DNA of 64,000 bases, taken from positions 248,001 to 312,000 of the forward strand of contig NZ_JAUSSH010000002.1 in assembly GCF_030812255.1 (NCBI RefSeq), read 5' to 3'. The notes under the pieces were generated by a model. That model ran no database searches. It had not been told where the DNA came from and saw nothing but the letters and a program-made list of their open reading frames with translations. Every line of letters begins with the position of its first letter. Within the stretch, counting starts at the first letter, position 1. Below are positions 1 to 64,000 of this stretch, one piece after another. Position numbers and translations under genes: made by a program. Source of the stretch: Paeniglutamicibacter psychrophenolicus (GTDB lineage: Bacteria; Actinomycetota; Actinomycetes; Actinomycetales; Micrococcaceae).

Positions 1-764
1 CACACCTCCTCGAGGTGCGGTGGGATGAGGCCTTCGGTCAGGCCCCAGGTGGGGAAGAGGGAGCAGGCCAGTTCCGGGTGGCCGTCGCAGTGGTAGCACT
101 CCCGGTTGTTCTCCATCACGAGCTTCCAGTTGGCCTCCTCGATGATGTTCTGCTGGTAGGCCACCCTCGTCTTGGCCAGGTCGTGGGGCGCCAGGTAGGG
201 CTCGAAGATCGTGGCGGTTTCATCGAAATCGGCCGGCGGTTCGTCCGCCATGCAGACGAAGACCAGTCCGGCGTATTCGCGGCCGTGGGCGCGTTTGAGG
301 CCAAAGCAGCTCTTGTCGAACTTGGTTTCCCCGGGAGCTGAGGCATGGATCAGGTCGCCGTTGGGGGAGTAGGTCCAGGAGTGGTAGCCGCAGACCATGT
401 TGCCGGTGCTCCCGGCCGATTCGGTCAGGACCCGTGCCCCGCGGTGGCGGCACACGTTGTGCATGACGTTCACGCCGCCCTCGTCGTTGCGCAGGACGAT
501 CAAGGAGTAGGGGCCGTAGTCGACGGTGACGTAGTCCCCCGGTTCGGGGAGCTCGGCAACACTTGCGGCGAAGATCCAGTGTTGGCCGAAAACGGCCTGC
601 ATGTCGAGCTTGAAAATCGCCGGATCGGTGTAGAACGGCGCGTCGAGGGAGTAGCCTTCCCGCCGCTGGTCAAAGAGTTCGGTGATTTCCGCCAGCTGCT
701 CGGCTGGCAATGGCGAAGCGAGCTTGCCGCGTGAATTGATCGGCACGGTCACTGAAGCAGACAT
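1..764 (-). CDS. gbcA: Rieske [2Fe-2S] oxygenase alpha subunit, glycine betaine monooxygenase-like (3' end off window)
   Basis: Probable terminal oxygenase that removes a methyl group from glycine betaine or a similar quaternary amine, working with a ferredoxin reductase partner not in view. The first 254 residues are visible. The Rieske cluster ligands are C105-x-H107 (CRHRG) and C125-x2-H128 (CGYHSW). The mononuclear iron site begins at ENNRECYHCDGHPEL, with H225 and H229 as ligands; this form is typical of the GbcA/choline monooxygenase/stachydrine demethylase branch rather than aromatic dioxygenases. The ATG at 764 is preceded by GAGGAG eight bases upstream. It is divergent from a LysR regulator and close to a BCCT betaine carrier, which supports the substrate guess. 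The reading frame runs through the left edge of the window, so the C-terminal iron ligand cannot be checked. Confidence 0.8.
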   Translation of the reverse strand, partial: MSASVTVPINSRGKLASPLPAEQLAEITELFDQRREGYSLDAPFYTDPAIFKLDMQAVFGQHWIFAASVAELPEPGDYVTVDYGPYSLIVLRNDEGGVNVMHNVCRHRGARVLTESAGSTGNMVCGYHSWTYSPNGDLIHASAPGETKFDKSCFGLKRAHGREYAGLVFVCMADEPPADFDETATIFEPYLAPHDLAKTRVAYQQNIIEEANWKLVMENNRECYHCDGHPELACSLFPTWGLTEGLIPPHLEEV

Positions 765-924
765 CTGTTTACTCCTCGAAGAGCGGGGTAGGCGTGGGAT
801 ACGCGGGACCTTACGAGCTTTTTGGTGCGCCGGTGCTGTTGAAAGCGTTGTAGTCACGACATTAGGGCGCGATCATCTGCAAGAAAAGCGCAAGATATTG
901 CCGTGAATGATGCAGGATAGGTGC

Positions 925-1857
925 ATGATCGATTCACGACTCACCACGCTCAGGGTGTTTGCCCGCTGCGGCACCGTCGCAGCCACCGCGGAGCTCACCG
1001 GCTACTCGCCCTCGGCGGTCTCGGCACAGTTGCGCGAACTGCAGCGCGCGCTCGGACTGCAGCTGCTGGCAAAGGATGGACGGGGCCTGCGGTTGACCGC
1101 GACCGGGCGGTTTCTCGTTGAGGGCTCGGACGCGCTGATTGCCGAATGGGAGCAGTTGCGCGCCGCGGCGCTGCAGGCCGGAGGGCAGGTGCAGTCCCAC
1201 TTCGGGCTGGGGGGCTTCTCCAGTGCAGCCGCCCAGTTGCTGGCGCCGCTTGCCGCCACGCTGCGGACGGAGCACCCCGAGGTCGAGGTCCAGGTGCTCG
1301 AGGCGAACCCGGCCCGCTGCTTCGACCTGCTGGTCGCCGAGCGCATAGACCTGGCGGTCATCGTGGCCATGCAGTCCGATATGCACGCCGACGAAGACCA
1401 ACGCTTCGAACAGACCACCCTGCTGAATGATCCCCTCGACGCGATTCTCCCGTCCGACCATCGGCTGGCCACGCGGGAAACGGTGACGTTGGAGGAGCTC
1501 GCAACGGATCCGTGGATCACCGAAGCCCCCGGATCTGCCTATCACGCCCTGTTTACGGCGGCGTTCACCGCTGTCGGTGTGACTCCGCGAATAGCCCATG
1601 AGGCCGTCGAGTGGGAAACCCAGATCGCCTTCGTCGGCGCCGGGTTGGGGGTCGGCCTGCTGCCGCGATTGGCTACCTTGGGAAGCGCGGAGAACGTGAC
1701 CCGACTGCCCATCTCGGGCAGGGGAAAACCCTCGCGCAGAATCGTTGCGGCCGTGCGCAAGGGCAGCATCGGCTCACCGCTGATCAAGGATTCCCTGGCG
1801 ATCCTGCAGGCACGGGCGAAGCGAATCCTCACCGAGCGCCTGGAAGACGAGCTGTAA
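925..1857 (+). CDS. LysR-family transcriptional regulator
   Basis: DNA-binding regulator of about 310 residues. The N-terminal winged helix-turn-helix (residues ~1-60, with GYSPSAVSAQLRELQ as recognition region) is followed by the usual two-lobed effector-binding domain (residues ~90-300). I place the start at ATG 925 (MIDSRL), since LysR proteins begin a few residues before the first helix; an ATG at 907 in the same frame would add six residues. It is transcribed away from the Rieske oxygenase gene with about 160 bp between the starts, the classic arrangement for a LysR protein that controls its divergent neighbour and itself. The inducer is probably betaine or a related compound, by context only. 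Confidence 0.85.
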   Translation: MIDSRLTTLRVFARCGTVAATAELTGYSPSAVSAQLRELQRALGLQLLAKDGRGLRLTATGRFLVEGSDALIAEWEQLRAAALQAGGQVQSHFGLGGFSSAAAQLLAPLAATLRTEHPEVEVQVLEANPARCFDLLVAERIDLAVIVAMQSDMHADEDQRFEQTTLLNDPLDAILPSDHRLATRETVTLEELATDPWITEAPGSAYHALFTAAFTAVGVTPRIAHEAVEWETQIAFVGAGLGVGLLPRLATLGSAENVTRLPISGRGKPSRRIVAAVRKGSIGSPLIKDSLAILQARAKRILTERLEDEL

Positions 1858-2319
1858 CGCCGCGTCCGGTGGGCGCGCGCCCGGGATTTTTTGGATTGCT
1901 TGACTTTCCCTTGTGAGGTACGCCACGATTGTTGCTCGTGGCGCTTGCTGTTGATCCATGTGAACCACTGTCCACCCGTTCCCCACCGAACCACAGTATG
2001 GAAAGGACCGGGCCAACGATGCGCTAGGCCGGCCCGGACCGGACCGGATACGTCTTGCCGGCAAACCGCTGGGTCGAATGCCGACTGCGCATCTCGGCTT
2101 CCGCCCTGCGCACCTTCGGATTTGGCCCGTCCACGGCCGATCCACCAGCATGCTCCGAGGCCGCCGCCATGATCCGTGGCGCCAGCGGGTCCAAAGGACC
2201 CACGCAACCGCCACCTCTTCAGTTGGGTGTCGGTCCCGTGGCATATCCGAGCAGGGCGGCGGGCACGCCGTCCGTGGTCCAACGACGCCCACAGCATCCC
2301 CCAGGCAAAGGAATATTCC
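1858..2319. other. Intergenic region before the BCCT gene
   Basis: About 460 bp without a convincing gene. A TTGACT hexamer near 1900 could be part of a promoter for the betaine carrier, but I see no convincing -10 at the right distance. A short hairpin (CCACGA/TCGTGG) lies near 1926-1944. Nothing else is recognisable. Confidence 0.4.
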
Positions 2320-4203
2320 ATGGCTTTGAATACCCAAGAAGTCCTCTCCGATGAGCCGGAAGGGAGCCCGCTTGAGAGCCCGGTCGAGAGCCCGGGGGTG
2401 GAGTCCCGGCCCCCGGACGATTCCGCGATCCTGCAGGAGCTGAAGGACAGCGAATCAGAGCGAACGGCCACCCGGGGCATTACCCGCCTTCCCGCGGGGC
2501 TGGACAAGGCGACCTTCGGCGTTGCCGGTGCCTTCGCCGTGGCCTTCGTGGTCTGGGGCCTGGTCAACACCGCCTCGCTCTCGGCCGCCTCCGCCGCGGC
2601 ACTGTCCTGGGTCACCGAGAACACCGGATGGTTCTTTGTCTCGCTGGCCTCCTTCTTTGTGATCTTCGTGCTTTGGCTGGCACTGGGACGCTTCGGAAAC
2701 ATCCCGCTCGGACACGACGGGGAAAAGCCCGAATTCCGCACCGTCTCCTGGATCTCGATGATGTTCAGCGCCGGAATGGGTATCGGCCTGGTCTTTTATG
2801 GCGTGGCCGAACCGCTCTACCACTATGTTGCACCGCCACCGGGAACGGTTGACGGGAGCACACCCGAGGCCATCCAGACGGCCATGGCCACCTCCATCTT
2901 CCACTGGAGCCTCCACCCCTGGGCCATGTTCGCCGTGGTGGGCATCGCGATGGCATATTCGACCTTCCGGCTGGGACGCCGCCAGCTCATCTCCTCGGCC
3001 TTCACCTCCTTGTTTGGTCCGCGCGTCGACGGTCCCGTCGGCAAGATCGTGAACATCCTGGCCATCTTCGCCACGCTCTTCGGCACCGCCGCCTCCCTGG
3101 GGCTCGGGGCCATGCAGATTGCCAGCGGCATCGAATTCAACGGCTGGGTCGGCCATGTTGCCTCCCCGGTGCTGGTCGTGGTGATCGCGGTGCTGACCAT
3201 CTGCTTCGTGCTTTCTGCGGTCTCGGGGATCTCCCGGGGCATCCAGTGGCTCTCCAACATCAACATGGTCCTGGCCCTGCTGCTGGCCGTGATCGTCTTC
3301 GTGCTGGGCCCCACCCTGCTGATCCTGAACCTGGTGCCCTCGGCCATCGGCGACTTCGTCCGCGACCTGCCCTCGATGGCCTCGCGCACCGAGGCCGCCG
3401 GCGACGAGGCGGTGCGCGAGTGGATGTCGGGCTGGACCATCTTCTACTGGGCATGGTGGGTGTCATGGGCGCCGTTCGTGGGCATGTTCATCGCCCGCAT
3501 CAGCCGCGGACGCACCATCCGCCAATTCGTCACCGGCGTGCTGCTGGTTCCGTCCCTGGTCTCCGTCATCTGGTTCTCGATCTTCGGCGGGGCCGCCTTC
3601 AACGTCCAACTCAAGGCGGAGGCCTCCAACGGGGCCACCGATTCGATGGTGGACATGGTCAACGGGGAACCGTCCATCGACTTCGAGGGCGCGATGTTCG
3701 ACTTGATCCAGCACCTGGGCACCTCCCCGGGCATCACCCTGGCCATTGCCATCCTGGCCATGGTGCTGGTGGGCATCTTCTTCGTGACCGGGGCGGATTC
3801 CGCCTCGATCGTGATGGGCTCGCTGAGCACCAACGGGCACATGCACCCCTCCAAGCGCGTGGTCGTCTTCTGGGGGGTGCTCACCGGGGCGGTGGCGGCG
3901 ACCATGTTGCTGGCCGGGGGGAACAATCCCGGGGAGGCGCTGAACGGGCTGAAGAACATCACCATCGTCTCCGCGCTGCCCTTCGCGGTCGTCATGTTCG
4001 TGTTGTGCATCGCCCTGGTCAAGGACCTGCGCCGCGACCCGCTGGCGCTGCGCAAGAAGCTGGCCGACTCGGTGGTCGAGAGGGCCATCCGCACCGCCGT
4101 GGACGAACACGGCGGGGTGCCCTTCGAGCTGGTGACCAAGCACGACTGCACCGACGCCTGTGAATCCGAGGACCGCTGTCCGGCCAAGTGCGCCGACGAC
4201 TGA
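2320..4203 (+). CDS. BCCT-family glycine betaine/choline carrier
   Basis: Membrane carrier of 627 residues in the betaine-choline-carnitine transporter family, probably importing glycine betaine with sodium. It has about twelve hydrophobic segments, the Gly-rich MFSAGMGIGLVFYGVAEP segment near residue 150 and the aromatic FYWAWWVSWAPFVGMF segment near residue 375 that lines the substrate box in BetP-type carriers. The start is ATG 2320 with AAAGGAA upstream; the frame is open further upstream but lacks family similarity. The N-terminal tail is long and acidic (first ~50 residues). The last 20 residues contain four cysteines, which is unusual for this family. Together with the Rieske oxygenase and LysR genes it suggests betaine uptake for catabolism as well as osmoprotection. 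Confidence 0.92.
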   Translation: MALNTQEVLSDEPEGSPLESPVESPGVESRPPDDSAILQELKDSESERTATRGITRLPAGLDKATFGVAGAFAVAFVVWGLVNTASLSAASAAALSWVTENTGWFFVSLASFFVIFVLWLALGRFGNIPLGHDGEKPEFRTVSWISMMFSAGMGIGLVFYGVAEPLYHYVAPPPGTVDGSTPEAIQTAMATSIFHWSLHPWAMFAVVGIAMAYSTFRLGRRQLISSAFTSLFGPRVDGPVGKIVNILAIFATLFGTAASLGLGAMQIASGIEFNGWVGHVASPVLVVVIAVLTICFVLSAVSGISRGIQWLSNINMVLALLLAVIVFVLGPTLLILNLVPSAIGDFVRDLPSMASRTEAAGDEAVREWMSGWTIFYWAWWVSWAPFVGMFIARISRGRTIRQFVTGVLLVPSLVSVIWFSIFGGAAFNVQLKAEASNGATDSMVDMVNGEPSIDFEGAMFDLIQHLGTSPGITLAIAILAMVLVGIFFVTGADSASIVMGSLSTNGHMHPSKRVVVFWGVLTGAVAATMLLAGGNNPGEALNGLKNITIVSALPFAVVMFVLCIALVKDLRRDPLALRKKLADSVVERAIRTAVDEHGGVPFELVTKHDCTDACESEDRCPAKCADD

Positions 4204-4214
4204 GGACCCGCAAC

Positions 4215-4241
4215 GGTCCGCGTGCCCCAGGTACGCGGACC
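4215..4241 (+). terminator. Hairpin after BCCT gene
   Basis: Perfect 9-bp stem GGTCCGCGT / ACGCGGACC with a 9-nt loop, 11 bases after the stop codon. It lacks a clear T-run, so it is a probable but imperfect terminator. Confidence 0.55.
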
Positions 4242-4652
4242 ACTGCCGCGGATTAGGGACACCCGGCGGTTCGGTCCGCGGGCCGGTTCGAGGCGCATCC
4301 GGATTTTCCGCAGTGCGCCGGTGAACTCGATGCCGCTTCCCCATGCCGTGAATCGGAGTGGTCCACAGCGGGTGATCACCGCCGCGCCAGGGTCGTTCCG
4401 CGGGCCCATAGCCCCGGGACGTTTCTGCTGCCCCGAGCCATCCAAAACATGGCTTGGGGCCGGCCCGTTTAAGCGGTACGCGCCCGGGGCGCTTGGCCGA
4501 TTCCACCGGCGCCGGACCGTCGTTCATTTGGCGACCGGCTCCTTCCCGGCGCGCCGCTTCCCGCGTTCCACTTGTGCCAAGGCCTGACGTCGAAGGTCCG
4601 GTTGGCTGGAACGTCGATTCCCCGGCCGGGCACCACCCCCGAGGCAGACCCC
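4242..4652. other. Non-coding gap between BCCT and pca genes
   Basis: About 410 bp of GC-rich sequence. Open frames exist on both strands but have no family similarity or ribosome binding site. I see no gene here. Confidence 0.4.
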
Positions 4653-4713
4653 TTGTCCGGCCTGCGGCAAACTGATAAAGTTCATTTAGTGAACAAGCGT
4701 TCGTGATGCGAAC
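4653..4713 (+). promoter_or_regulatory. pca promoter with two adjacent IclR-type palindromes
   Basis: A plausible promoter is TTGTCC (4653-4658), a 17-bp spacer and TAAAGT (4676-4681). Overlapping the -10 and following it are two perfect interrupted palindromes: GTTCA-N5-TGAAC at 4680-4694 and GTTCG-N5-CGAAC at 4699-4713. Their centres are 19 bp apart, close to two helical turns. This is the size and form of operator expected for IclR-family dimers bound side by side, and the IclR gene at 7475 is the obvious candidate. A site over the -10 suggests repression. Confidence 0.6.
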
Positions 4714-4744
4714 ATTTCAGATCAGGAAGCCAGGACCCCACACC

Positions 4745-5953
4745 ATGAAGCAGGCGTACCTCTACGACGCGATCCGCACCCCCTTCGGCAAGATCGGCGG
4801 AAGCCTTTCCGCCCACCGCCCCGACGACCTGGCCGCGCACGTGGTCCGCGAACTCGTCGCCCGCGCACCGCAGCTGGACCCGGCCTCCATCGACGAATCG
4901 ATCTTCGGCAACGCCAACGGCGCCGGCGAGGAAAACCGCAATGTCGCCCGCATGGCAACCCTGCTGGCGGGCCTGCCCACCTCGCTGCCCGGCACCACCA
5001 TGAACCGCCTCTGCGGTTCCTCGCTGGATGCGGCCATCGCCGCCTCCCGCCAGGTCAACACCGACGACGCGGACCTCGTCCTGGTCGGCGGCGTCGAATC
5101 CATGAGCCGCGCCCCCTGGGTGCTGCCCAAGACCGAGCGCCCCTTCCCGATGTCCAACCTCGAACTGGCCAACACCACCCTGGGCTGGCGCCTGGTCAAC
5201 CCCGCCATGCCCAGCCAATGGACCGTGTCCCTGGGCGAGGCCACCGAGCAGCTGCGCGAAAAGTACGAGGTCACCCGCGAGGACCAGGACGAATTCGCCG
5301 CACTGTCGCACAAGCTCGCGGCTGCCGCCTGGGCCGATGGCAAGTACAACAACCTCGTGGTCGCGGTTCCCCCGGCCAACAAGCGCGGCACCGAGGTGAC
5401 CATGGATGAAACCATCCGCCCCGGCTCCACCGCCGAGACCCTCGCCGGGCTGCGCCCGGTCTTCCGCGATGCCGCCACCGGAACCGTCACCGCCGGCAAC
5501 GCCTCGCCGATGTCCGACGGCGCCTCCGCCGCCTTCATCGGCTCCGAGCGCGGCGGCGAGCTGCTGGGAGCGTCGCCCCTGGCCCGCATCGCCGGCCGCG
5601 CGTCCTCAGCCCTTGACCCGCAGTACTTTGGCTTCGCCCCGGTCGAGGCCGCCAACAAGGCGCTGGCCAAGGCCGGGATCTCCTGGTCGGACGTTGCCGC
5701 GGTCGAGCTCAACGAGGCCTTCGCCGCCCAGTCCCTGGCCTGCGTCCGCGCCTGGGACATCGACGGGAAAATCGTCAACGCGTGGGGCGGCGCACTGTCC
5801 ATCGGCCACCCGCTGGGCGCCTCCGGCCTGCGCATCCTGGGTACCCTGGCCCGCCGCCTGCAGGAGAACAACCAGCGCTGGGGCGTCGCGGCGATCTGCA
5901 TCGGCGTCGGCCAGGGCCTGGCCGTCGTGCTGGAAAACCCGAACGCAGCCTAA
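4745..5953 (+). CDS. pcaF: Beta-ketoadipyl-CoA thiolase
   Basis: Cleaves 3-oxoadipyl-CoA to acetyl-CoA and succinyl-CoA, the last step of the beta-ketoadipate pathway. The protein is 402 residues, the usual thiolase length. The acyl-accepting cysteine is C90 in NRLCGSSLDA, the catalytic His is in GHPLGASG near residue 355, and the second Cys is in CIGVGQG near residue 385. The CIGVGQG form (instead of CIGGGQG) is common in PcaF/PaaJ-type thiolases. The start ATG 4745 (MKQAYLYDAIRTPFGK) matches the family start. It is first in an operon with the CoA-transferase subunits and IclR regulator downstream, which favours PcaF over a general acetoacetyl-CoA thiolase. Confidence 0.85.
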   Translation: MKQAYLYDAIRTPFGKIGGSLSAHRPDDLAAHVVRELVARAPQLDPASIDESIFGNANGAGEENRNVARMATLLAGLPTSLPGTTMNRLCGSSLDAAIAASRQVNTDDADLVLVGGVESMSRAPWVLPKTERPFPMSNLELANTTLGWRLVNPAMPSQWTVSLGEATEQLREKYEVTREDQDEFAALSHKLAAAAWADGKYNNLVVAVPPANKRGTEVTMDETIRPGSTAETLAGLRPVFRDAATGTVTAGNASPMSDGASAAFIGSERGGELLGASPLARIAGRASSALDPQYFGFAPVEAANKALAKAGISWSDVAAVELNEAFAAQSLACVRAWDIDGKIVNAWGGALSIGHPLGASGLRILGTLARRLQENNQRWGVAAICIGVGQGLAVVLENPNAA

Positions 5954-6014
5954 GACATCCCGGGGATTCGAACCCCCACCCCCAGACCCAAAAAGTTTTA
6001 AGGAGAAACCCACG

Positions 6015-6686
6015 ATGGCACCACGCATCGCCGCCACCGCCGCAGAGGCAGTGGCAAACATCCACGACGGGGCAACCGTCATGATCGGCGGCTTCGGCAA
6101 CGCCGGCCAGCCCATGGAACTCATCGACGCGCTCATGGACTGCGGCGCCACCAACCTCACGGTCGTGAACAACAACGCCGGCCAGGCGGATGCCGGCCTG
6201 GCGCTGTTGATCAAGGAACGCCGCGTGAAGAAGGTCATTTGCTCCTTCCCGCGCCAGTCCGACTCCTGGCACTTCGATACGGCCTACCGCGCCGGGGAGC
6301 TGGAACTCGAGCTGGTCCCGCAGGGCAACCTGGCCGAACGCATCCGTGCGGCAGGTGCCGGCATCGGCGGGTTCTTCACCCCCACCGGCTACGGCACCAT
6401 GCTGGCCGAGGGCAAGGAAACCCGCGTGATCGACGGTAAGGGCTACGTGCTCGAGACCCCGATCAACGCCGACTTTGCACTGATCAAGGCGCTGCGCGCC
6501 GATGAACTTGGCAACCTCGTCTACCGCAAGACCGCCCGGAACTTCGGCCCGATCATGGCCACCGCAGCCAAGCAGTCCATCGTGCAGGTTTCCGAGATCG
6601 TGTCCACCGGCTCGCTGGACCCGGAAAACGTCATCACCCCCGGTATCTTCGTCGATACCCTGGTCACCATCGGAGGCAACAACTAA
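6015..6686 (+). CDS. pcaI: 3-oxoadipate CoA-transferase subunit A
   Basis: Alpha subunit (223 residues) of the succinyl-CoA:3-oxoadipate CoA-transferase, which activates 3-oxoadipate before thiolysis by PcaF. The GGFGNAGQP motif near residues 24-32 and the later GTMLAEGKETR segment are typical of class I CoA-transferase A subunits. The start at 6015 has AAGGAG upstream. It overlaps the next gene by one base (TAATG), showing tight co-translation of the two subunits. It is clearly distinct from the second A subunit at 27754, which is of the acetoacetate type. Confidence 0.85.
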   Translation: MAPRIAATAAEAVANIHDGATVMIGGFGNAGQPMELIDALMDCGATNLTVVNNNAGQADAGLALLIKERRVKKVICSFPRQSDSWHFDTAYRAGELELELVPQGNLAERIRAAGAGIGGFFTPTGYGTMLAEGKETRVIDGKGYVLETPINADFALIKALRADELGNLVYRKTARNFGPIMATAAKQSIVQVSEIVSTGSLDPENVITPGIFVDTLVTIGGNN

Positions 6687-7357
6687 TGAGCACCGAAACC
6701 ACCACCTTCACCACCACCGACGCCGCGTTGACCCGCGACGAAATGGCCCGCTTGGTCGCCGCCGACATCCCGGCCGGCGCCTTCGTGAACCTGGGCATCG
6801 GCCAGCCGACCAACGTGTCGAACTTCCTCACCACGGAGCAGGGCGTCACCCTGCACACCGAGAACGGCATGTTGGGCATGGGCCCGGTCGCCACCGGCGA
6901 GGACATCGACGAGGACCTGATCAACGCCGGCAAGATCCCGGTGACCGAGCTGCCCGGCGCCAGCTACTTCCACCACGCGGACTCGTTCGCGATGATGCGC
7001 GGCGGCCACCTGGACGTCTGCGTGCTCGGGGCCTTCCAGGTCTCCGGCTCCGGCGACCTGGCCAACTGGCACACCGGGGCGCCGGGTGCGATCCCGGCCG
7101 TGGGCGGGGCCATGGACCTGGCCATCGGCGCCAAGGCGACCTGGGTCATGATGGGCCTGTTCACCAAGACCGGCGAATCCAAGCTGGTTCAGGCGCTTTC
7201 CTACCCGGTCACCGGGCTGGGCTGCGTTTCGCGCATCTACACCGAGTCGGCCATCTTCGAGCTGGCCGGTGGCACCGTCACCGTGCGCTCCACACACGGC
7301 ATCAGCTTCGAGGAGCTCGCCGGGCGCCTGCCGGTGGAATTGGTGAAGGCCGCCTAG
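6686..7357 (+). CDS. pcaJ: 3-oxoadipate CoA-transferase subunit B
   Basis: Beta subunit (223 residues) of the 3-oxoadipate CoA-transferase. It carries the catalytic glutamate in the family motif ENGMLGMGP near residues 53-61; this Glu forms the glutamyl-CoA thioester. The GGAMDLAIGAK segment near residue 137 is also typical. Its start codon overlaps the stop of pcaI by one base, so the two subunits should be made in equal amounts. It is followed by a 117-bp gap and the IclR regulator. Confidence 0.85.
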   Translation: MSTETTTFTTTDAALTRDEMARLVAADIPAGAFVNLGIGQPTNVSNFLTTEQGVTLHTENGMLGMGPVATGEDIDEDLINAGKIPVTELPGASYFHHADSFAMMRGGHLDVCVLGAFQVSGSGDLANWHTGAPGAIPAVGGAMDLAIGAKATWVMMGLFTKTGESKLVQALSYPVTGLGCVSRIYTESAIFELAGGTVTVRSTHGISFEELAGRLPVELVKAA

Positions 7358-7474
7358 GCAGTACATTGGTGGGTGCGGCTTGCGGGTTTTCCCGTCGGCC
7401 GCACCCCGTCGCCCGCGCACATGCACGCGCGGGCACAGCTATATATCGGCAACACCGCGTAGGAGCACAAACAG

Positions 7475-8272
7475 ATGAGCCAGGAAACCGGCACCCCGTC
7501 CGCGGGCGGTTCGACCTCGGTCCAGTCCCTGGCCCGCGGCCTGGACGTCATCTGCGCCTTCGACGCCGAGCACCCCTCGATGACCCTGAGCGAGGTCGCC
7601 AAGCGCGTGAACCTCTCCCGGGCCACGGCCCGCCGCTTCCTGCTCACCCTGCAGGAGCTCGGCTACGTGCGTTCGGACGGCAAGTTCTTCGAACTCACCT
7701 CCAAGGTCCTGCAGCTGGGCTACTCCTACCTCTCCAGCGCCACCCTGCCCCAGCTGATGGAACCGGTGCTCGAGGAACTCTCCTCGCAGGTCCACGAGTC
7801 GGCCTCCGCCTCGGTGCTCGAAGGCGCCCAGATCCTCTACATCGCCCGGGTGCACACCCGCTCGATCATGCGCGTGGGAATCTCGGTGGGCACCAGGTTC
7901 CCGGCGACCAACACCTCGATGGGCCGGGTGCTGCTGGCCTATCAGGCGCCCGGGGTGCTGGAAAGACTGCTGGAAGGCGGCATGTCGAGCCCGACCGGGC
8001 ACGGCATCGGCACCGTGGCGGAGCTGCGGGCGGAACTCGAACGCGTGCGCGCCCAGGGCTACGCGATCGTGGACCAGGAACTGGAGATCGGGCTGCGCTC
8101 GGTTGCCGTCCCGGTGTTCAGCCCCGACGGCAGCATCGCCGCTGCCATGAACGTGTCCATGAGCGTGGGCCCGGCGTCGCACACCGGCGCGCAGGAAGCC
8201 GCCGATGCGGTGCTTCCTGCGCTGCAGCAGGCCGCGGCGCAGGTCCAGGCCGCGCTGGCCGCGAGCCGCTAG
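7475..8272 (+). CDS. pcaR: IclR-family regulator of the pca genes
   Basis: 265-residue IclR-type regulator. The N-terminal winged helix (SVQSLARGLDVICAF, then VAKRVNLSRATARRFLLTL, residues ~14-65) is followed by the IclR effector domain (residues ~85-255), which in PcaR/PcaU relatives binds beta-ketoadipate or protocatechuate. It is the last gene of the pca operon. The two GTTC..GAAC palindromes in front of pcaF are its likely sites, giving control of its own operon. Its stop codon overlaps the stop of the convergent oxidase gene inside a shared CTAG. The sequence alone cannot say whether it activates or represses. Confidence 0.8.
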   Translation: MSQETGTPSAGGSTSVQSLARGLDVICAFDAEHPSMTLSEVAKRVNLSRATARRFLLTLQELGYVRSDGKFFELTSKVLQLGYSYLSSATLPQLMEPVLEELSSQVHESASASVLEGAQILYIARVHTRSIMRVGISVGTRFPATNTSMGRVLLAYQAPGVLERLLEGGMSSPTGHGIGTVAELRAELERVRAQGYAIVDQELEIGLRSVAVPVFSPDGSIAAAMNVSMSVGPASHTGAQEAADAVLPALQQAAAQVQAALAASR

Positions 8273-9450
8273 AGGGAACCGGCCGGGTTCCCGGCGAACG
8301 CGGGAGAGAGCACCGAATCGCCGATCGTGCGCCCGGCGGCGAACTTCGCCGGGGCCGGACCGCTTCCGGAGGCCAGATCCGCCAGGATCCGCCCGATCAC
8401 GGGGGTGAACTTGAACCCGTGGCCGGAGAACCCGGCACCGATGGTGATCGGGCCGATGCGGTCCAGGATGAAGTCCTCGTCCGGGGTGTTGGTGTAGGTG
8501 CAGCTGAGCTCGGTGAAGGAATCGGCGTCGACTCCGGGCAGCCACTTTCGCGCATAGTCCTGCAGGGCACGCAACTGCTTCGGCTCGGAGGCGAAGCTGC
8601 GCGCATCGGGGTGCGTCGGCGCTCCCGTCCCGTGCCAACCGGCCTTGATCCCCTCGCCCGGCGTGGACATTCCGTAGACCGGTGAATAGGCGTGCTCGAA
8701 TCCGGGGGAGCCGGGAACCAGGGTGTGGTTGAAGCCCGGCCACACGGTGTCCGCATCCAGCGGGGCGAAGTGCACCGGTTGTTCCTGGGTGACGCGCAGG
8801 GCAGGCAACCGCACCGAGCCGGGCAGCAGGTATCTTGTCCATGCGCCCGCGGTGACCACGACGTTTCGGGCCTCAATGGTTTCGGCGCCGGCGGCGGATT
8901 CCAGGGTCAGGGAAACCTGCTTGTCCCCGAGAACCTTCATCTCAACCACGCGCACCCCGTGGCGGATCCGTGCACCGTGCCCGGTGGCCACGCGCTGGAA
9001 GCTCGGCAAAGCGAGGTCGGGGTTCAGCTGCCCGCCGTCGGGCATGTGCAGCGCGGGGCCGGCGAAGCGGATGCCGCTCCAGCGCTCGGTCGCCTGCGCC
9101 GCGGAGAGCTCCTCGGCGCGGATACCGGCCTCCGAGAGCGCGGCGAGCACCCGACCCTGTTCCGCGGGGGCTCCGTGGTTGACGATCCCGGTGCGGGCTA
9201 TCTGGGCCTCGCCGCTCTGGGCGCCGAGCCGTTCCCATAGCTCGAGGGCCTCGACGAGCATCGAGACGTACACGGGGTCCCGGTAGCCGGGATTCAGGTT
9301 CCGCGTGGTGCCGTGGGAAGCACCCAACGCATGCCCGGGCTCGAACTGTTCGAGCAGCGTGACCTCGCGGCCGCGGGTGGCCAACGCCCACGCGGTGGCC
9401 GATCCCATCGCCCCGCCGCCAACGACGACCGTGTCCAACCGTGCAACCAT
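8269..9450 (-). CDS. FAD-dependent N-methyl amino acid oxidase, monomeric sarcosine oxidase-like
   Basis: Probable flavoenzyme that oxidises sarcosine or another N-methyl amino acid, giving formaldehyde and hydrogen peroxide. From ATG 9450 it is 393 residues, the size of monomeric sarcosine oxidase and N-methyltryptophan oxidase. The N-terminal FAD fold is VVVGGGAMGSATAWAL; LGASHGTTRN follows, as in the family. The segment ELSCTYTNTPDEDFILD near residue 317 places a cysteine where sarcosine oxidase binds FAD covalently. GFSGHGFKFTPVIG near the C-terminus is also conserved. The frame is open above 9450 but family similarity starts there. With betaine genes nearby, sarcosine made from betaine is an attractive substrate. 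Confidence 0.82.
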   Translation of the reverse strand: MVARLDTVVVGGGAMGSATAWALATRGREVTLLEQFEPGHALGASHGTTRNLNPGYRDPVYVSMLVEALELWERLGAQSGEAQIARTGIVNHGAPAEQGRVLAALSEAGIRAEELSAAQATERWSGIRFAGPALHMPDGGQLNPDLALPSFQRVATGHGARIRHGVRVVEMKVLGDKQVSLTLESAAGAETIEARNVVVTAGAWTRYLLPGSVRLPALRVTQEQPVHFAPLDADTVWPGFNHTLVPGSPGFEHAYSPVYGMSTPGEGIKAGWHGTGAPTHPDARSFASEPKQLRALQDYARKWLPGVDADSFTELSCTYTNTPDEDFILDRIGPITIGAGFSGHGFKFTPVIGRILADLASGSGPAPAKFAAGRTIGDSVLSPAFAGNPAGSL

Positions 9451-9813
9451 GTCTTGTGTCCCTTCAGGAAAAACCTCGTTCGAGTCTATGCAGGGGATCG
9501 CCCAACGCTCGGATCTTGCCGCCGAGATGTCGTTCGGTGAACCGGGCCCAGGGGATGCCAAGACACATTCCATGCCCTGGCCGGTCGGTTGAAAACCGCC
9601 GGGGGAACGCGGTTTCTTGGGTTCCGATCCAGGTGGGCCGAGGTGCGGCCAACGGGTTTTCATGTTTCACGAACCCGAACCTTCCCCGCCTGCGGATGCC
9701 CGGTGGTGTTGTACCTCGGCTGATCACCGCCGGTTCACCTTGGATTTTCGTGCAGGTCTTCCCGGCACAGCAAGGTGGAGGGTGTCCGTTCCCGACACCG
9801 AAGGATCCCCATC

Positions 9814-11019
9814 ATGAAGTTTCGCACCCTCACGCTTGGAACCCTGGCCGCCTGCATGCTCGCCGGGCTGGCCAGCCCGGCCCTCGCCGCACCGACCACC
9901 CCCGAAGAACCGGCCCCGATCCTGATCGGCCACCGCGGCGCCGCCGGCGTCGCGCCGGAGAACACCCTGGCCGCCATCAAGGCCGGCAGCCGGTCCGGTG
10001 CCGACTTCGTCGAGATCGACGTGCAGCTGACCAGCGACGGCGTCCCGTTCATCTTCCACGACGACACCGCGGCCCGCACCACCAACGTCGCAGATGTCTT
10101 CCCCGACCGGGTCAACGACCCGATCACGTCCTTCACCTGGAACGAGCTGCAGCTCCTCGACGCCGGCTCCTACTTCTCGGCTGGCTTCGCCGGAGAGAAG
10201 ATCCCGCACTTCGACGCGGTGGCCGACGTGCTCACCGGGGAGGCCGGAGTGTTCATCGAGATCAAGTCCCCGGCCAAGTCCCCGGGCGTCGAGCAGGTTG
10301 TCGCCGAGGCGCTGGCCAACGACCCCGAGTGGAGCGAGCTGGAGCAGACCGGGAAGATCGAGGTCCTGGGCTTCGACGCGGCATCCAACAAGATCTTCGC
10401 CGACCTGGCTCCGGAGGTTCCCTTGCAGCAGCTGACCGGCACAGTCCCAGGGGCCGAGGTCCTGGCCGACTACGCGACCTACGCCGATTCCTTCGGCACC
10501 AGCTACCGAACCCTGGATGCCGCCGGCGCCGCGCGGGTCAAGGAAGCCGGGCTGGGCCTCGGCGTCTACACCGTGAACTCCGCCGAGGCCGCGGACGCTT
10601 CCCTGGAATTGGGCGTCGAGCGCATCACCGGCGACTTCCCGCAGCAGATGGACCGCCACCTGGACGGCAGGAAGGTGTTCCCCTCCAACAACGGGATCAT
10701 CATCGCCGACTCGGTCAACGACGTGCCGGGCAACGACCTGCAGCCGGAAACCGGTGAGCACGTCGTGCTGGCCAACACGGGCAACCGCACCATCGATGTC
10801 AGCGGCTACGTGCTGCGCGACGCCGCCAACAACATCCTGCGCGTCGGCGAGGGATTCAAGCTAACGCCGGGTGCCGAGCTGCGGGTGTTCTCGGGACCGG
10901 GAACCAACAGCGCCGAGGCGTTCTACCTGGGCGGCGACACCGCAGTCCTGAACAACGGCGGCGACTCGCTGGGCCTCTGGGACGCCAAGGGCCGCCTGCT
11001 GGACACCTTCGCCAACTAG
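9814..11019 (+). CDS. Secreted glycerophosphodiester phosphodiesterase with C-terminal lamin-tail domain
   Basis: 401-residue exported enzyme likely to hydrolyse glycerophosphodiesters outside the cell. A signal peptide covers residues 1-26 (ends SPALA). The GDPD barrel follows with the expected catalytic and metal residues: H40-R41 in GHRGAAG, E49-N50, E68 and D70 in EIDVQLT, H82-D83 in FHDD. The C-terminal part (residues ~310-401) has the pattern of a lamin-tail/LTD immunoglobulin-like fold (VVLANTGNRTIDVSGYVLRD, then GDSLGLWDAKG), which in secreted bacterial enzymes is a binding or attachment domain. The start ATG 9814 is chosen because the signal peptide begins there. It is followed by a strong terminator. 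Confidence 0.85.
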   Translation: MKFRTLTLGTLAACMLAGLASPALAAPTTPEEPAPILIGHRGAAGVAPENTLAAIKAGSRSGADFVEIDVQLTSDGVPFIFHDDTAARTTNVADVFPDRVNDPITSFTWNELQLLDAGSYFSAGFAGEKIPHFDAVADVLTGEAGVFIEIKSPAKSPGVEQVVAEALANDPEWSELEQTGKIEVLGFDAASNKIFADLAPEVPLQQLTGTVPGAEVLADYATYADSFGTSYRTLDAAGAARVKEAGLGLGVYTVNSAEAADASLELGVERITGDFPQQMDRHLDGRKVFPSNNGIIIADSVNDVPGNDLQPETGEHVVLANTGNRTIDVSGYVLRDAANNILRVGEGFKLTPGAELRVFSGPGTNSAEAFYLGGDTAVLNNGGDSLGLWDAKGRLLDTFAN

Positions 11020-11047
11020 AACCGGCTTGCCCCGCAAGCCCCCAAAC

Positions 11048-11087
11048 GGCAGTGCCCACCCCCATCGCTCTACGGGTGGGCACTGCC
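11048..11087. terminator. Strong bidirectional terminator
   Basis: Perfect 14-bp stem GGCAGTGCCCACCC / GGGTGGGCACTGCC with a 12-nt loop, between the convergent phosphodiesterase and VOC genes. Confidence 0.8.
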
Positions 11088-11094
11088 CTTGGCG

Positions 11095-11487
11095 TCATGG
11101 CTCGCGCACGTCCCGGCGGATCGGGTGATCCTCCGGGACCTGCACCAGCACGATCTTCGTCCCGTCGGGGTCCTGGATCCACCCCTCGATCAGTCCCCAG
11201 GGTTCGGTTCGGGCCTCCCGATCGATCGTGACTCCGCGCCCGGCCAGTCGCAGGAGCTCGGCCTGCACGTCCCGGACCTGCAGCCAGAGCACCAGCGAGG
11301 ACGGCTCGTCTGCCCCGCGATTGCCCGCCACCTCCAGCAGACCGTTGCCCAGGAAGAACACCACGCCGCGGTGCCCGGCGGTGCCGAACTCCCGGGCGAT
11401 GGCCAGCCCCAGCACGTCGCGGTAGAACGCCTGCGTGCCCGGCAGGTCCACGGGGCGCAGCAGCACGCGGCTTGAGAGGATCTCCAT
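11095..11487 (-). CDS. VOC-family (glyoxalase/bleomycin-resistance fold) protein
   Basis: 130-residue single-domain vicinal-oxygen-chelate protein. It shows the paired beta-alpha-beta-beta-beta modules: LLRPVDLPGTQAFYRDVLGL, then GLLEVAGN, then LVLWLQVRDVQAEL and WGLIEGWIQDPDGTKIVLVQ. The function is open; relatives include glyoxalases, drug-binding proteins and isomerases. Its 5' end and upstream region are repeated at 16332-16440, where a truncated copy remains next to the D-serine dehydratase gene. Confidence 0.8.
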   Translation of the reverse strand: MEILSSRVLLRPVDLPGTQAFYRDVLGLAIAREFGTAGHRGVVFFLGNGLLEVAGNRGADEPSSLVLWLQVRDVQAELLRLAGRGVTIDREARTEPWGLIEGWIQDPDGTKIVLVQVPEDHPIRRDVREP

Positions 11488-11531
11488 GGGCCCAATCTAC
11501 CTGTGGGAGTGCTGCCTAGCGCCAGGAAACC
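11423..11531. repeat. Left copy of 109-bp imperfect direct repeat
   Basis: Covers the first part of the VOC gene, its upstream region and about 16 bp resembling the 3' end of the D-serine dehydratase gene. It aligns without gaps to 16332-16440 with 18 mismatches (about 83% identity), ten of them in the short intergenic part. The two copies bracket a roughly 4.8-kb island. Confidence 0.85.
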
Positions 11532-12600
11532 TTGCCGGCCAGTGTTTGCCGAGGTTGATCTTGTTGGTGCCCACGAACAGCGGCGCCAAGGTAGCAGGAC
11601 TTGGCGCATTGGTAGGTGCGTGGAGGCGGGTATCGCCGATGTTGCGGATCCGAGGCGCGAACCGGTATCCGAGCAGGTGCATGAGGGCGAAGAGGGGTCG
11701 GTAAACCTGCCGTACCGGTGTAATGCTCCTGGACCGTCAGGTCGGACTCGTGATACAGCAGCCTGTCCAAGACGTAGGTCGCGTCGCGGTCCCCGACGTT
11801 GTTGAGTTTGCTGTGGAAGGGCGGATATTTCTCCGAGACGTGGGTGTTGACCTTCCGTCCGGGTCGACCCCTTTTTTTCAAGTTCACATGCCCGGTGGAA
11901 TCGGTATGGCTGCCGGCACGGAAGCACTGCCCGTCCGAGGAAGAGGGGGCTCCGTCGCTCCAGCTCGTTGCGAAAGAGTGTGTGCCGGGTATTGACCAGC
12001 TAGGCCCGGGCGGCACTGTAGGTTTCATCCCGAATAGGGGAGGCCTGCTGGCGGTCCAGTTGGGCGTAAGTGACGCCGGTGCATGACTCGGACACCTTGG
12101 TCAGGCTCAGGTTGATTCCATTGGACAAGATGGCAGTGGGAAGGAGCTGTTTGTCCTAGGAAGGTTGACCGGATTTGAAGTTCGTGAAATCGCGGGTGAA
12201 GCCCGTCCACCGTCTGCTTTCATCAATAGGTCGGTGATTCGTATCCGCGGGATCATGGCGTAAGTCCGGTCGACCAAGGGCTGCACCTGTTGCGGCACGA
12301 TCCACTCGAACGAGGTGATTTTCACGCCTATGGCAGTGAACAGCACCCCGGGCTGTTCATCAGGGGAGGCAAAAGAGTTGACTTGGTGCAGAAGTTCGCT
12401 GAGCAGGGCGAGGCGGTATTGAGAACTCCTTCGCCACCATTCACCGTGAGCAGGGGCTGTTCTCCGGCGTTCTTCATGGCCGAGCAATCGGTGTCCGCCA
12501 GCAAGTTATCATCGAAGTCGCCGAATTGCCTAGAGCCTGTGACCCGTCATGTCTCCGAACCGAAGCGCGTTCTTGAGCTCCGCCAGGGCACAAAACTCGT
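11516..12600 (-). pseudogene. Decayed Tn3-family transposase fragment (TnpA C-terminal part)
   Basis: Pieces of a Tn3-type TnpA are readable in several frames on the minus strand. From about 12400 downwards: YAMIPRIRITDLLM; then a frame giving [17 protein letters not shown]; then [44 protein letters not shown] and finally [21 protein letters not shown]. This order follows Tn3 TnpA across its D-D-E catalytic core, but several frameshifts separate the pieces and the last ~100 residues are missing at the repeat junction near 11516-11531. Boundaries are approximate. The element is dead. It suggests that a transposon was involved in bringing in or rearranging the adjacent island. Confidence 0.75.
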
Positions 12601-12617
12601 ATGACTCACGGTCAATG

Positions 12618-12656
12618 CCGTTCTCGGCGAGAACCAACTGTTTTCACCGAGAACGG
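12618..12656. repeat. Perfect 10-bp inverted repeat
   Basis: CCGTTCTCGG / CCGAGAACGG with a 19-bp spacer, just beyond the transposase remnant. It may be an old element end or a weak terminator; no gene depends on it. Confidence 0.35.
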
Positions 12657-12960
12657 ATGAATGGCGTGGATGCATCGTCGAGGACCGTTAGCGAGGACCT
12701 TAGCGTTGTATTTTCGATGAATTATTAAGCCGCCCACTTCAAGGACGCACTGGTCACTGATGGCATATTGTGTAGCTCATTGTCTGCCGGTGATCTCCAG
12801 GCGTTCTCCGGAATTCTCACAGTTTTCCGTTCCACGTTGAGGCAGTCGTCAACCGGCATGGGTCCGGAGATCGCCGTCGTGCTCGGTGGCATTTGCGGCA
12901 ACCTGGTCTAGGTCGCCTTCAAAGCCCGTTGAGCACGACGGCGGTGCTCCTGGAAGCGGT
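12657..12960. other. Non-coding gap before DUF1989 gene end
   Basis: No gene seen. It contains a separated inverted repeat GCCGTCGTGCTC (12873-12884) and GAGCACGACGGC (12931-12942), which could fold as a long hairpin downstream of the minus-strand DUF1989 gene. Confidence 0.35.
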
Positions 12961-13803
12961 TTAGCTCCAGGTCTTGGCGCGCAACCCGTGGGCTCCCAGG
13001 TAGCGCGGGGAAGTGGGTTCGGTCCACCCGTTGGTCAAGTCCTCGTCGAGGGCGTAGACCGACACGTTCAGTGGGTGGCAGTTCTCCACGGGGTCCTCAT
13101 TGTCGGAGCCAAACATGGGCTGGGACAGATCGCCGCCGGGGCAGGTCGAGAGGGCGACGAGCAGGTCCTGCTCGGCGAAGAACTCGAAGTGGTCCCCCGG
13201 CTGGGCGGGACATGTCTTCATGAAGTACTCGTCCCGGTCGTTGAGGCCGGTGCACTGGAAGACATTGAGCACGTCGTGCACGTCGAACTCGGTCAATCCG
13301 AACGGGAGGACCGCACGCACGAGGTTGGAGTGGCAGTGGTAGTCGAAGCTCACGTCGTTGAGCATCTGCGACACGTAGGGGTCGCAGCGCGTGCCCAGCG
13401 TGTCGTGCAACCGCCCGCCCTCAGCGTCGGTCCCGTATCCGGCGAGGGTGTCGCCCACGATGGTTGCCATGGGTCGCAGGAATGGCAGGGTCGACCAGAG
13501 GCGGTCATAGGTGCTCAGATGTGCGGCCTGAAGCTGGCGGGTGCGGGCCGCCCAGAAGCGCTCGCGAGGATCATGGAGGTTCCACAGGTTCAAGTCGCCG
13601 ACCTGTGGGCCATCAACGGTGGAAATCCTGCACACGTGGCCGGCAGGCACTTCCCACGCCTGCCCGGAGCGGATCTGGACCGTGAATTCCTGCACCAGGG
13701 TGCGCTTTTCGGTCTGCTCACCGATGCGTTTGTAGAAGTCCTGGTCGACTTTCAGGGCGGTGCCTTGGTAGGCGGCTTCGGTCAAGCGTGGATCAGCGGT
13801 CAT
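12961..13803 (-). CDS. DUF1989 (urea-carboxylase-associated) family protein
   Basis: 280-residue protein with the DUF1989 pattern: VPAGHVCRISTVDGPQVGDLN near residue 55, then TIVGDTL, DYHCHSNLVRAVLPFGL near 155 and ALSTCPGGDLSQP near 235. The conserved Cys and His residues look like a metal or catalytic site. From the literature, members of this family include the two subunits of carboxyguanidine deiminase (CgdA/CgdB) and proteins linked to urea carboxylase. Here a single copy stands with a GntR regulator and an Nramp-like carrier, without urea carboxylase or allophanate hydrolase in view. A deiminase or amidinohydrolase-like reaction on a small guanidino or amide compound is inference. The gene runs 45 bp ahead of the GntR gene stop and is separated from it by a short gap. 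Confidence 0.72.
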   Translation of the reverse strand: MTADPRLTEAAYQGTALKVDQDFYKRIGEQTEKRTLVQEFTVQIRSGQAWEVPAGHVCRISTVDGPQVGDLNLWNLHDPRERFWAARTRQLQAAHLSTYDRLWSTLPFLRPMATIVGDTLAGYGTDAEGGRLHDTLGTRCDPYVSQMLNDVSFDYHCHSNLVRAVLPFGLTEFDVHDVLNVFQCTGLNDRDEYFMKTCPAQPGDHFEFFAEQDLLVALSTCPGGDLSQPMFGSDNEDPVENCHPLNVSVYALDEDLTNGWTEPTSPRYLGAHGLRAKTWS

Positions 13804-13847
13804 GTGGGCTCCTTATACTGGGGTGAACGTTGGGATGCGGGCGGGAT

Positions 13848-14513
13848 CTAGGGGTGGTTGCGCTGGGCCGCGCGCACGGCATCGACGACGGCCGCCTCGG
13901 AATCGGCTAGGTAGCCCAGCAGTTCGATCTCGGCGGACTCCCGCCGGCCGGCCAACAACAGATCGGCAATGGATCGATCGCGGTCAACCCACTGCGCTTG
14001 GAACGCCGCTTCATCGGGCATGACGGCGAAGGCCAGCCGGAGCTGGGCGGCCATGCCGGCGAAGAATCGGTCCAGTCGGGCAGACCCGGCCAGGGCGACG
14101 AGCGCCGAGTGGAAGGCCAAGCTGGCCGTTCCGGCATCGCGCCACTGCTGCAGGCGCCGATCCTCAATGCTGGCCTGGGCTGCTTCGTCCAATCGCCGCA
14201 GCGTGGCGTCGCTTGCTTGACTGCTGGCCCGAACCCCACCGACCTCAAGGATCCGCCGGGCGGCGTAGATGTCCGAAACATCCGCGGGTGTCAGCACCCG
14301 CACCGAGGCGCCGGCGTTGACCGTTGAGGCGACCAGCCCGTCGTTGACGAGCAGGCGCAGTGCCTCCCGGACGCTGTTGCGGGAAACGCCGTGCTCGGGG
14401 GCTAGGGCCCGGTCCATTAGGCGTGTGCCCGGGGGCAGTTCGCCACGCAGTATCTGCAGGCGCAACTTCTCACGAACCCTGCCGGAAGCACTGGTGTCGT
14501 CGTCCTCTATCAT
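13848..14513 (-). CDS. GntR-family (FadR subfamily) regulator
   Basis: 221 residues from ATG 14513. The winged helix (REKLRLQILRGELPPGTRL, then VSRNSVREALRLLVNDGL, residues ~12-75) is followed by a helical FCD effector domain (residues ~85-215). The frame is open to 14648, but the palindromic site at 14528-14540 lies in that extension and family similarity starts after 14513, so I prefer the shorter protein. It is divergent from the Nramp-like gene and directly upstream of the DUF1989 gene on the same strand. Two identical palindromes in the divergent region fit the FadR-family site TGGT-N3-ACCA, so it probably represses both directions until an effector binds. Confidence 0.82.
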   Translation of the reverse strand: MIEDDDTSASGRVREKLRLQILRGELPPGTRLMDRALAPEHGVSRNSVREALRLLVNDGLVASTVNAGASVRVLTPADVSDIYAARRILEVGGVRASSQASDATLRRLDEAAQASIEDRRLQQWRDAGTASLAFHSALVALAGSARLDRFFAGMAAQLRLAFAVMPDEAAFQAQWVDRDRSIADLLLAGRRESAEIELLGYLADSEAAVVDAVRAAQRNHP

Positions 14514-14527
14514 GTATCGAAGATAAC

Positions 14528-14540
14528 ATGGTTCAACCAT
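14528..14540. promoter_or_regulatory. GntR operator 1
   Basis: Perfect palindrome ATGGTT-C-AACCAT, 15 bp above the chosen GntR start codon. It contains the FadR-subfamily core TGGT-N3-ACCA. Confidence 0.65.
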
Positions 14541-14635
14541 TCCAGTGGCATGAAAATGATTCTTGGACCAATTTTCGCTCCAATAGTGTAGGTCTGAGGA
14601 CTCATTTCTGGATATTGTCGAAATGCTCTTGCCAG

Positions 14636-14648
14636 ATGGTTCAACCAT
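14636..14648. promoter_or_regulatory. GntR operator 2
   Basis: Second identical copy of ATGGTT-C-AACCAT, 108 bp from the first and about 50 bp before the Nramp-like start. Two equal sites in a divergent promoter region suggest joint control of both transcripts, possibly with looping. Confidence 0.65.
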
Positions 14649-14700
14649 CCATAGTGTGGGGCATCACAAGATTATTGCCGCCATTGTTGAGGAGAACATC

Positions 14701-15996
14701 ATGAAGGAAGCGCAGCCAGGAGCACCGGAGGCCTCCGGGACAATCAGGGTCAGGCCCGCCCTGCAGCAGGATCGTGGCAAGCGGCATTCACGCTTCGGTC
14801 CCGGCCTGATCATTGCCGCTTCCTTCATTGGGCCTGGGACAATCACGACGTCGATCGTCACCGGGGCCTCGTATGGGTTCACACTGGCCTGGGCCGTGGT
14901 TTTTTCGATCATCGCGACCATCGTGTTGCAGGAGATGAGCGGGCGACTGGGAATCGCCACGCGGTTGAGTTTGGGTGAGGCCCTGCGTACGGTGTTCGCC
15001 TCGAAGCTGGCGCGCGGGATCATGGTGGTGCTGGTTGTGGCCGCCATCGGCATCGGCGGGGCCAGCTACGCGGGCGGGGACACCACGGGAACGGCCCTGG
15101 CGCTCAACACCGTCACAGGGCTGGACATGCGCATACTGGTCGTGGTCCTGCTCCTGTTCATCGGGACGCTGCTGTGGACCGGGAGCTATAAGGCCATCGA
15201 GGTCGTGCTGACAATCATGGTGGTCATCTTGGGCGGCATCTTCTTGCTCACTGCCATCGCGGTGCGTCCGCCCGTTGGAGAGATGCTCGCCGGCATGTTG
15301 ATTCCTACCGTGCCATCAGGGGCCATGCTCACGACCATCGCCCTGATTGGCACGACAGTGGTTCCCTACAACTTGTTTTTGCAGTCGAGTTTGGTCCAGG
15401 AGAAGTGGGGCAGGGAGCTGGACCCACGCGCTTCGATCCGGGAATCCCGGGTGGATACCGCGGTGTCCATCTCGGTTGGCGGCCTGATCACCCTCGCAGT
15501 CATGGCTACAGCCATGGGGGCAATGTACCTGAACGGGTTGGCAGCCGAGACCGGGGAGGACCTCACGCGCGCGCTGGAACCCCTGCTCGGCGACGCCTCG
15601 CCATGGGTCTTTGCCGCCGGTCTATTCGCGGCCGGCTTTACTTCCGCCGTGGCCGGACCGCTGGGCGCCGCCTACGCGATCAGCGGCACGCTGGGACGCA
15701 GCACCGACCTCAGGAGCACGCCGGCACGCGCCGTGTGGATCGGCATCTTGATCGTTGGCGGACTGATTGCGGTCACGGGCATTAATCCCGTACAGATGAT
15801 TATCATCGCGCAGGCAGCCAACGGCCTGCTGCTCCCGATCATCGCGATCTTCCTGATGGTAGTGATGAACAACAAACAACTGATGGGCGCCTACCGCAAC
15901 GGCCCGCTGGCCAACGTCTTTGGCTGGATCATTTGCCTCATTGTCACTGGTCTGGCGGGCTACCAGCTTGGGGACCTGGTCGGATTGTGGGGGTAG
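14701..15996 (+). CDS. Nramp-like membrane transporter with non-canonical substrate site
   Basis: 431-residue membrane protein with about eleven hydrophobic segments and the Nramp fold pattern. In true metal-transporting Nramp proteins, TM1 carries DPGN and TM6 carries MPH. Here TM1 reads GPGTITTS (residues 44-51) and TM6 reads VVPYNLF (near residue 221), so the metal-binding Asp, Asn, Met and His are all replaced. The protein is therefore unlikely to move manganese or iron in the usual way; other divergent relatives carry magnesium, and some sit in operons for organic compounds. The start ATG 14701 has GAGGAG eight bases upstream. Shared control with the GntR/DUF1989 genes suggests it imports the substrate of the DUF1989 protein. 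Confidence 0.8.
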   Translation: MKEAQPGAPEASGTIRVRPALQQDRGKRHSRFGPGLIIAASFIGPGTITTSIVTGASYGFTLAWAVVFSIIATIVLQEMSGRLGIATRLSLGEALRTVFASKLARGIMVVLVVAAIGIGGASYAGGDTTGTALALNTVTGLDMRILVVVLLLFIGTLLWTGSYKAIEVVLTIMVVILGGIFLLTAIAVRPPVGEMLAGMLIPTVPSGAMLTTIALIGTTVVPYNLFLQSSLVQEKWGRELDPRASIRESRVDTAVSISVGGLITLAVMATAMGAMYLNGLAAETGEDLTRALEPLLGDASPWVFAAGLFAAGFTSAVAGPLGAAYAISGTLGRSTDLRSTPARAVWIGILIVGGLIAVTGINPVQMIIIAQAANGLLLPIIAIFLMVVMNNKQLMGAYRNGPLANVFGWIICLIVTGLAGYQLGDLVGLWG

Positions 15997-16117
15997 ACCG
16001 CAGTCTTCCACCAGGTTGATCGGGGCTGGAGGGTTCCCGGTTCCCCTTCGATAAAGGATCATGAGGAAATGCCCGAATCCTGTCGATCGTGGCGAAGCGT
16101 TAGATAGAGCAGCACGA

Positions 16118-16148
16118 GTAGGGGTGCATCGTTTGGGTGCACCCCTGC
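16118..16148 (+). terminator. Terminator after Nramp-like gene
   Basis: An 11-bp stem with one G-T pair (GTAGGGGTGCA / TGCACCCCTGC), 9-nt loop, followed by TTTGT. Lies about 120 bp after the stop codon. Confidence 0.6.
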
Positions 16149-16330
16149 TTTGTGGTGGCGCTGCGGTCTCCACCGTGAATGCCAACCCCGAAGTCTAGGG
16201 TAAACGCGCAACGCTGCTCCTTTTGCTACCCAAACCACTGCTACAAACCGGACCGAGTACTGTTCCACGGCTGCACACTTCGGCGAAAAATCGCACAGAG
16301 GCCGGATATTCGACTTTTCAGAAGCCACCC

Positions 16331-16396
16331 CTAGAACGCCTGCGTGGCCGGCAGGTCCACGGGCCGCAACAGCACCCGGCTTGCGAAGATCTCCAT
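16331..16396 (-). pseudogene. Truncated copy of the VOC gene 5' end
   Basis: Starts with ATG at 16396 and reads MEIFASRVLLRPVDLPATQAF, matching the first 21 residues of the VOC protein at 11487. Then TAC becomes TAG at the junction and similarity stops. It lies immediately downstream of the D-serine dehydratase gene on the same strand, as the complete VOC gene presumably once did. Confidence 0.8.
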
Positions 16397-16440
16397 GGGC
16401 CCAATCTACCGGCCCGCAGGGCGTCTAGCGCCAGGCCACC
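16332..16440. repeat. Right copy of 109-bp imperfect direct repeat
   Basis: Aligns without gaps to 11423-11531 (91 of 109 positions equal). It includes the VOC 5' remnant and the last codons of the D-serine dehydratase gene. The pair marks the edges of the Tn3/GntR/DUF1989/Nramp island. Confidence 0.85.
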
Positions 16441-17780
16441 GTGGCGGAGAGCGCCTGGCCCTCGGCCACGTAGCCCGCCATCTCCGCGGCGGGGACCATG
16501 GACCCGCCGGTGGCCCAGACGATGTGGGTCGCGTTGGCCAGTGCCGTATCGTCGAGCCCGAACGCGGCGCGGTAGGAAGCGTCGGTGAGCATCGTCCACG
16601 GTCCGGCAAAGCCCGCCGCGGCGCTGGGTTCCACGTCGATGTCCTCGGTGTCGTGCAGCAATCCCTGGAAGGCCTTCATGCGCTCATCGGTGACGGTCAC
16701 GTAGCCGTCGATCAGCTGCTGCAGGTGCTCGCCGACCAGGCGCGAGGGGCGGCCCACGGCCAGGCCGTCCGCGGCGGTGAGTCCGTCCAGGCCGATGTCC
16801 GCCACGGAGATGGCATCGTGCAGCCCGGTGCGCACACCCAGGGACATGCAGGGGGCGTGGGTGGGTTCGACGAAGATGCAGTGCACCGCGTCCCCGAACG
16901 CCTGCTTCAGCCCGAAGGTCACCCCGCCCGGGCCGCCGCCGACCCCGCAGGGCAGGTGGACGATCAGCGGGTGGTGCTCATCCACGGTGACCTCCAGCGA
17001 GGCCAGCTGCCCGGTCAGGCGGGCGCCGGCGACGGAGTAGCCGGCGAAGAGGCTCAGCGAGGATTCGTCGTCGACGAACCAGACACTGGGGTCCTCCGCT
17101 GCGGTGCGGCGCCCGGCCGCGACGGCGTCGGAGAAGTTGCCCTTGTGCTCCACGACGGTGACCCCGCGGGCGCGCAGCAGTTCCTTCTTCCAGGTGCGGG
17201 CGTCCATGGACATGTGCACGGTGGTGTTGAAACCCAGCTCGGAGGCGACGATGCCGATGGACAGGCCCAGGTTTCCGGTGGAGCCCACGGCGATGCCGTG
17301 CGCCGAGAGCAGTTCCCGGGCCTCGGGGGTCATCAGCACCCGGGCGTCGTCGGTCTCGGCCATCAGTCCGGCCTCGGTGGCGATGCGCTCGGCGACCTGG
17401 AGCACCTCGTGGATGCCGCCGCGGGCCTTGATGGAGCCGCTGACCGGCAGCAAGTCGTCGCGCTTTAGCCAGAGCTTGCCCGGCAGTTCGGTGCCGTAGC
17501 GGGCGGACAGTTCGGCCTGCATGTCCGGGATGCCGACCAGCGGGGATTCCAGGATGCCGTGGGTGGGGCGGGTGTCTTCGAAGCGCTCGGCGAACCACGG
17601 GGCGAAGCGGTCAAAACGCGCCCGGGCATCTTCGATGATGGCCGGATCGATGCCGGAAGCCTCGATTCCCGCGGCGGTTGGTGTGGGGTGATCGCTGAAC
17701 CAGGCGGTTTCCTCGGCCCGGGCCAGGGCTGCCACCACGGGATCGGTGAGCAGTTGCTCGAAGTCGGGAAGCTGGGTCAT
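16425..17780 (-). CDS. dsdA: D-serine ammonia-lyase (D-serine dehydratase)
   Basis: PLP enzyme that converts D-serine to pyruvate and ammonia. The 451-residue length is typical. The PLP lysine is K118 in SGSIKARGGIHEVL and the phosphate-binding glycine loop is CGVGGGPGG. Other family segments are VGSTGNLGLSIGI and HMSMDARTWKKE. The start is ATG 17780 (MTQLPDF) with AAAGAG upstream; a GTG at 17798 in the same frame would add six residues. It has no dsdC or dsdX neighbour, and is divergent from an alcohol dehydrogenase with ~330 bp between. Its 3' end is part of the 109-bp repeat. Confidence 0.92.
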   Translation of the reverse strand: MTQLPDFEQLLTDPVVAALARAEETAWFSDHPTPTAAGIEASGIDPAIIEDARARFDRFAPWFAERFEDTRPTHGILESPLVGIPDMQAELSARYGTELPGKLWLKRDDLLPVSGSIKARGGIHEVLQVAERIATEAGLMAETDDARVLMTPEARELLSAHGIAVGSTGNLGLSIGIVASELGFNTTVHMSMDARTWKKELLRARGVTVVEHKGNFSDAVAAGRRTAAEDPSVWFVDDESSLSLFAGYSVAGARLTGQLASLEVTVDEHHPLIVHLPCGVGGGPGGVTFGLKQAFGDAVHCIFVEPTHAPCMSLGVRTGLHDAISVADIGLDGLTAADGLAVGRPSRLVGEHLQQLIDGYVTVTDERMKAFQGLLHDTEDIDVEPSAAAGFAGPWTMLTDASYRAAFGLDDTALANATHIVWATGGSMVPAAEMAGYVAEGQALSATVAWR

Positions 17781-18113
17781 CGCGGCGGCTCTTTTCACAG
17801 GCGGGAGGGTGTTCAGCTACCAAATCTAGGGCACCGACGCGCTACCGGCGAGTTGGCCGGGTGCGCGCCCGCCGACGCGGTGCCGACTCCGCGCGGGCAA
17901 CAGCTGCCCAACGGTGTTCCCCGCAGGTGGCGGGGGCGCGTGTGGATCCGCGCGGATCGTGCCGAAGCGAAGACGCCCAAGTGGGGGAGGTTCTACACAA
18001 GCAGTCGCGCCACCGGCGGGTTACACTGCAGTCGCCATCGGGTACCGACGCTGTCGCCCCCCCCCGATGGCGGCAAGCATTGCTTCAGTTTTGACCGAGC
18101 GTAAGGAAAAATT
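17781..18113. other. Divergent intergenic region dsdA / alcohol dehydrogenase
   Basis: About 330 bp without a gene. It should hold promoters for both directions, but I see no hexamer pair I would defend. A run of nine C lies near 18058. Confidence 0.4.
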
Positions 18114-19169
18114 GTGAAAGCCCTTGTTTACCATGGACCAAACCAGAAATCCTGGGACGAAGTGCCGGATCCCCAAATCCAGGAACCCACCGACGTGATC
18201 GTCAAGATCGAAACCACCACCATCTGCGGCACGGACCTGCACATTCTCAAGGGGGACGTTCCGGCGGTGACCCCCGGGCGGATCCTTGGCCATGAAGGGG
18301 TGGGAACCATCACCGAAGTCGGTTCCGCGGTGACAAACCTTTCCGTGGGGGACCGGGTCATCCTCTCGTGCGTTTCCGCGTGCGGCCGTTGCGACTACTG
18401 CAAGAAGGGACTGTTCTCCCACTGTCTGGGAGAGGAGGGCGCCTCGGGGATCGGCTGGATCTTTGGACATTTGATCGACGGCACCCAGGCCGAATTCGTG
18501 CGTGTTCCCTACGCCGAAACCTCCGTCCACAAGATGCCCGAGGGGGTCAGCGCCCAGGAAGGCACGCTGCTTTCCGACATCCTGCCCACGGGCCACGAAA
18601 TCGGTGTCCAATACGGCGCCGTCAAGGCCGGTGACGTGGTTGCCGTGGTCGGGGTGGGCCCGGTGGGGCTTGCGGCCCTCACCACGGCACAGCTGTACGG
18701 CCCCTCGCGCGTCATCGCGATCGATGTTGATGCCAACCGCCTGGAAGAAGCCAAGGCCTTTGGCGCCACCGACGGGGTCTTGTCAACGGATCCGGACTGG
18801 AAGGAACAGGTGCTGGCCCTGACCGACGGCCTGGGGGTGGATGTCGCCATCGAGGCCGTGGGCATCCCGCAGACCTTTGGCATGGTTCTTGACATGGTCA
18901 GGCCCGGCGGACACGTGGCCAACGTGGGCGTGCACGGCAAGAGCGTGGACCTGCCGATCGACCGCCTGTGGATCTCCAATATCACCCTCACCATGGGTCT
19001 GGTGAACACCAATACGACGGCCACGCTGCTCAAGCTGGTCGCGCAAAAGAAGCTCGCGGTCGACAGGTTCGTCAGCCACACCTTCAAGCTGCACGACATC
19101 GAGGCCGCCTACGACACCTTCTCCCGGGCCGCCGAGACCAAGGCGTTGAAGGTCATGCTCAACGCCTGA
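18114..19169 (+). CDS. Zinc-dependent alcohol dehydrogenase, medium-chain family
   Basis: 351-residue NAD(P)-dependent alcohol/polyol dehydrogenase. Catalytic zinc ligands are C38 (ICGTDLH) and H60-E61 (GHEGVG). The structural zinc lobe has four Cys in SACGRCDYCKKGLFSHC. The Rossmann motif is VVGVGPVGLAAL near residues 178-190, and the acidic residue at the end of beta-2 (AIDVD) favours NAD. The start codon is GTG at 18114 with AAGGAAA upstream. It resembles the isopropanol/secondary alcohol and sorbitol/butanediol branches. If it makes ketones from secondary alcohols it could feed the ketone carboxylase cluster, but it is 11 kb away and that link is speculative. Confidence 0.88.
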   Translation: MKALVYHGPNQKSWDEVPDPQIQEPTDVIVKIETTTICGTDLHILKGDVPAVTPGRILGHEGVGTITEVGSAVTNLSVGDRVILSCVSACGRCDYCKKGLFSHCLGEEGASGIGWIFGHLIDGTQAEFVRVPYAETSVHKMPEGVSAQEGTLLSDILPTGHEIGVQYGAVKAGDVVAVVGVGPVGLAALTTAQLYGPSRVIAIDVDANRLEEAKAFGATDGVLSTDPDWKEQVLALTDGLGVDVAIEAVGIPQTFGMVLDMVRPGGHVANVGVHGKSVDLPIDRLWISNITLTMGLVNTNTTATLLKLVAQKKLAVDRFVSHTFKLHDIEAAYDTFSRAAETKALKVMLNA

Positions 19170-19263
19170 GGAAATGTCCACCGGGCACTGCCTCCACGGG
19201 GTGTGGACCAGCCGCTGCATGCGGCCGCTCCGCACCCCGTGGCGTTTGGAGCGGGACAGGCGG

Positions 19264-20088
19264 CTACGAATCCGCCGGCGTGTCCACGGACCTGGCCAGC
19301 ACCGCCCGCGCATGGCGCAGCAGCGGCTCGTCCACCATCTGGCCTTCGAAGGTAAAGACTCCGGCGGCGTCCTTCGCCGCGGCGAGGATGCGCGTGGCCC
19401 GTTCGACCTCCTCGGCGGATGGAGCGAAAGCCTGGCGGATGACGGACATCTGGCTCGGGTGGATCGAGGCCTTGGCCCCGAAGCCCGAGGCCGCGGCGTC
19501 AACGGTTTCGCCGAGCAACCCGGCAAGATCGGGGATGTCGATGTAGACCGAGTCGATGGCCGTCTTGCCGTACGCGCCGGCGGCCAGCAGCACCTGGGAC
19601 CGCGCATGCCGTGACACGTCCCGATAGGTGCCCGAGGCCTTGCGGGAGGAGGATCCGCCCAGGGAGGCCACGAGGTCCTCGGCGCCCCACATCAGCGCCA
19701 CGACGTTGTCCGCGGCGGCGATCTTCGGCGCGTTGAGGATCCCCAGGGCCGTTTCGCACAAGGCGACCACATTGAATCCGGCGACGGCGGCCAGGTTCCC
19801 GGGGGTTTCGGTCTTGGCCAGCATGATGGTGCGGTACGCGGTCTGCTCGATGGCTGCCAGGTCCTCGGCGAAGTCCTCGGTGCCGACCGGGTTCACCCGC
19901 ACGATGGTGCGTTCCGGATCCAGCGGGTTCTTGACCAGGGCCCGCCGGGCGGATTGTTTGTTGCCCGCGGCCACCGCATCCTCGAGATCCAGGATCACCG
20001 CGTCGGCGCGTTCGAGCGCCTTGGCATAGCGGTCGGGGCGGTCCGCCGGGCAGAACAGGATTGCCGGGCCCATGGTGAAGCTTTCCAT
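19264..20088 (-). CDS. HpcH/HpaI aldolase / CitE-like lyase
   Basis: 274-residue protein of the citrate lyase beta subunit family, which cleaves or forms acyl-CoA such as malyl-, citramalyl- or methylmalyl-CoA in Mg-dependent fashion. Visible motifs are AILFCPADRPDRYAKALERA at the start, VILDLEDAVA near residue 30, VRVNPVGTEDF near 65, and KASIHPSQMSVIRQAF near 222. The start ATG 20088 is two bases after the stop of the MaoC gene. It is the last gene of the carboxylase operon. In actinobacteria CitE-like genes often close leucine-type operons and their exact substrate is usually unknown. Confidence 0.83.
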   Translation of the reverse strand: MESFTMGPAILFCPADRPDRYAKALERADAVILDLEDAVAAGNKQSARRALVKNPLDPERTIVRVNPVGTEDFAEDLAAIEQTAYRTIMLAKTETPGNLAAVAGFNVVALCETALGILNAPKIAAADNVVALMWGAEDLVASLGGSSSRKASGTYRDVSRHARSQVLLAAGAYGKTAIDSVYIDIPDLAGLLGETVDAAASGFGAKASIHPSQMSVIRQAFAPSAEEVERATRILAAAKDAAGVFTFEGQMVDEPLLRHARAVLARSVDTPADS

Positions 20089-20090
20089 GA

Positions 20091-20606
20091 CTAGTCCTCT
20101 TCGCTGGGGTTCATGGATGCCGCGTGGGCGTCCCTGGTCCACATCATGCAGGTGCGGGTGGCGGTGGCCACCACGACGCCGTCCTGGTTCCGTCCGGTGT
20201 GCTTCATGGTGACGATGCCCTGCCCCGGCCGGGACTTCGAAAGCCGGATGTCGGTGACCTCGGTTTCGGTGTAGAGGGTGTCGCCGTGGAACATCGGGTG
20301 CGGGAACTTCACCCCGTCGATGCCCAGCTGGCCGATGATGGTTCCCTCGGTCATCTGCGGCACCGACTGCCCGATCATCGTTCCGAGCGTGAACAGCGAA
20401 TTCATCAGTCGCTGCCCGAAGGGCTGGGTGGCGCTCCAGGCCGCATCCAGGTGCAGACCCTGGTTGTTCATGGTCAGCGAGGTGAACAGGACGTTGTCGG
20501 TTTCGGTGAGCGTGCGGCCGGGACGGTGGGCGTAGATGACGCCCTCGCGCAGTTCGTCGAGGTAGAAGCCGCGCTGTTCGATGCGTTCGGGGGTGGGGGT
20601 GCTCAT
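20091..20606 (-). CDS. MaoC-family (R)-specific enoyl-CoA hydratase-like protein
   Basis: 171-residue single hot-dog domain protein. It shows LTETDNVLFTSLTMNNQGLHLD near residue 33 and GIDGVKFPHPMFHGDTLYTET near 97, typical of MaoC dehydratases. It overlaps the biotin carboxylase gene by an ATGA junction, so the two are translationally coupled. It may hydrate the enoyl-CoA product of the carboxylase, replacing the crotonase (LiuC-type) enzyme. Confidence 0.82.
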   Translation of the reverse strand: MSTPTPERIEQRGFYLDELREGVIYAHRPGRTLTETDNVLFTSLTMNNQGLHLDAAWSATQPFGQRLMNSLFTLGTMIGQSVPQMTEGTIIGQLGIDGVKFPHPMFHGDTLYTETEVTDIRLSKSRPGQGIVTMKHTGRNQDGVVVATATRTCMMWTRDAHAASMNPSEED

Positions 20607-22681
20607 GCGCTGTGCTCCAGATCGGTGAGGGGGACATCTGTGTCGGTGTTCCCGGGGTCTGCGTCCTCGATCTGGACCGTGGCAATGAGCTGGTTGGCCT
20701 TGACCAGGTCCCCGGCCTTCAGGTGGCTCATGGTCACCACCCCGTCGCCGGGCGAGAGCATCTGGTGTTCCATCTTCATGGCCTCGATGGTGGCCAGGAT
20801 TTGCCCGGCCGCCACCTGTTCCCCGTCGTGGACCTTCACTGCGATGACGGTTCCGGGCATGGGGGAGCGGACCTCCGGGGAGAGGGCTCCGGCTCCGCGG
20901 TCCAAGGCTGCCAACTCGCGGGTGAGCACCTCGGTGCGGTCCAACGGGCGCACACCGGCGCTCCACCCGTCGTGGCTCAGCCAGATGGTGCCGTCGGCGG
21001 AGCGGGCCGTCGACAGGCGGTGCGCCAGCCCGTTCACGGAGAGGCGGCCCGGGCCGGCGGCCTCCACGAGGAACTCGGTTCCTTCGATGGTGATCACGGA
21101 GCCGCTGCCGGCGCGGAGGTGGGTGAGCGAGCGGATCTGCTGGTCGACCTCGAATTCCAGGGTGGTGCCCGCGTGGGCGCCCAGCCGCCAGCCGTCCGCC
21201 CGCTGCCAGGGGCCGTCCATGGCCCCAACGGGTTCACGGGAGAGATGTGCGGCCAGGGTCAGCTCCTCATCGGAGAGTGCCCGAAACGCCATGTCCGGCA
21301 TCTTGCGGCCAATGAGGTTGGTGTCCAGGTGCCCAGCGGCCACGTCCGTATCGGTGATGAGCAGGCGCAGGTACTCGATGTTGGTCAGCACCCCCAGGAT
21401 CACGGTGGAGGCCAGGGCCGCATCAAGGCGTGCCAGGGAGTCTGCGCGGTCCGTACCCCAGGCGATGACCTTGGAAACCATCGGATCGTAGAAGGAGGAA
21501 ACCTCCAGCCCCTCGCGCAGCGAGGAGTCGACGCGGATGTGTTGGCCGGTGGCCTCGGTGAGAGCCAGGACGGTCCCGATGGAGGGCATGAAGTCGTGTG
21601 CGGGGTCCTCGGCGTAGACGCGTGCCTCGGTGGCGTGGCCGTGCAGTTGAACCTCATCCTGGGTGAAGTCCAGTTGCTCGCCGGCGGCGATGCGCACCTG
21701 CCATTGCGCCAGGTCGATGCGCCGGCCGTTGATGCGAACGACTTCCTCGGTGACCGGGTGCTCGACCTGCAGGCGGGTGTTCATTTCCATGAAGAAGAAT
21801 TCGTCGGGCTTCTCGTCGCTGACCAGGAACTCCACGGTTCCGGCACCCACGTAGTCCACCGATTCCGCGGCGGCCACGGCCGCGGCACCGATCTCGGCGC
21901 GGATGCGTTCGCCTTCGGCATGGTTTTCCAGCAGCGGGGCCGGGGCTTCCTCGATGACCTTCTGGTGGCGGCGCTGCAGGGAGCATTCGCGCTCGCCGAG
22001 GTGCACGGTGTTGCCGTGCTTGTCGGCCAGGACCTGGACCTCGATGTGCCGGGGGTTGCGCACCAGGCGTTCGAGGAAGAGCGTGTCATCCCCGAAGGCG
22101 CTGGCCGCGGTGCGGCGGGCACTGGCCAGGGCCTCGGGCAGCTCGGTGGCGGATTCGACAACGAACATGCCTTTGCCGCCGCCTCCGGCCGAGGGCTTGA
22201 TCAGCAGCGGGAACCCGACCTCGGCCGCGGCGGCCGTGAGTTCCCCGTTGTCCAGCCCGGCCTTGGCGATGCCCGGGACCACCGGGACGCCGTGGGAGGA
22301 GACGTGGTTCTTGGAGCGGATCTTGTCGCCCATGAGGTTGATGGAGTAGGCATCGGGCCCGATGAAGGTGAGTCCGGCATCCTCCAGGGCGCGGGCGAAG
22401 TCGACGTTCTCGGCCAGGAACCCGTAGCCCGGGTGCACGGCCTGGGCGCCGGAGCGGCGGCAGGCCTGAAGGATCGCGGGGATGCTGAGGTAGCTTTCGG
22501 TGGCCGCCCCTGGCCCGATGCGCACGGCAACGTCGGCCTCGGCCACGTGGAGGGCACCGGCATCGGCGTCCGAGTAGACGGCGACGGAGCGGATGCCCAG
22601 GGTCTTGAGGGAGCGGATCACCCGGACGGCGATCTCCCCGCGGTTGGCCACGAGCACCGTGTCAAAAAGTTTGTTCGTCAC
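20603..22681 (-). CDS. Acyl-CoA carboxylase alpha subunit: biotin carboxylase plus biotin carrier
   Basis: 692-residue biotin-dependent subunit. Biotin carboxylase domain at residues ~1-450 (VLVANRGEIAVRVIR start, glycine loop SAGGGGKGM near 170, RHIEVQVLAD and ERECSLQRRHQKVIEE in the middle, MNTRLQVEHPVTE near 290), then a linker domain, then a biotinyl domain with the biotin lysine K636 in AMKMEHQ. The length and the adjacent carboxyltransferase fit 3-methylcrotonyl-CoA carboxylase (LiuD/MccA), with propionyl- or acetyl-CoA carboxylase as alternatives. It lies between the carboxyltransferase (61 bp upstream) and the MaoC gene (4-bp overlap). Confidence 0.9.
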   Translation of the reverse strand: MTNKLFDTVLVANRGEIAVRVIRSLKTLGIRSVAVYSDADAGALHVAEADVAVRIGPGAATESYLSIPAILQACRRSGAQAVHPGYGFLAENVDFARALEDAGLTFIGPDAYSINLMGDKIRSKNHVSSHGVPVVPGIAKAGLDNGELTAAAAEVGFPLLIKPSAGGGGKGMFVVESATELPEALASARRTAASAFGDDTLFLERLVRNPRHIEVQVLADKHGNTVHLGERECSLQRRHQKVIEEAPAPLLENHAEGERIRAEIGAAAVAAAESVDYVGAGTVEFLVSDEKPDEFFFMEMNTRLQVEHPVTEEVVRINGRRIDLAQWQVRIAAGEQLDFTQDEVQLHGHATEARVYAEDPAHDFMPSIGTVLALTEATGQHIRVDSSLREGLEVSSFYDPMVSKVIAWGTDRADSLARLDAALASTVILGVLTNIEYLRLLITDTDVAAGHLDTNLIGRKMPDMAFRALSDEELTLAAHLSREPVGAMDGPWQRADGWRLGAHAGTTLEFEVDQQIRSLTHLRAGSGSVITIEGTEFLVEAAGPGRLSVNGLAHRLSTARSADGTIWLSHDGWSAGVRPLDRTEVLTRELAALDRGAGALSPEVRSPMPGTVIAVKVHDGEQVAAGQILATIEAMKMEHQMLSPGDGVVTMSHLKAGDLVKANQLIATVQIEDADPGNTDTDVPLTDLEHSA

Positions 22682-22742
22682 GATTGGTCCTTATCTGGAA
22701 ACAAGTGATCTTGGGGGAGGAAAGAAGGCAGCGTGGGACCAC

Positions 22743-24353
22743 TTACATGCGGAAGACGCCGAAGGAGGTCTCCGGCAGCGGTTGGCGGGAGGCGACATCA
22801 AGGGCCATGCCGAGCACCCGGCGGGTGTCTTGCGGATCGATGACCCCGTCGTCCCAGAGCCGGGCGGTGGAGTAGTAGGGGTTGCCCTGGGCTTCGTACT
22901 GTTCCTTGATCGGCGCCTTGAAGGCTTCCTCGTCCTCGGAGCTCCAGGTGTCTCCAGAGCCCTCGAGCTGGTCGCGCTTCACGGTCGCCAGCACGCTGGA
23001 GGCCTGGTTGCCGCCCATGACCGAGATCCGGGCCGCCGGCCACATCCACAGGAAGCGCGGCGAGTATGCGCGCCCGCACATCGAGTAGTTGCCGGCGCCG
23101 AAGGACCCGCCGATGACGACGGTGAACTTGGGGACCCGGGCGGTGGCCACGGCGGTGACCATCTTGGCGCCGTGCTTGGCGATGCCGTCGGCCTCGTAGT
23201 CGCGGCCCACCATGAACCCTGCAAGGTTCTGCAGGAACACCAACGGGATGCCGCGCTGGTCGCAGAGCTCGATGAAGTGGGCTCCCTTGAGCGCGGATTC
23301 GGAGAAGAGCACGCCGTTGTTGGCGATGATGCCGACCTTGTGCCCGTGGATGCGGGCGAAGCCGGTGACCAATGTGGTGCCGTAGTTGGCCTTGAATTCG
23401 TGGAATTCGCTGCCGTCCACGACCCGGGCGATGACCTCGCGGACGTCGTAGGGGGCGTTCACGTCGGTGGGCACCGTGCCGTAGAGCTCTGCCGGGTCTT
23501 CGAGCGGCTCGGCGACCTGCTCGGCGATGTCCCAGGCCGGGGCAGGGGTGGGCGGCAGGGTTTCGATGATGTTGCGGACGATCTGCAGGGCGTGCGCGTC
23601 GTTTTCGGCCAGGTGGTCGACGACGCCGGAGGTCTTGGCGTGCAGGTTGCCGCCTCCCAGTTCCTCGGCGGTGACGATTTCGCCGATGGCGGCCTTCACC
23701 AGGGGTGGTCCGCCCAGGAAGATGGTGCCCTGGTTGCGGACGATGACCGTTTCGTCGCTCATGGCCGGGACGTAGGCGCCTCCCGCGGTGCAGGAGCCCA
23801 GCACCGCGGCGATTTGCGGGATCTTGGCCGCGGAGAGGTTGGCCTGGTTGTAGAAGATGCGCCCGAAGTGGTCGCGGTCGGGGAAGACTTCGTCCTGCAT
23901 GGGCAGGAAGGCACCGCCGGAATCCACGAGATACACGCAGGGCAGCCCGTTATCCATCGCGATTTCCTGGGCACGCAGGTGCTTCTTCACGGTCATCGGG
24001 AAGTAGGTGCCGCCCTTGACGGTGGCGTCGTTGGAGATCACCAGGACGTGGCGTCCGTGCACCAACCCGATTCCGGCGATCATGCCGGCCCCGGGGCAGT
24101 CCCCGCCGTACATGTCCTCGGCCGCGAGCGGTGCAATTTCGAGGAAGGGGGAGCCCTCGTCGAGCAGGGTGTTGACGCGGTCGCGCGGCAGGAGCTTCCC
24201 GCGGTCCAGATGGCGCTGGCGTGACTTTTCCGATCCGCCCAGTGCGGCGCGTGCCAGGCGCTCGCGCAGTTCGGCAACGAGCAGGGTTTGTTCGGCCGCG
24301 TTCTTCAGGAACGCGGGGCCGGTCGTGTCAATCGTGCTGGACAGGGCTTCCAT
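22743..24353 (-). CDS. Acyl-CoA carboxylase beta subunit (carboxyltransferase), methylcrotonyl-CoA type
   Basis: 536-residue carboxyltransferase that moves CO2 from carboxybiotin to an acyl-CoA. The N-terminal half holds [36 protein letters not shown] and [12 protein letters not shown]; the C-terminal half holds [20 protein letters not shown] and [19 protein letters not shown]. The SGGAFLP and [15 protein letters not shown] forms are typical of 3-methylcrotonyl-CoA carboxylase (LiuB/MccB). The operon would then serve leucine breakdown, although no isovaleryl-CoA dehydrogenase gene is present in it. Confidence 0.9.
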
Positions 24354-24392
24354 GGATCCTCTTTCGACGCTGAAAAGTTTGGGGGTGGCATG

Positions 24393-25055
24393 TCAGTGGG
24401 CGGAGGCAACGGGGATTCCCGGCGGTTCGCTGACGAGGTGCACCGGTGGGCGGATGAAGTCGATGCCCTCGAGCATGGAGGGGTCGGCGGAGAGGATCTT
24501 GCAGGCCATGGTGACGAAGTTGTGCTGGACATCGGCCAGCGGCAGTCGTCCGTCGGGGCGGTACCAGTGGGCCACACCGGTCCCCATTTCCATCAGGGCC
24601 AGACGGGCCATGGTGGCGTCCTCCGTGGCGAAGTCCCCGACGCGCAGGCCGCGTTCGACCACCTGGGCGAAGAAGGACTCGTAGTCGTCGCGCAGCTGCT
24701 GCATGGAGGTGCGGTTTGCCGCGGAGAGTGCGCGCATTTCGTACTCGGCCACGCGCGCGGTCAGTGGATTGGCGGCGGTGAAACCGATATGGGAGGAGAC
24801 CAGGGCCGCCAATTGGATGGTCGGTTCGGCGCTGATGCGAAGTGCGTGGGATCCGGAGGAGATCATTTCCTCCAGGCAGCCGCGCATGACCTGCACCAGC
24901 AGATCTTCCTTGCTCCCGGCGTAGTGGTAGAGCGTGGCCGAGTTGATGCCGGCGGCGGCCCCCAGTTCGCGGATGCCGGTGGCGGCGAAACCCTGCCGGG
25001 CGAAGAGCATGACGGCCGCCTGCTGGACCTTCCCGATGTTCACCATGTTCTCCAT
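24393..25055 (-). CDS. TetR-family regulator of the carboxylase operon
   Basis: 220-residue TetR-type repressor. The DNA-binding region is VQQAAVMLFARQGFAATGIR and INSATLYHYAGSKEDLL (residues ~9-53), followed by the helical ligand domain. The start is ATG 25055, with a second ATG at 25046. It is the first gene of the operon, 39 bp before the carboxyltransferase gene. A perfect palindrome 17 bp upstream of its start is the likely operator, so it should repress its own operon; the effector may be an acyl-CoA, by analogy with similar regulators. Confidence 0.85.
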   Translation of the reverse strand: MENMVNIGKVQQAAVMLFARQGFAATGIRELGAAAGINSATLYHYAGSKEDLLVQVMRGCLEEMISSGSHALRISAEPTIQLAALVSSHIGFTAANPLTARVAEYEMRALSAANRTSMQQLRDDYESFFAQVVERGLRVGDFATEDATMARLALMEMGTGVAHWYRPDGRLPLADVQHNFVTMACKILSADPSMLEGIDFIRPPVHLVSEPPGIPVASAH

Positions 25056-25071
25056 TGCCGAGATAACGCCG

Positions 25072-25093
25072 GAGTCAATCAACCGATTGACTC
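25072..25093. promoter_or_regulatory. TetR operator 1
   Basis: Perfect 9-bp inverted repeat GAGTCAATC-AACC-GATTGACTC, immediately upstream of the TetR start codon on the minus strand. Confidence 0.7.
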
Positions 25094-25127
25094 TCTGTCT
25101 ATAGCAAACACCGTGATGCGGCACACT

Positions 25128-25145
25128 GTCAATCACTTGATTGGG
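25128..25145. promoter_or_regulatory. TetR operator 2 (weaker)
   Basis: GTCAATC-ACTT-GATTGGG keeps the CAATC-N4-GATTG core of operator 1, with its centre about 54 bp away. Probably a second, weaker site in the same promoter region. Confidence 0.55.
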
Positions 25146-25228
25146 AAATGCGTGGGGCTCCGAAGCTGGCTGCACAGTGCTCGCACCCGTGTCGCGCTTC
25201 GGTGGAGGCAGGGCCGGCGGCAGATATC

Positions 25229-25257
25229 TTGTGTCGTGAGTCGACACGCGATACAAT
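25229..25257 (+). promoter_or_regulatory. higBA promoter with embedded operator
   Basis: TTGTGT (25229-25234), 17-bp spacer, TACAAT (25252-25257). The spacer contains an inverted repeat GTGTCG-N5-CGACAC at 25231-25247, a likely site for autorepression by the antitoxin. The toxin ATG begins only six bases after the -10, so the mRNA is probably leaderless. Confidence 0.6.
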
Positions 25258-25262
25258 CTGTT

Positions 25263-25541
25263 ATGATCGTCAGTTTCCGGCATAAGGGGCTGGAAGCGCT
25301 CTATCGCGACAATTCCAACAAGGGTGTCCAGCCCGCGCATGCGGCAAAACTCGTCCGCATCTTGGGTGTACTCGATGTTGCGCAGACGCCAGCTGACCTT
25401 GCCATTCCCTCGTTCCGCACCCATGAGCTTAAGGGTGACCTTGCCGGACACTTCTCGATCTGGGTCAACGGCAACTGGCGTGTGACATTCCGATTTCTTG
25501 GGCAAGACGTCGAACTCGTTGGCTATCAGGACTACCACTGA
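25263..25541 (+). CDS. higB: HigB-type toxin (RelE/ParE superfamily)
   Basis: 92-residue toxin expected to be a ribosome-dependent mRNA nuclease. The order SFRHKGLEALY, then AAKLVRILGVLD, FRTHELKGDLAGHFSIWVNG and NWRVTFRF matches the HigB family, including the basic/aromatic residues of the last strands. It comes before its antitoxin by 12 bp, the reversed order that is normal for higBA. It has almost no leader between the promoter and ATG. Confidence 0.88.
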   Translation: MIVSFRHKGLEALYRDNSNKGVQPAHAAKLVRILGVLDVAQTPADLAIPSFRTHELKGDLAGHFSIWVNGNWRVTFRFLGQDVELVGYQDYH

Positions 25542-25553
25542 AGGAACAGCACC

Positions 25554-25835
25554 ATGATGAAGAACCCACCACACCCGGGTGAGATCATTCGCGAGGACGT
25601 GATCGCCGGACTTGGCCTCACCGTTGCGGAAGCCGCGCTCAGGTTAGGTGTCGCTCGCGTGACCCTGAGCAGAGTAGTCAACGGTCGTGCCGGCATCAGC
25701 CCGAATCTGGCCGTCAGGTTGGAACTTGCCGGAACCGGTACAGCCCGGGGCTGGCTCGTCATGCAGGTGAACTATGACCTCGCTCGGGAGCTGGAAGGCA
25801 AGACGCACCTTGTGAAGCCGCTTGACGCTGCCTGA
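25554..25835 (+). CDS. higA: HigA-type antitoxin
   Basis: 93-residue helix-turn-helix antitoxin that neutralises HigB and represses the operon. It begins PPHPGEIIREDVIAGLGLTV, the HigA signature, followed by the XRE-type helix LRLGVARVTLSRVVNGRAGI. The start may be ATG 25554 or the adjacent ATG 25557. A strong terminator follows. Confidence 0.9.
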   Translation: MMKNPPHPGEIIREDVIAGLGLTVAEAALRLGVARVTLSRVVNGRAGISPNLAVRLELAGTGTARGWLVMQVNYDLARELEGKTHLVKPLDAA

Positions 25836-25844
25836 ATTGCATGA

Positions 25845-25896
25845 AAACACGGGCACCTTCCACGCCTCTTGAGTGATGTGGAGAGTGCCCGTGTTT
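25845..25896. terminator. Bidirectional terminator between higA and thiolase
   Basis: Perfect 12-bp outer stem AAACACGGGCAC / GTGCCCGTGTTT, extended inwards by CTTCCAC against GTGGAGAG with a bulge. It lies between convergent genes and has A/T on both outer sides. Confidence 0.75.
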
Positions 25897-25931
25897 GACG
25901 GATGTCCCAGCGACACCCGATGCTGTTTGGC

Positions 25932-27101
25932 CTACAGTGCCCGCAAGATAACTGCGCTGCCCTGCCCGCCGCCGCCGCAGATGCCGGTGGCGCCCACGGA
26001 GCCGGCACCGAGCTCGGCCAGCTGGCGGGCCAGGGTGCCGATGATGCGTGCGCCCGAGGCGCCGATCGGGTGGCCCAGGGCAATGGCCCCGCCCTTGGGG
26101 TTCACGATTTCCGGATCGATGCCGAGCTTCGCGGTGGAGCGCACGCCCACGGCGGCGAAGGCCTCGTTGATTTCCACGGCCTTCAGGTCCGCCGGCGCAA
26201 TGCCGGTGCCCTCGAGCGCAGCCAGGATGGCGTTGGCCGGCTGCTCGTGCAGCAGCACGTCCGGACCTGCCACCAACGCGTGGGAGACGATCTCGGCAAT
26301 CGGGGTGATTCCCAGGCGTTCCGCGGCGGCCTTGCTGACCAGCACCAGGGCGGCGGCGCCGTCGGTGATCTGCGAGGCGTTGCCGGCGGTGATGGTGCCG
26401 TCCTTGGAGAAGGCCGGGCGCAGCTTGCCCAGGGATTCGGCGGTGGTGTCGGCGCGGATGCCGTCATCGGCGGAGACCACGGTGTCCCCGCGCCGGGAGG
26501 AGATGGTGAACGGTGCGATTTCCCCGGCGTGGAAGTCGGCGGCGGCTGCTGCCAGCTGGTGCGAGCGGGCGGAGAAGGCGTCCTGCTCGGCGCGCTTGAT
26601 GCCCATGGCGGTGTTGCCGTCCTCGGTGGAGGAGCCCATGGAGCGGGCCTCGAAGGCGTCGGTGAGCCCGTCGAATTCCAGGGTGTCGATCATTTCGATG
26701 GCACCGTACTTGGTTCCTGCGCGGGCGCGCTGTACGTGGGGTGCCAGCGACATGGACTCCTGCCCGATGGCGACCACCACGTCGGCCTCGCCGGCGTCGA
26801 TCATGCGGGTGCCCGCCACGACGGCCTCGGTGCCCGAAAGGCACACCGCGTTCAGCGTCAGGGCCGGGACGTTGAAGCCGATGCCGGCCCCCACGGCGGA
26901 CTGGCGTGCCGGGTTCTGCCCGGCACCGGCCTGCAGCACCTGTCCGGCGAAGACCCGCTGGACGTCCTCGGCGGGGATTCCGGCGCGCTCGAGGGCGGCG
27001 GCGGCCGCGTGGGCCCCCAGTGCCGTGCCGGGGACGGTGGCGAAGGCCCCGTTGAAGCGGGCAAACGGGGTGCGGGCGTACCCGGCGATCAATGCGCTCA
27101 T
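25932..27101 (-). CDS. atoB: Acetyl-CoA C-acetyltransferase (acetoacetyl-CoA thiolase)
   Basis: 389-residue thiolase that splits acetoacetyl-CoA to two acetyl-CoA. The nucleophile is C87 in [10 protein letters not shown]; the catalytic His is in [14 protein letters not shown] and the second Cys in CGGGGQGSA. It overlaps the CoA-transferase B gene (ATGA), so it is the last gene of an acetoacetate operon and distinct from PcaF. It would process acetoacetate formed from leucine or from ketone carboxylation. The symbol is by function and context. Confidence 0.85.
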
Positions 27102-27748
27102 GCTGCTGCTTCTTCCTGAAGGTCTACGGTGAAAGCGGCCCCGGTGGCCTCGGTGAGGGATGCGATGGTGATGCCGGGCGCCATGGCCCGCAGCACCAGG
27201 GCGGAATCAACCACGTCGAACACGGCGCGGTCGGTGATGATTCGATCCACCACGCCGACCCCGGTCAGCGGCAGGTCACAGGTCTCGACGATCTTGGGGG
27301 ACCCGTCCTTGGCGACGTGGTCGGTGATGACGATGACGCGCGGGGTGCCGGCGACCAGGTCCATGGCGCCGCCCATGCCCTTGACGAGCTTGCCGGGGAT
27401 GGTCCAGTTGGCCAGGTCCCCGTTGGCGGCAACCTGCAGGGCACCGAGGATCGCGGTTGCCACGTGCCCGCCGCGGATCATGCCGAAGGAAGTCGCCGAG
27501 TCGAAGTAGCTGCCGCCGGGCAGCAGGGTGACGGTCTGCTTGCCGGCGTTGATCAAATCTGCGTCCTCTTCGCCCTCGTAGGGGAAGGGGCCCATGCCCA
27601 GCAGCCCGTTCTCGGACTGCAGGGTGACGTGCACGCCCTCGGGCAGGTTGTTGGCCACCAGGGTCGGGATCCCGATGCCCAGGTTCACGTATTGGCCGTC
27701 GGTCAGTTCGCTGGCGGCAATTGCTGCCATTTCATCGCGTGTCCACAT
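27098..27748 (-). CDS. scoB: 3-oxoacid (acetoacetate) CoA-transferase subunit B
   Basis: 216-residue B subunit with the catalytic glutamate in [11 protein letters not shown] (near residue 54) and [14 protein letters not shown] near 125. It is of the succinyl-CoA:acetoacetate type. It overlaps the thiolase start by 4 bp and follows subunit A by 5 bp. The pair activates acetoacetate to acetoacetyl-CoA. Confidence 0.85.
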
Positions 27749-27753
27749 GGTTT

Positions 27754-28458
27754 CTATGCCTCCTGGCGGACGCGCACGGTCCGCTGTTCGATGTCCTTGG
27801 TTCCGTCGGTCTGCACGACGTGCTGCACGAAGATGCCCGGGGTGTCCACGAGCGACGGGTCCAGGTACTCCTCGTGGATGGTTTCGACCTCGGCAAAGGT
27901 GATGCGGCCTGCGGCGGCAACCAGCGGGTTGAAGTTCCGTGCGGTCATCCGGTAGCGCAGGTTTCCCTCGCGGTCTGCCTCGTGGGCCCGGACCAGGGAG
28001 ATGTCGGCAACGATGCCGCGTTCCAAGATGGCGGTCCGGCCATCGAATTCCATGGTTTCCTTGCCCTCGGCCACCGGGGTGCCCACGCCGGTGGGCGTGT
28101 AGAAGGCGGGGATGCCGGCGCCGCCGGCGCGCAGGCGCTCGGCCAGCGTGCCCTGGGGGACGAACTCGACCTCGAGCTCGTTGTCCAGGAACTGCTGGGC
28201 GAAGAGCTTGTTCTCGCCCACATAGGAGGCCAGGACCTTGGAGACCTGCTTGTTTTCCAGCAGGATTCCCAGACCCTTGCCATCCACGCCCATGTTGTTC
28301 GAGACGATGGTCAGCCCGGTGGCGCCCGAGTCTCGGAGGGCGGTGATCAGGCGGGTGGGGATTCCACTGAGCCCAAAACCGCCCACCGCGATGGTCATGC
28401 CGTCGCGCACGGTTGCGGCCAGCGCCGCAGCGGCGTCGCCGATGACTTTCGTTGCCAT
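27754..28458 (-). CDS. scoA: 3-oxoacid (acetoacetate) CoA-transferase subunit A
   Basis: 234-residue A subunit, start ATG 28458 with AAGGAG directly upstream. The glycine motif is [15 protein letters not shown] near residue 30, with [13 protein letters not shown] and [16 protein letters not shown] later. GFGLSGIP is the form seen in acetoacetate-type enzymes, unlike GFGNAGQP of the PcaI copy. It is the first gene of the operon and divergent from an IclR regulator. Confidence 0.86.
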
Positions 28459-28593
28459 GGTTCTCCTTATGTCGTCCACGATGTGGATTGATGCGGTGTC
28501 TTGGCCCTACTGTAATGATTCGGTGTTAAATCGGTCAACGGGTCGAGTCAATGTGACCTGCATTGCTCGATGGGTGGCTGATTGGATGAATCC

Positions 28594-28610
28594 TGTCCAT
28601 AATATGAACA
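28594..28610. promoter_or_regulatory. Imperfect palindrome before iclR / scoA
   Basis: 17-bp near-palindrome TGTCCATAATATGAACA (one mismatched pair plus centre) that runs into the IclR start codon. It is a candidate IclR autoregulatory site in the divergent region. Confidence 0.45.
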
Positions 28611-29386
28611 TGAATAATTCGTTTCCCGGCGCCCAGGTGGTGGGCAGGATGGCGGCGGTGCTGCGTGCCGTCAGCACCGCGATGCCCAGGGGCGTCTCCA
28701 CCGCCGAGGTGGCCCGAGGCACCGGCCTGGCGCGGCCCACCGTGCACCGCCTGCTCGCGGCACTGACTGCCGAGGGTTTTTGCGACCACGACAACAGGGA
28801 GGGCTTGTGGCTGCTGGGCCCGGAAATGTATCTGATGGGGACCGTGGCGGCCGAACGTTACGACATCACCGACATCGCCCGTCCCCATGTCGCCGCGTTG
28901 GCCGACGCCACGGGTGAAAGCGCGTTTCTCTCGGTGCGCCGAGGTGATGAGACGGTCTGCCTGCTGCGGGCCGACGGGGCATTCCCGATTCGATCCTTCG
29001 TGCTCTATGAGGGCAAGCGCTTCCCGCTCGGCGTGGCCTCCGCAGGGTTGGCGATCCTGTCGTTCCTGCCCGAAAAGACCATTGAGCGTTACCTGGAAGG
29101 CCGGGACCTGGCGACCGAGCATGGGAACGACCACGCGCCCGAGCCGTTGCGCCGGCGCATCGCCGAGACGCGGGAGCGCGGCTGGGCAGAGAATCCCGCG
29201 CTGATCGTGGAGGGAAGCTGGGGAATGGGCGCGGCGGTCTTTGATGCCGCCGGACAGCCAGCCTGGGCATTGAGCCTGACGGGCGTGGAATCGCGGTTCT
29301 CGCCCGAACGCCGCCCCGAGATGGGTCGGCTGCTGCTGCACCATGCGCACGAGCTGAGCAAGGAGTTGCGCGGCGAGCGATTGTAG
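28604..29386 (+). CDS. IclR-family regulator of the acetoacetate operon
   Basis: 260-residue IclR regulator. The winged helix (VVGRMAAVLRAVSTA, then VARGTGLARPTVHRLLAAL, residues ~9-55) is followed by the effector domain with GESAFLSVRRGDETVCLLR near 105 and ERGWAENPALIVEGSWGMGA near 195. The start is ATG 28604 (MNMNN) or 28610; no Shine-Dalgarno is seen, so it may be leaderless. It is divergent from scoA and likely controls it. Its last third exists a second time at 40814-41044, on the other side of the ketone carboxylase cluster. Confidence 0.85.
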   Translation: MNMNNSFPGAQVVGRMAAVLRAVSTAMPRGVSTAEVARGTGLARPTVHRLLAALTAEGFCDHDNREGLWLLGPEMYLMGTVAAERYDITDIARPHVAALADATGESAFLSVRRGDETVCLLRADGAFPIRSFVLYEGKRFPLGVASAGLAILSFLPEKTIERYLEGRDLATEHGNDHAPEPLRRRIAETRERGWAENPALIVEGSWGMGAAVFDAAGQPAWALSLTGVESRFSPERRPEMGRLLLHHAHELSKELRGERL

Positions 29387-29513
29387 TTGTTCCACTTTAT
29401 TTCGCGGGATGTAGCAGACGGCATGGTCGCTGAGTGTTGCTCAGAAAATTCCTTCTGCAGTGGTTGGTCAATAGGGTTCTATCGGCTGCGCGCATCAAGG
29501 GACGCCGGACCGC

Positions 29514-32264
29514 CTACTGATCCAGGAGCTGGAATTCGCGGGCGGCATCAACGCATTGCTGGCGGTTGGACACGCCAAAAGTGACGAACAGGCTCTTGAG
29601 GTACCACTTGACCGTGTTGATACCAATGTACAGAGCCTGGGCGATTTCCCGGTTCGAGAGGCCGCGCTCAACCAGGGTCAGGATTTCCTGTTCCCTTTCG
29701 GAAAGCACCGGAGCACCTCGCCTGCCCGGCACCAATGCTGCAGTTGCCGGCTCCGTGAAGTCATGGGCCACCGCAACTGCACCTCCTCCGTCCCGTCCGA
29801 AGATTTTTCCAAGTTCCAGGATTCGTCCAATGAAGGCATGGATCGCTGCTGTGTCGTTGGGAACCCACGCCCCCGATTCCACAGCGCCCGATAGCGAGCG
29901 GAGAAGCTCGCGGCAATTCTGCCGGCGCTCGACCAGCACCATGGGCAGATCCAAGCTGTGGGAAATGACCAGGACGTCCTTGAATTCCGCCTCGGCCTCT
30001 TCTTGATGCCCCGCTGCCTGCAACGCTTCTGCCAGTGCCAACCGGGCATACAGAATCTCGTACTCGTTTCCATGCGCCCGGCGACGAGCCAACAACTTCA
30101 CGGCAAGAGCCGCTGTGGTTGTTGCACTACCGGGCCGGCCGGAGAGCAGCATGGATGCAAGGGTTGCAAGTTCCCGGGAGTCGTCCGCTGCATCGGTGAT
30201 GTGTGGGTAGGCGAACGCGGTTCGGCCGTCGTCTTGCCACGGGAAGCCCAGATTGGCCCTGTCGGCCATGAGCCGGGTGGACAGCCGCGGAAGATCCAAG
30301 GCCGCCGCAATCTTTTCACCAGCCTCGATGGCCTGGGTGGCCCCTTCCACATCACCCCGCAAGACCCGTAGCCTGGCAAGTGTGCTGTAGGTGGCCATCA
30401 TGAAGTCAGCCACACCTGCGTGGGCGCCCAATTCCTGGGCTTCGACAAGCAACTTTTCCGCTTCGCCAAAGGCACCGCGCAAATACAACAGTTCCCCAAG
30501 CAGCCCACCGGCCAACTTGGCGGCATGCGACTGTCGGCCGGCGGAGCGGCGTCCCAACTCCAGGGCATCTTCCAGATGCCGTTGGGCGGTGTCGATATCC
30601 AATTGGGCGAATGCGGCAAGACCGGCAAAACAGTGGCCGTAAACCTCGCTGAAGGGACCCGAGGTTTGGTCGTGAGCCATGCGGGCCGCATCCTGCGTGG
30701 CCAATGCCGCAGCGAAGCTCCCCTTTTGAAGTTCTGCATAGGTGACAATGTTGGCCGCAACCGAAACGATCCAGGGCCGCAATGGTTTTGTCGACTCGAG
30801 TACCAACACCCTCAAATCATTGGTGGGTACTATCTGGTCCGCGTACATTTCAAGGCAACGACGGACTACCAAGGCTTCCAGCCTCAGTTCTTCCTGATCC
30901 TCGGTCCCCAGCCCGCTATCCGGCCCCAACAAGATCTCAGCCTGCTCGAGGGCGATGCGGGATTCTTTCGGGAAGTGCAACAGGCAATTGGCCCAGGCAA
31001 TTGCCATCTGGAGTCTTGGCCTTGGTTCGACGCGGGAGGCCGGCAGCTTCTCCACCATGGCGAGCAGCGTCGACATTTGGGAGTGTTCGACCTTGAGCAT
31101 TGCGTCGGACTCGACGACGTCAACAGCAAACTCGATATCTCCGGCAGTCAGGGCGTGGTCGACGGCCTCGCTGGTGTGGTTGTGCTCGGCATACCAATGT
31201 GCCGCTTTTCGGTGGAGCTCGGCAACCCGATCGGGTTCGTCACGCTCGAGCCTCTTCCTCAGATACTCCACGAAAAGGTGGTGGTAACGATACCAGGATC
31301 CGTCCACGTCCAAGGGCTGCAGAAAAAGGTCGCGGGCCTGGACCTCCTCGAGCATGGCCTGGCCGCGCCGGACGCCGGAAAGGGTGGCGGCAAGATCGGC
31401 GCAGGTCCGTTCCGTGATGGAGGTGCTGAGCAGGAAATCCAGGACCTCGGGTTCCAAGGTGTCCAGGACGTTCTCCGCAAGGTATTCGCCGATGGCCTGG
31501 TGCCTGCCGGAAATCTTCCGCACGATTCCGGAAACGTCGCTTTGCCCGCGTAATGACAGGGAGGTCAATTGCAGTGCGGCGGCCCACCCGTCCGTTGATT
31601 CAAGGAGGGAGTCGATGTCATCGTTGGTGAGCTCAAGTCGGTTGATTCCCACGAGCAGCTGCCAGCTTTCGCGGTGGTCGAAACGCAGTGACGTCGCATC
31701 CACCTCAACCAGCTGGTCGCGGACACGCAGGCGCCCCAAGGGGAGCCCATTGCGGGTGCGACTGGTGATCACAAATCGGAGGCTCTCCGGTCCCTCGTCC
31801 AGCAATCGTTCAAGTACCGCGAGGGTGCGAGGGTCGAGGATGCGGTGCCAGTCGTCGAGTGCAATGACGGTAGAACGCCCACTTTCGGCTAAGGCGTTGA
31901 TGATCGAGGGAACCACATACTTCTCCGCATCATCGGGGCGCTCCTGGAGAAGTTGGAGCAGCTGTGGATCCAGTTCCGCTCCGGCCTTGAGCAGGGACTC
32001 GATCAAATGCGACATGAACCAAATAGTGTTGTTGTCGTCCTTGTCCAAGGAAAACCAGGCAACGGCAAAGTCGGCGTGGGCGAGCTCGGCCACCCACTGG
32101 GCGGCAAGCGTTGACTTCCCGTACCCGGCAGGGCCATGCAGGAGAGCCAGCCGCTTGTTGCCACCTGCAGCAAGAGAAGCGGTTAGGCGCTTGCGCTCCA
32201 CCCAGCTCATCACCGGGGTTGGCGGCTGGAATTTCGTAGCCGCAGTTGGCGGGCCCAGAGGCAT
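29514..32264 (-). CDS. LuxR-family large ATP-binding (LAL/MalT-like) regulator
   Basis: 916-residue signal-transduction ATPase and DNA-binding activator. The N-terminal NTPase has Walker A GPAGYGKST (residues 44-52) and a Walker B-like VIALDDWH near 120. A long helical-repeat sensor region follows (~350-830). The C-terminal LuxR helix-turn-helix is LSEREQEILTLVERGLSNRE to VKWYLKSLFVTFGVSNR (residues ~850-905). The start ATG 32264 has GAGGAG nine bases upstream. It lies downstream of the ketone carboxylase genes on the same strand and is the likely activator of that operon; the GGGTGG repeats in front of the operon resemble MalT-box arrays. Confidence 0.88.
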   Translation of the reverse strand: MPLGPPTAATKFQPPTPVMSWVERKRLTASLAAGGNKRLALLHGPAGYGKSTLAAQWVAELAHADFAVAWFSLDKDDNNTIWFMSHLIESLLKAGAELDPQLLQLLQERPDDAEKYVVPSIINALAESGRSTVIALDDWHRILDPRTLAVLERLLDEGPESLRFVITSRTRNGLPLGRLRVRDQLVEVDATSLRFDHRESWQLLVGINRLELTNDDIDSLLESTDGWAAALQLTSLSLRGQSDVSGIVRKISGRHQAIGEYLAENVLDTLEPEVLDFLLSTSITERTCADLAATLSGVRRGQAMLEEVQARDLFLQPLDVDGSWYRYHHLFVEYLRKRLERDEPDRVAELHRKAAHWYAEHNHTSEAVDHALTAGDIEFAVDVVESDAMLKVEHSQMSTLLAMVEKLPASRVEPRPRLQMAIAWANCLLHFPKESRIALEQAEILLGPDSGLGTEDQEELRLEALVVRRCLEMYADQIVPTNDLRVLVLESTKPLRPWIVSVAANIVTYAELQKGSFAAALATQDAARMAHDQTSGPFSEVYGHCFAGLAAFAQLDIDTAQRHLEDALELGRRSAGRQSHAAKLAGGLLGELLYLRGAFGEAEKLLVEAQELGAHAGVADFMMATYSTLARLRVLRGDVEGATQAIEAGEKIAAALDLPRLSTRLMADRANLGFPWQDDGRTAFAYPHITDAADDSRELATLASMLLSGRPGSATTTAALAVKLLARRRAHGNEYEILYARLALAEALQAAGHQEEAEAEFKDVLVISHSLDLPMVLVERRQNCRELLRSLSGAVESGAWVPNDTAAIHAFIGRILELGKIFGRDGGGAVAVAHDFTEPATAALVPGRRGAPVLSEREQEILTLVERGLSNREIAQALYIGINTVKWYLKSLFVTFGVSNRQQCVDAAREFQLLDQ

Positions 32265-32343
32265 TTGCTGGCTCTCCTCGATGCACGTCGCCCACCCAAC
32301 TTGCGACTGCAGGATGGATTCGACCGGAAATACACATATGTAA

Positions 32344-32359
32344 TGTGACTTAGATCATG
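32344..32359. promoter_or_regulatory. CRP/GlxR-like site before LAL gene
   Basis: TGTGA-CTTAGA-TCATG fits the TGTGA-N6-TCACA pattern with a weak right half. A CACAT-N5-ATGTG repeat overlaps it at 32333-32347. A similar site lies before the carboxylase operon. Confidence 0.35.
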
Positions 32360-32497
32360 CTACCAGTTTGCGGGTGGGAGAATCCGTAATGTGTCGTGCC
32401 CGTGGGGCCCTGCCTTGCTTGTGCCACCAAGCAAGTCATCCGCCCGGCACCACGAGCTCCGCACCGAACGACACCCCAGCCTGAGACTGGGAAATCC

Positions 32498-33301
32498 TTA
32501 CTTGAAACCCGCCATGAGGGTGATGACATCTTCCGGCACCGCCGTGGCAGGCAGTTGGGAAAAATAGAATCCAGTGGCGGGAAGCGGCGAGGAGACCGTG
32601 CTCCAGAATCCGTCGCCCAACACCTGGCCATCGGTCTCCGGCTCCCTGAACGCGACGGAATCCTCCGACCGGATCCCCAAGGTCCAACGATAGTTTTCGG
32701 CCACATTGATGATGGGGGTGTAGACCTCGAGTCCCACCGCGGGAAGCTGCGAGACTCCCACAGGCGTCCGGTCGTCGAGCAAGACCCCGGCAATCGGAAG
32801 TGCCGAGAAATTCCGCAACCAATCGGCGACGTACATCGAGGCGTTCTCCGCATCGTCGGCATCCAGGTCCGCGGCGTCGTCCTTCCCGGAGAAAGCATGT
32901 GTGGTGGCCAACCAGGCCATGGGCGACGGGACATGCAACACCACGGCCTCCCGTTGTGTCTGCGAAAACGTCTTGGCGATGTCCATGACGATCCCAAGGG
33001 TTTGTGCATCAGCCAACATGGTCCGCAGCGCAAAGCCCGTCCGGCTTCTGGCCGACATGTCGTCTTGCAGGGATTGGCTGGTTGCTGTTCGGTGCCCATA
33101 GAACCGGTCGAGGTGAAGCAAAGCTGCATCCGGCTTGAGCAGCCCCTGCGCCTGCCCCATGAAGTTGGCGTAGGCCATGGGATCCTCCCACGGGATCGGA
33201 CGGTTTTGCAGTATCACCGCCTGGGAGTAATCGAGGTGGTCAAGAATCACTGCATGCTTCCGGCCGGATTGCGGCTCGGCGATGACATTTGCCAGATTCA
33301 C
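32498..33301 (-). CDS. Unrecognised protein, fifth gene of the ketone carboxylase operon
   Basis: 267 residues (about 29 kDa) from a GTG start at 33301, with AAAGGAG upstream. I do not recognise a domain. It looks like a soluble mixed alpha/beta protein without signal peptide or membrane segment, rich in acidic residues around DDAADLDADDAENAS, with segments PIPWEDPMAYANFMGQAQ and AVVLHVPSPMAWLATTH. Its position matches ApcE, the ~34-kDa fifth subunit of acetophenone carboxylase from Aromatoleum, which is needed for activity. That match is by position and size only; I could not test sequence similarity. Confidence 0.6.
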   Translation of the reverse strand: MNLANVIAEPQSGRKHAVILDHLDYSQAVILQNRPIPWEDPMAYANFMGQAQGLLKPDAALLHLDRFYGHRTATSQSLQDDMSARSRTGFALRTMLADAQTLGIVMDIAKTFSQTQREAVVLHVPSPMAWLATTHAFSGKDDAADLDADDAENASMYVADWLRNFSALPIAGVLLDDRTPVGVSQLPAVGLEVYTPIINVAENYRWTLGIRSEDSVAFREPETDGQVLGDGFWSTVSSPLPATGFYFSQLPATAVPEDVITLMAGFK

Positions 33302-33419
33302 GGTATTTGCTCCTTTCCTTGCTGGGGCCTTGCTGGATGTTTGGGTGACGGGAAATGGTGCCTTCCGCCGCGGCCGTGGCCGGGGGCGGAAAGGCACCAC
33401 TTCACCGATGAAGCGAGGA

Positions 33420-35735
33420 TCAGGACTTGTGGACCACGGTTTCCCCGTACTTCGCCTCAAGCTCGCGAATCCTCTTGTTCTGGGCTTCGATCTTCAGCAC
33501 GCGGCGGTCCGGGATCATGACCAGTGGGATCTCGCTGAGCTTCCCCTTTACCCGCTGTGGTTCCTGCCCGCCCCAGTGGGTGGCGAAGACTTCTTCATCG
33601 TTGTCCTGGCCCCACGAGCCGTAGTAGAGCAGATCCGCCGGTGGTTCCTCCGTGACAAACTCCTTGATGAACTCCCTGAACGGCGTGCCGCGGGCGATGC
33701 GGCGCTTGCGGGCCTCGACCCGCGCTGCCTCCGTGGCTTGCACATCGACAACGAAGGTCTCCGGGTTCCAGACCACTGCGTACAGGTCCGTGGCAACCTG
33801 GGCGGAAATCCTGTCGAGCTGCAGGTCGGCCGCCACCAGCTCAGGGTCGCGTTCCAGGACGTCGCCGTAGCCTCCGCCAGAGCCCTGGGAGATCATGTAC
33901 AGCTCTCCCTCCTTGGCTACATCGAATTGCAGACCCATGTGGGCGCTCTGGTAGGAGCCGCCCTCGTAGGGCTGCTCGTTCATGATGCGTTCGATCGACA
34001 AGTCGAACTGCGAGGGATCCTTGCGGATGATGTCGTAGATGTTGATTCCCTTGACGATCGACAGCGGGTACGCCGGGCAGCCGTAGCCACCAAACATTCC
34101 GGTGATCGAGGAGAACTTGGATCCGGAGGTCACGGTCATGAATCCCCAGTTGGGAGTGCCGCGGGAGGCAACGATCATCTCGTATCCCATGCCGCCGCGG
34201 TACTTTCCGAAGCCCTGGTTGTCGCGCACCAGCCGCTTGGACACCAGCTGCAGGAATGGAACTTCTTCCTCCATGACCTCCTGTTCGGCGATGTCGGCCA
34301 TGGCACAGAACAAGGGGGCCACCGCGTCTTCGCCGTCACGGAAGGCCTTTGCCCCGCCGCCCATCCCGTTCAGGTCGGCACACAGGTTGCCCACCTGCTC
34401 ACCATGCTGGGTGGTGCCGCCCCACAGGAAATCATTGATCTGGTTGAACCAAGGGGCAATCACATTCGAGTACTTCTTGGGGGCGGAGAACTGCAACTTG
34501 GCATATGCGGTCTGCAGCGCCGAGAAGCCCCGGAACGAGCCCTGCAAGGACTGTCCCACAGGTGCGTCGTAGCCGGCATCTGCCCACGAATGCTCCTCGG
34601 AGATCACCTCGATGGGGGACAGCGCGCCGGTGCTTCGCGGCAGGTCGGGCCACCAATAGGAGAGGATCGCCTGGGTCATGAAGGCCTTGGTGGATCCCAG
34701 CGGGGAGTTGATGGCCCGATTGAGGATCTCCGGGCCGGTGCCCGTCAAATCGACGATCAGCCGGTCTCCCTTGACCGTGATCTTGCAGGCGAACTTGATA
34801 AGGATGTTCTCCTTCAACGTGGAATCCATGAACTGGTTGAAGGTGACCGTTCCGTCGGGCAGTTCCTTGATGCGGCGGCGCACCTCGGCCTCGACATTTT
34901 CCACGGTGACTCGCAGCGCCGCCACGAATGCCTCCTGGCCCACCTCCTCGATGATCCGGTCCACGGACTCGATGACCCGGCGGACGGCGCCCATCTTTAC
35001 CTTGATGTCCGCAAGCATCAGTTTCGGGTCACGGGTGGAATGCTGGAGGAAGGTCAACAGGTCGCGGCGGAGATGACCGCCCTCCACGATCTTGATGGGG
35101 GAAGCACGCAATCCGTCATCGAAGGGGGTCTCCGAACCCGAGGGCATGCCGCCGGGTTCGCAGGCGCCGTTCTCGCCCTCGTGGATGGTGGCCCCTACCC
35201 AGGCAATGATCTGGCCATCGCGCATCACGGGCACGAGCATTGACTGGTCGGTGTTGTGCACCATGCCGTAACGCGAGTCGTTGTGGAAGAATCCGTCACC
35301 CGGATTGATGCCCACGGTCGGCTCGTCCTTCCAGTTCTTCATGATGTAGCGGATCGGGTGGTGCAGGACCGCGGAGAAGGCGATCACGCCGCGGTTGGAC
35401 AGGTAGGTCACATCCCCTTCCGCTGTGTACACGGCCACCGAAAGGTCGGCCCACTTGGCGCCGGGAGCAGCGCCCATGCTCTCGCACATTTCGAAGGCCT
35501 CGTCCAGGGAACCGGCCAGGCGCTTGCGGATCCGGTCCGTTTCAAGCGGGCTGACGCCCTTGGCGATGCATTCGTCTTCGTAGGCGGTGCGTTCGTGGAT
35601 TTGGTGGCTGCGCATGATCTCCGGGTCGGGGCCCAGGAACAGCGTGGTCTCGTCCATGAATTTGTCGACCCACTGCTGTTCCTGTGTGCTCAGGATCCCT
35701 TGCGCGTTTCCGGTGTCATTGGTTGTCAGCGTCAT
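33420..35735 (-). CDS. Ketone carboxylase beta subunit, HyuB-like (acetone/acetophenone carboxylase)
   Basis: 771-residue hydantoinase B/oxoprolinase family protein. In acetone and acetophenone carboxylases this subunit carries the carboxylation site, where activated carboxyphosphate reacts with the enol form of the ketone. Typical segments are GDGFFHNDSRYGMVHNTDQS near residue 150 and GMGYEMIVASRGTPNWGFMT near 520. It is much longer than common HyuB proteins (~570 residues) and has the size of AcxB/Apc large subunits. The start ATG 35735 has GGGAG upstream, five bases after the stop of the HyuA-like gene, so the two are co-translated. Confidence 0.85.
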   Translation of the reverse strand: MTLTTNDTGNAQGILSTQEQQWVDKFMDETTLFLGPDPEIMRSHQIHERTAYEDECIAKGVSPLETDRIRKRLAGSLDEAFEMCESMGAAPGAKWADLSVAVYTAEGDVTYLSNRGVIAFSAVLHHPIRYIMKNWKDEPTVGINPGDGFFHNDSRYGMVHNTDQSMLVPVMRDGQIIAWVGATIHEGENGACEPGGMPSGSETPFDDGLRASPIKIVEGGHLRRDLLTFLQHSTRDPKLMLADIKVKMGAVRRVIESVDRIIEEVGQEAFVAALRVTVENVEAEVRRRIKELPDGTVTFNQFMDSTLKENILIKFACKITVKGDRLIVDLTGTGPEILNRAINSPLGSTKAFMTQAILSYWWPDLPRSTGALSPIEVISEEHSWADAGYDAPVGQSLQGSFRGFSALQTAYAKLQFSAPKKYSNVIAPWFNQINDFLWGGTTQHGEQVGNLCADLNGMGGGAKAFRDGEDAVAPLFCAMADIAEQEVMEEEVPFLQLVSKRLVRDNQGFGKYRGGMGYEMIVASRGTPNWGFMTVTSGSKFSSITGMFGGYGCPAYPLSIVKGINIYDIIRKDPSQFDLSIERIMNEQPYEGGSYQSAHMGLQFDVAKEGELYMISQGSGGGYGDVLERDPELVAADLQLDRISAQVATDLYAVVWNPETFVVDVQATEAARVEARKRRIARGTPFREFIKEFVTEEPPADLLYYGSWGQDNDEEVFATHWGGQEPQRVKGKLSEIPLVMIPDRRVLKIEAQNKRIRELEAKYGETVVHKS

Positions 35736-35740
35736 TGCTC

Positions 35741-37918
35741 TCAAACTCCCTGGAATTGAAGATTGGTGGTCACGTCGGTTGTATTGGTGAGGTCATTGAG
35801 CAGCCAGACCGCGCCCTGCGGGGTTGGCTCAAGGCGCCACCCGGGTTCCACGAGGTAGGTGGTGCTCTCCGTGGTGACCAGTGCCGGGCCGTTGATCACG
35901 TAGTGGCTCTTGAGCGAGCTGGTGTCGTAGATCGGCGTATTTACCGGATCCTCCTCATCGGTGAAGTGGATGGTTCGTTCGGCGACGGCCACCGGTTCGA
36001 TGCGACGGGTGCCGTTGGATTCGAGTGATTCGAACTGGACTACATCCCCTTCGACGTAGGAGGCGACCCGGACCGTTTGCACGCGTACCCCGGCCTCGGG
36101 TGCTTGGGTGCCTTCGCCATAGCGGTCGCCGAAGATGTCGGCGAATGTCTTGATCAGGTGCAGCACGTCCCCGGTGCCGTTGACGCGGTTGATGTCGAAG
36201 GCCACTGCAGTGGTCACCAGCTGGTTGCCGTAGCGCATGTCCATCTCCAGGCGGTACTTGACCGAGTCACGGTCATACCCCTGGCGAACCAAGTCTTCGG
36301 CGCCCTTCTTCTCGAGCTCCTCGATGTAGCCGTTGATTGCGTCATACTCGGTGTAAAGACTGCGTTCCAGGGCGTCGTAGAGCACGATGTAGGCACTGCG
36401 TTCGTGGATGTGCAGCGGCTTCATGTTCCCCGCGCCCAGGGCGGAGAACACTGAGGCAAAGGGTGGGAAGAGGATCTTGCTGATGCCGGCACGGGACGCG
36501 ATTCCGCAGGCATGCAACGGGCCGTTGCCGCCGTAGGCCAGCATGGTGTAGTCCTCGACCAAGCCGCCGCGGGTGCGCAGTTCCTTCTCGATGCCGATGG
36601 CCATTTCCTCGTCGACCGTGCGCTTGATGATCTTGGCGACCTGGATTGCTTCAAGATCCAGCTCGTCGGAGAAGGCTTCCTCGATCGCATAGGCTGCTCG
36701 CTTCTTGTTCAGCGGGATGTAGCCGTTGGCGTAGTTCTCCGGGTCGAGATATCCCAGCACCAGGTCGGCGTCGGTCACGGTGGGCCGCAGGCCTCCGCGG
36801 TCGTAGCAGGCAGGTCCCGGGTCGGAACCAGCGGATTCGGGACCGATCTTGATGGCCCCGTGGATGCGGTCATAGGAAGCGATGGAACCGCCTCCGGCAC
36901 CCAGGGTGTTCAGGTGGATCATGGGAGCCGAGACCATCCAGCGGCCAATGGTCGGCTGGAAGTCGTAGTGCTTGATGCCGCCTTCGGGAACCAGTCCGAT
37001 GTCGAAGGAGGTCCCGCCCATGTCCATGGAGACCACGTTGCCCAGCCCCGTGGTTTCCGAGAGGTGCTGCGCACCTCCGACGCCGGCGATGGGACCCGAG
37101 TGGATGGTCTGCAGCGCATCGGTGGAGTTCGGCTGGGCCATGCCGCCGGAGTTGTGGATCACCAGCATGGGCTTGTCGTAGCCCGATTCGCGCAGGTTGC
37201 TGGAGAGCTGGTTCAACGCGTGGAACATGGTTTCGTGAAGGAACGCGTCCACCACCGTCGACATCGCTCGGATGTATTCTCCCTTGCGCCCGGAGACCTG
37301 GCTGCTGAGCAACACCGGGATCGATCCCAGCTCATGGGCCGGGTATTCCTCGAGGATGATCTCCAGGATTCTTTCCTCGTGCTCGGAGTTCTCGGTGGCG
37401 TTGGTCAATGCCACGACGATGGCTTCGGCCCCGTTGTCGACCAGCTCGCGGACCTGCTGGCGTACATCTTCGTACATCAAGGGGACCAGCACGGTGCCGA
37501 TGGAATCGACGCGTTCCTTGACGGAACGCACCAGGTGGCGAGGGACAAGTGGTTCAGGGCGTTGTGCGTCGGCCATGTCGCCCTGCTTCAGGGGGTCGAG
37601 GCCTTCACCGTAGCCGCGTCCGCGGGAAAGGTGGATGGTGTCCTCGAAGCCGTGGGTGACCAAGACCCCGACACGGGGTCCAACACCTTCGATCAAGGCG
37701 TTGGTTCCCAACGTGGTCGCGTAGCGTACGGAGTCGACTTCCTTCAGGGCCTGCTGGCGGCTGACTCCGGCTCGAGAGCATGCCAGGTCCAAGGCTTCAT
37801 TGAAGCCCAGGGCAAGGTTGTGGTGGGTGGTCAGGGCCTTTGACTCGACATAGATGTCGTCCCAGACGAAAAAGCAGTCACTGAACGTGCCACCGATGTC
37901 AACAGAAATGCGTTTCAT
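35741..37918 (-). CDS. Ketone carboxylase alpha subunit, HyuA-like
   Basis: 725-residue hydantoinase A/oxoprolinase family ATPase. It shows the ASKHA-type phosphate motifs ISVDIGGTFSDCF at the N-terminus, SMDMGGTSFDIG near residue 290 and LGAGGGSIASYD near 330. SDPGPACYDRGG and AYGGNGPLHACGIASRAG are also conserved. In acetone and acetophenone carboxylase this type of subunit phosphorylates the ketone enol or bicarbonate with ATP. The start ATG 37918 has AAAGGAG upstream; the longer open frame above overlaps the gamma gene and has no similarity. Neighbours on both sides are other subunits of the same enzyme. Confidence 0.86.
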   Translation of the reverse strand: MKRISVDIGGTFSDCFFVWDDIYVESKALTTHHNLALGFNEALDLACSRAGVSRQQALKEVDSVRYATTLGTNALIEGVGPRVGVLVTHGFEDTIHLSRGRGYGEGLDPLKQGDMADAQRPEPLVPRHLVRSVKERVDSIGTVLVPLMYEDVRQQVRELVDNGAEAIVVALTNATENSEHEERILEIILEEYPAHELGSIPVLLSSQVSGRKGEYIRAMSTVVDAFLHETMFHALNQLSSNLRESGYDKPMLVIHNSGGMAQPNSTDALQTIHSGPIAGVGGAQHLSETTGLGNVVSMDMGGTSFDIGLVPEGGIKHYDFQPTIGRWMVSAPMIHLNTLGAGGGSIASYDRIHGAIKIGPESAGSDPGPACYDRGGLRPTVTDADLVLGYLDPENYANGYIPLNKKRAAYAIEEAFSDELDLEAIQVAKIIKRTVDEEMAIGIEKELRTRGGLVEDYTMLAYGGNGPLHACGIASRAGISKILFPPFASVFSALGAGNMKPLHIHERSAYIVLYDALERSLYTEYDAINGYIEELEKKGAEDLVRQGYDRDSVKYRLEMDMRYGNQLVTTAVAFDINRVNGTGDVLHLIKTFADIFGDRYGEGTQAPEAGVRVQTVRVASYVEGDVVQFESLESNGTRRIEPVAVAERTIHFTDEEDPVNTPIYDTSSLKSHYVINGPALVTTESTTYLVEPGWRLEPTPQGAVWLLNDLTNTTDVTTNLQFQGV

Positions 37919-37947
37919 GTCCTGTTTGCTCCTTTTGGAATTCTGGC

Positions 37948-38385
37948 TTAGCGATGCGAATGGTTGTGGTGGCCCTCGTGCGTCGAGCGCATGTCGGTGA
38001 CGGCGTTTTCGCCCGGACCGTAGTCGACAACGAGTTCGGGGTCTTCCCCGCGTTCCTCCCACTGCGTACGCAGTGCATCGATGTCCCAGATCATGTCGAT
38101 TGTCGGCGGGTGGCCAGGCGGAAGATACTCGGTCTCCATCTGCGTGCCGCACTTTGGGCAGCAGTATTCGAGGATGCGGCAGTAGGCGGGATCCGGGGAA
38201 AACGTGAACTCGTACTTCTCCGGGTCGATGATCGGGGGGTGGATCTCCCGGGGATCGCGGTCGAAAACAAGGGTGCCTTCCTTGTAGCTGCCGCGGGCGT
38301 CACCGAGGTTGTGGCCGCACGGGCGGCACACCCACTGCTCGGTGGAAAGATCGATGTAGAGGTATTCCGTCATGGGGACGCGCAT
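37948..38385 (-). CDS. Acetone carboxylase gamma-type small zinc subunit
   Basis: 145-residue small subunit (about 16 kDa). It carries two cysteine pairs, CRPCGHNLGDARGSYKEG near residue 18 and LEYCCPKCGTQMETEYLPPG near 83, as expected for the zinc-binding gamma subunit of acetone carboxylase (AcxC) and ApcB. This is the most specific marker that the flanking HyuA/HyuB genes encode a ketone carboxylase and not a hydantoinase or oxoprolinase. An alternative start is ATG 38373. The C-terminal end is His-rich (HEGHHNHSHR). Confidence 0.88.
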   Translation of the reverse strand: MRVPMTEYLYIDLSTEQWVCRPCGHNLGDARGSYKEGTLVFDRDPREIHPPIIDPEKYEFTFSPDPAYCRILEYCCPKCGTQMETEYLPPGHPPTIDMIWDIDALRTQWEERGEDPELVVDYGPGENAVTDMRSTHEGHHNHSHR

Positions 38386-38447
38386 GGTCGATGCCTGGCT
38401 TTCTGTCTTGGTGGTTCAAAGGCGAAGGGAAGGGAATGATCAGTGGC

Positions 38448-40370
38448 CTACTGCGAGTCGGAAAGCAGCAGGTCGCCTGCGGCGGAAATGTCGAGGACCC
38501 AACCGGCAGGAACCCGGGCCGTGAAGAACGGTCCCTCCACGATGGCCGGCCCCGCAGCTGTCGCTCCGGGAGCCTGCTCCTCGAGCTGGTACACCGGGAT
38601 CTGCTCAACCGAATCGGCCGAGGACCGGACCGAGCGGGTTCCCTCAGCCACCGCCTCGCTCTTTGACTGTTTGTGGTTGCTCGGCAGCGTCGGGTGTGGG
38701 AGGGCAAACGTGCATTTCAGTGAGAGCAATGCCTTCTGGTCGTCCGATATCTGCGGGGTTGAGGTTTCGTCGAATGGCGAATCCTTGGCCATGGAACCAT
38801 CTGCGTTTTCAATGACAAGCGTCCAGTCAAGGCCGCATTCAGTGATTGTGTGTCCCTCCTGGAACATGTCACGGGCCGCGCGTCCCTCCATCTCCAGCCT
38901 TGCCTCATCGATCTGTGCGGCGGATGCCCCGGTGATGTCGGTTTCATAGGTTTGTGAGATATCCGAGAAACTGATCCCGAAGGCTGAGAACACCGCAGCG
39001 AGGCGCGGGATCAGCACGTGGCGGACTCCCGCGATCCGGGCCGCGAGGCATGCGCTCATCGGTCCGCCGCCACCGAACGCGGCAACTGTCGTCGTGTCCG
39101 CGTCCTGGATCGCGCCGGAGAATGCCGAAGCCATCTGCTCGGCGTAGGTCCGCTCCATGCGAATCAGGGCCTCGTCGAGGCTGATGCCCAAGGGCTCGGC
39201 AACGGTCGAGGTGATGACCGCCCTGGCGCGCCCGGCATCCAGCTTCATTTCCCCATTGAGGTAGGTGGCGGGATCGAGCACACCCAGCAGCAGGTTGACG
39301 TCGGTGATGGTTGCCTGGCGGCCGCCGAACCCGAAACAAGCCGGCCCGGGTGCCGCGCCCACGCTGTCGGGGCCAACGGTGATCTCGCCGTTCTGCACGG
39401 CGATGACAGAGCTTCCGCCGATGCCCTTGGAGTGGACGTTGCTCATCTCGTAGGAAATGGGCACACCCTTCACGCTTCCGCGGCGGTCCGTGGAGATTTC
39501 CGAGTTCAGTACCGATCCGACGTCCGTGGTGGTCCCACCCACGTCGATCATCAGCACGTGCTTGAGCCCGTAGGCATCTGCCAGGGCCCGGGTTCCTTCA
39601 AGTCCGCCGCGCGGGCCCGAGGAGTAGGTCTTCAGTGCCACCGACTTGGCCACGCGGGAGGAGGCCCCGTCGTTGCGGTAGATCAGCAGTGGGTTCTTGA
39701 CCTTGTAGGAGCGCAGCCGGTGCTCGGCGCTGTAGAGGAAACGTTCGACGGTGGGGTGGAGGAAGGAATTGATGATTCCAGACCAGATCCGGCGGCTGCG
39801 CAAGGTGTCGGAGGTGAATTCCCAGGAGAAGAGCACCGGGACCGATCCGAGCAGATGCCGGGGGAAGTTCTTCAACATCGCACGCTTGTAGAGCTTTTCG
39901 CGGTCAGGGTCCACTGCGGCAACGACCAGGCGTTCAGCGCCGGCCGTGGTGAGGCGGTTGATCTCGGTAACCAACAACCGGGCGCGGGATTCCTCGTCGC
40001 CGTCCACGGGAAGCAAGCTCACCCGTTCCCCGATCAGGTCGTCAAAGAGCCTGATTTCTTCGGGACCTTTGCGCAACTCAGCCATGAGATTGGGGTCGTC
40101 GGTGATCAGGCCGATGCGTGGGCCCTTGCCCTGGACCAAGGCGTTGGTGCCCTGGGTCGATGAATAGCGGATGTGGCGCGTGGAGTGGAGCAAGGACGGA
40201 AGGTCTTCCTGCCCGTAGATGGTGGTCGAGGCCTTGGCCAGGCCATCGAAGAGACACTGGGACAGGTCGGCCGGGGTTGTCAGCGTCTTCGTGAAGGTGA
40301 AATCGGTGCCGCTGCCGACGACGATGTCGGTCAGGGTGCCACCGTTGTCAATGTTGATCAAACGTTCCAT
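38448..40370 (-). CDS. Second HyuA-like subunit (alpha') of the ketone carboxylase
   Basis: 640-residue (about 69 kDa) hydantoinase A-type protein, first gene of the operon; start ATG 40370 with GGGAG upstream. ATPase motifs are altered compared with the other copy: RLINIDNGGTLTDIV at the N-terminus (DNGGT in place of DIGGT), LMIDVGGTTTDVG near 265, KGIGGSSVIA. AAPGPACFGFGGRQATITD and AAFGGGGPMSACLAARIAG are retained. Acetone carboxylase has only one HyuA-type subunit, whereas acetophenone carboxylase has two different ones, so this gene is the main argument for an Apc-like enzyme. Confidence 0.85.
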   Translation of the reverse strand: MERLINIDNGGTLTDIVVGSGTDFTFTKTLTTPADLSQCLFDGLAKASTTIYGQEDLPSLLHSTRHIRYSSTQGTNALVQGKGPRIGLITDDPNLMAELRKGPEEIRLFDDLIGERVSLLPVDGDEESRARLLVTEINRLTTAGAERLVVAAVDPDREKLYKRAMLKNFPRHLLGSVPVLFSWEFTSDTLRSRRIWSGIINSFLHPTVERFLYSAEHRLRSYKVKNPLLIYRNDGASSRVAKSVALKTYSSGPRGGLEGTRALADAYGLKHVLMIDVGGTTTDVGSVLNSEISTDRRGSVKGVPISYEMSNVHSKGIGGSSVIAVQNGEITVGPDSVGAAPGPACFGFGGRQATITDVNLLLGVLDPATYLNGEMKLDAGRARAVITSTVAEPLGISLDEALIRMERTYAEQMASAFSGAIQDADTTTVAAFGGGGPMSACLAARIAGVRHVLIPRLAAVFSAFGISFSDISQTYETDITGASAAQIDEARLEMEGRAARDMFQEGHTITECGLDWTLVIENADGSMAKDSPFDETSTPQISDDQKALLSLKCTFALPHPTLPSNHKQSKSEAVAEGTRSVRSSADSVEQIPVYQLEEQAPGATAAGPAIVEGPFFTARVPAGWVLDISAAGDLLLSDSQ

Positions 40371-40391
40371 GGAGTCTCCCAAAGCCTGGCA

Positions 40392-40407
40392 TGTGATGTG
40401 AGTCATA
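40392..40407. promoter_or_regulatory. CRP/GlxR-like site before ketone carboxylase operon
   Basis: TGTGA-TGTGAG-TCATA, matching TGTGA-N6-TCACA except for one base, 22 bp upstream of the first gene of the operon. Such a position would allow repression by a cAMP-type regulator. Confidence 0.4.
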
Positions 40408-40442
40408 TGCGGTTGTGTTTGATCAGTCTGCACTGCAGGTCG

Positions 40443-40541
40443 GGGTGGACCGCTACTACCCGCAGGGGTGGTCTTTAGGGGTGGGCCCAAGCCCCAGATG
40501 GGTGGATTGAGCTACCCACCCGGGTGGAACAACGCGGGTGG
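40443..40541. promoter_or_regulatory. GGGTGG repeat array, probable LAL activator binding region
   Basis: Six direct GGGTGG hexamers start at 40443, 40466, 40479, 40500, 40522 and 40536. One inverted copy at 40516-40521 makes the perfect palindrome CCACCCGGGTGG at 40516-40527. Spacings are mostly 21-23 or 13-14 bp, so the sites lie on few helix faces. MalT, the model LAL regulator, binds arrays of GGGGA(T/G)GAGG boxes; these hexamers are similar in kind. The array ends about 70 bp upstream of the operon's first start codon. Confidence 0.6.
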
Positions 40542-40635
40542 TGTGGCAGTGGAAGCGTAGGCTAACGGTCGACGAGATGTTCCGGCGATGGTCCCGTCCA
40601 AGCGTGGGCATGCTTGGTCGGCGAGATGAAAGGGC

Positions 40636-41064
40636 ATGACGATTACTGTTCGCTATGCCGGCCAGCCGCCCGGAGATGATTATCGCCTTTCGCTGCTGGG
40701 TGAGGCAGCTGCGCTGACTTCTGAAAGGTTTTTTGCGCCCAGGACAGCCGGGAGGGTTTGTGGCTATCGGGTCCCGAAATGTACCTCAAGGGAAGGACCG
40801 TGGTCCCGACCAATTGCGCCGGCGAATCGCCGAAACTCGGGAGCGCGGCTGGGCAGAGAATCCCGCGCTGATCGTGGAGGGAAGCTGGGGAATGGGCGCG
40901 GCGGTCTTCGACGCCGCCGGCCAGCCGGCGTGGGCGCTGAGCCTGACGGGCGTGGAATCGCGATTCTCGCCCGAGCGCCGCCCCGAGCTGGGACGGCTGC
41001 TTCTTCACCACGCCCACGAGCTGAGCAAGGAGTTGCGCGGCGAAAAGTCGCAACATGTTCGGTG
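40636..41064 (+). pseudogene. Deleted second copy of the iclR gene
   Basis: Remnant of an IclR gene close to the one at 28604. A short N-terminal piece is frameshifted (one frame gives DSREGLWLSGPEMYLKG near 40743). An internal deletion then joins it to the C-terminal third at 40814-41044, which matches 29147-29377 at 212 of 231 positions. Most differences are third-codon changes, so the copy diverged as a working gene before it was broken. The open frame at 40733-41064 keeps RRIAETRERGWAENPALIV. Left boundary is approximate. Confidence 0.8.
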
Positions 41065-41065
41065 A

Positions 41066-41361
41066 TGTTCTGCGTTTTCACTTTCGACCCCATCAGAAAC
41101 CACGGCTGTCGTGAGGAGCGTTAGTTGTCTTCCATGGAGCTTCCCGGAAGGTGCAAGCCCGGCCAAGGCAGGTGAAGGTAGGTAGGAGGACCCTTGGTCC
41201 GGCGACGCACATTTCTGGTACGTGGGATTGCCGGTGGCGAATCAGATGTGGTTGAAGCGGGCATGCAGCCGGACCACTCACGATGAGCGTCCCTTGGTCC
41301 TGAATGATGTGACCGACAGTGGGACTGCGGTGCAAGTTCAACCTATCGAAACAACATTTCC
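41066..41361. other. Non-coding gap
   Basis: About 295 bp between the IclR remnant and the convergent gene end at 41362. No gene, hairpin or repeat that I can defend. Confidence 0.4.
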
Positions 41362-42516
41362 TCAGAGACCGGCCCGGTCAAGGCGTTCAATCAAGCTGAC
41401 CTTGCGGGCATGCTCATGCCGCAAGTCAAAGATGCGCGTCTTGAATACTTCAAGCCCTCCTTGTCGTTCTGCGATCGCGTGCAAATCGGTGAGCAGTGTG
41501 GCGGCGGCGCCATAGTCGGTTGGCTTGCGGGTGGCGATCAGCGCATCCACGCGGGACCATGCGGCATCCCCGGTCGATGCCAGCGCATTGAGCCGCCCTT
41601 CGCGCAGCTTTGCTTGCTCTTGCTCCCGACGTGCTTCGGTCTCGGCGCGTTCCGCGGCCCTGCGTCGCGTTCGTTCCCGGCGCACTTGCGCGGTCATCTC
41701 GAACAGGGCGGCGACGGTCCTGCGGCTTGGGGCGGGGGCTTCCGGGGCGGAATCGTCCTGGTACAACCGTAGTAACTCGGCAGCCACCCCGGTTGCCTCG
41801 CCCTGCAAGATGCGCAGCAAATAGAGGTTCTTCCCTGTTTCCGAAAGGTTTTCCACCCAGGTGCTCAGCGCCCGAAGGTCTTTGCGGGCGGTCTTTACGG
41901 TCGATGAAGTCCGAGCCGCGGTTTCGAGGAGGTCCTCGTCGACGCGGAGGAAATCGGCCAGCGACCGTTGTGCCGAGCTCAGATTTCCCAGGCCGGGCGG
42001 AACCGGCGGTTCAAGTTCGTCTTCGACCATTTCCGGGTCGAGATCCCACATGCTGCGGGAAGCCAGCCAGCCGAGGTAGAGCGGGCGAAGGTCTCCCGCT
42101 GCTAGTTCGGCACGGATTCCGACAAGGGACGACAGCTGTCCCGAGCCGTCGTCGTCGTAGTCGTACTCGCCTACTTCATCCTCGCTGGTGAAGTCGAGCA
42201 CGGTGAACTCACCCGCAGTCCGGGAGACTGCCTGGTCATCACGGCAATACGCTCCGGCAGTTGCGGGATCCAGCAGCGTGCGCGGCAGACGGAACATCAC
42301 CCTGCGCGTGCCCCAGCTGGACACATACAGGTGGGCGTCATAGTAACGTTCCATCAGCTTGTCCGGGTTGCCGCGGAAATTGCCCCACTCGTATTCGTTG
42401 GTGAAACAGGTAGCCGTGATCCGCGCCCGGGTGGACAACGATCTGACGTCATTTTGCTCGTCACGGGTCAGGGGTCGGTCAAGGGCGAGGAACTCGTAGT
42501 ACTGGTACTCGCTCAT
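41362..42516 (-). CDS. Conserved hypothetical protein with coiled-coil part
   Basis: 384 residues from ATG 42516 (MSEYQYYEFLALDRPLTRDE). I do not know its function. The N-terminal ~150 residues look globular (RITATCFTNEYEWGNFRG, YDAHLYVSSWGTRRVMFRLP), followed by an acidic stretch. The middle and C-terminal part (residues ~250-330) is a charged coiled coil rich in Arg, Glu and Ala. The start overlaps the stop of the upstream gene as ATGA, so the two are translated together and probably act together. ATG 42522 is also possible. Confidence 0.7.
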   Translation of the reverse strand: MSEYQYYEFLALDRPLTRDEQNDVRSLSTRARITATCFTNEYEWGNFRGNPDKLMERYYDAHLYVSSWGTRRVMFRLPRTLLDPATAGAYCRDDQAVSRTAGEFTVLDFTSEDEVGEYDYDDDGSGQLSSLVGIRAELAAGDLRPLYLGWLASRSMWDLDPEMVEDELEPPVPPGLGNLSSAQRSLADFLRVDEDLLETAARTSSTVKTARKDLRALSTWVENLSETGKNLYLLRILQGEATGVAAELLRLYQDDSAPEAPAPSRRTVAALFEMTAQVRRERTRRRAAERAETEARREQEQAKLREGRLNALASTGDAAWSRVDALIATRKPTDYGAAATLLTDLHAIAERQGGLEVFKTRIFDLRHEHARKVSLIERLDRAGL

Positions 42517-42887
42517 TGCCATTCTTCCCCGCCGGCGTCCCCGTAGGGCTTGGCCACGAACGCCGAGTCCATGCCCATGTGGAAGAAGATGTGCCCCTGG
42601 AGGGTCTCGTCGTCGAACAGGACCGCCCAGCCCCGTCCGCCGGCTTCATCTCCATCGTCATCGCCGGCCCAGGAAAACTCGACGCCAGCTTGGCCGTCCC
42701 GCTGGAACGGGCGGCAATCCATCCAGCCGCGCACGACGATGAAACCGAACTCTCCCTGGCGATCCCCGGAAAATTGGATATATCCCGGTTGGACCAAGTC
42801 GATGGCCTCGGCATCCCATGCGTCCATCTCGGTGATTCGCCAACGGCCGGACAACAGCGAGGAAGACCTCGAATGATCTTGATTCAT
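42513..42887 (-). CDS. Small hypothetical protein coupled to the next gene
   Basis: 124 residues from ATG 42887 (MNQDHSRSSSLLSGRWRITE). Contents such as GRWRITEMDAWDAEAIDLV, GYIQFSGDRQGEFGFIVVRG and VEFSWAGDDDGDEAGGRGWA suggest a small all-beta, lipocalin-like or ligand-binding fold; similar short proteins are widespread and uncharacterised. It overlaps the following gene by ATGA. The open frame extends upstream to 43157 but that part has no ribosome binding site or family look. Confidence 0.65.
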   Translation of the reverse strand: MNQDHSRSSSLLSGRWRITEMDAWDAEAIDLVQPGYIQFSGDRQGEFGFIVVRGWMDCRPFQRDGQAGVEFSWAGDDDGDEAGGRGWAVLFDDETLQGHIFFHMGMDSAFVAKPYGDAGGEEWQ

Positions 42888-43155
42888 GGCAACCAGAGTA
42901 TCGGCCCTGACTGTCGGTATGGACCTCCACGCAATGTTGTCGGACTTCAGCGGATTTGTGGATCCGGAGATCCAGCGAAAACTTGCCTTCAAACCTGGTG
43001 CGGGATATCGGGACAAACCACACCCAGCTGCCCAAACTGAGCCCACAATCTGCATTGGATTTTCCCATCCGGGGCTTCCGAACCCAACGTGCCCAATCGG
43101 GCGTACAGTGAAAATAGAAGGGCATACAGACGTAGTGTCGAGGAGATGGTCAGCC

Positions 43156-43617
43156 ATGACTGCTCAGGTGCAGCCGAACAAGAAGTTCAAGATGCCGTTC
43201 AACTATGTTCAGGTTCTCATTGCGACCTTCGGGGCCGTGATCACGAGCATCTTTGTCTATTTCGTCAGCGAGGCAGCTGGCGCTTCCATGTATTTCAATG
43301 GCGGCCTGTTCACGCACCTGACCTTCGGTGAGATTGTGGGCTACATTGTCTTGCCGTTCGCCATCCTCGGGTTCCTCACCTTCCTGATTGGCAGGTCAAG
43401 GCCGGGATTTTGCAAGATCGCGCAGTGGATCGGTGTGGCCGTCGCCGTGCTTTCGATTGCCAACGCGATCCTGTACGCCGCTGACCTGCCCAGCGGTATC
43501 GGGCTGGCAGTCATCCACTTGGTCGTAGGTGCATCCTGGTACCTTGCGGTGAACAACTCGAATAAGAAATACAACGAAGAGGCCGCGGCAAGCCGGAACG
43601 CATTGGTTAGCACATAG
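43156..43617 (+). CDS. Four-helix integral membrane protein (DUF6069-like)
   Basis: 153 residues with four hydrophobic segments: residues ~14-35, ~50-75, ~85-105 and ~112-132. The order (VQVLIATFGAVITSIFVYFV, GEIVGYIVLPFAILGFLTF, AVAVLSIANAILYAADLPSG, GLAVIHLVVGASWYLA) resembles small DUF6069 membrane proteins of actinobacteria, which have no known function. Start ATG 43156 with GGAG upstream. It stands alone, divergent from the hypothetical pair. Confidence 0.72.
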   Translation: MTAQVQPNKKFKMPFNYVQVLIATFGAVITSIFVYFVSEAAGASMYFNGGLFTHLTFGEIVGYIVLPFAILGFLTFLIGRSRPGFCKIAQWIGVAVAVLSIANAILYAADLPSGIGLAVIHLVVGASWYLAVNNSNKKYNEEAAASRNALVST

Positions 43618-43717
43618 TCTTCCTCGTGGCGCAGGGGTGGCGCTGGTTCCTCGGATGGAACTAAATCTCTGGTTCGCCCGCCTATCGAAGGGCGATGCCA
43701 GGTTTTAGGCTTGGAAC

Positions 43718-45118
43718 ATGTCGCAGGAAGATCCGTCCTCCGCGGACATCGAAACGACCGACAGGCAACAAGCAGCCGGCACAGCGGTGCCTTCGAAATC
43801 GGGGCACCGCACCTTCCTGCATGTGCTGGTCAATACGGCCCTGGCCAATGTGGTCACCAGCTTCCTCTGGTTCGCGCTGACCTTCTGGGTGTACCTAGAG
43901 ACGCGGTCGGTGCTGGCCACCGGGCTCATTGGCGGGACCTATATGCTGCTGGTCGCCTTCTTCGGCCTGTTCTTCGGGGTGCTGGTGGACAGGTACCGCA
44001 AACATGCGGTGATGGTGGGCTCCACCCTGTTCACCGTGGCCTGCTTTGCGGTGGCGGGAACGATGTTCCTGCTGGTTCCCGAGTCCGAGATGCTGAGCCT
44101 GTCCGGGATCTGGTTCTGGCTCTTTGCCCTGGTGGTGCTCATCGGTGCGGTGGTCGAACAGCTGCGCAACATTGCCTTGTCCACCACCGTGACCCTGCTG
44201 GTGCCGGCGGAGCGCCGGGCCAACGCCAACGGACTGGTGGGCACCGTGCAGGGCCTGGCATTCATGATCACAAGTGTCTTCAGCGGCCTGGCGATCGGGT
44301 TCCTGGGCATGGGCGGAACGATCATCATCTCGTTGTCAGCATGCCTGGTGGTGCTCGCGCACCTGCTGTTCCTGCGGATCCCGGAACCGAAGATCGTGCG
44401 GGCAGCCGAACGCGAGAGCTTTGCCGAGCTACGCGCCGGGATCTCCGCGGTGCGTGCCACCCAGGGCCTGTTCGCGCTGATCCTGTTCACCACCTTCAAC
44501 AACCTTACCGGCGGGGTGTTCATGGCGCTCATGGATCCCTACGGCCTGACGATCTTCCCGGTGGAGATCTGGGGCGTGGTGCTCGGGGTGACCGCCACCG
44601 GGTTCCTGATCGGCGGCGGACTGGTGGCCAAGTTCGGCCTGGGCAAGAACCCGATCCGCACCATGCTCATCCTGGTCGCCTGTACCGGGGTGCTGGGCGC
44701 GAGCTTCACGATCCGCGAATGGTGGTGGCTGTACGCCGTGGGAATCTGGGTCTACATGATGCTGATCCCCGCGGTGGAGGCAGCGGAGCAGACGGTGATC
44801 CAGAAGGTGGTGCCCTACGCGGTGCAGGGCAGGGTCTTTGGCTTCGCGATGACCTTCGAAGCCGCAGCCGCACCGATCACCGCGTTCATGATCGCGCCGC
44901 TGGCCGAGTTCTGGATCATTCCCTACATGGATTCCGAACCCGGGAAGCAGGGCTGGGGCTGGTTGCTGGGGGAAGGGGACGCCCGTGGGATCGCGCTGGT
45001 TTTCCTGGTCTCGGGGATCGCCTCGATCGTGCTGGGCCTTGCCGCGCTGGCCACGCGGTCCTACCGGCGGCTGTCGGTCGCCTATGCCACCGCGCCGGAG
45101 AGCGCGCCTCAGCAGTAG
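43718..45118 (+). CDS. Major facilitator superfamily transporter
   Basis: 466-residue permease with about twelve hydrophobic segments and the MFS loop motif GVLVDRYRKHAVMVGS after TM2. The family look is that of drug/secondary-metabolite exporters of the MFS-3 type (as in macrolide efflux). The first ~30 residues are polar. Cytoplasmic loop residues REWWW and KQGWGW are aromatic-rich. The substrate is unknown. It is followed after ~170 bp by an Old Yellow Enzyme gene on the same strand. Confidence 0.82.
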   Translation: MSQEDPSSADIETTDRQQAAGTAVPSKSGHRTFLHVLVNTALANVVTSFLWFALTFWVYLETRSVLATGLIGGTYMLLVAFFGLFFGVLVDRYRKHAVMVGSTLFTVACFAVAGTMFLLVPESEMLSLSGIWFWLFALVVLIGAVVEQLRNIALSTTVTLLVPAERRANANGLVGTVQGLAFMITSVFSGLAIGFLGMGGTIIISLSACLVVLAHLLFLRIPEPKIVRAAERESFAELRAGISAVRATQGLFALILFTTFNNLTGGVFMALMDPYGLTIFPVEIWGVVLGVTATGFLIGGGLVAKFGLGKNPIRTMLILVACTGVLGASFTIREWWWLYAVGIWVYMMLIPAVEAAEQTVIQKVVPYAVQGRVFGFAMTFEAAAAPITAFMIAPLAEFWIIPYMDSEPGKQGWGWLLGEGDARGIALVFLVSGIASIVLGLAALATRSYRRLSVAYATAPESAPQQ

Positions 45119-45286
45119 CGGACACCCTTGGGCATTACCGCTGAACGGGTGCCGGGCGGCGTGATTCCTGCCCTGACCCATTCCGGAGTGTCGGTGTTTC
45201 ACCTCACCCGGGGGCAATGCAGGAATAGCCATGCTGCGGGACCGGTTGCACCAGGCAGCCCACCCCAACGTTTGGAGTACTGCCCC

Positions 45287-46360
45287 ATGGACCTGTTTTC
45301 CCCGCTCACCCTCGGTGACCTCGAACTGCCCAACCGCCTCATCATGGCGCCGCTGACCCGCTCCCGCTCGCGCGTGGACGGCGTGCCGAACGACGATGTC
45401 GTCGAGTACTACCGCCAGCGCGCCTCGATGGGCCTGATCGTATCCGAGGGCGTGTATCCCAGCTTCACCGGCCAGGGGTTCGTCCGCCAGCCGGGACTGG
45501 TCACCGGGGAACAGGTCGCCGGATGGAAGCGCGTCACCGATGCGGTCCACGCGGAGGGCGGACTCATCGTCGCCCAGGTGATGCACGCCGGCCGGGTCAC
45601 CCACACCGAGACCACCGTGCAGCCCCACGTCGTGGCCCCGAGCGCCATCGCCGTGGACGGGGTCACCCGGACATATACGGGAAAGCACGCCTACCCGGTC
45701 CCGCACGCCCTGGGGACCGACGAGCTGCCGGGCATCGTCGAGGAGTTCGTGAACGGATCCCGCAATGCCATCGCCGCCGGGTTCGACGGCGTGGAACTGC
45801 ACGGAGCCAACGGCTACCTGCTGCACGAGTTCGTGGCACCCAGCGCGAACGCCCGCACCGACGCCTACGGCGGCTCCCCGGAAAACCGTGCGCGCTTCGT
45901 CGTTGAGGTGGCCACCGCCGTGGCCAAGGAGATCGGGGCCGGCAGGACGGGGTTGCGCATTTCCCCGGAGCACAACGTGCAGGGTGCGTTGGAAACCGAC
46001 CCGGTGGATGTAGCCGCCACCTATGCGGCGCTGATCGACGGGATTGCGCCCTTGGGTTTGGCCGCGTTGAGCATCCTGCATGCGGACCCCGCAGGTGCAC
46101 TCGTGCAAGACCTGCGCTCGCGCTTCAATGGCCCGGTCCTGCTGAACACCGGCTTCCAGTCCGTCACCACCTACGACGATGCGGCCGCAGTTGCCGCCAA
46201 TAGCTGGGGAGATGCCGTGGTGGTGGGACGCCCGGCGATCGCCAACCCCGATTTGGTGCGCCGCTGGCAGGAGGGCCTCCCGCTGAACGAACCCGATGCG
46301 TCCACCTTCTACACCGAGGGTGCCGCCGGGTACACCGACTACCCGTTCTGGGAGAACTAA
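45287..46360 (+). CDS. Old Yellow Enzyme-type NADH:flavin oxidoreductase / alkene reductase
   Basis: 357-residue FMN enzyme that reduces activated C=C bonds (enones, nitro-olefins) with NAD(P)H. It starts MDLFSPLTLGDLELPNRLIM with the FMN segment MAPLTRSRS. It contains VAQVMHAGRV (residues ~97-106), FDGVELHGANGYLLHEF near 166 and the C-terminal FMN phosphate segment DAVVVGRPAIANPDLVRR. Length and motifs match classical OYE (NemA/XenB-like). The nearby MFS exporter could belong with it in electrophile defence. A very strong terminator follows. Confidence 0.88.
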   Translation: MDLFSPLTLGDLELPNRLIMAPLTRSRSRVDGVPNDDVVEYYRQRASMGLIVSEGVYPSFTGQGFVRQPGLVTGEQVAGWKRVTDAVHAEGGLIVAQVMHAGRVTHTETTVQPHVVAPSAIAVDGVTRTYTGKHAYPVPHALGTDELPGIVEEFVNGSRNAIAAGFDGVELHGANGYLLHEFVAPSANARTDAYGGSPENRARFVVEVATAVAKEIGAGRTGLRISPEHNVQGALETDPVDVAATYAALIDGIAPLGLAALSILHADPAGALVQDLRSRFNGPVLLNTGFQSVTTYDDAAAVAANSWGDAVVVGRPAIANPDLVRRWQEGLPLNEPDASTFYTEGAAGYTDYPFWEN

Positions 46361-46511
46361 CCCACGGGAATCCGGGCAAGTTGGGAACCCTCGGTGGCAG
46401 CGTCCGCAACATCGAAAGGTTCATGAGGACCTGAGCTGTGCGGTGCTCGCCGGTGCCCACCACCGGAGTGAAGCGCGGTCAGACGTCGGGACAGCCCGGC
46501 GAGCTTGAAAG

Positions 46512-46550
46512 CGTTGTGGCTCCCTCTCGGACCGAGAGGGAGCCACAACG
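46512..46550. terminator. Strong palindromic terminator
   Basis: 39-bp perfect palindrome with 19-bp arms around a central A (CGTTGTGGCTCCCTCTCGG on the left). It serves the convergent OYE and Nramp-like genes. Confidence 0.8.
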
Positions 46551-46573
46551 AATTGGTCTCTTGCAGAGAGGCG

Positions 46574-47867
46574 CTACTTGAGCAGCACCGTGATGAGCCG
46601 CAGGGAAGACGCGACGATGGCAATCAGCCCGATTGCGGCGAACAAGTTCTGCCACCACTTGTTGCGCAGGTCCCCCATGATGGAGGTCTTGTTGGCCATG
46701 ATGACAATCAGGACACCGAGGAACGGGGCTATCAAAACGGTCAGGGACTGGGCGATGACGATCAGGCCGACGGGTGAAGCCTGGAACGAAAGGGTGATGG
46801 CCAATCCGAAGGCCAGGATGATTCCCGTGACGATTCTTGCGGTGGGTGACCCTGCCTTTGCCCCACGTCCAAGGGCATCCGAGAACATGGTGCCCCCGGC
46901 CGTGGCATTGGCGATCATCGAGGAGAACGCTGCCCCGGAAAGTCCGAGTGCGAAGACCAGCGATCCAACGGGTCCGGCCAGGGGTTCGAATACCGCAGCC
47001 AGCGCGTTGATGGTTCCGGCTTCGGCGCCCGTCTTGCCGAGCACGGCCGCTGCCACCATGATGACCAGCGCCGTCATGATGCCCGGGGCGACGATGCCGG
47101 GAACAGTGTCGACGAGGGTGATGTCGCGGTAATCGGCACGGGTGCGACGGTGCATCCTTGATGCCGTAGGAGGTGTAGAAGGCCGCGTTGATGGAAAAGT
47201 TGGTTCCGACCAATGCCACCACGAGGATCTCGCTTCCGGCCGGAAGCTGTGGAACCATCCCCTCCATGGCCCGGTACCAGTCGGGTTGGGCAACCAGGAT
47301 GCTCGCGATGAAGGTGATGCCCATGAGCACGACGATCACCAGCAGCGCTTTCTCCACGATTCCGTAGACATTGCGGAATGCCAGCACGATGCCGACCGCG
47401 GCGGTGCACACGATGGGCCACAGGACGGGGGAGCCCCCGAAGACCATGAAAACGCCAAGCCCGGAACCAACTGCGTTGCCGACGGAGAACATGAGGATGA
47501 TGCCAAAGACGCCGATGCCTGCCAAGACGCCGACCGATGGGCCCAGATGATCCTTGATGGAGGTGATCAGAGACGTGGGGGTGGCGATGCCCAGTAGGAC
47601 GCTCATGTCGGTGAAGAAGATCATTAGGGTCGTGGAGACCGCGATGACCCAGAGCAGGGTGTAGCCGTGGCCGCTGCCCGCCTGCACCGCAGTCGTGAGG
47701 TTGCCGGGGCCGAACTGCCATGCTCCGACAACGAAGGCAGGACCCATGAGGGCGAGGTACCCGAGGAAGCCCCGGCGCTTGCCCGGAGCAGGGCTACTGA
47801 CTTCGTGCGTAACCGTCCGTCCGTGGTGGGCATGCGGGGAGGCGACGGTCTTGTGCGGCTCGCTCAT
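46574..47867 (-). pseudogene. Nramp-like transporter with a frameshift
   Basis: The N-terminal ~235 residues read MSEPHKTVAS.. to NAAFYTSYGIKD in one frame. The rest continues in another frame from RTRADYRDITLVDTVPG (about 47150) to RLITVLLK at 46574. The joined protein of about 430 residues has eleven hydrophobic segments and the Nramp fold. TM1 has GPGN (residues 53-56) where metal transporters have DPGN, and TM6 lacks MPH (TNFSINAAF), so it is a non-canonical member. The frame changes around GATGCACCGTCGC; one lost or gained base would restore it, so either a recent pseudogene or a sequencing error. The first frame could instead yield a truncated protein with an unrelated tail. Confidence 0.8.
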
Positions 47868-47940
47868 GTGCGAGTCCTCCTTCTACTGCAGCATATCGGT
47901 GGTCATCATTGACCTAAGTGGAGAGAGTACAGGGATGGCG

Positions 47941-47970
47941 GGCGGGGTGGCAGGCCTGGCTGCCACCCCG
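47941..47970. terminator. Terminator hairpin
   Basis: Perfect 12-bp stem GCGGGGTGGCAG / CTGCCACCCCGC with a 6-nt loop, just after the end of the KfrA-like remnant on the minus strand. Confidence 0.7.
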
Positions 47971-47981
47971 CAGGCTTGTTG

Positions 47982-48357
47982 GCTAGGGGTTCAACGCGTC
48001 GCGTGCCGTGGCACGTTCGACGCGCACGGTCTCGGCATCGACCAACGCACCGGCCTCCACGGCCTCTGCCCGTGCCGCCTCGAGGGTGGTCTGGGATGCC
48101 TCGAGCTATGCGGTGTGCCGGGCCTCGGTCACGGCTACGGCCCACAATCGGAAGAACGCCTGCTGTGCTGCCTCGGTCACCGCGACCACCGGGCGCGAAC
48201 GCTGCGCGCGCCACGCCTCCACGGCGGAGCGGGCGGTTTCCATGGAGACGCCGGCGCGTGAACGCACCGCAGTGACCGTCACCTTGGCGTTCTCCGACTC
48301 CATTGCGTCAATTGCCGCCGCCGCACGGTCCATTGGCGAACCGACCATCGCAATCAC
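47982..48357 (-). pseudogene. KfrA-like DNA-binding protein interrupted by an amber codon
   Basis: Begins at GTG 48357. Residues ~27-52 (VTVTAVRSRAGVSMETARSA and on) match the KfrA N-terminal helix-turn-helix of plasmid partition/regulatory proteins. After 83 codons an in-frame TAG (48106-48108) stops it. The same frame then continues as LEASQTTLEAARAEAVEAGA to a second TAG at 47982, an alpha-helical tail like the KfrA coiled coil. The simplest reading is a gene broken by one nonsense change. KfrA-type proteins are mostly plasmid-borne. Confidence 0.65.
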
Positions 48358-48591
48358 ATCCTAGGTAGTAAAAATATGACGACTATTTGTCTGTTTGTTT
48401 GTTTACCCCTCACGCGGGCTTGGCCGTCATTCCGGCGTTGGGTGTCCCGCCGAGTTCGCCCAGGCGCCGGACCGCCTTGGTGCGGACGCCGTGCTGGCCG
48501 AACTGCGGCAGGAACCGGGGGAAGTACCACGTCACCGGCGGGAACCCCGAAGCTGGAAGACGGCCGTGGCGTGGAGGATGGCCCCAGGGGC

Positions 48592-48807
48592 ATGGAAGAA
48601 ATCTCGCGGGACCGTGACCGTGACCGGGAGCAAGAGCTCCACGGGCTGCGTCTTGATCTGAAACGGCAGATCGTCTCCGCACCTCCGGGCACACCCCGTC
48701 ATGCTGCCCTGATGCAGCAGCTCGAGGCCTTGGACCGGGACAACGACGCCGCGCAGGACCGCTGGTTCGAGGACCTCACGCGAGAGCACCCACTGCACGA
48801 ATCCTGA
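48592..48807 (+). CDS. Small charged hypothetical protein
   Basis: 71 residues from ATG 48592 (MEEISRDRDRDREQELHGLR), highly charged and probably helical throughout. No family recognised. The open frame extends further upstream to 48376, but that part reads as low-complexity Arg/Gly/Pro-rich sequence typical of non-coding GC-rich DNA. It is in a region of plasmid-type debris. Confidence 0.4.
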   Translation: MEEISRDRDRDREQELHGLRLDLKRQIVSAPPGTPRHAALMQQLEALDRDNDAAQDRWFEDLTREHPLHES

Positions 48808-48900
48808 GGATTCCTGCACAGCAACCACAGGGCGTGGCCGTGATCGACATGGATCAGTTGCGAGTGGATATAGCGGTAACCGATGGCGCCAAACTCCCCT

Positions 48901-48939
48901 GTCGTCAATTGTCCAGACAGTGTCTGGACAATTGACGAC
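48901..48939. repeat. Perfect long palindrome, copy 1
   Basis: Arms of 19 bp (GTCGTCAATTGTCCAGACA) around a single G. Its inner 29 bp recur at 49272-49300. It lies just upstream of the YhcG-like nuclease remnant. Confidence 0.8.
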
Positions 48940-48964
48940 AGAGCATCGATGACTGGAACTAGGG

Positions 48965-50028
48965 TTGAACCAAGACCCAGCTCGAACCTGACCTTCCCGT
49001 CGACTATTCCGCCGCCCTGGCCACCCTGAAAGATCTCGTGCGGGAAGCCCAACACCGGGCCCAGCGCGTCGCGAACACCGCCATGATCGAGCTGTACTGG
49101 AACACATCGGCCACACCATCCTCGAGCGGCAGCGTATCCAACCCTGGGGGAGTAACGTCCTGGTGAGGACTGCCCGCGATTTGCGTGCAGAATTTCCGCA
49201 CATGAAAGGATTCTCCCGGACCAATCTGTATAACATGCGCGCCTTCGTCGCGGCCTGGAGCGGGGAAGAACCAATTGTCCAGACACCGTCTGGACAATTG
49301 AGTTGGAGCCACAACGTCGCGCTGCTGAACAATGTCGATGACCAAGAACTGCGTCACTGGTATGCCTCCCTGGCCCTGCAGCATGGGTGATCGGTGGCCG
49401 TCCTGGAACACCAAATTCTCACGTCCCTGCACACTCGCACCGGTGCGGCCCCGAACAACCTCGAGGCACGGTTGCCGGGCGAAGGGACCGACCTGGCGCG
49501 GGAGGTTGCCAAGGACCCCTTGGTGCTGGACTTCCTGAGGCTCACCGAAGATGCCCGGGAACATGCCGTGGAGGAGACCATGACGCTGCGCCTGTCCCAG
49601 ACCCTGGCCGAGTTCGGTCCGGGTTTCGCGTTCGTCGGCCGCCAGTACCACCTCGATGTCGACGGGGAGGACTTCTTCGTGGATTGCTGCTGTACCACGT
49701 GCCGTCGGACCGCTACGTGGTGGTGGAGCTGAAGGCCGGCAAATTCAAGCCCGAGCACCTGGGGCATCTGAATTTCTACGTCGCCGCCGTCGATGACATG
49801 CTGCGGCTGCCCCGGCAGGCCCCGACCGTCGGGATCCTGGTGTGTGGGTCCAAGAACGACCGCACCGTGCGCTATGCCTTGGATGGGTCAACTAATCCGT
49901 TGGCCGTGTCTTCCTACACATACGAGGCGCTTCCGATCGCTGAGAAGGCGACCCTGCCGTCCCCGGATGCCATCACTGCGGCGTGTATGGAGGAGGCTTT
50001 TGATAGCAGGTGTGGGACGTTCCGGTAG
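48965..50028 (+). pseudogene. Broken YhcG/DUF1016-type PDDEXK nuclease gene
   Basis: Readable pieces in order: VDYSAALATLKDLVREAQHR and MIELYWN (from ~48990); a one-base loss near 49104; then RTARDLRAEFPHMKGFSRTN and SHNVALLNNVDDQELRHWYA; a TGG-to-TGA change at 49388-49390; FLRLTEDAREHAVEETMTLR and FAFVGRQYHLDVDGEDFFVD; a frameshift near 49685; then YHVPSDRYVVVELKAGKFKP to the stop near 50028. The acidic/ELK residues of the last parts are the PDDEXK nuclease centre. Intact relatives are ~340-370 residues and occur on mobile and defence islands. At least three lesions make this a dead gene. Confidence 0.78.
49272..49300. repeat. Palindrome copy 2 inside the nuclease remnant
   Basis: CAATTGTCCAGAC-ACC-GTCTGGACAATTG. 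It equals the inner 29 bp of the palindrome at 48901-48939 at 27 positions; the two changes are in the loop. Confidence 0.8.
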
Positions 50029-50046
50029 CGGTTGCGGGTTGATGCG

Positions 50047-51741
50047 GTGTGTAACCTCGCAACATCGTGGACACCAAACCTCACCACTTCGTGGGCAGGT
50101 AGTCTCACGGCTTCGTGTGTCCTGTCTCAAAACATCGTGGACACACGATCTCATGACATCGGAGACACGATGTCTCAACACATCGTGCACACTGTGCTGG
50201 CAGGCGGCGCTGACAGGCTAGGTGCCATGACAAACGCCCTTTCACCTCAGACCCGAGCCGCGATCATCAACTACGATCCGTCCCAGCCGCACGCCTTGAA
50301 CGTGACCGAGTTCTGCCGATCGGTCAAGGTCTCGCGCAGCGTGTTCTACAAGATCCGCGCCCGCGCAGCCAGCGAATCCACGGCCGCCCTGCATCCCCGA
50401 TCCCGTGCCCCGAAGCACCCTTCCAGGCGCTACGGCCCCGAGGTCATCAACGAGCTGGTCAAGATCCGCAAGCGGCTCAAAACGGACGGGTGGGACTACG
50501 GTCCGCGCTCGATCCACTACGAGGCAGCCCTCCAGGACGGCTTCCCCGGCGGCAAGGTGCCCTCGGTGGCAACCATCGCCCGGTTGCTCGCCAGCGTCGG
50601 GCAGGTCGACGCGTCGCCCAGGAAACGCCCCAAATCCTCCTACGTCCCCTTCGTGCGGTCCACCGCCATGTCCCTGTGGCAGCTCGACGCCTTCGAATAC
50701 CGGCTGCACAGCGGGAAGACCAAAACGGTCTACCAGCTCATCGACGATGCCACGCGCTACGACGTGGGGACCTTGGCCTACGCACGCCACGAGAACAGCG
50801 CGGATGCCAAGCACGTCCTGCAACAGGCGATCCACCGGCACGGCGCCCCGGGCGAGGTCCTCTCGGACAACTCCCTGGCCTTCAACCAGCTGCGCCGCGG
50901 CGTGGTCGGACCCGTGGAGACATTCCTTGCCTCTCACGGAACCATGCCCATCAGCGGGCTGCCCGGAAGACCGACCACGCAAGGCAAGAACGAGCGCTCG
51001 CACCAGACACTGATCCGTTTCCTGGATGCCAACCAGCCGGCCTCCTTGGACCAGCTGCAGGGACGGATCAACACCTTTCGCGAGCATTACAACAAGCGCC
51101 GCCCCCACCAGGCCCTGGGGCAGGTGACCCCGGCCGCCGCGTGGGAACTGCTGGAACACACACCCGCGACCAGCCCCATCCCGCTGGTGGTGCTCGAGGC
51201 GAAGGCGTCGGAGTACCGGCAGCTGCGGAACGCTCAGGCACGGGACCTTGACCGTTCCCGCCTGACGGTTTCAAAGACCGGCGAAACCATCCTGGAGGAA
51301 GCCGTGGAACGGGACGGTGACCAGTCGATCGTGGAAGTCACCGGCGCCAACCGCCTGGTCTATTATCACGGTTACCACGTGAAGCTGCCATCAACGTATG
51401 CCGATCGGCAGTTCTACCGCAGGCTCACCGTGGACGAGTTCAGCCTGGCCGACCCGCGCACGGGCCTGATTGTGTTCTCGTTCCCGCTGCCCCTGCGCGC
51501 CCTCAATGTGAGGGGCCGGTACATATCTTCGTACGCCATCCGGGGCGTCCAGATGTCGCATCCCACCAAACACTGGGAACGGAAACACGCAGAACTCAAA
51601 GCCCAATTTGACCGGCGGGAAGTGGACTACCCGGAGGTCTTCATCCGTTGAACCACTGCCGGTAGCTGTGCACGAAGCCGTGAGACTACCTGCCCACGAA
51701 GTGGTGAGGTTTGGTGTCCACGATGTTGCGAGGTTACACAC
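50047..51741 (+). mobile_element. IS481-like element with 71-bp perfect inverted repeats
   Basis: Bounded by perfect 71-bp inverted repeats at 50047-50117 and 51671-51741. The ends read TGTGTAACC...GGTTACACA, i.e. 5'-TG...CA-3'. The left end holds six C(A/T)TCG(T/G)G sites at 50063, 50087, 50111, 50133, 50157 and 50181, about 24 bp apart; the right end holds three. Such multi-site ends are typical of Mu/Tn7-type transposases. I see no target duplication. It sits 19 bp after the stop of the nuclease remnant. Confidence 0.8.
50227..51651 (+). CDS. DDE transposase of the IS481-like element (integrase core plus C-terminal beta domain)
   Basis: 474 residues from ATG 50227. The N-terminal helix-turn-helix (NVTEFCRSVKVSRSVFYKIR) is followed by the RNase H-like core with the catalytic triad D154 (LWQLDAFEYRL), D214 (VLSDNSLAFN) and E256 (GKNERSHQTLIRF), then HYNKRRPHQALG typical of rve integrases. 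The last ~100 residues (YHGYHVKLPSTYADRQFYRR, then DPRTGLIVFSFPL) form an extra domain like the beta-barrel of Mu/TnsB-type transposases. The frame is intact and both ends are perfect, so the element may be active or recently so. Confidence 0.88.
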   Translation: MTNALSPQTRAAIINYDPSQPHALNVTEFCRSVKVSRSVFYKIRARAASESTAALHPRSRAPKHPSRRYGPEVINELVKIRKRLKTDGWDYGPRSIHYEAALQDGFPGGKVPSVATIARLLASVGQVDASPRKRPKSSYVPFVRSTAMSLWQLDAFEYRLHSGKTKTVYQLIDDATRYDVGTLAYARHENSADAKHVLQQAIHRHGAPGEVLSDNSLAFNQLRRGVVGPVETFLASHGTMPISGLPGRPTTQGKNERSHQTLIRFLDANQPASLDQLQGRINTFREHYNKRRPHQALGQVTPAAAWELLEHTPATSPIPLVVLEAKASEYRQLRNAQARDLDRSRLTVSKTGETILEEAVERDGDQSIVEVTGANRLVYYHGYHVKLPSTYADRQFYRRLTVDEFSLADPRTGLIVFSFPLPLRALNVRGRYISSYAIRGVQMSHPTKHWERKHAELKAQFDRREVDYPEVFIR

Positions 51742-52306
51742 CCGATCGCCCCACACCTGCTACCGAAAGCCTCGGCTAAACAGCGGCGCTCGAACACGAA
51801 CCGGAGAATCTGCCCGACGCGTGACGACTTGGCAGGCCAGCCACTCACGAATCCAAACGGTTCAGATTGACGAGGGATTCATCCCGCCCAGGTTGGACTT
51901 GGGCGAATGCCTTGGCTCAGCAGGAATATAGCGGAACCGGTCCAACCTGCGGGCAGGGAGGTGCCGAGGGCTTCCAACACTGGTGAGTCCTGAAATCGAC
52001 AGAAAACAGGGATTCCAGAAGTGCTGTTATCGGCGGATAGGTTCAAGTGAATCTCATGCGCAATCCCCGCAGCCCAGACGTTCTAAACATGGCTCCGACT
52101 AAGAAAAGGGTGCCGGCCAGGTTTCCCTGCCGGAACCCTCCAAAAAGAACCGCTACTACTTCTTCACAGTCAACGTCTGCTTTAACACCTTGGTCTGCTC
52201 CTTCGACCACACCTTCGTGGTCGTCTTCTGCTTGGTCACCACTTCACGGGACTTGACCGTCCAGGGAAGAATGCAGGCACTCGGTGATTGCCTAAGTGAG
52301 AGGAGT
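51742..52306. other. Gap with inverted remnant of a nuclease gene 3' end
   Basis: On the minus strand, 51750-51779 resembles the end of the nuclease gene on the other side of the IS (AEAFGSRCG against EEAFDSRCG; TAGCAGGTGTGGG shared exactly). The remaining ~500 bp show no gene. A minus-strand stretch ending near 52156 encodes a Lys/Thr-rich tail (PWTVKSREVVTKQK) that I cannot place. Confidence 0.45.
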
Positions 52307-53464
52307 TCATTGCTCGCCCGGGCGCCGTGGAGCGGCAAAGGTCGCCACCTTCGATGGGCGCAGCAGACGGTCGGGACGAAACGAATCAAATAGTGGCTCG
52401 GTGTTGCCGAATATTTCAGCGGCGACTCGCTCCCCCAGGAAGGGCGCGAGTGTCACGCCGCTATGCGTCGCGACGAGATAGAGCCACGGCTTGTCCACTG
52501 GAGCGCCAATGATACTCAGTCCATCGCGCGGGATTGCGCGCCGGGCTACTTGGATTTCGTCGATCCTTGCGCCTGATGTGTGACCCAGAATCTCACGAAG
52601 TCGATAAATGTATTCCTGCGCCAACGAAGAGTCCGCTGCCGGTTGACGACCAACTTCCGCAGTAGCGTCGAGGTCCAGCGCCTGAAGAATAAGTCGACCA
52701 CCCGGGGCTGGACGGACATTCAGTCGTGGACTTGTGAGCACGCGACTCAAGGACAACGGCAGGGGATTCGTCACTGCTAAGTATCCCATCGTGGGGTCGC
52801 CGGGACCCTGGAATTCGAGCATGAACGGTGGGAGTCCAGCCAGACGTGCAATCTCATTGGTCCACCGGCCGGTGGCGCTGACAACCCGGTCGACCAACAT
52901 CGAATTGCCGTCGTCCAAGCCGAGTAGACAGCCCCCATCTTGCGGTTCCAAAGATTGCACTTCAACGGGTGACAAGAACGTGACTCCGAGTGATACAGCC
53001 CCTTCCAGTCTCTTTTCAACGTAGCAGACAGGGTCAATGTGTGCCTCGAGGGGGTAAAATGCCGTCGTTGACTCTCCACCGGGCAGCAGTAGGTCGGGAA
53101 TCAGTTGAATCGTTTGTTTCACATCAGGAAGCTCGGTGATATAGCCAAGACTGGCCAGACGCTTCAGCCGCTGCTGAAGTTCCTTACGGTGCTCCGAATC
53201 GACGGCCAGCTCAACATGGCCGGTGGGGTGGAACCATTCGCCGTCACTGGCTGCGAGTTTGTGGTGCGCATGCATGCCGGCTAGGTTCAATTCGTAATAC
53301 GCGTCTGGGTGTTTGTTGTTCGAATTCACCCAGGCAAATGACGTGGAGGAAGTACCGCTGCCAGCAGGGTTTCGGTCCAAAAGGACCACTTCGGCTCCGC
53401 GGGATGCCAACTCGGCGGCTATGGAGACTCCGACTATTCCGGCACCGACTACAGCTATCTTCAT
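52307..53464 (-). CDS. FAD-dependent amino acid oxidase/dehydrogenase (DadA/glycine oxidase family) A
   Basis: 385-residue flavoprotein of the D-amino acid oxidase superfamily. It begins MKIAVVGAGIVGVSIAAELA (GxGxxG FAD motif) and EVVLLDRNPAGSGTSSTSFA. The C-terminal FAD segment is IPRDGLSIIGAPVDKPWLYL then ATHSGVTLAPFLGERVAAEI. It probably oxidises a D-amino acid, an N-substituted amino acid or an opine. It is the last gene of a minus-strand pair with the GntR regulator, and its product is similar in kind but not closely to the oxidase at 57820. Confidence 0.82.
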   Translation of the reverse strand: MKIAVVGAGIVGVSIAAELASRGAEVVLLDRNPAGSGTSSTSFAWVNSNNKHPDAYYELNLAGMHAHHKLAASDGEWFHPTGHVELAVDSEHRKELQQRLKRLASLGYITELPDVKQTIQLIPDLLLPGGESTTAFYPLEAHIDPVCYVEKRLEGAVSLGVTFLSPVEVQSLEPQDGGCLLGLDDGNSMLVDRVVSATGRWTNEIARLAGLPPFMLEFQGPGDPTMGYLAVTNPLPLSLSRVLTSPRLNVRPAPGGRLILQALDLDATAEVGRQPAADSSLAQEYIYRLREILGHTSGARIDEIQVARRAIPRDGLSIIGAPVDKPWLYLVATHSGVTLAPFLGERVAAEIFGNTEPLFDSFRPDRLLRPSKVATFAAPRRPGEQ

Positions 53465-53554
53465 TCTGTGACCATCCTTGGATCTGTTGGTTATACGGCT
53501 GTCCCGGGGTTGAGAATAGGAACCGTTCTGCGGCGCTGGAGTGGAAAATTTATG

Positions 53555-53586
53555 GAGACCAAAAGGAATCTCTTCGTTTTGGTCTC
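53555..53586 (-). terminator. Hairpin after the GntR gene
   Basis: Perfect 10-bp stem GAGACCAAAA / TTTTGGTCTC with a 12-nt loop, 7 bp after the GntR stop. It may reduce read-through into the oxidase gene. Confidence 0.55.
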
Positions 53587-53592
53587 GGACGT

Positions 53593-54288
53593 CTACCTTC
53601 GCTGAACCTGGGAGTGATGCTCTTTTACTATGGCGGGAATCTTCGAGACGTCTTGGGCCTCTAGGATATTCAGGATGTTAGCGTGGAGGCGCACCCGTTT
53701 ATGGTGGTAGATCGACATTTCCGTGTTTTCGGGCCAAGTCAGACGTGCTACCCGTGACTCGATGAAATCGAGAAGTCCGCAGTACGTGCTGGTCAGAATC
53801 TGGTTTTTGGATATCCTGCCGATCCGGCGGTGAAACTCGATCCCAATATTCAGGAACGAGACTTCGTCGCCGCAAGCGTCTTCTAGGAGTTTGAGGAGTC
53901 GGCGGACGTCTTTCAGGTCCGCTTCGGTGCGAAACTTTGCCGCCTCCTCCAGGATCATTGACTCGAGGTGGTCGCGAACAGCTACGGCATCGGCTACGCT
54001 GTCAGGCTCTTCGCCAACTGCCACCAAGAACCGATCAAGCTCTCGATCCAGATTGATCTGGGCGGCGAAAACCCCGCCTTTGGGCCCGGGCTTCACAGTG
54101 ATCCGGCCGCGGTCCAACAAGAGCTTGATGGCTTCGTTGATCGTTGCTCGGGCTGCGCCAAAGTGTCCTTGAAGCTCGGCTTTAGTGGCGATGTGATCTC
54201 CGGGCCTCAAATTTCGTCCGCGAATCAACCGCTCGATTTCTTTGGCGACTTCGGTGGCGCGTGATGTCTGGGCGAATTGGAATGAAAT
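53593..54288 (-). CDS. GntR-family (FadR subfamily) repressor of the ABC/oxidase genes, unusual start
   Basis: The winged helix reads TSRATEVAKEIERLIRGRNL, then ELQGHFGAARATINEAIKLL; the FCD effector domain follows with FLNIGIEFHRRIGRI and HANILNILEAQD, carrying the usual His residues. A TTG start at 54228 would cut off the first helix of the DNA-binding domain. Homology clearly continues upstream, yet there is no ATG, GTG or TTG in frame between 54228 and the upstream TAG. An ATT at 54288 lies 8 bp after AGGGAAGG and may be the real, rare start. It is divergent from the ABC operon, which has a palindrome over its transcription start. Confidence 0.75.
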   Translation of the reverse strand: MSFQFAQTSRATEVAKEIERLIRGRNLRPGDHIATKAELQGHFGAARATINEAIKLLLDRGRITVKPGPKGGVFAAQINLDRELDRFLVAVGEEPDSVADAVAVRDHLESMILEEAAKFRTEADLKDVRRLLKLLEDACGDEVSFLNIGIEFHRRIGRISKNQILTSTYCGLLDFIESRVARLTWPENTEMSIYHHKRVRLHANILNILEAQDVSKIPAIVKEHHSQVQRR

Positions 54289-54425
54289 GGTTCGAACCTT
54301 CCCTCTGTGGCCTTCTAAGCAGCGGATGTCTGGTCGCTATTAAGCATAATCAAAGTAATTGACTGTAGCCTCTCATAGTTCTCAGCATATGGCATGAGGC
54401 GTCATGTAATGCGAAGAATTAATGC

Positions 54426-54475
54426 TTGACAGTGGTCTGCCTCACACGTAGATTGTATCTAATGGTTACAACCAT
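54426..54475 (+). promoter_or_regulatory. Strong promoter of the ABC operon with GntR operator
   Basis: Perfect -35 TTGACA (54426-54431), 17-bp spacer, -10 TAGATT (54449-54454). The palindrome ATGGTT-AC-AACCAT at 54462-54475 covers the expected start of transcription, a repressor position. It contains TGGT-N4-ACCA, close to FadR-family sites. Confidence 0.7.
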
Positions 54476-54595
54476 TGTCGAGATACTCGTCATTGGTGAG
54501 TGACGTTGCAACGAATATTCGAGCCCCAAATCATGAGCACCGCGCTCCTTGTGTCCAGTATTTTTTCCGTCCAATTTCCATTTTCGGGAGCTAGC

Positions 54596-55576
54596 ATGCA
54601 AGTCTCCATCACTGATTCTGACAGCAATCTCGTCACCGATGAGTCGCGAGCCTCCGCCGCCCTTCCCATTGGGAAACGAGCGAGCACAGCACGTTGGATC
54701 AGCTACATCTTGGCTATCTATGTGGTAGTCCTAGCCCTAGAGTTCTTCGTCTTCAACCGTAACTGGCACTGGGACACGGTCTTTTCCTATATGTTCAGCC
54801 AACAAATCATGATCGGCCTTGGCAATACGATCTTGCTGACTATCTTTTCCTGTGTTCTTGGTTTGATCTTCGGCATCATGGCCGTCTGGGCGAGGCTCTC
54901 GAATCTCTGGGTACTCCGTACCGCTGCCGGACTTTACATCTGGGTCGTTCGTGCCACACCACTCTTGGTCATTTTGCTAATGATCTTTTTCCTTGGTGCG
55001 TTGGTGCCAACCTTGGGCATCGGACTCCCGTTCCTGGAACCGCTAGTCGAGACGCCTACTAACCAAGTCATCACTCGCTTCACAGCAGCGGTCCTAGGGC
55101 TCTCCCTGTACTTGGGAGGAAAGTCGGCGGAAGTTCTCCGGTCCGGCGTAATTTCTATCGACTCGGGGCAGTTCGAAGCTTGCAAGGCTCTGGGGATTTC
55201 ACAGTTCAATGCCTACCTTCGGATCATCGGCCCTCAGATCATCCGCGTCATCACGCCCTCGATGGCCAACGAGCTCATCACGATGTTCAAGAATACGTCG
55301 TTGGTGTCGGTCATCGGTTTTGCTGAGTTGCTGACCACAGTTGAGCTGATCTACTCACGCAACTTCAAGACCATTCCACTGCTCATGGTCGCGGTGCTTT
55401 GGTACCTCGTCTTGACTAGCCTTGCCATGTACGGACAAGCGCGGCTCGAGAAACGCTTCGGGCGCGGATTCAACCGACGGGTTGGCCTCAGCCCCGCTGT
55501 GGAACAGCAGGCGACAGAGATGGTCGTTCTGGATGAACAAACAGAGACTCAGACTTCGCGAGGAGAAGGAAGATGA
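54596..55576 (+). CDS. Amino acid ABC transporter permease
   Basis: 326-residue inner-membrane permease of the polar amino acid (HisMQ/GlnP) class. It has five to six hydrophobic segments starting ARWISYILAIYVVVLALEFF. The permease motif region is LGLSLYLGGKSAEVLRSGVI to GPQIIRVITPSMANELI (the EAA loop that contacts the ATPase), then VIGFAELL. The start ATG 54596 has GGGAG upstream; the longer frame from 54500 lacks one. The N-terminal ~30 and C-terminal ~45 residues are long polar tails, longer than usual. Its stop overlaps the ATPase start (ATGA). Confidence 0.88.
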   Translation: MQVSITDSDSNLVTDESRASAALPIGKRASTARWISYILAIYVVVLALEFFVFNRNWHWDTVFSYMFSQQIMIGLGNTILLTIFSCVLGLIFGIMAVWARLSNLWVLRTAAGLYIWVVRATPLLVILLMIFFLGALVPTLGIGLPFLEPLVETPTNQVITRFTAAVLGLSLYLGGKSAEVLRSGVISIDSGQFEACKALGISQFNAYLRIIGPQIIRVITPSMANELITMFKNTSLVSVIGFAELLTTVELIYSRNFKTIPLLMVAVLWYLVLTSLAMYGQARLEKRFGRGFNRRVGLSPAVEQQATEMVVLDEQTETQTSRGEGR

Positions 55577-56388
55577 ACCAGGCACAGGTTGCCACCCGCA
55601 TTCCAACAGAGGAAACGCTGCAGAGGCCAATCCTCGAACTTGTGGGAATCCAGAAACACTTTGGTAGCTTTCATGCCCTGAAGGATGTGAATCTTTCGGT
55701 CCAAGCAGGATCGGTTACCTGCATCGTGGGACCGTCGGGCTCCGGCAAAAGCACGCTGCTTCGAAGCATCAATATGCTGGAAGCGATCGACGGCGGCGCC
55801 ATTTATTTCAAGGGCGAGATGATTGGCCAAGAAGTGGTGAGGCGTCGTCGTGTGCCGGTATCCGCCCGCAAAGCACGCCAGCAGGTGCTTAATTTCGGCA
55901 TGGTGTTCCAAGGATTCAATCTCTTTCCGAACCTGACAGCACAAGAAAACGTCATGGTGGGTCCGCGACTGGTACGCGGCACCGATAAGCGCCAGGCCGC
56001 CGAGCGCGCAGCCCTCTTGCTGGACAGTGTCGGTCTCAAGAACAAAGGAGCCAACTATCCAAGTGAGCTTTCGGGTGGACAGAAGCAACGAGTTGCCATT
56101 GCCCGGGCCCTGGCCATGGATCCTGAGATTCTGCTTTTTGATGAACCCACCAGTGCGTTGGATCCCGAGCTTGTTGGTGAAGTCTTGGCCGTGATGAAGG
56201 AGTTGGCCGAACGCGGATCCACGATGATTATCGTTACGCATGAGATGAAGTTTGCTCGTGACGTCGCCGACGAGGTCATCATGATGGCCGACGGGCAGAT
56301 CGTTGAAAGAGGCTTGGCCTCCACTATTTTTACCAATCCCCGAACAGAACGCGCGCGGTCGTTCTTCTCCTCGATTTCCAAGCAGTGA
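55573..56388 (+). CDS. Amino acid ABC transporter ATP-binding protein
   Basis: 271-residue ATPase of the GlnQ/HisP class. Walker A is VGPSGSGKSTLLR (residues ~55-67), the Q-loop is GMVFQGFNLFPN, the signature is ELSGGQKQRVAIARAL, Walker B is ILLFDEPTSALDPE and the H-loop His is in VTHEMKFARDVAD. It has an insertion RRRRVPVSARKARQQV before the Q-loop. Overlap of 4 bp with the permease and 66 bp to the binding protein shows a single operon. Confidence 0.9.
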   Translation: MNQAQVATRIPTEETLQRPILELVGIQKHFGSFHALKDVNLSVQAGSVTCIVGPSGSGKSTLLRSINMLEAIDGGAIYFKGEMIGQEVVRRRRVPVSARKARQQVLNFGMVFQGFNLFPNLTAQENVMVGPRLVRGTDKRQAAERAALLLDSVGLKNKGANYPSELSGGQKQRVAIARALAMDPEILLFDEPTSALDPELVGEVLAVMKELAERGSTMIIVTHEMKFARDVADEVIMMADGQIVERGLASTIFTNPRTERARSFFSSISKQ

Positions 56389-56453
56389 TTGTTTGCGCTC
56401 CAAAGCGCGGACTACGTGCACTTTCGCAAGAGAACCATATTTTAGGAGTCAAC

Positions 56454-57368
56454 ATGAAACGAATCAATCTGGTGCTAGGCCTATCCGTCGTTGCGGCATT
56501 GTCGTTCACTAGCTGCGCAAACCCGGTTGAGGAACCAGCAGGTGCAGGAAGCAGTGCGAAGGTCGAAGCGCCTCGGTATGAAGCCGACCCGGAACTTGTC
56601 GCTATGCTCCCGCAAAATCTCCAAGATGGCGGCACGTTGTCCGTTGGCGTCAACCCCGACGTACCACCGATGAAGTTTACGGATGCGGAAGGCAACATTA
56701 CGGGCTTGGCGCCACAGTTGGTCCAAGCAGCGGCGGACTTGCTCGGGTTGGATACTGAGATGGAACTTACCGACTTCGACGCGCTCATTCCGGGCTTAGA
56801 GTCCGGCCGGATTGACGTGGTTGCCTCGATCGGCGACTTCAAGGAACGCCAGGAGAAGGCGACTTTCATCGATATTCTTAACGCAAGCACCTCGATCCTT
56901 GCGGCCAAGAGTTACCAGTCGGATTCAGTCGAACTTAGCGATCTTTGCGGGGAACGCATTGGATACGTCAAGGGCACTCAGCAGCAGGGGCTCCTCGAAG
57001 ACGTTTCCAAGGGCTGCGTGGAAGACGGGAAACCGGAGGTGCAAAGCACAAGCTATTCTGACGGCGGTACCTCAATCCTCGCGGTAACAAGTGGGCAGGC
57101 AGACGGGACTTGGATCGATACGCCGCCCGTCCTTTATAACGTCTCGCAGAACCCCGAGACATTCAAGAAGATCTACACTTCCCCGAAGCCGATCCTCTAC
57201 GGGACGGTCTTCAACAAGAAGGATGTCAAGCTGCAGGAAGCTTTCCGAGCTGCTCTTTTCAAGATTGTTGAAAAGGGAGACTACGCCAAGTTGCTTGAAG
57301 GTTATGGCGTGAGTGATCTGGCCCTTCCGGACTTCCCGATCAATGGTGGCGGTCCCGCCAACGGCTAG
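56454..57368 (+). CDS. Amino acid ABC transporter substrate-binding lipoprotein
   Basis: 304-residue family 3 solute-binding protein. A lipoprotein signal MKRINLVLGLSVVAALSFTS ends at Cys21. The ligand domain begins TLSVGVNPDVPPMKFTDAEG near residue 63; D-D-x-L-type helix FDALIPGLESGRIDVVASIG near 105 follows. The paired Cys near residues 163 and 184 may form a disulfide. The substrate is unknown; the two adjacent amino acid oxidases suggest a D-amino acid, N-modified amino acid or opine. Confidence 0.87.
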   Translation: MKRINLVLGLSVVAALSFTSCANPVEEPAGAGSSAKVEAPRYEADPELVAMLPQNLQDGGTLSVGVNPDVPPMKFTDAEGNITGLAPQLVQAAADLLGLDTEMELTDFDALIPGLESGRIDVVASIGDFKERQEKATFIDILNASTSILAAKSYQSDSVELSDLCGERIGYVKGTQQQGLLEDVSKGCVEDGKPEVQSTSYSDGGTSILAVTSGQADGTWIDTPPVLYNVSQNPETFKKIYTSPKPILYGTVFNKKDVKLQEAFRAALFKIVEKGDYAKLLEGYGVSDLALPDFPINGGGPANG

Positions 57369-57819
57369 ACCTCCTCGAGGCGCAACTCGTGAGCGTCCGA
57401 GTCAAAGCCACAAGGCAAGGACTTGGGCCCTCGCCGAGCTTCATGTTTCACTCAGCTTCACGGCGGCGGCCAGTGGCGACACGAGGGCTTGAACGAACTC
57501 ACAGGTAGCAACAGGCAGGTTTCCCCATGCCCTTGTTTCAGGCAGCCGGTAGCGCTCGATGCTGAACGATGGGTCTAACCCGGTGCAGGAACCGAACTTC
57601 GCAGATGACTCAGCAAACTGAAGCAGCAGCAGCATGAAGCCGTCAAAATGATAAGCCTAGTGGCTATGAAGGGTCCAGGATACTGCGACCTTGGATTCGT
57701 GCCTAAAGTATTTCCTGCCACAGATCTGGTGCGTTGCACGCACGCCGCAAAATCCGACGTCTTCCAGGTGCCCGCAAAATTGACGGGCACTTCTAAAACA
57801 CAGAAAGAGGCAGATCCAA
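57369..57819. other. Gap before second oxidase
   Basis: 450 bp without a convincing gene. A short open frame at 57648-57860 has no ribosome binding site and runs into the oxidase gene. A small hairpin GTGCCCG / CGGGCAC lies at 57768-57790, 30 bp before the oxidase start. Confidence 0.4.
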
Positions 57820-59067
57820 ATGAACGTCACGGTAATTGGGGGCGGCATCATTGGTCTTTGTAGTGCTTACAGTTTAGCCAAGGCAGGCCATGAAGTGACA
57901 GTCATCGATAGCCAGGTTTGCGGGCAGGGGGCCTCTCGCGGGAATGCAGGATGGATCGTTCCCGCTTTGTCTGCTCCGTTCAATAGCCCAGGTGCCATTG
58001 AAGACGCCATCAAGTCGATGTTCCATCCACACGGGGCCACGCGCTTCCAAACGTTTCCTCACTGGGATTTCCTGAAGTGGGCTGCACTCTTCTACCGCAA
58101 TAGTTCTCGGTCGGAGTCTGCGACAGCCAGGCGTGCACTCCTTGGGTTGAATGCCCAGACATTCGATCTCTTTGGGTCACTGCGCGCCGAGATCAAAATG
58201 GAAGTCCACGACGACGGCTTGCTTCTGCCGTTCCGGACGGACAGCGAGATTGAGAATTTCTTGGTTTCATTTGAAAAAGGCCGTGAGGCAGGGAACATGG
58301 GCAAAATTAGTGTTTTGGGCTCAGAGAAACTTCAGGATCTTGAACCCGCTCTCGACCCACGGCTTGCCGGAGGTATCCACCTTACCGACGAAAAGAGCGT
58401 GCGACCCGAAACGTTTACGGCGGGACTGTCCGCGTGGCTACACAATGCCGGCGTAAAAATTATTGAGCACCGGCTTGTTCATCGACTGGAGCAACGTCCA
58501 GGCGGTTGGTCTCTTGAGACGGACAGTGGCCGTATGGAAACACAACAGGTGGTCGTGGCGGCCGGCTCTGAGACGGCAAGGCTCCTTCGCACCGCGGGCG
58601 TCAAGCTACTGATGGAACCGGGCCGTGGCTGCAGTGTCACCATCAGCGGCGGGCCGAGCCTAAGACAACCGATCAAATTGAACGAAGCCAGGGTAGCCTG
58701 CACGCCGTTCGAAGGCGGAACACGCTATGTTGGAACTTTTGATTTTGCTGGCCATAAGCGCCCCGCTTCCCTGCGTCGAATGCAAAGCGTCATCCACGAA
58801 GCTTCGGACTTCATTCCTGCTTTGAAGGAACTAACGATCAAGAAAGCTGACGTTTGGAGCGGGGTGCGCACCAGCACGCCGGACAGCGTCCCCTACATTG
58901 GGGCGGTTCCAGGACGGAATGGACTCGTCGTTGCTACCGGTCATGGGACCCTCGGACTGACTTTGGCTCCCGTCACCGGAGACGCAGTCGCAATGATCGT
59001 TGGCAACGAGCCGCTGCCTGTACATATTCGGGCTTGCGCAGTGGACCGTCCCCAAGTGCGGTTCTAG
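57820..59067 (+). CDS. dadA: FAD-dependent D-amino acid dehydrogenase-like oxidase B
   Basis: 415 residues, the length of DadA. It begins MNVTVIGGGIIGLCSAYSLA (FAD motif) then VIDSQVCGQGASRGNAGWIV, and ends with DVWSGVRTSTPDSVPYIGAV and ATGHGTLGLTLAPVTGDAVA, all typical of the DadA branch. It probably deaminates D-amino acids to keto acids and passes electrons to the respiratory chain. AAAGAGGCAG precedes the ATG. It follows the ABC transporter on the same strand and was probably acquired with it. The 3' end abuts the MITE-like element. Confidence 0.85.
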   Translation: MNVTVIGGGIIGLCSAYSLAKAGHEVTVIDSQVCGQGASRGNAGWIVPALSAPFNSPGAIEDAIKSMFHPHGATRFQTFPHWDFLKWAALFYRNSSRSESATARRALLGLNAQTFDLFGSLRAEIKMEVHDDGLLLPFRTDSEIENFLVSFEKGREAGNMGKISVLGSEKLQDLEPALDPRLAGGIHLTDEKSVRPETFTAGLSAWLHNAGVKIIEHRLVHRLEQRPGGWSLETDSGRMETQQVVVAAGSETARLLRTAGVKLLMEPGRGCSVTISGGPSLRQPIKLNEARVACTPFEGGTRYVGTFDFAGHKRPASLRRMQSVIHEASDFIPALKELTIKKADVWSGVRTSTPDSVPYIGAVPGRNGLVVATGHGTLGLTLAPVTGDAVAMIVGNEPLPVHIRACAVDRPQVRF

Positions 59068-59076
59068 CCCAGCTGT

Positions 59077-59288
59077 TTCTCTAATGGATAGTGGCAAGCC
59101 TGAGGCTGGCTGCCAGACTTGACCCACATGGGCCGGGCGTGACTCGATCTATTTCTGACCTGCTTGGAGGCAGTGTCTTTCTCATCACTTGTCCGCCCAA
59201 CCCATGGGGGCCAGTCTGGCTCGCACGGTGGCCTGATAGAAGATTGTCCGTCCCTCGGAACCCCCGCGGGATGTGACTCGTTAGAGAA
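59077..59288. mobile_element. MITE-like 212-bp element, copy 1
   Basis: Starts TTCTCTAA and ends TTAGAGAA (8-bp terminal inverted repeats). It is identical to the inverted copy at 60087-60298 except for one base. It has no real gene and is inserted within the IS110 gene, nine bases after the dadA stop codon. Confidence 0.75.
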
Positions 59289-60020
59289 TTGCCTCGGCCC
59301 GATCCCATAGAGGTCCAGCAGGCCGGCAGCCATCAGGCCAACGACCTCCTGCAATTGCTGGTGGTTCGATACGAGCTGGGCATGGAACGGGCGGATTGCA
59401 GTGGCCAGCCGCGTGGCCTCGGCGCGGGCGATCCTTATCGACAGGTCGTCGTCGCGGCGGGCATGCCAACGGCTGACCATCAGGACCTGCTCATCGGTGA
59501 GGGCATGGCGGGCGTCGACGCCCAGGTCCATGGTCCGCAGCATGGAGGTGAGCATCAGCCGGTCGGCGGTCCCCTGTCGTTCCATGACGGTCCGGGCGTT
59601 GAGCAGGATCCGCAGGGCCTCGCGGTTGCCCTCGGCCCGGGGATCCAGCAGGGCCTCAACTTGGTCGCCGAGCACCGTGCGGGCAGCTGCCAGGGCGTCA
59701 ATATCGTCAGATTTGCCGCGTCCCGCACGCGAGGTCCGGCGCGGTGGACGCACCTCGCAAAGGTCCAGTTCCGTGGTTCGCAGGGCACGGGTCAGCCCGG
59801 CGCCGTAGGAGTTGGTGCCCTCGATCGCCACCAGAGTCCTGCCCGGTTCACTGCGCCGGTCGATCCAAGCGATGGCCCGTTTGAGGCCCGGTCCGCTGGT
59901 GGGGAACGTGGCGGTATCCACAAGGCTGCCGGTGGCTGCCACGAGGATGGCGTAAGTGTTGGTGCGGGCGTGGGTGTCCACTCCGACGATGTTCGTGTAT
60001 TTTTCCCGGACTGCACTCAT
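59289..60020 (-). pseudogene. Truncated IS110-family transposase
   Basis: The N-terminal ~243 residues of an IS110 transposase/recombinase. It starts MSAVREKYTNIVGVDTHART with the DEDD-type RuvC-like core (VDTHA, AIEGTNSYG, RGKSDDIDALAAAR). The protein reaches LDLYGIGPR at the start of the Tnp20 domain, then runs into the MITE-like element. The C-terminal domain with the catalytic serine is absent from the window, so the gene is dead. Only ~66 bp of its upstream region remain before the second MITE copy, so most of the left end, where IS110-type elements encode their bridge RNA, is also missing. Confidence 0.82.
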
Positions 60021-60086
60021 GGCAGTGGCTTCCTTCCCAAGATGGGAGGATGGTCGGCCAGCCGGGGTGGGATCGCGCCGAGGCCA

Positions 60087-60298
60087 TTCTCTAACGAGTC
60101 ACATCCCGCGGGGGTTCCGAGGGACGGACAACCTTCTATCAGGCCACCGTGCGAGCCAGACTGGCCCCCATGGGTTGGGCGGACAAGTGATGAGAAAGAC
60201 ACTGCCTCCAAGCAGGTCAGAAATAGATCGAGTCACGCCCGGCCCATGTGGGTCAAGTCTGGCAGCCAGCCTCAGGCTTGCCACTATCCATTAGAGAA
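60087..60298. mobile_element. MITE-like 212-bp element, copy 2 (inverted)
   Basis: Reverse-complement copy of 59077-59288 with one difference. The same 16-bp flank GGGATCGSGCCGAGGC (S = C here, G at copy 1) occurs two bases from the inner end of both copies. Confidence 0.75.
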
Positions 60299-60472
60299 AT
60301 AGGCCAAATGCCTATATGGCAGGATTCCGGGCCCAAGTGGCCTGATTCTTACCGCTTTAATGGTCGACTTAAAGTTGACGAAACACAGCCGGCCCCACCG
60401 CTGCCCAAAAACACCGCACCACCAAAAAACTGGGATTCAGCCAGCCCCAACCGGATCGGTGGATCAAGGCCA
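60299..60472. other. Spacer between MITE and IS982
   Basis: 174 bp, no gene. Slightly lower GC than the rest of the window. Confidence 0.4.
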
Positions 60473-61506
60473 CTAGATGAATAAGTCCTAATCGGTGCCG
60501 AGGATTAGACGGGCCTCCGGTTCATATTGGACCAAAGGCCTTTTAAAATCGGGCGGAGAGTGTTAAGCCTCGTATGTGAACCCAAAACTCAACACTCTCC
60601 TGACCACACTCTACGTCCTACTGACCGACCGTGTCTTGCCGGATTTGGGATATGGCCGGTTGAGCAAACCCGGCCGCAAGGCCGTCCTGAGTGACGCCGA
60701 GCTGCTGTGCCTGGTGGTGGCCCAACACCTCTTGCACAGGCATTCCTCCGAAGCCAGGTGGGTCCGCTATGCGCGCACCCACCTGCAGGGCTTCTTCCCC
60801 GGGATCCCGCAGCAGTCCGGCTACAACAAGCGGGTCAGGGCTGCTGGAACACTGATCAGTGCGGTGATCACCGCCCTGGCCAAGGACACCGAATCCTGGC
60901 ACGAGGTCCTCCGGCTGCTGGATCCCACCCCGGTCCCGTGCGGCACCAGCCGTGAAACCGTCAAGCGCTCCGATCTGGCCGGACACGCCGGCTACGGTTT
61001 CTGCGCCTCGCATTCGCGCTATTTCTGGGGGCTTCCGCCTGTACCTGATCAGCACCCCGGAGGGCATGCCGGTGATTTGGGGACTGGCCAAACCGAAACT
61101 CGGCGAACGCGAAGTCACCGAGGCGTTGCTGCGCCACGACCACCATCTGGTCCGGGATGGGCAGGTCATCCTTGCCGACAAGGGCTTCGCCGGAAAGGAC
61201 TTCGAGCGGTTCATCACCGAGGACCTCGGCGCCAACCTGGTGCGGCCGGACCGCAAGGACGAAAAGCCCCGGTTCGGGAAGTTCGGGGGCATCCGACAGT
61301 GGACCGAGTCCGTCTTTGACACCCTCAAGGGTCAGCTTGGGCTGGAATATCACGGTGCCCGGACCCTCGACGGGCTTTATGCCCGCATCGCTTCAAAGCT
61401 CCTGGCCCTCGCGGCCGGAATCTGGCACAACTGGAATACCAACGCGCCCCGAAAACGGTCCCTGACCGCCTACGGCCACTGAAATGAATACGACTTAATC
61501 ATCTAG
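60473..61506 (+). mobile_element. IS982-family element
   Basis: 1034-bp element, the usual IS982 size. Terminal inverted repeats of 18 bp (left CTAGATGAATAAGTCCTA at 60473-60490, right complement at 61489-61506) agree at 16 positions. It encloses one transposase gene. No clear target duplication is seen. Confidence 0.8.
60576..61482 (+). pseudogene. IS982 transposase with a one-base frameshift
   Basis: Starts at GTG 60576. The first frame gives AELLCLVVAQHLLHRHSSEA and FPGIPQQSGYNKRVRAAG up to SHSRYFWG; the second frame continues GFRLYLISTPEGMPVIWGLA to RKRSLTAYGH. They join at a run of five G (61027-61031). With four G the frame is restored (TGG GGC TTC), so one G was gained in the homopolymer. 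Total would be about 300 residues, normal for IS982. Inactivating mutation, sequencing error or slippage are all possible. Confidence 0.85.
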
Positions 61507-61567
61507 GCGCAAAAAGGATGCGCCTGTAAGATTGAGATAACCATATGGCTACATCCTGCAAAGGGTG

Positions 61568-61596
61568 TAGGCCCGGTACTGGTAATACCGGGCCTA
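61568..61596. terminator. Hairpin downstream of IS982
   Basis: Perfect 11-bp stem TAGGCCCGGTA / TACCGGGCCTA with a 7-nt loop, followed by moderately AT-rich sequence. Possible terminator. Confidence 0.55.
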
Positions 61597-62032
61597 CTGA
61601 TGATTATTCAGTCCTTGACCAAATGGTTGAAATGAACTGTGGAACAGCCACGACCAGCCGGAGTCCCGAAACGACTAAGCCGATGGTTGTGGCTTTTCCC
61701 TTTCCTGCACAGCATTCAGCGCAGCTTGCCCCGTCTTTCTTCACTTATCTCACCCCCTCCCACATCTTCGAATTTCACGCGCAATTCCACTCCTGCTGAG
61801 CCCCCTGCAGACAAGCCGTGAACCAGTACGTCACGCAGCAGGTCCTCATATGGGGGTGGAATGCCACTCCATCAGTTTAGTTGGAGCGGGCCACATCATG
61901 CTCATCAGGAGCGCAACGGAGCGGGCGCAGTGGGTGGCGCGCGTTGCCCGGAGCACGTCTTGTGCTCACGCACTCGTTTGAGTGAATGAGTAATAGATCA
62001 TCTACTCCCCGCGGAATTCCGGGGGTTTCAGG

Positions 62033-62095
62033 GAGTCCTGGGCACTCCATTGCTCGCACCCAGGAACCGGGCGTCCGCTGCGCGGCCGGCTGTTG
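62033..62095. repeat. Direct repeat copy 1
   Basis: 63-bp unit starting GAGTCCTGGG and ending GCGCGGCCGGCTGTTG. It recurs at 62411-62469 with a four-base gap and a few changes; the last 20 bases are identical. Confidence 0.7.
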
Positions 62096-62410
62096 CCTTC
62101 GGCCAAATAGGGCGAGTCGGGCCGGTTCGCCGCCCGTTCCCCGCCCGCTAGACGCTACGCAAGCTTCGGCTTGTAAATAGAGCCGGCCGAACAAGCAAGA
62201 AAGACTTGCGATGATGAGTCTCAGCCGTAGTTCTACCCAGAAGAAAATCGGATTCACCGCCTCACGAAAGGAGAGTCCGTGGGCTTCGCACACGGTTTCG
62301 ATGTCATCAAGGTAATCGGCTGCTAAGACAAACGGATCTATAGGGCTGCATGTTGTCGCGATCTTGCAATCCATGTGTGCGGCGCACCGTGTCCAGCTCA
62401 CCGGAGGGAG

Positions 62411-62469
62411 GAGTCCTGGGTACTCGCTCGCATCCAGGGACCGGGTGTCCGCTGCGCGGCCGGCTGTTG
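62411..62469. repeat. Direct repeat copy 2
   Basis: 59-bp partner of the repeat at 62033-62095, 378 bp further on in the same orientation. Role unknown. Confidence 0.7.
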
Positions 62470-62785
62470 ACCTGATCCGCCTCCGGCGCATCAGGTGCCG
62501 GCCTGCGGCCGTCGCCTTTTTCGGTTGCTGTCCTTCGGAGTTTATGTCCCGACACCAAGGGCACAAGCCCCTTGCTGCGCTGCGGGGCCAGCCCGGCAAA
62601 TTCTGTGTCCGGCGCTGCGCTTATTTCCGGACAAACAATTGGCCGGCCTGCCCTAAAGGGTTGCTGCTCCTTGGTGCTCGGTCCGCTCATTTCATTTCGC
62701 CAGCAACCAAAAAAACGCGGGGGAGAGACAAAGCGCGGGGCTGGTTCCGCGATCCCCCCTCATCCACAGATTGAGGAAAACAACC

Positions 62786-63775
62786 ATGGAAAGCATCGAA
62801 GCAACCACCATGGCCGAGGTCACGGCAGTCGCCATCCACGGAATCGGCTTCATCCCCACTTCGTCGGTGGTTCTCATGCTGACGAACGACAACGGACTGC
62901 TGGCCACCCTGCGCGTGGACGCCCTCCCCAAAGCACCCGCCGAGGAATGGGCACAGCAAATCACCACGTACGTTCAACGCGTGAGTGATGCCTACAGCGT
63001 TATCCTGTTGAGCTTCGAGAACGAAAAGTCCATGACCACCCAGCAGTTCCGCGCGTTGGGCGATACCTTGGCCCGCGCGGGATGCCCCATCAGGAACTCG
63101 GTGCTCATCACCGATGGATGGGTCATGGACTACGACGGCGACTCCACCGACGCGGTGGAATTCTCCACCGTGGCCGAATCCAACGCGGCACTCGCCTTGA
63201 TGGTCAGCACCACCAAGGCCGCCAAGATGGCCGCAGACATCCCGGCCTGCACCACCCCGGCCAGCATCAGCGACCTCGAGAAATTCATCAATGACGCCCG
63301 CCACATGGGCTTCGAGGAGGCCGAAACCCGCACCGTGGTGCGCGGCACGCTGGCCGACATGGTCGGCGGCTACCGCCACAACGGGAGCGTCACCCCCGCG
63401 CACGCCGCATGGCTGGCCGGGATCTGCACCAACAAGAACGTGCGCGACCTGCTGTTCGCCTCGCTGGCCACCACCAGCGACGACGCCGAAACGATTAGCG
63501 CCGTCCTGATGGGGGAGAAAGCACCGGAAGATTGGGAATTCTTCCTCACGGGTGCCGACGCAGTCTATACCGCGCTGGAATTCATCCCCGAAGCCAGCCG
63601 CACCGACCTACTGGCCGGAGTCGGATGGATACGCTGGATCGACGGCAAGGGAAGCGAAGCCATGAAATTCCTGGCCCTCGCACTTGAAGCCGACCCCGAG
63701 CACCGCCTCACCACCCTGTTGATCAAAATGATCAACACCGGCGAACTCCCGAGGTCAGCCAGCACCAAGCGCTAG
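62786..63775 (+). CDS. DUF4192-domain protein
   Basis: 329-residue soluble protein of unknown function. The DUF4192 signature is at the N-terminus: AVAIHGIGFIPTSSVVLMLT then ATLRVDALPKAP, followed by YSVILLSFENEK near 80 and RNSVLITDGWVMDY near 110. The C-terminal part contains tetratricopeptide-like helices (AAWLAGICTNKNVRDLLFAS; VGWIRWIDGKGSEAMKFLAL). The start ATG 62786 has GAGGAAAA upstream; a TTG at 62771 is less likely. DUF4192 proteins occur on actinobacterial chromosomes and, in several copies, on their plasmids. Confidence 0.8.
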   Translation: MESIEATTMAEVTAVAIHGIGFIPTSSVVLMLTNDNGLLATLRVDALPKAPAEEWAQQITTYVQRVSDAYSVILLSFENEKSMTTQQFRALGDTLARAGCPIRNSVLITDGWVMDYDGDSTDAVEFSTVAESNAALALMVSTTKAAKMAADIPACTTPASISDLEKFINDARHMGFEEAETRTVVRGTLADMVGGYRHNGSVTPAHAAWLAGICTNKNVRDLLFASLATTSDDAETISAVLMGEKAPEDWEFFLTGADAVYTALEFIPEASRTDLLAGVGWIRWIDGKGSEAMKFLALALEADPEHRLTTLLIKMINTGELPRSASTKR

Positions 63776-63785
63776 CCCAACCACC

Positions 63786-63827
63786 AGCTAAGTGGGGCGA
63801 CGTTCCAAAACGTCGCCCCACTTAGCT
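63786..63827. terminator. Strong terminator
   Basis: Perfect 17-bp stem AGCTAAGTGGGGCGACG / CGTCGCCCCACTTAGCT with an 8-nt loop, ten bases after the DUF4192 stop. Confidence 0.8.
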
Positions 63828-63856
63828 ACACTCACACCCAAAAGGGAGACCCACAC

Positions 63857-64000
63857 ATGAGCATCGACATGGCCTTTGGCCACCACCCCACGCAGCTCCG
63901 CAATGAATCCCCTTGGGAGCCGCGGCTACAGAATTCGGCGGCGGCCTCCTCCGCAAGCTCCCCCGGCCGCCGCACCAGGGCGCTGCGCGCCCCGGACACC
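63857..64000 (+). CDS. Start of an unidentified gene (runs off window)
   Basis: ATG 63857 with AAAGGGAG upstream and 48 visible codons (MSIDMAFGHHPTQLRNESPW). The visible part is polar and rich in Ala, Ser and Arg, as in a disordered N-terminus. No family can be assigned. Confidence 0.5.
   Translation, partial: MSIDMAFGHHPTQLRNESPWEPRLQNSAAASSASSPGRRTRALRAPDT

Follow-up and report, generated by a model that had tools for sequence, protein, structure and literature searches.

A five-subunit, two-kinase carboxylase of the acetophenone carboxylase type in Paeniglutamicibacter, with acetone as its probable substrate

Five minus-strand genes of the soil bacterium Paeniglutamicibacter psychrophenolicus, running from 40370 to 32498 of a 64,000-nucleotide stretch of DNA (the window), raise the question of which enzyme they encode and which ketone it might act on. 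The reading frames were checked and all five lay where the initial annotation had placed them, in the order alpha', gamma, alpha, beta, epsilon, with intergenic gaps of 62, 29, 5 and 118 bp along the cluster (Table 1). An upstream ATG at 40406 would extend alpha' to 652 aa; the start at 40370 is preceded by GGGAG. In Aromatoleum aromaticum, apcABCDE encode alpha', gamma, alpha, beta and epsilon of acetophenone carboxylase (Apc) in this order (PMC5214803), and the window cluster has the same subunit number and gene order as that system (PDB 5L9W for the core, 9FOU for ApcE). Correspondence to apc had been claimed for the first, second and fifth genes; in fact all five positions match. Rfam, tRNA, tandem-repeat and promoter scans gave nothing useful.

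Table 1. Positions in the window of the carboxylase genes and of the features around them
Feature	Position	Strand	Remarks
alpha' (ApcA-like HyuA kinase)	38448..40370	-	640 aa
gamma (ApcB/AcxC-like zinc protein)	37948..38385	-	145 aa
alpha (ApcC-like HyuA kinase)	35741..37918	-	725 aa
beta (ApcD-like HyuB)	33420..35735	-	771 aa
epsilon (ApcE-like, URO-D type fold)	32498..33301	-	267 aa, GTG start
LAL/MalT-type LuxR regulator	29514..32264	-	downstream of epsilon
IclR regulator	28600..29386 (start approximate)	+	Pfam IclR_C/HTH_IclR; divergent to CoA-transferase operon
3-oxoacid CoA-transferase subunit A	27754..28458	-	TIGR02429 238 bits, over cut-off
3-oxoacid CoA-transferase subunit B	27098..27748	-	TIGR02428 319 bits, over cut-off
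acetyl-CoA acetyltransferase (thiolase)	25932..27101	-	TIGR01930 364 bits, over cut-off
direct repeat copy 1 (IclR 3' end)	29120..29376		flanks cassette
direct repeat copy 2 (broken IclR remnant)	40787..41043		flanks cassette

Pfam searches identified Hydantoinase_A in both HyuA proteins (E = 5e-57 and 2e-75), Acetone_carb_G (PF08882) in gamma (E = 4e-37) and Hydantoinase_B in beta (E = 3e-85). Acetophenone carboxylase 5L9W was the top PDB match for each of the four core subunits: the best phmmer match of alpha' was the Apc 'alpha' chain (E = 4e-78), and gamma, alpha and beta matched the 'beta' chain (E = 3e-33), the 'gamma' chain (E = 1e-147, 37% identity) and the 'delta' chain (E = 1e-81), respectively. 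ATP motifs were present in both kinases, and the alpha' motifs DNGGT, DVGGT and GAAPGP were all intact. Cysteines 20, 23, 76 and 79 of gamma aligned with Apc C22, C25, C75 and C78, and D97, H160, D163 and H185 of beta aligned with the Apc-beta metal site D65/H123/D126/H148. The Apc-alpha fingerprint R/KERiDsxG was found as KERVDSIG in window alpha and was absent from window alpha'; its strict form matched alpha in 9 of the 21 loci of the window's clade (clade I, below). We confirmed that the first ATP motif of alpha' reads DNGGT, which the initial annotation had taken as a hint of divided labour between the HyuA copies. The general form of this motif is DxGGT, with DTGGT in Aromatoleum alpha', and N was common to all 20 clade members with an intact alpha' N-terminus, so that DNGGT is a lineage mark. 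Being a clade signature, it was rejected as evidence for division of labour between the kinases, which we propose instead from the two-kinase architecture.

Sequence searches of Pfam and PDB returned no match for epsilon, and hhalign against a Haloterrigena URO-D protein gave a probability of 0.4%. When the 267-aa protein was modelled with AlphaFold2 and compared with known structures, the top Foldseek match was 9FOU ApcE (E = 1.5e-4), as it also was for the model of a Streptomyces orthologue (E = 6.6e-6). Judged by its predicted fold, the fifth protein is an ApcE-like subunit, in line with the earlier expectation for this gene.

In trees, both HyuA subunits grouped with Apc, apart from acetone carboxylase (Acx) and from the hydantoinase-type rows, which are HyuA genes from relatives classed so by label alone; a grouping of both copies with hydantoinases or oxoprolinases, which would have spoken against the initial annotation, was not what we found. 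In the alpha tree, built with IQ-TREE, window alpha lay inside the Apc alpha group in a 21-member clade with an SH-aLRT of 100, and the split between Apc and Acx had a support of 99; this tree omitted three HyuA copies (alpha' of L021 and the additional copies in L051 and L066), together with the alpha' rows, 6 of 10 Acx rows and 6 of 9 hydantoinase-type rows of the wider tree. Window alpha' grouped with Aromatoleum alpha', the deep support being modest (~0.8), and some alpha' rows from other loci fell outside this grouping; the Apc lineage is thus strongly supported for alpha and modestly for alpha'. Window alpha was placed in a different subclade from Aromatoleum Apc alpha, and window alpha' is 30% identical to its Apc counterpart, with S/D at the positions of E248/K281. 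Scores against the NCBIfam acetophenone carboxylase equivalog models (NF042960, NF042974, NF042975 and NF042976) missed the cut-offs (338.6/1250, 128.6/250, 537.5/1500 and 301.1/1500), which, with the altered pocket described below, indicates at the sequence level that the enzyme is not a close Apc orthologue. The claim of an Apc architecture therefore stands by computation, on gene order, lineage, motifs and epsilon fold; that architecture had already been published, and what is new in the earlier proposal of an Apc architecture with a new substrate is the predicted substrate only.

Canonical AcxABC of Xanthobacter and others (PDB 5SVB, 5M45) shares the HyuA, HyuB and gamma parts and the His-Asp-His metal site with the window cluster and, by prediction, also its reaction, acetone plus bicarbonate to acetoacetate. 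However, Acx is a three-subunit enzyme with a single nucleotide site, ATP being converted to AMP in Xanthobacter (PMC5543143, in part), and its gene order is alpha-beta-gamma (PMC5214803). Window alpha is 28.5% identical to Xanthobacter Acx alpha and belongs to a different lineage. The gamma N-terminus of Acx is ~50 aa longer than that of Apc, and window gamma lacks this extension (145 aa against 168 aa in Xanthobacter, window residue 15 aligning with Xanthobacter residue 67). Canonical Acx identity was therefore rejected on subunit number, gene order and clade. An ATP-dependent lactamase or a hydantoinase/oxoprolinase-type hydrolase that carboxylates nothing would account for the HyuA and HyuB Pfam families and for the match of the CapA model to alpha (412 bits), but such hydrolases have alpha and beta only (PMC5214803), whereas gamma, alpha' and epsilon are present in the window and both HyuA subunits lie apart in the trees; this identity was likewise rejected, and we regard it as extremely improbable.

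The acetophenone pocket of Apc alpha, L81, F281, N282, P285, I333, Q344 and T345, corresponds to T, I, H, P, I, H and L in window alpha, as read from a 37%-identity alignment and for a pocket whose substrate assignment the Apc authors term tentative. Five of the seven residues differ from Apc in all 21 clade members; 20 of them have T, I, H, H and L at positions 81, 281, 282, 344 and 345, and L028 has V for I. I281 is also found in Xanthobacter Acx. The sister clade II has the pocket TIHPIYL, so that most of the altered pocket is common to it and the window clade, and of its three loci all carry an acyl-CoA ligase-type gene and two carry one for an alcohol dehydrogenase. Because clade II combines a similar pocket with acyl-CoA ligase-type genes, the pocket alone leaves the substrate unfixed.

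The genes beside orthologous clusters also bear on the substrate. CoA-transferase A and B genes were found downstream of epsilon in L022, L041, L045 and L048 and convergent to epsilon in L026; in RHA1 pRHL2 (L024) a broken CoA-transferase A gene lies downstream of epsilon, and in Cupriavidus N-1 an acetoacetate-CoA ligase gene follows epsilon directly (TIGR01217 803 bits, cut-off 521). One or other of these genes occurred in 10 of the 21 clade loci, three of them Paeniglutamicibacter-type, compared with none of 18 other Apc-type loci (Fisher p = 6e-4), and in 7/14 compared with 0/16 when near-copies were merged and the broken gene was left out (p = 0.002), both tests ignoring relatedness and unequal stretch lengths. 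Neither gene was present in the stretches fetched for the other 11 clade loci, that of L049 ending just past beta. Acx-type loci had a neighbouring CoA-transferase in 0/10 and an AacS-like gene in 2/10, which gives the neighbour comparison no more than a loose calibration. General acyl-CoA ligase genes were seen beside the CoA-transferase of L022 and upstream in L050. Next to L022 and near the window there are alcohol dehydrogenases whose likeness to isopropanol dehydrogenases is only that of one broad family, which makes them weak evidence.

The CoA-transferase/thiolase operon (25932-28458) that the initial annotation had invoked as adjacent is real; it is parted from the cluster by the LAL regulator and the IclR gene, and as an argument for the substrate it carries little weight. 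Of 15 genomes in the genus, 13 hold a CoA-transferase A gene with at least 85% identity, and the IclR gene is present in all 11 regions fetched from the genus. In 9/9 regions fetched from genomes free of the cassette that holds the carboxylase genes, this CoA-transferase A gene lay next to IclR and the 19.5-kb stretch was devoid of carboxylase genes. Since the operon is widespread without the cassette and has an IclR gene of its own, local adjacency proves little and was rejected as sufficient proof of substrate; the CoA-transferase of the window could nonetheless activate acetoacetate. The LAL regulator scored over cut-off for GerE and AAA_16 and below it for TPR_MalT. Its identity to the regulators that accompany two orthologous clusters is 52% (L053) and 46% (L054), compared with 40% over residues 4-679 for a regulator next to a canonical AcxABC (L055, from a different genome of the window's order) and 30% for a paralogue in its own genome. 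We propose that the LAL regulator controls the carboxylase cluster, in response to a putative effector. In contrast, Apc is regulated by two-component systems (PMC4729919, in part), and its neighbour is the Bal ligase instead of a CoA-transferase.

Taken together, we consider it probable that the cluster encodes a carboxylase of acetone, perhaps also of butanone, rather than of acetophenone, the most likely substrate being acetone or another short methyl ketone. An aliphatic methyl ketone had been suggested before, and the CoA-transferase and acetoacetate-CoA ligase genes elsewhere give that suggestion a better basis. We infer an oligomer modelled on Apc, in which the ketone would be turned into its phosphoenol by alpha at the cost of one ATP, alpha' as the bicarbonate-activating kinase would use a second ATP to form carboxyphosphate, and beta would couple the two at or near the His-Asp-His site, while gamma would hold structural zinc and epsilon would be required for activity. 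The acetoacetate formed would be converted to its CoA ester by the 3-oxoacid CoA-transferase encoded nearby, and the thiolase would split this ester into two acetyl-CoA. CoA-transferases act on a broad range of 3-oxoacids, and butanone is therefore a possible substrate too.

That same breadth would also suit some other ketone, such as butanone, a longer 2-alkanone or a methyl ketone derived from a terpene or steroid, with the 3-oxoacid product still passing through the CoA-transferase, and the neighbour genes of clade II suggest that the family is spread over substrates; the acetoacetate-CoA ligase of Cupriavidus and the relative of the LAL regulator found next to canonical AcxABC point instead to acetone, and we think such a substrate unlikely, if worth keeping in view. 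A true acetophenone (aryl methyl ketone) carboxylase forming benzoylacetate would agree with the five-subunit architecture and gene order, identical to those of Apc, with the Apc chains as top PDB matches, with acetophenone being the substrate of the sole enzyme of the branch characterised by 2017 (PMC5214803) and with the name given in print to a Rhodococcus ruber cluster (PMC6498646, in part). Yet the equivalog scores lie far under the cut-off for all four core subunits, window alpha falls in another subclade with different pocket residues, no gene of the AMP-ligase type turned up between positions 18001 and 47500 of the window, and the clusters of relatives are paired with CoA-transferase or acetoacetate-CoA ligase genes, which makes acetophenone a distinctly unlikely substrate.

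Acetone carboxylation is not new to actinobacteria: Clark and Ensign in 1999 reportedly described a nucleotide-dependent acetone carboxylase activity in Rhodococcus rhodochrous B276 with subunits of ~85, 74 and 16 kDa, to which, to our knowledge, no gene has been assigned. The computed masses in the window are 85.3 kDa for beta, 79.0 kDa for alpha and 16.8 kDa for gamma, with 68.3 kDa for alpha'. A link between the window clade and the B276 activity is our hypothesis; the B276 enzyme could equally be an Acx of three subunits, a type known from actinobacteria as well, as in L055 and as a three-gene set in Frankia Dg2 (PMC5059922, in part). The cluster of R. ruber Chol-4, apc1-4/fisR, a putative 'acetophenone carboxylase (anaerobic)' named by similarity (PMC6498646, in part), very probably belongs to the window clade, as the type-strain locus of R. 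ruber (L018) does. In favour of our interpretation, Chol-4 grows on isopropanol and not on ethylbenzene; against it, the portion of the text consulted makes no mention of growth on acetone or acetophenone (PMC6498646). Also counting against our interpretation, acetone use via acetol has also been described in Rhodococcus (PMC4033308, in part). HpeCBA, the acetovanillone carboxylase of R. rhodochrous GD02, is similar in that an activated methyl ketone is carboxylated in an aerobic actinobacterium, but it is biotin-dependent and has a separate kinase, HpeHI (PMC9618137, in part).

On balance, we lean towards the view that one superfamily holds two designs of acetone carboxylation, Acx with one ATP site and the five-subunit Apc-type clade, which would convert 2 ATP to 2 ADP with separate kinases for ketone and bicarbonate, a design previously unrecognised. 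The second design would occur in Paeniglutamicibacter, Rhodococcus, Streptomyces and other actinobacteria and reach Neorhizobium and Cupriavidus; within one genus of the window's order, species would carry either design beside related LAL regulators; and the genes missing for the 1999 Rhodococcus activity may belong to this clade. The matches listed in a search of the open-licence literature included no account of acetone as the substrate of an Apc-type enzyme, and the 2017 structure paper counts one characterised enzyme in the Apc branch (PMC5214803). If the two-design view is true, it would provide a natural experiment on one versus two ATP sites for aliphatic and aromatic ketones, a question raised in that paper, as well as candidates for the genes by which actinobacteria use acetone and isopropanol. 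Some copies elsewhere, at least, inherit the name acetophenone carboxylase, a naming that would be corrected if the clade makes acetoacetate.

The direct repeats that flank the cassette are 257 bp long and 89.5% identical, and IclR remnants were also found in both relatives that carry it. Among the three species with the cassette, dS of the five carboxylase genes was 0.10-0.34, compared with 0.20-0.72 for CoA-transferase, thiolase and carboxyltransferase genes. A recent transfer of the cassette among these species was considered, the dS values being somewhat, not sharply, lower; its loss in the other species would be an alternative to transfer.

The five-gene cluster lies where the initial annotation had placed it (see table). 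Its order is that published for apcABCDE, the acetophenone carboxylase (Apc) genes of Aromatoleum, namely alpha', gamma, alpha, beta and epsilon (PMC5214803, accessible text); a correspondence in position, claimed earlier for genes 1, 2 and 5, was found for all five. When the PDB was searched, each core subunit best matched the corresponding chain of the Apc core 5L9W (alpha, E 1e-147; beta, E 1e-81; alpha', E 4e-78; gamma, E 3e-33), with chains of acetone carboxylase (Acx) ranking lower. Both kinases, alpha and alpha', carry the DxGGT, DxGGT and GxxPGP motifs, and the R/KERiDsxG fingerprint was found in alpha (as KERVDSIG) and not in alpha'. All four cysteines are present in gamma. Beta has D97, H160, D163 and H185 at Apc-beta positions D65, H123, D126 and H148, the last three aligning with Acx residues H150, D153 and H175, given as Mn ligands in the accessible part of PMC5543143. 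We are nearly certain that the cluster has Apc architecture. By alpha' identity, close relatives of this genome are Arthrobacter sp. AQ5-05 (97%) and Paeniglutamicibacter gangotriensis (95%).

Coordinates of the features discussed, with the cluster genes in transcription order
Stretch	Coordinates	Strand	Feature	Assignment
Window	40370 to 32498	minus	Five closely packed genes	Carboxylase cluster
Window		minus	Gene 1, HyuA-like, 640 aa, 68.3 kDa	alpha'
Window		minus	Gene 2, AcxC/ApcB-like zinc protein, 145 aa, 16.8 kDa	gamma
Window		minus	Gene 3, second HyuA-like, 725 aa, 79.0 kDa	alpha
Window		minus	Gene 4, HyuB-like, 771 aa, 85.3 kDa	beta
Window		minus	Gene 5, 267 aa, 29.1 kDa, no family match	epsilon candidate
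Window	29514-32264	minus	LuxR-type regulator	LAL protein
Window	~28600-29386	plus	IclR gene	
Window	25932-28458	minus	CoA-transferase/thiolase operon	
Window	29120-29376; 40787-41043		257-bp direct repeat of IclR 3' end	
Window	46574-47155; 49684-50028; 50170-51651; 59064-60020		Short fragments of Nramp and YhcG_C genes; transposase-type genes rve and IS110	
Window	25554-25835	plus	Small gene between thiolase and TetR	
Window	19264-25538		TetR, carboxyltransferase, biotin carboxylase, MaoC hydratase, CitE-like lyase genes	
Window	4745-8272		Second thiolase, CoA-transferase and IclR set	
L024 (RHA1 pRHL2)	23874-24455		Broken CoA-transferase A	
L057 (Haloterrigena plasmid)	9686-10654		Pfam URO-D protein	
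L025 (Rhodococcus sp. 008 plasmid)	15486-18128		alpha' without first 110 residues, transposase gene adjoining	

The fifth protein had no match in Pfam or in phmmer and profile searches of the PDB. AlphaFold2, with eight orthologues in the input, gave a moderate best model (pLDDT 74.9; the remaining four 52–61), and a Streptomyces orthologue modelled better (81.5; others 56–74). When the predicted structures were searched against PDB chains, a comparison with ApcE having been suggested in the initial annotation, the recently released ApcE structure 9FOU was the top Foldseek match among 350,542 PDB chains both for the window model (E 1.5e-4, TM 0.51) and for the orthologue (E 6.6e-6, TM 0.54), each at 12% identity and at fold level only since the TM-scores are modest; further ApcE chains and uroporphyrinogen decarboxylases followed. 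In the Haloterrigena locus a URO-D protein encoded between alpha' and gamma matched 9FOU by sequence (E 7.5e-5), hinting that an ApcE-like gene may occupy another place in the operon; hhalign did not link this protein to the window protein. From the predicted folds and the URO-D match, the fifth gene most likely encodes epsilon.

The phylogeny of both HyuA subunits, also called for earlier, agreed with this architecture. In a FastTree of 97 HyuA-type rows the window alpha fell with the Apc alphas (support 0.975), Acx and hydantoinase-type rows forming a separate adjoining group (1.0), and alpha' grouped with the Aromatoleum alpha' and others. The alpha' rows of clade I and clade II were united at 1.0, whereas the deeper alpha' grouping reached only about 0.8 and left out those of L057 and L059–L062. 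A rapid IQ-TREE run on 47 alphas separated all Apc-type alphas from Acx (SH-aLRT 99) and recovered a 21-locus clade I including the window (100). It comprises three Paeniglutamicibacter-type loci, seven from Rhodococcus (L018–L021, L023–L025), Streptomyces GC420 (L022), eight further actinobacterial loci (L041, L044, L045, L048, L049, L050, L053, L054), Neorhizobium petrolearium (L026) and Cupriavidus necator N-1 (L028). Its sister, clade II (L040, L042, L043), has alphas 53–54% identical to the window alpha in the two compared, whereas Aromatoleum ApcC belongs to a different subclade (37%). One genome, G143, holds a cluster of each clade (L041 and L040), the former with CoA-transferase genes and the latter with thiolase and acyl-CoA ligase-type genes. 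In L025, alpha' is truncated and the gamma match is split in two, and for strain BH4 the match starts at the same position; both copies are probably decaying. Above-cut-off matches to PF08882 (gamma) within long open frames (>600 aa), mostly weak and some strong, may reflect fusions of a gamma-like domain with another subunit, or nothing more than frame length.

The window enzyme is not an equivalog of acetophenone carboxylase: all four core subunits widely missed the corresponding NCBIfam cut-offs. Seven alpha positions are named as lining the acetophenone pocket, in the accessible text of a paper that calls the assignment of acetophenone to alpha tentative (PMC5214803). The Aromatoleum residues are L F N P I Q T; of the 21 clade I members, 20 share T I H P I H L and L028 has T V H P I H L, a change at five of seven. 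All three clade II members show T I H P I Y L, and Xanthobacter Acx shows L I V P M A M. In alpha', S and D replace Aromatoleum E248 and K281 in each of the 20 clade I members complete over that stretch, L025 having a gap at E248.

The gene neighbourhood points to a short ketone. CoA-transferase sequences searched against 37 loci by tblastn matched in clade I loci only. CoA-transferase A and B follow epsilon codirectionally in L022, L041, L045 and L048 and are convergent to it in L026. In L024 the broken A gene directly follows epsilon with no other CoA-transferase gene there, which suggests that this cluster has lost its CoA-transferase partner or draws on one encoded elsewhere. In L028 epsilon is directly followed by an acetoacetate-CoA ligase gene (TIGR01217, 802.7 bits; cut-off 520.9). 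With the CoA-transferase of L016 and L017 counted from the longer stretches L029 and L030, on contigs of matching length, either gene occurs in 10/21 clade I loci, including the three Paeniglutamicibacter-type, versus 0/18 other Apc-type loci (Fisher p 6e-4), or in 7/14 versus 0/16 (p 0.002) with near-copies merged and the broken gene taken as absent, in tests that ignore relatedness and unequal stretch lengths. Ten Acx-type loci used for calibration had no CoA-transferase and two AacS-like genes (L047, L068). Outside clade I, matches to acyl-CoA ligase and thiolase references were frequent. Of the general ligases scanned with NCBIfam, those of five loci outside clade I (L027, L042, L043, L062, L064) and of two within it (L022, L050) best matched general acyl-CoA ligase models, none of their 25 top matches shown being to an acetoacetate-CoA ligase model.

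Relatives of the LAL regulator, whose gene lies downstream of epsilon, are encoded next to clade I clusters L053 (52%) and L054 (46%), and another (40% over residues 4–679) next to the canonical AcxABC of L055, whose alpha is 78% identical to that of Xanthobacter Acx; the closest paralogue within the window's genome reaches 30%. L054 and L055 belong to different species within a single genus. The occurrence of one kind of regulator next to both designs is consistent with a common effector such as acetone, but no more than suggestive of it. In 13 of the other clade I loci (L018–L024, L026, L041, L044, L045, L048, L049) the nearby regulator gene is instead of GAF/Fis type. In Rhodococcus ruber Chol-4, apc1-4 and fisR are reported as an acetophenone carboxylase cluster, termed 'putative anaerobic', and the strain is described as growing on isopropanol and not on ethylbenzene, acetone going unmentioned in the accessible part of that paper (PMC6498646). 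The R. ruber type-strain locus L018, from which we take the probable placement of Chol-4, lies in clade I with a fisR-kind regulator; the phenotype fits, without proving, a route from isopropanol through acetone to acetoacetate. An acetol route has been described for Rhodococcus (PMC4033308, accessible part). We consider acetone or another short methyl ketone the probable substrate and propose a five-subunit, two-kinase acetone carboxylase. The Apc-type architecture was already known; as far as our searches show, an acetone-using clade of it would be new, no description having been found in the open-licence literature searched.

The initial annotation had drawn substrate evidence from the adjacent CoA-transferase/thiolase operon. 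The operon is real, but it is no proof because it is widespread in the genus without the carboxylase: a CoA-transferase A gene is found at ≥85% identity in 13 of 15 genomes and the carboxylase in three. The operon can still serve acetoacetate. In genomes lacking the cassette (the five genes plus LAL), IclR and CoA-transferase stood together in 9/9 fetched regions, with no carboxylase gene within the 19.5-kb stretch, and two fetched carrier regions resemble the window. The cassette is flanked by the IclR repeat (89.5% identical copies), which resembles an insertion scar, and broken IclR remnants occupy the same place on its far side in all three carriers. Loss from the other species may also account for the distribution; the simplest reading is insertion at the IclR gene beside a pre-existing operon.

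Upstream of the cluster, the stretches with gene pieces and transposases read as a mobile or decaying region. The genes at 19264-25538 resemble the actinobacterial leucine-degradation cluster (Rv2498c-Rv2506 type), another acetoacetate source. The second thiolase set probably belongs to the beta-ketoadipate pathway, its thiolase best matching 3-oxoadipyl-CoA thiolase. The small gene beside TetR, present in 5/11 relatives' regions fetched, looks like one for a putative HigA-type antitoxin.
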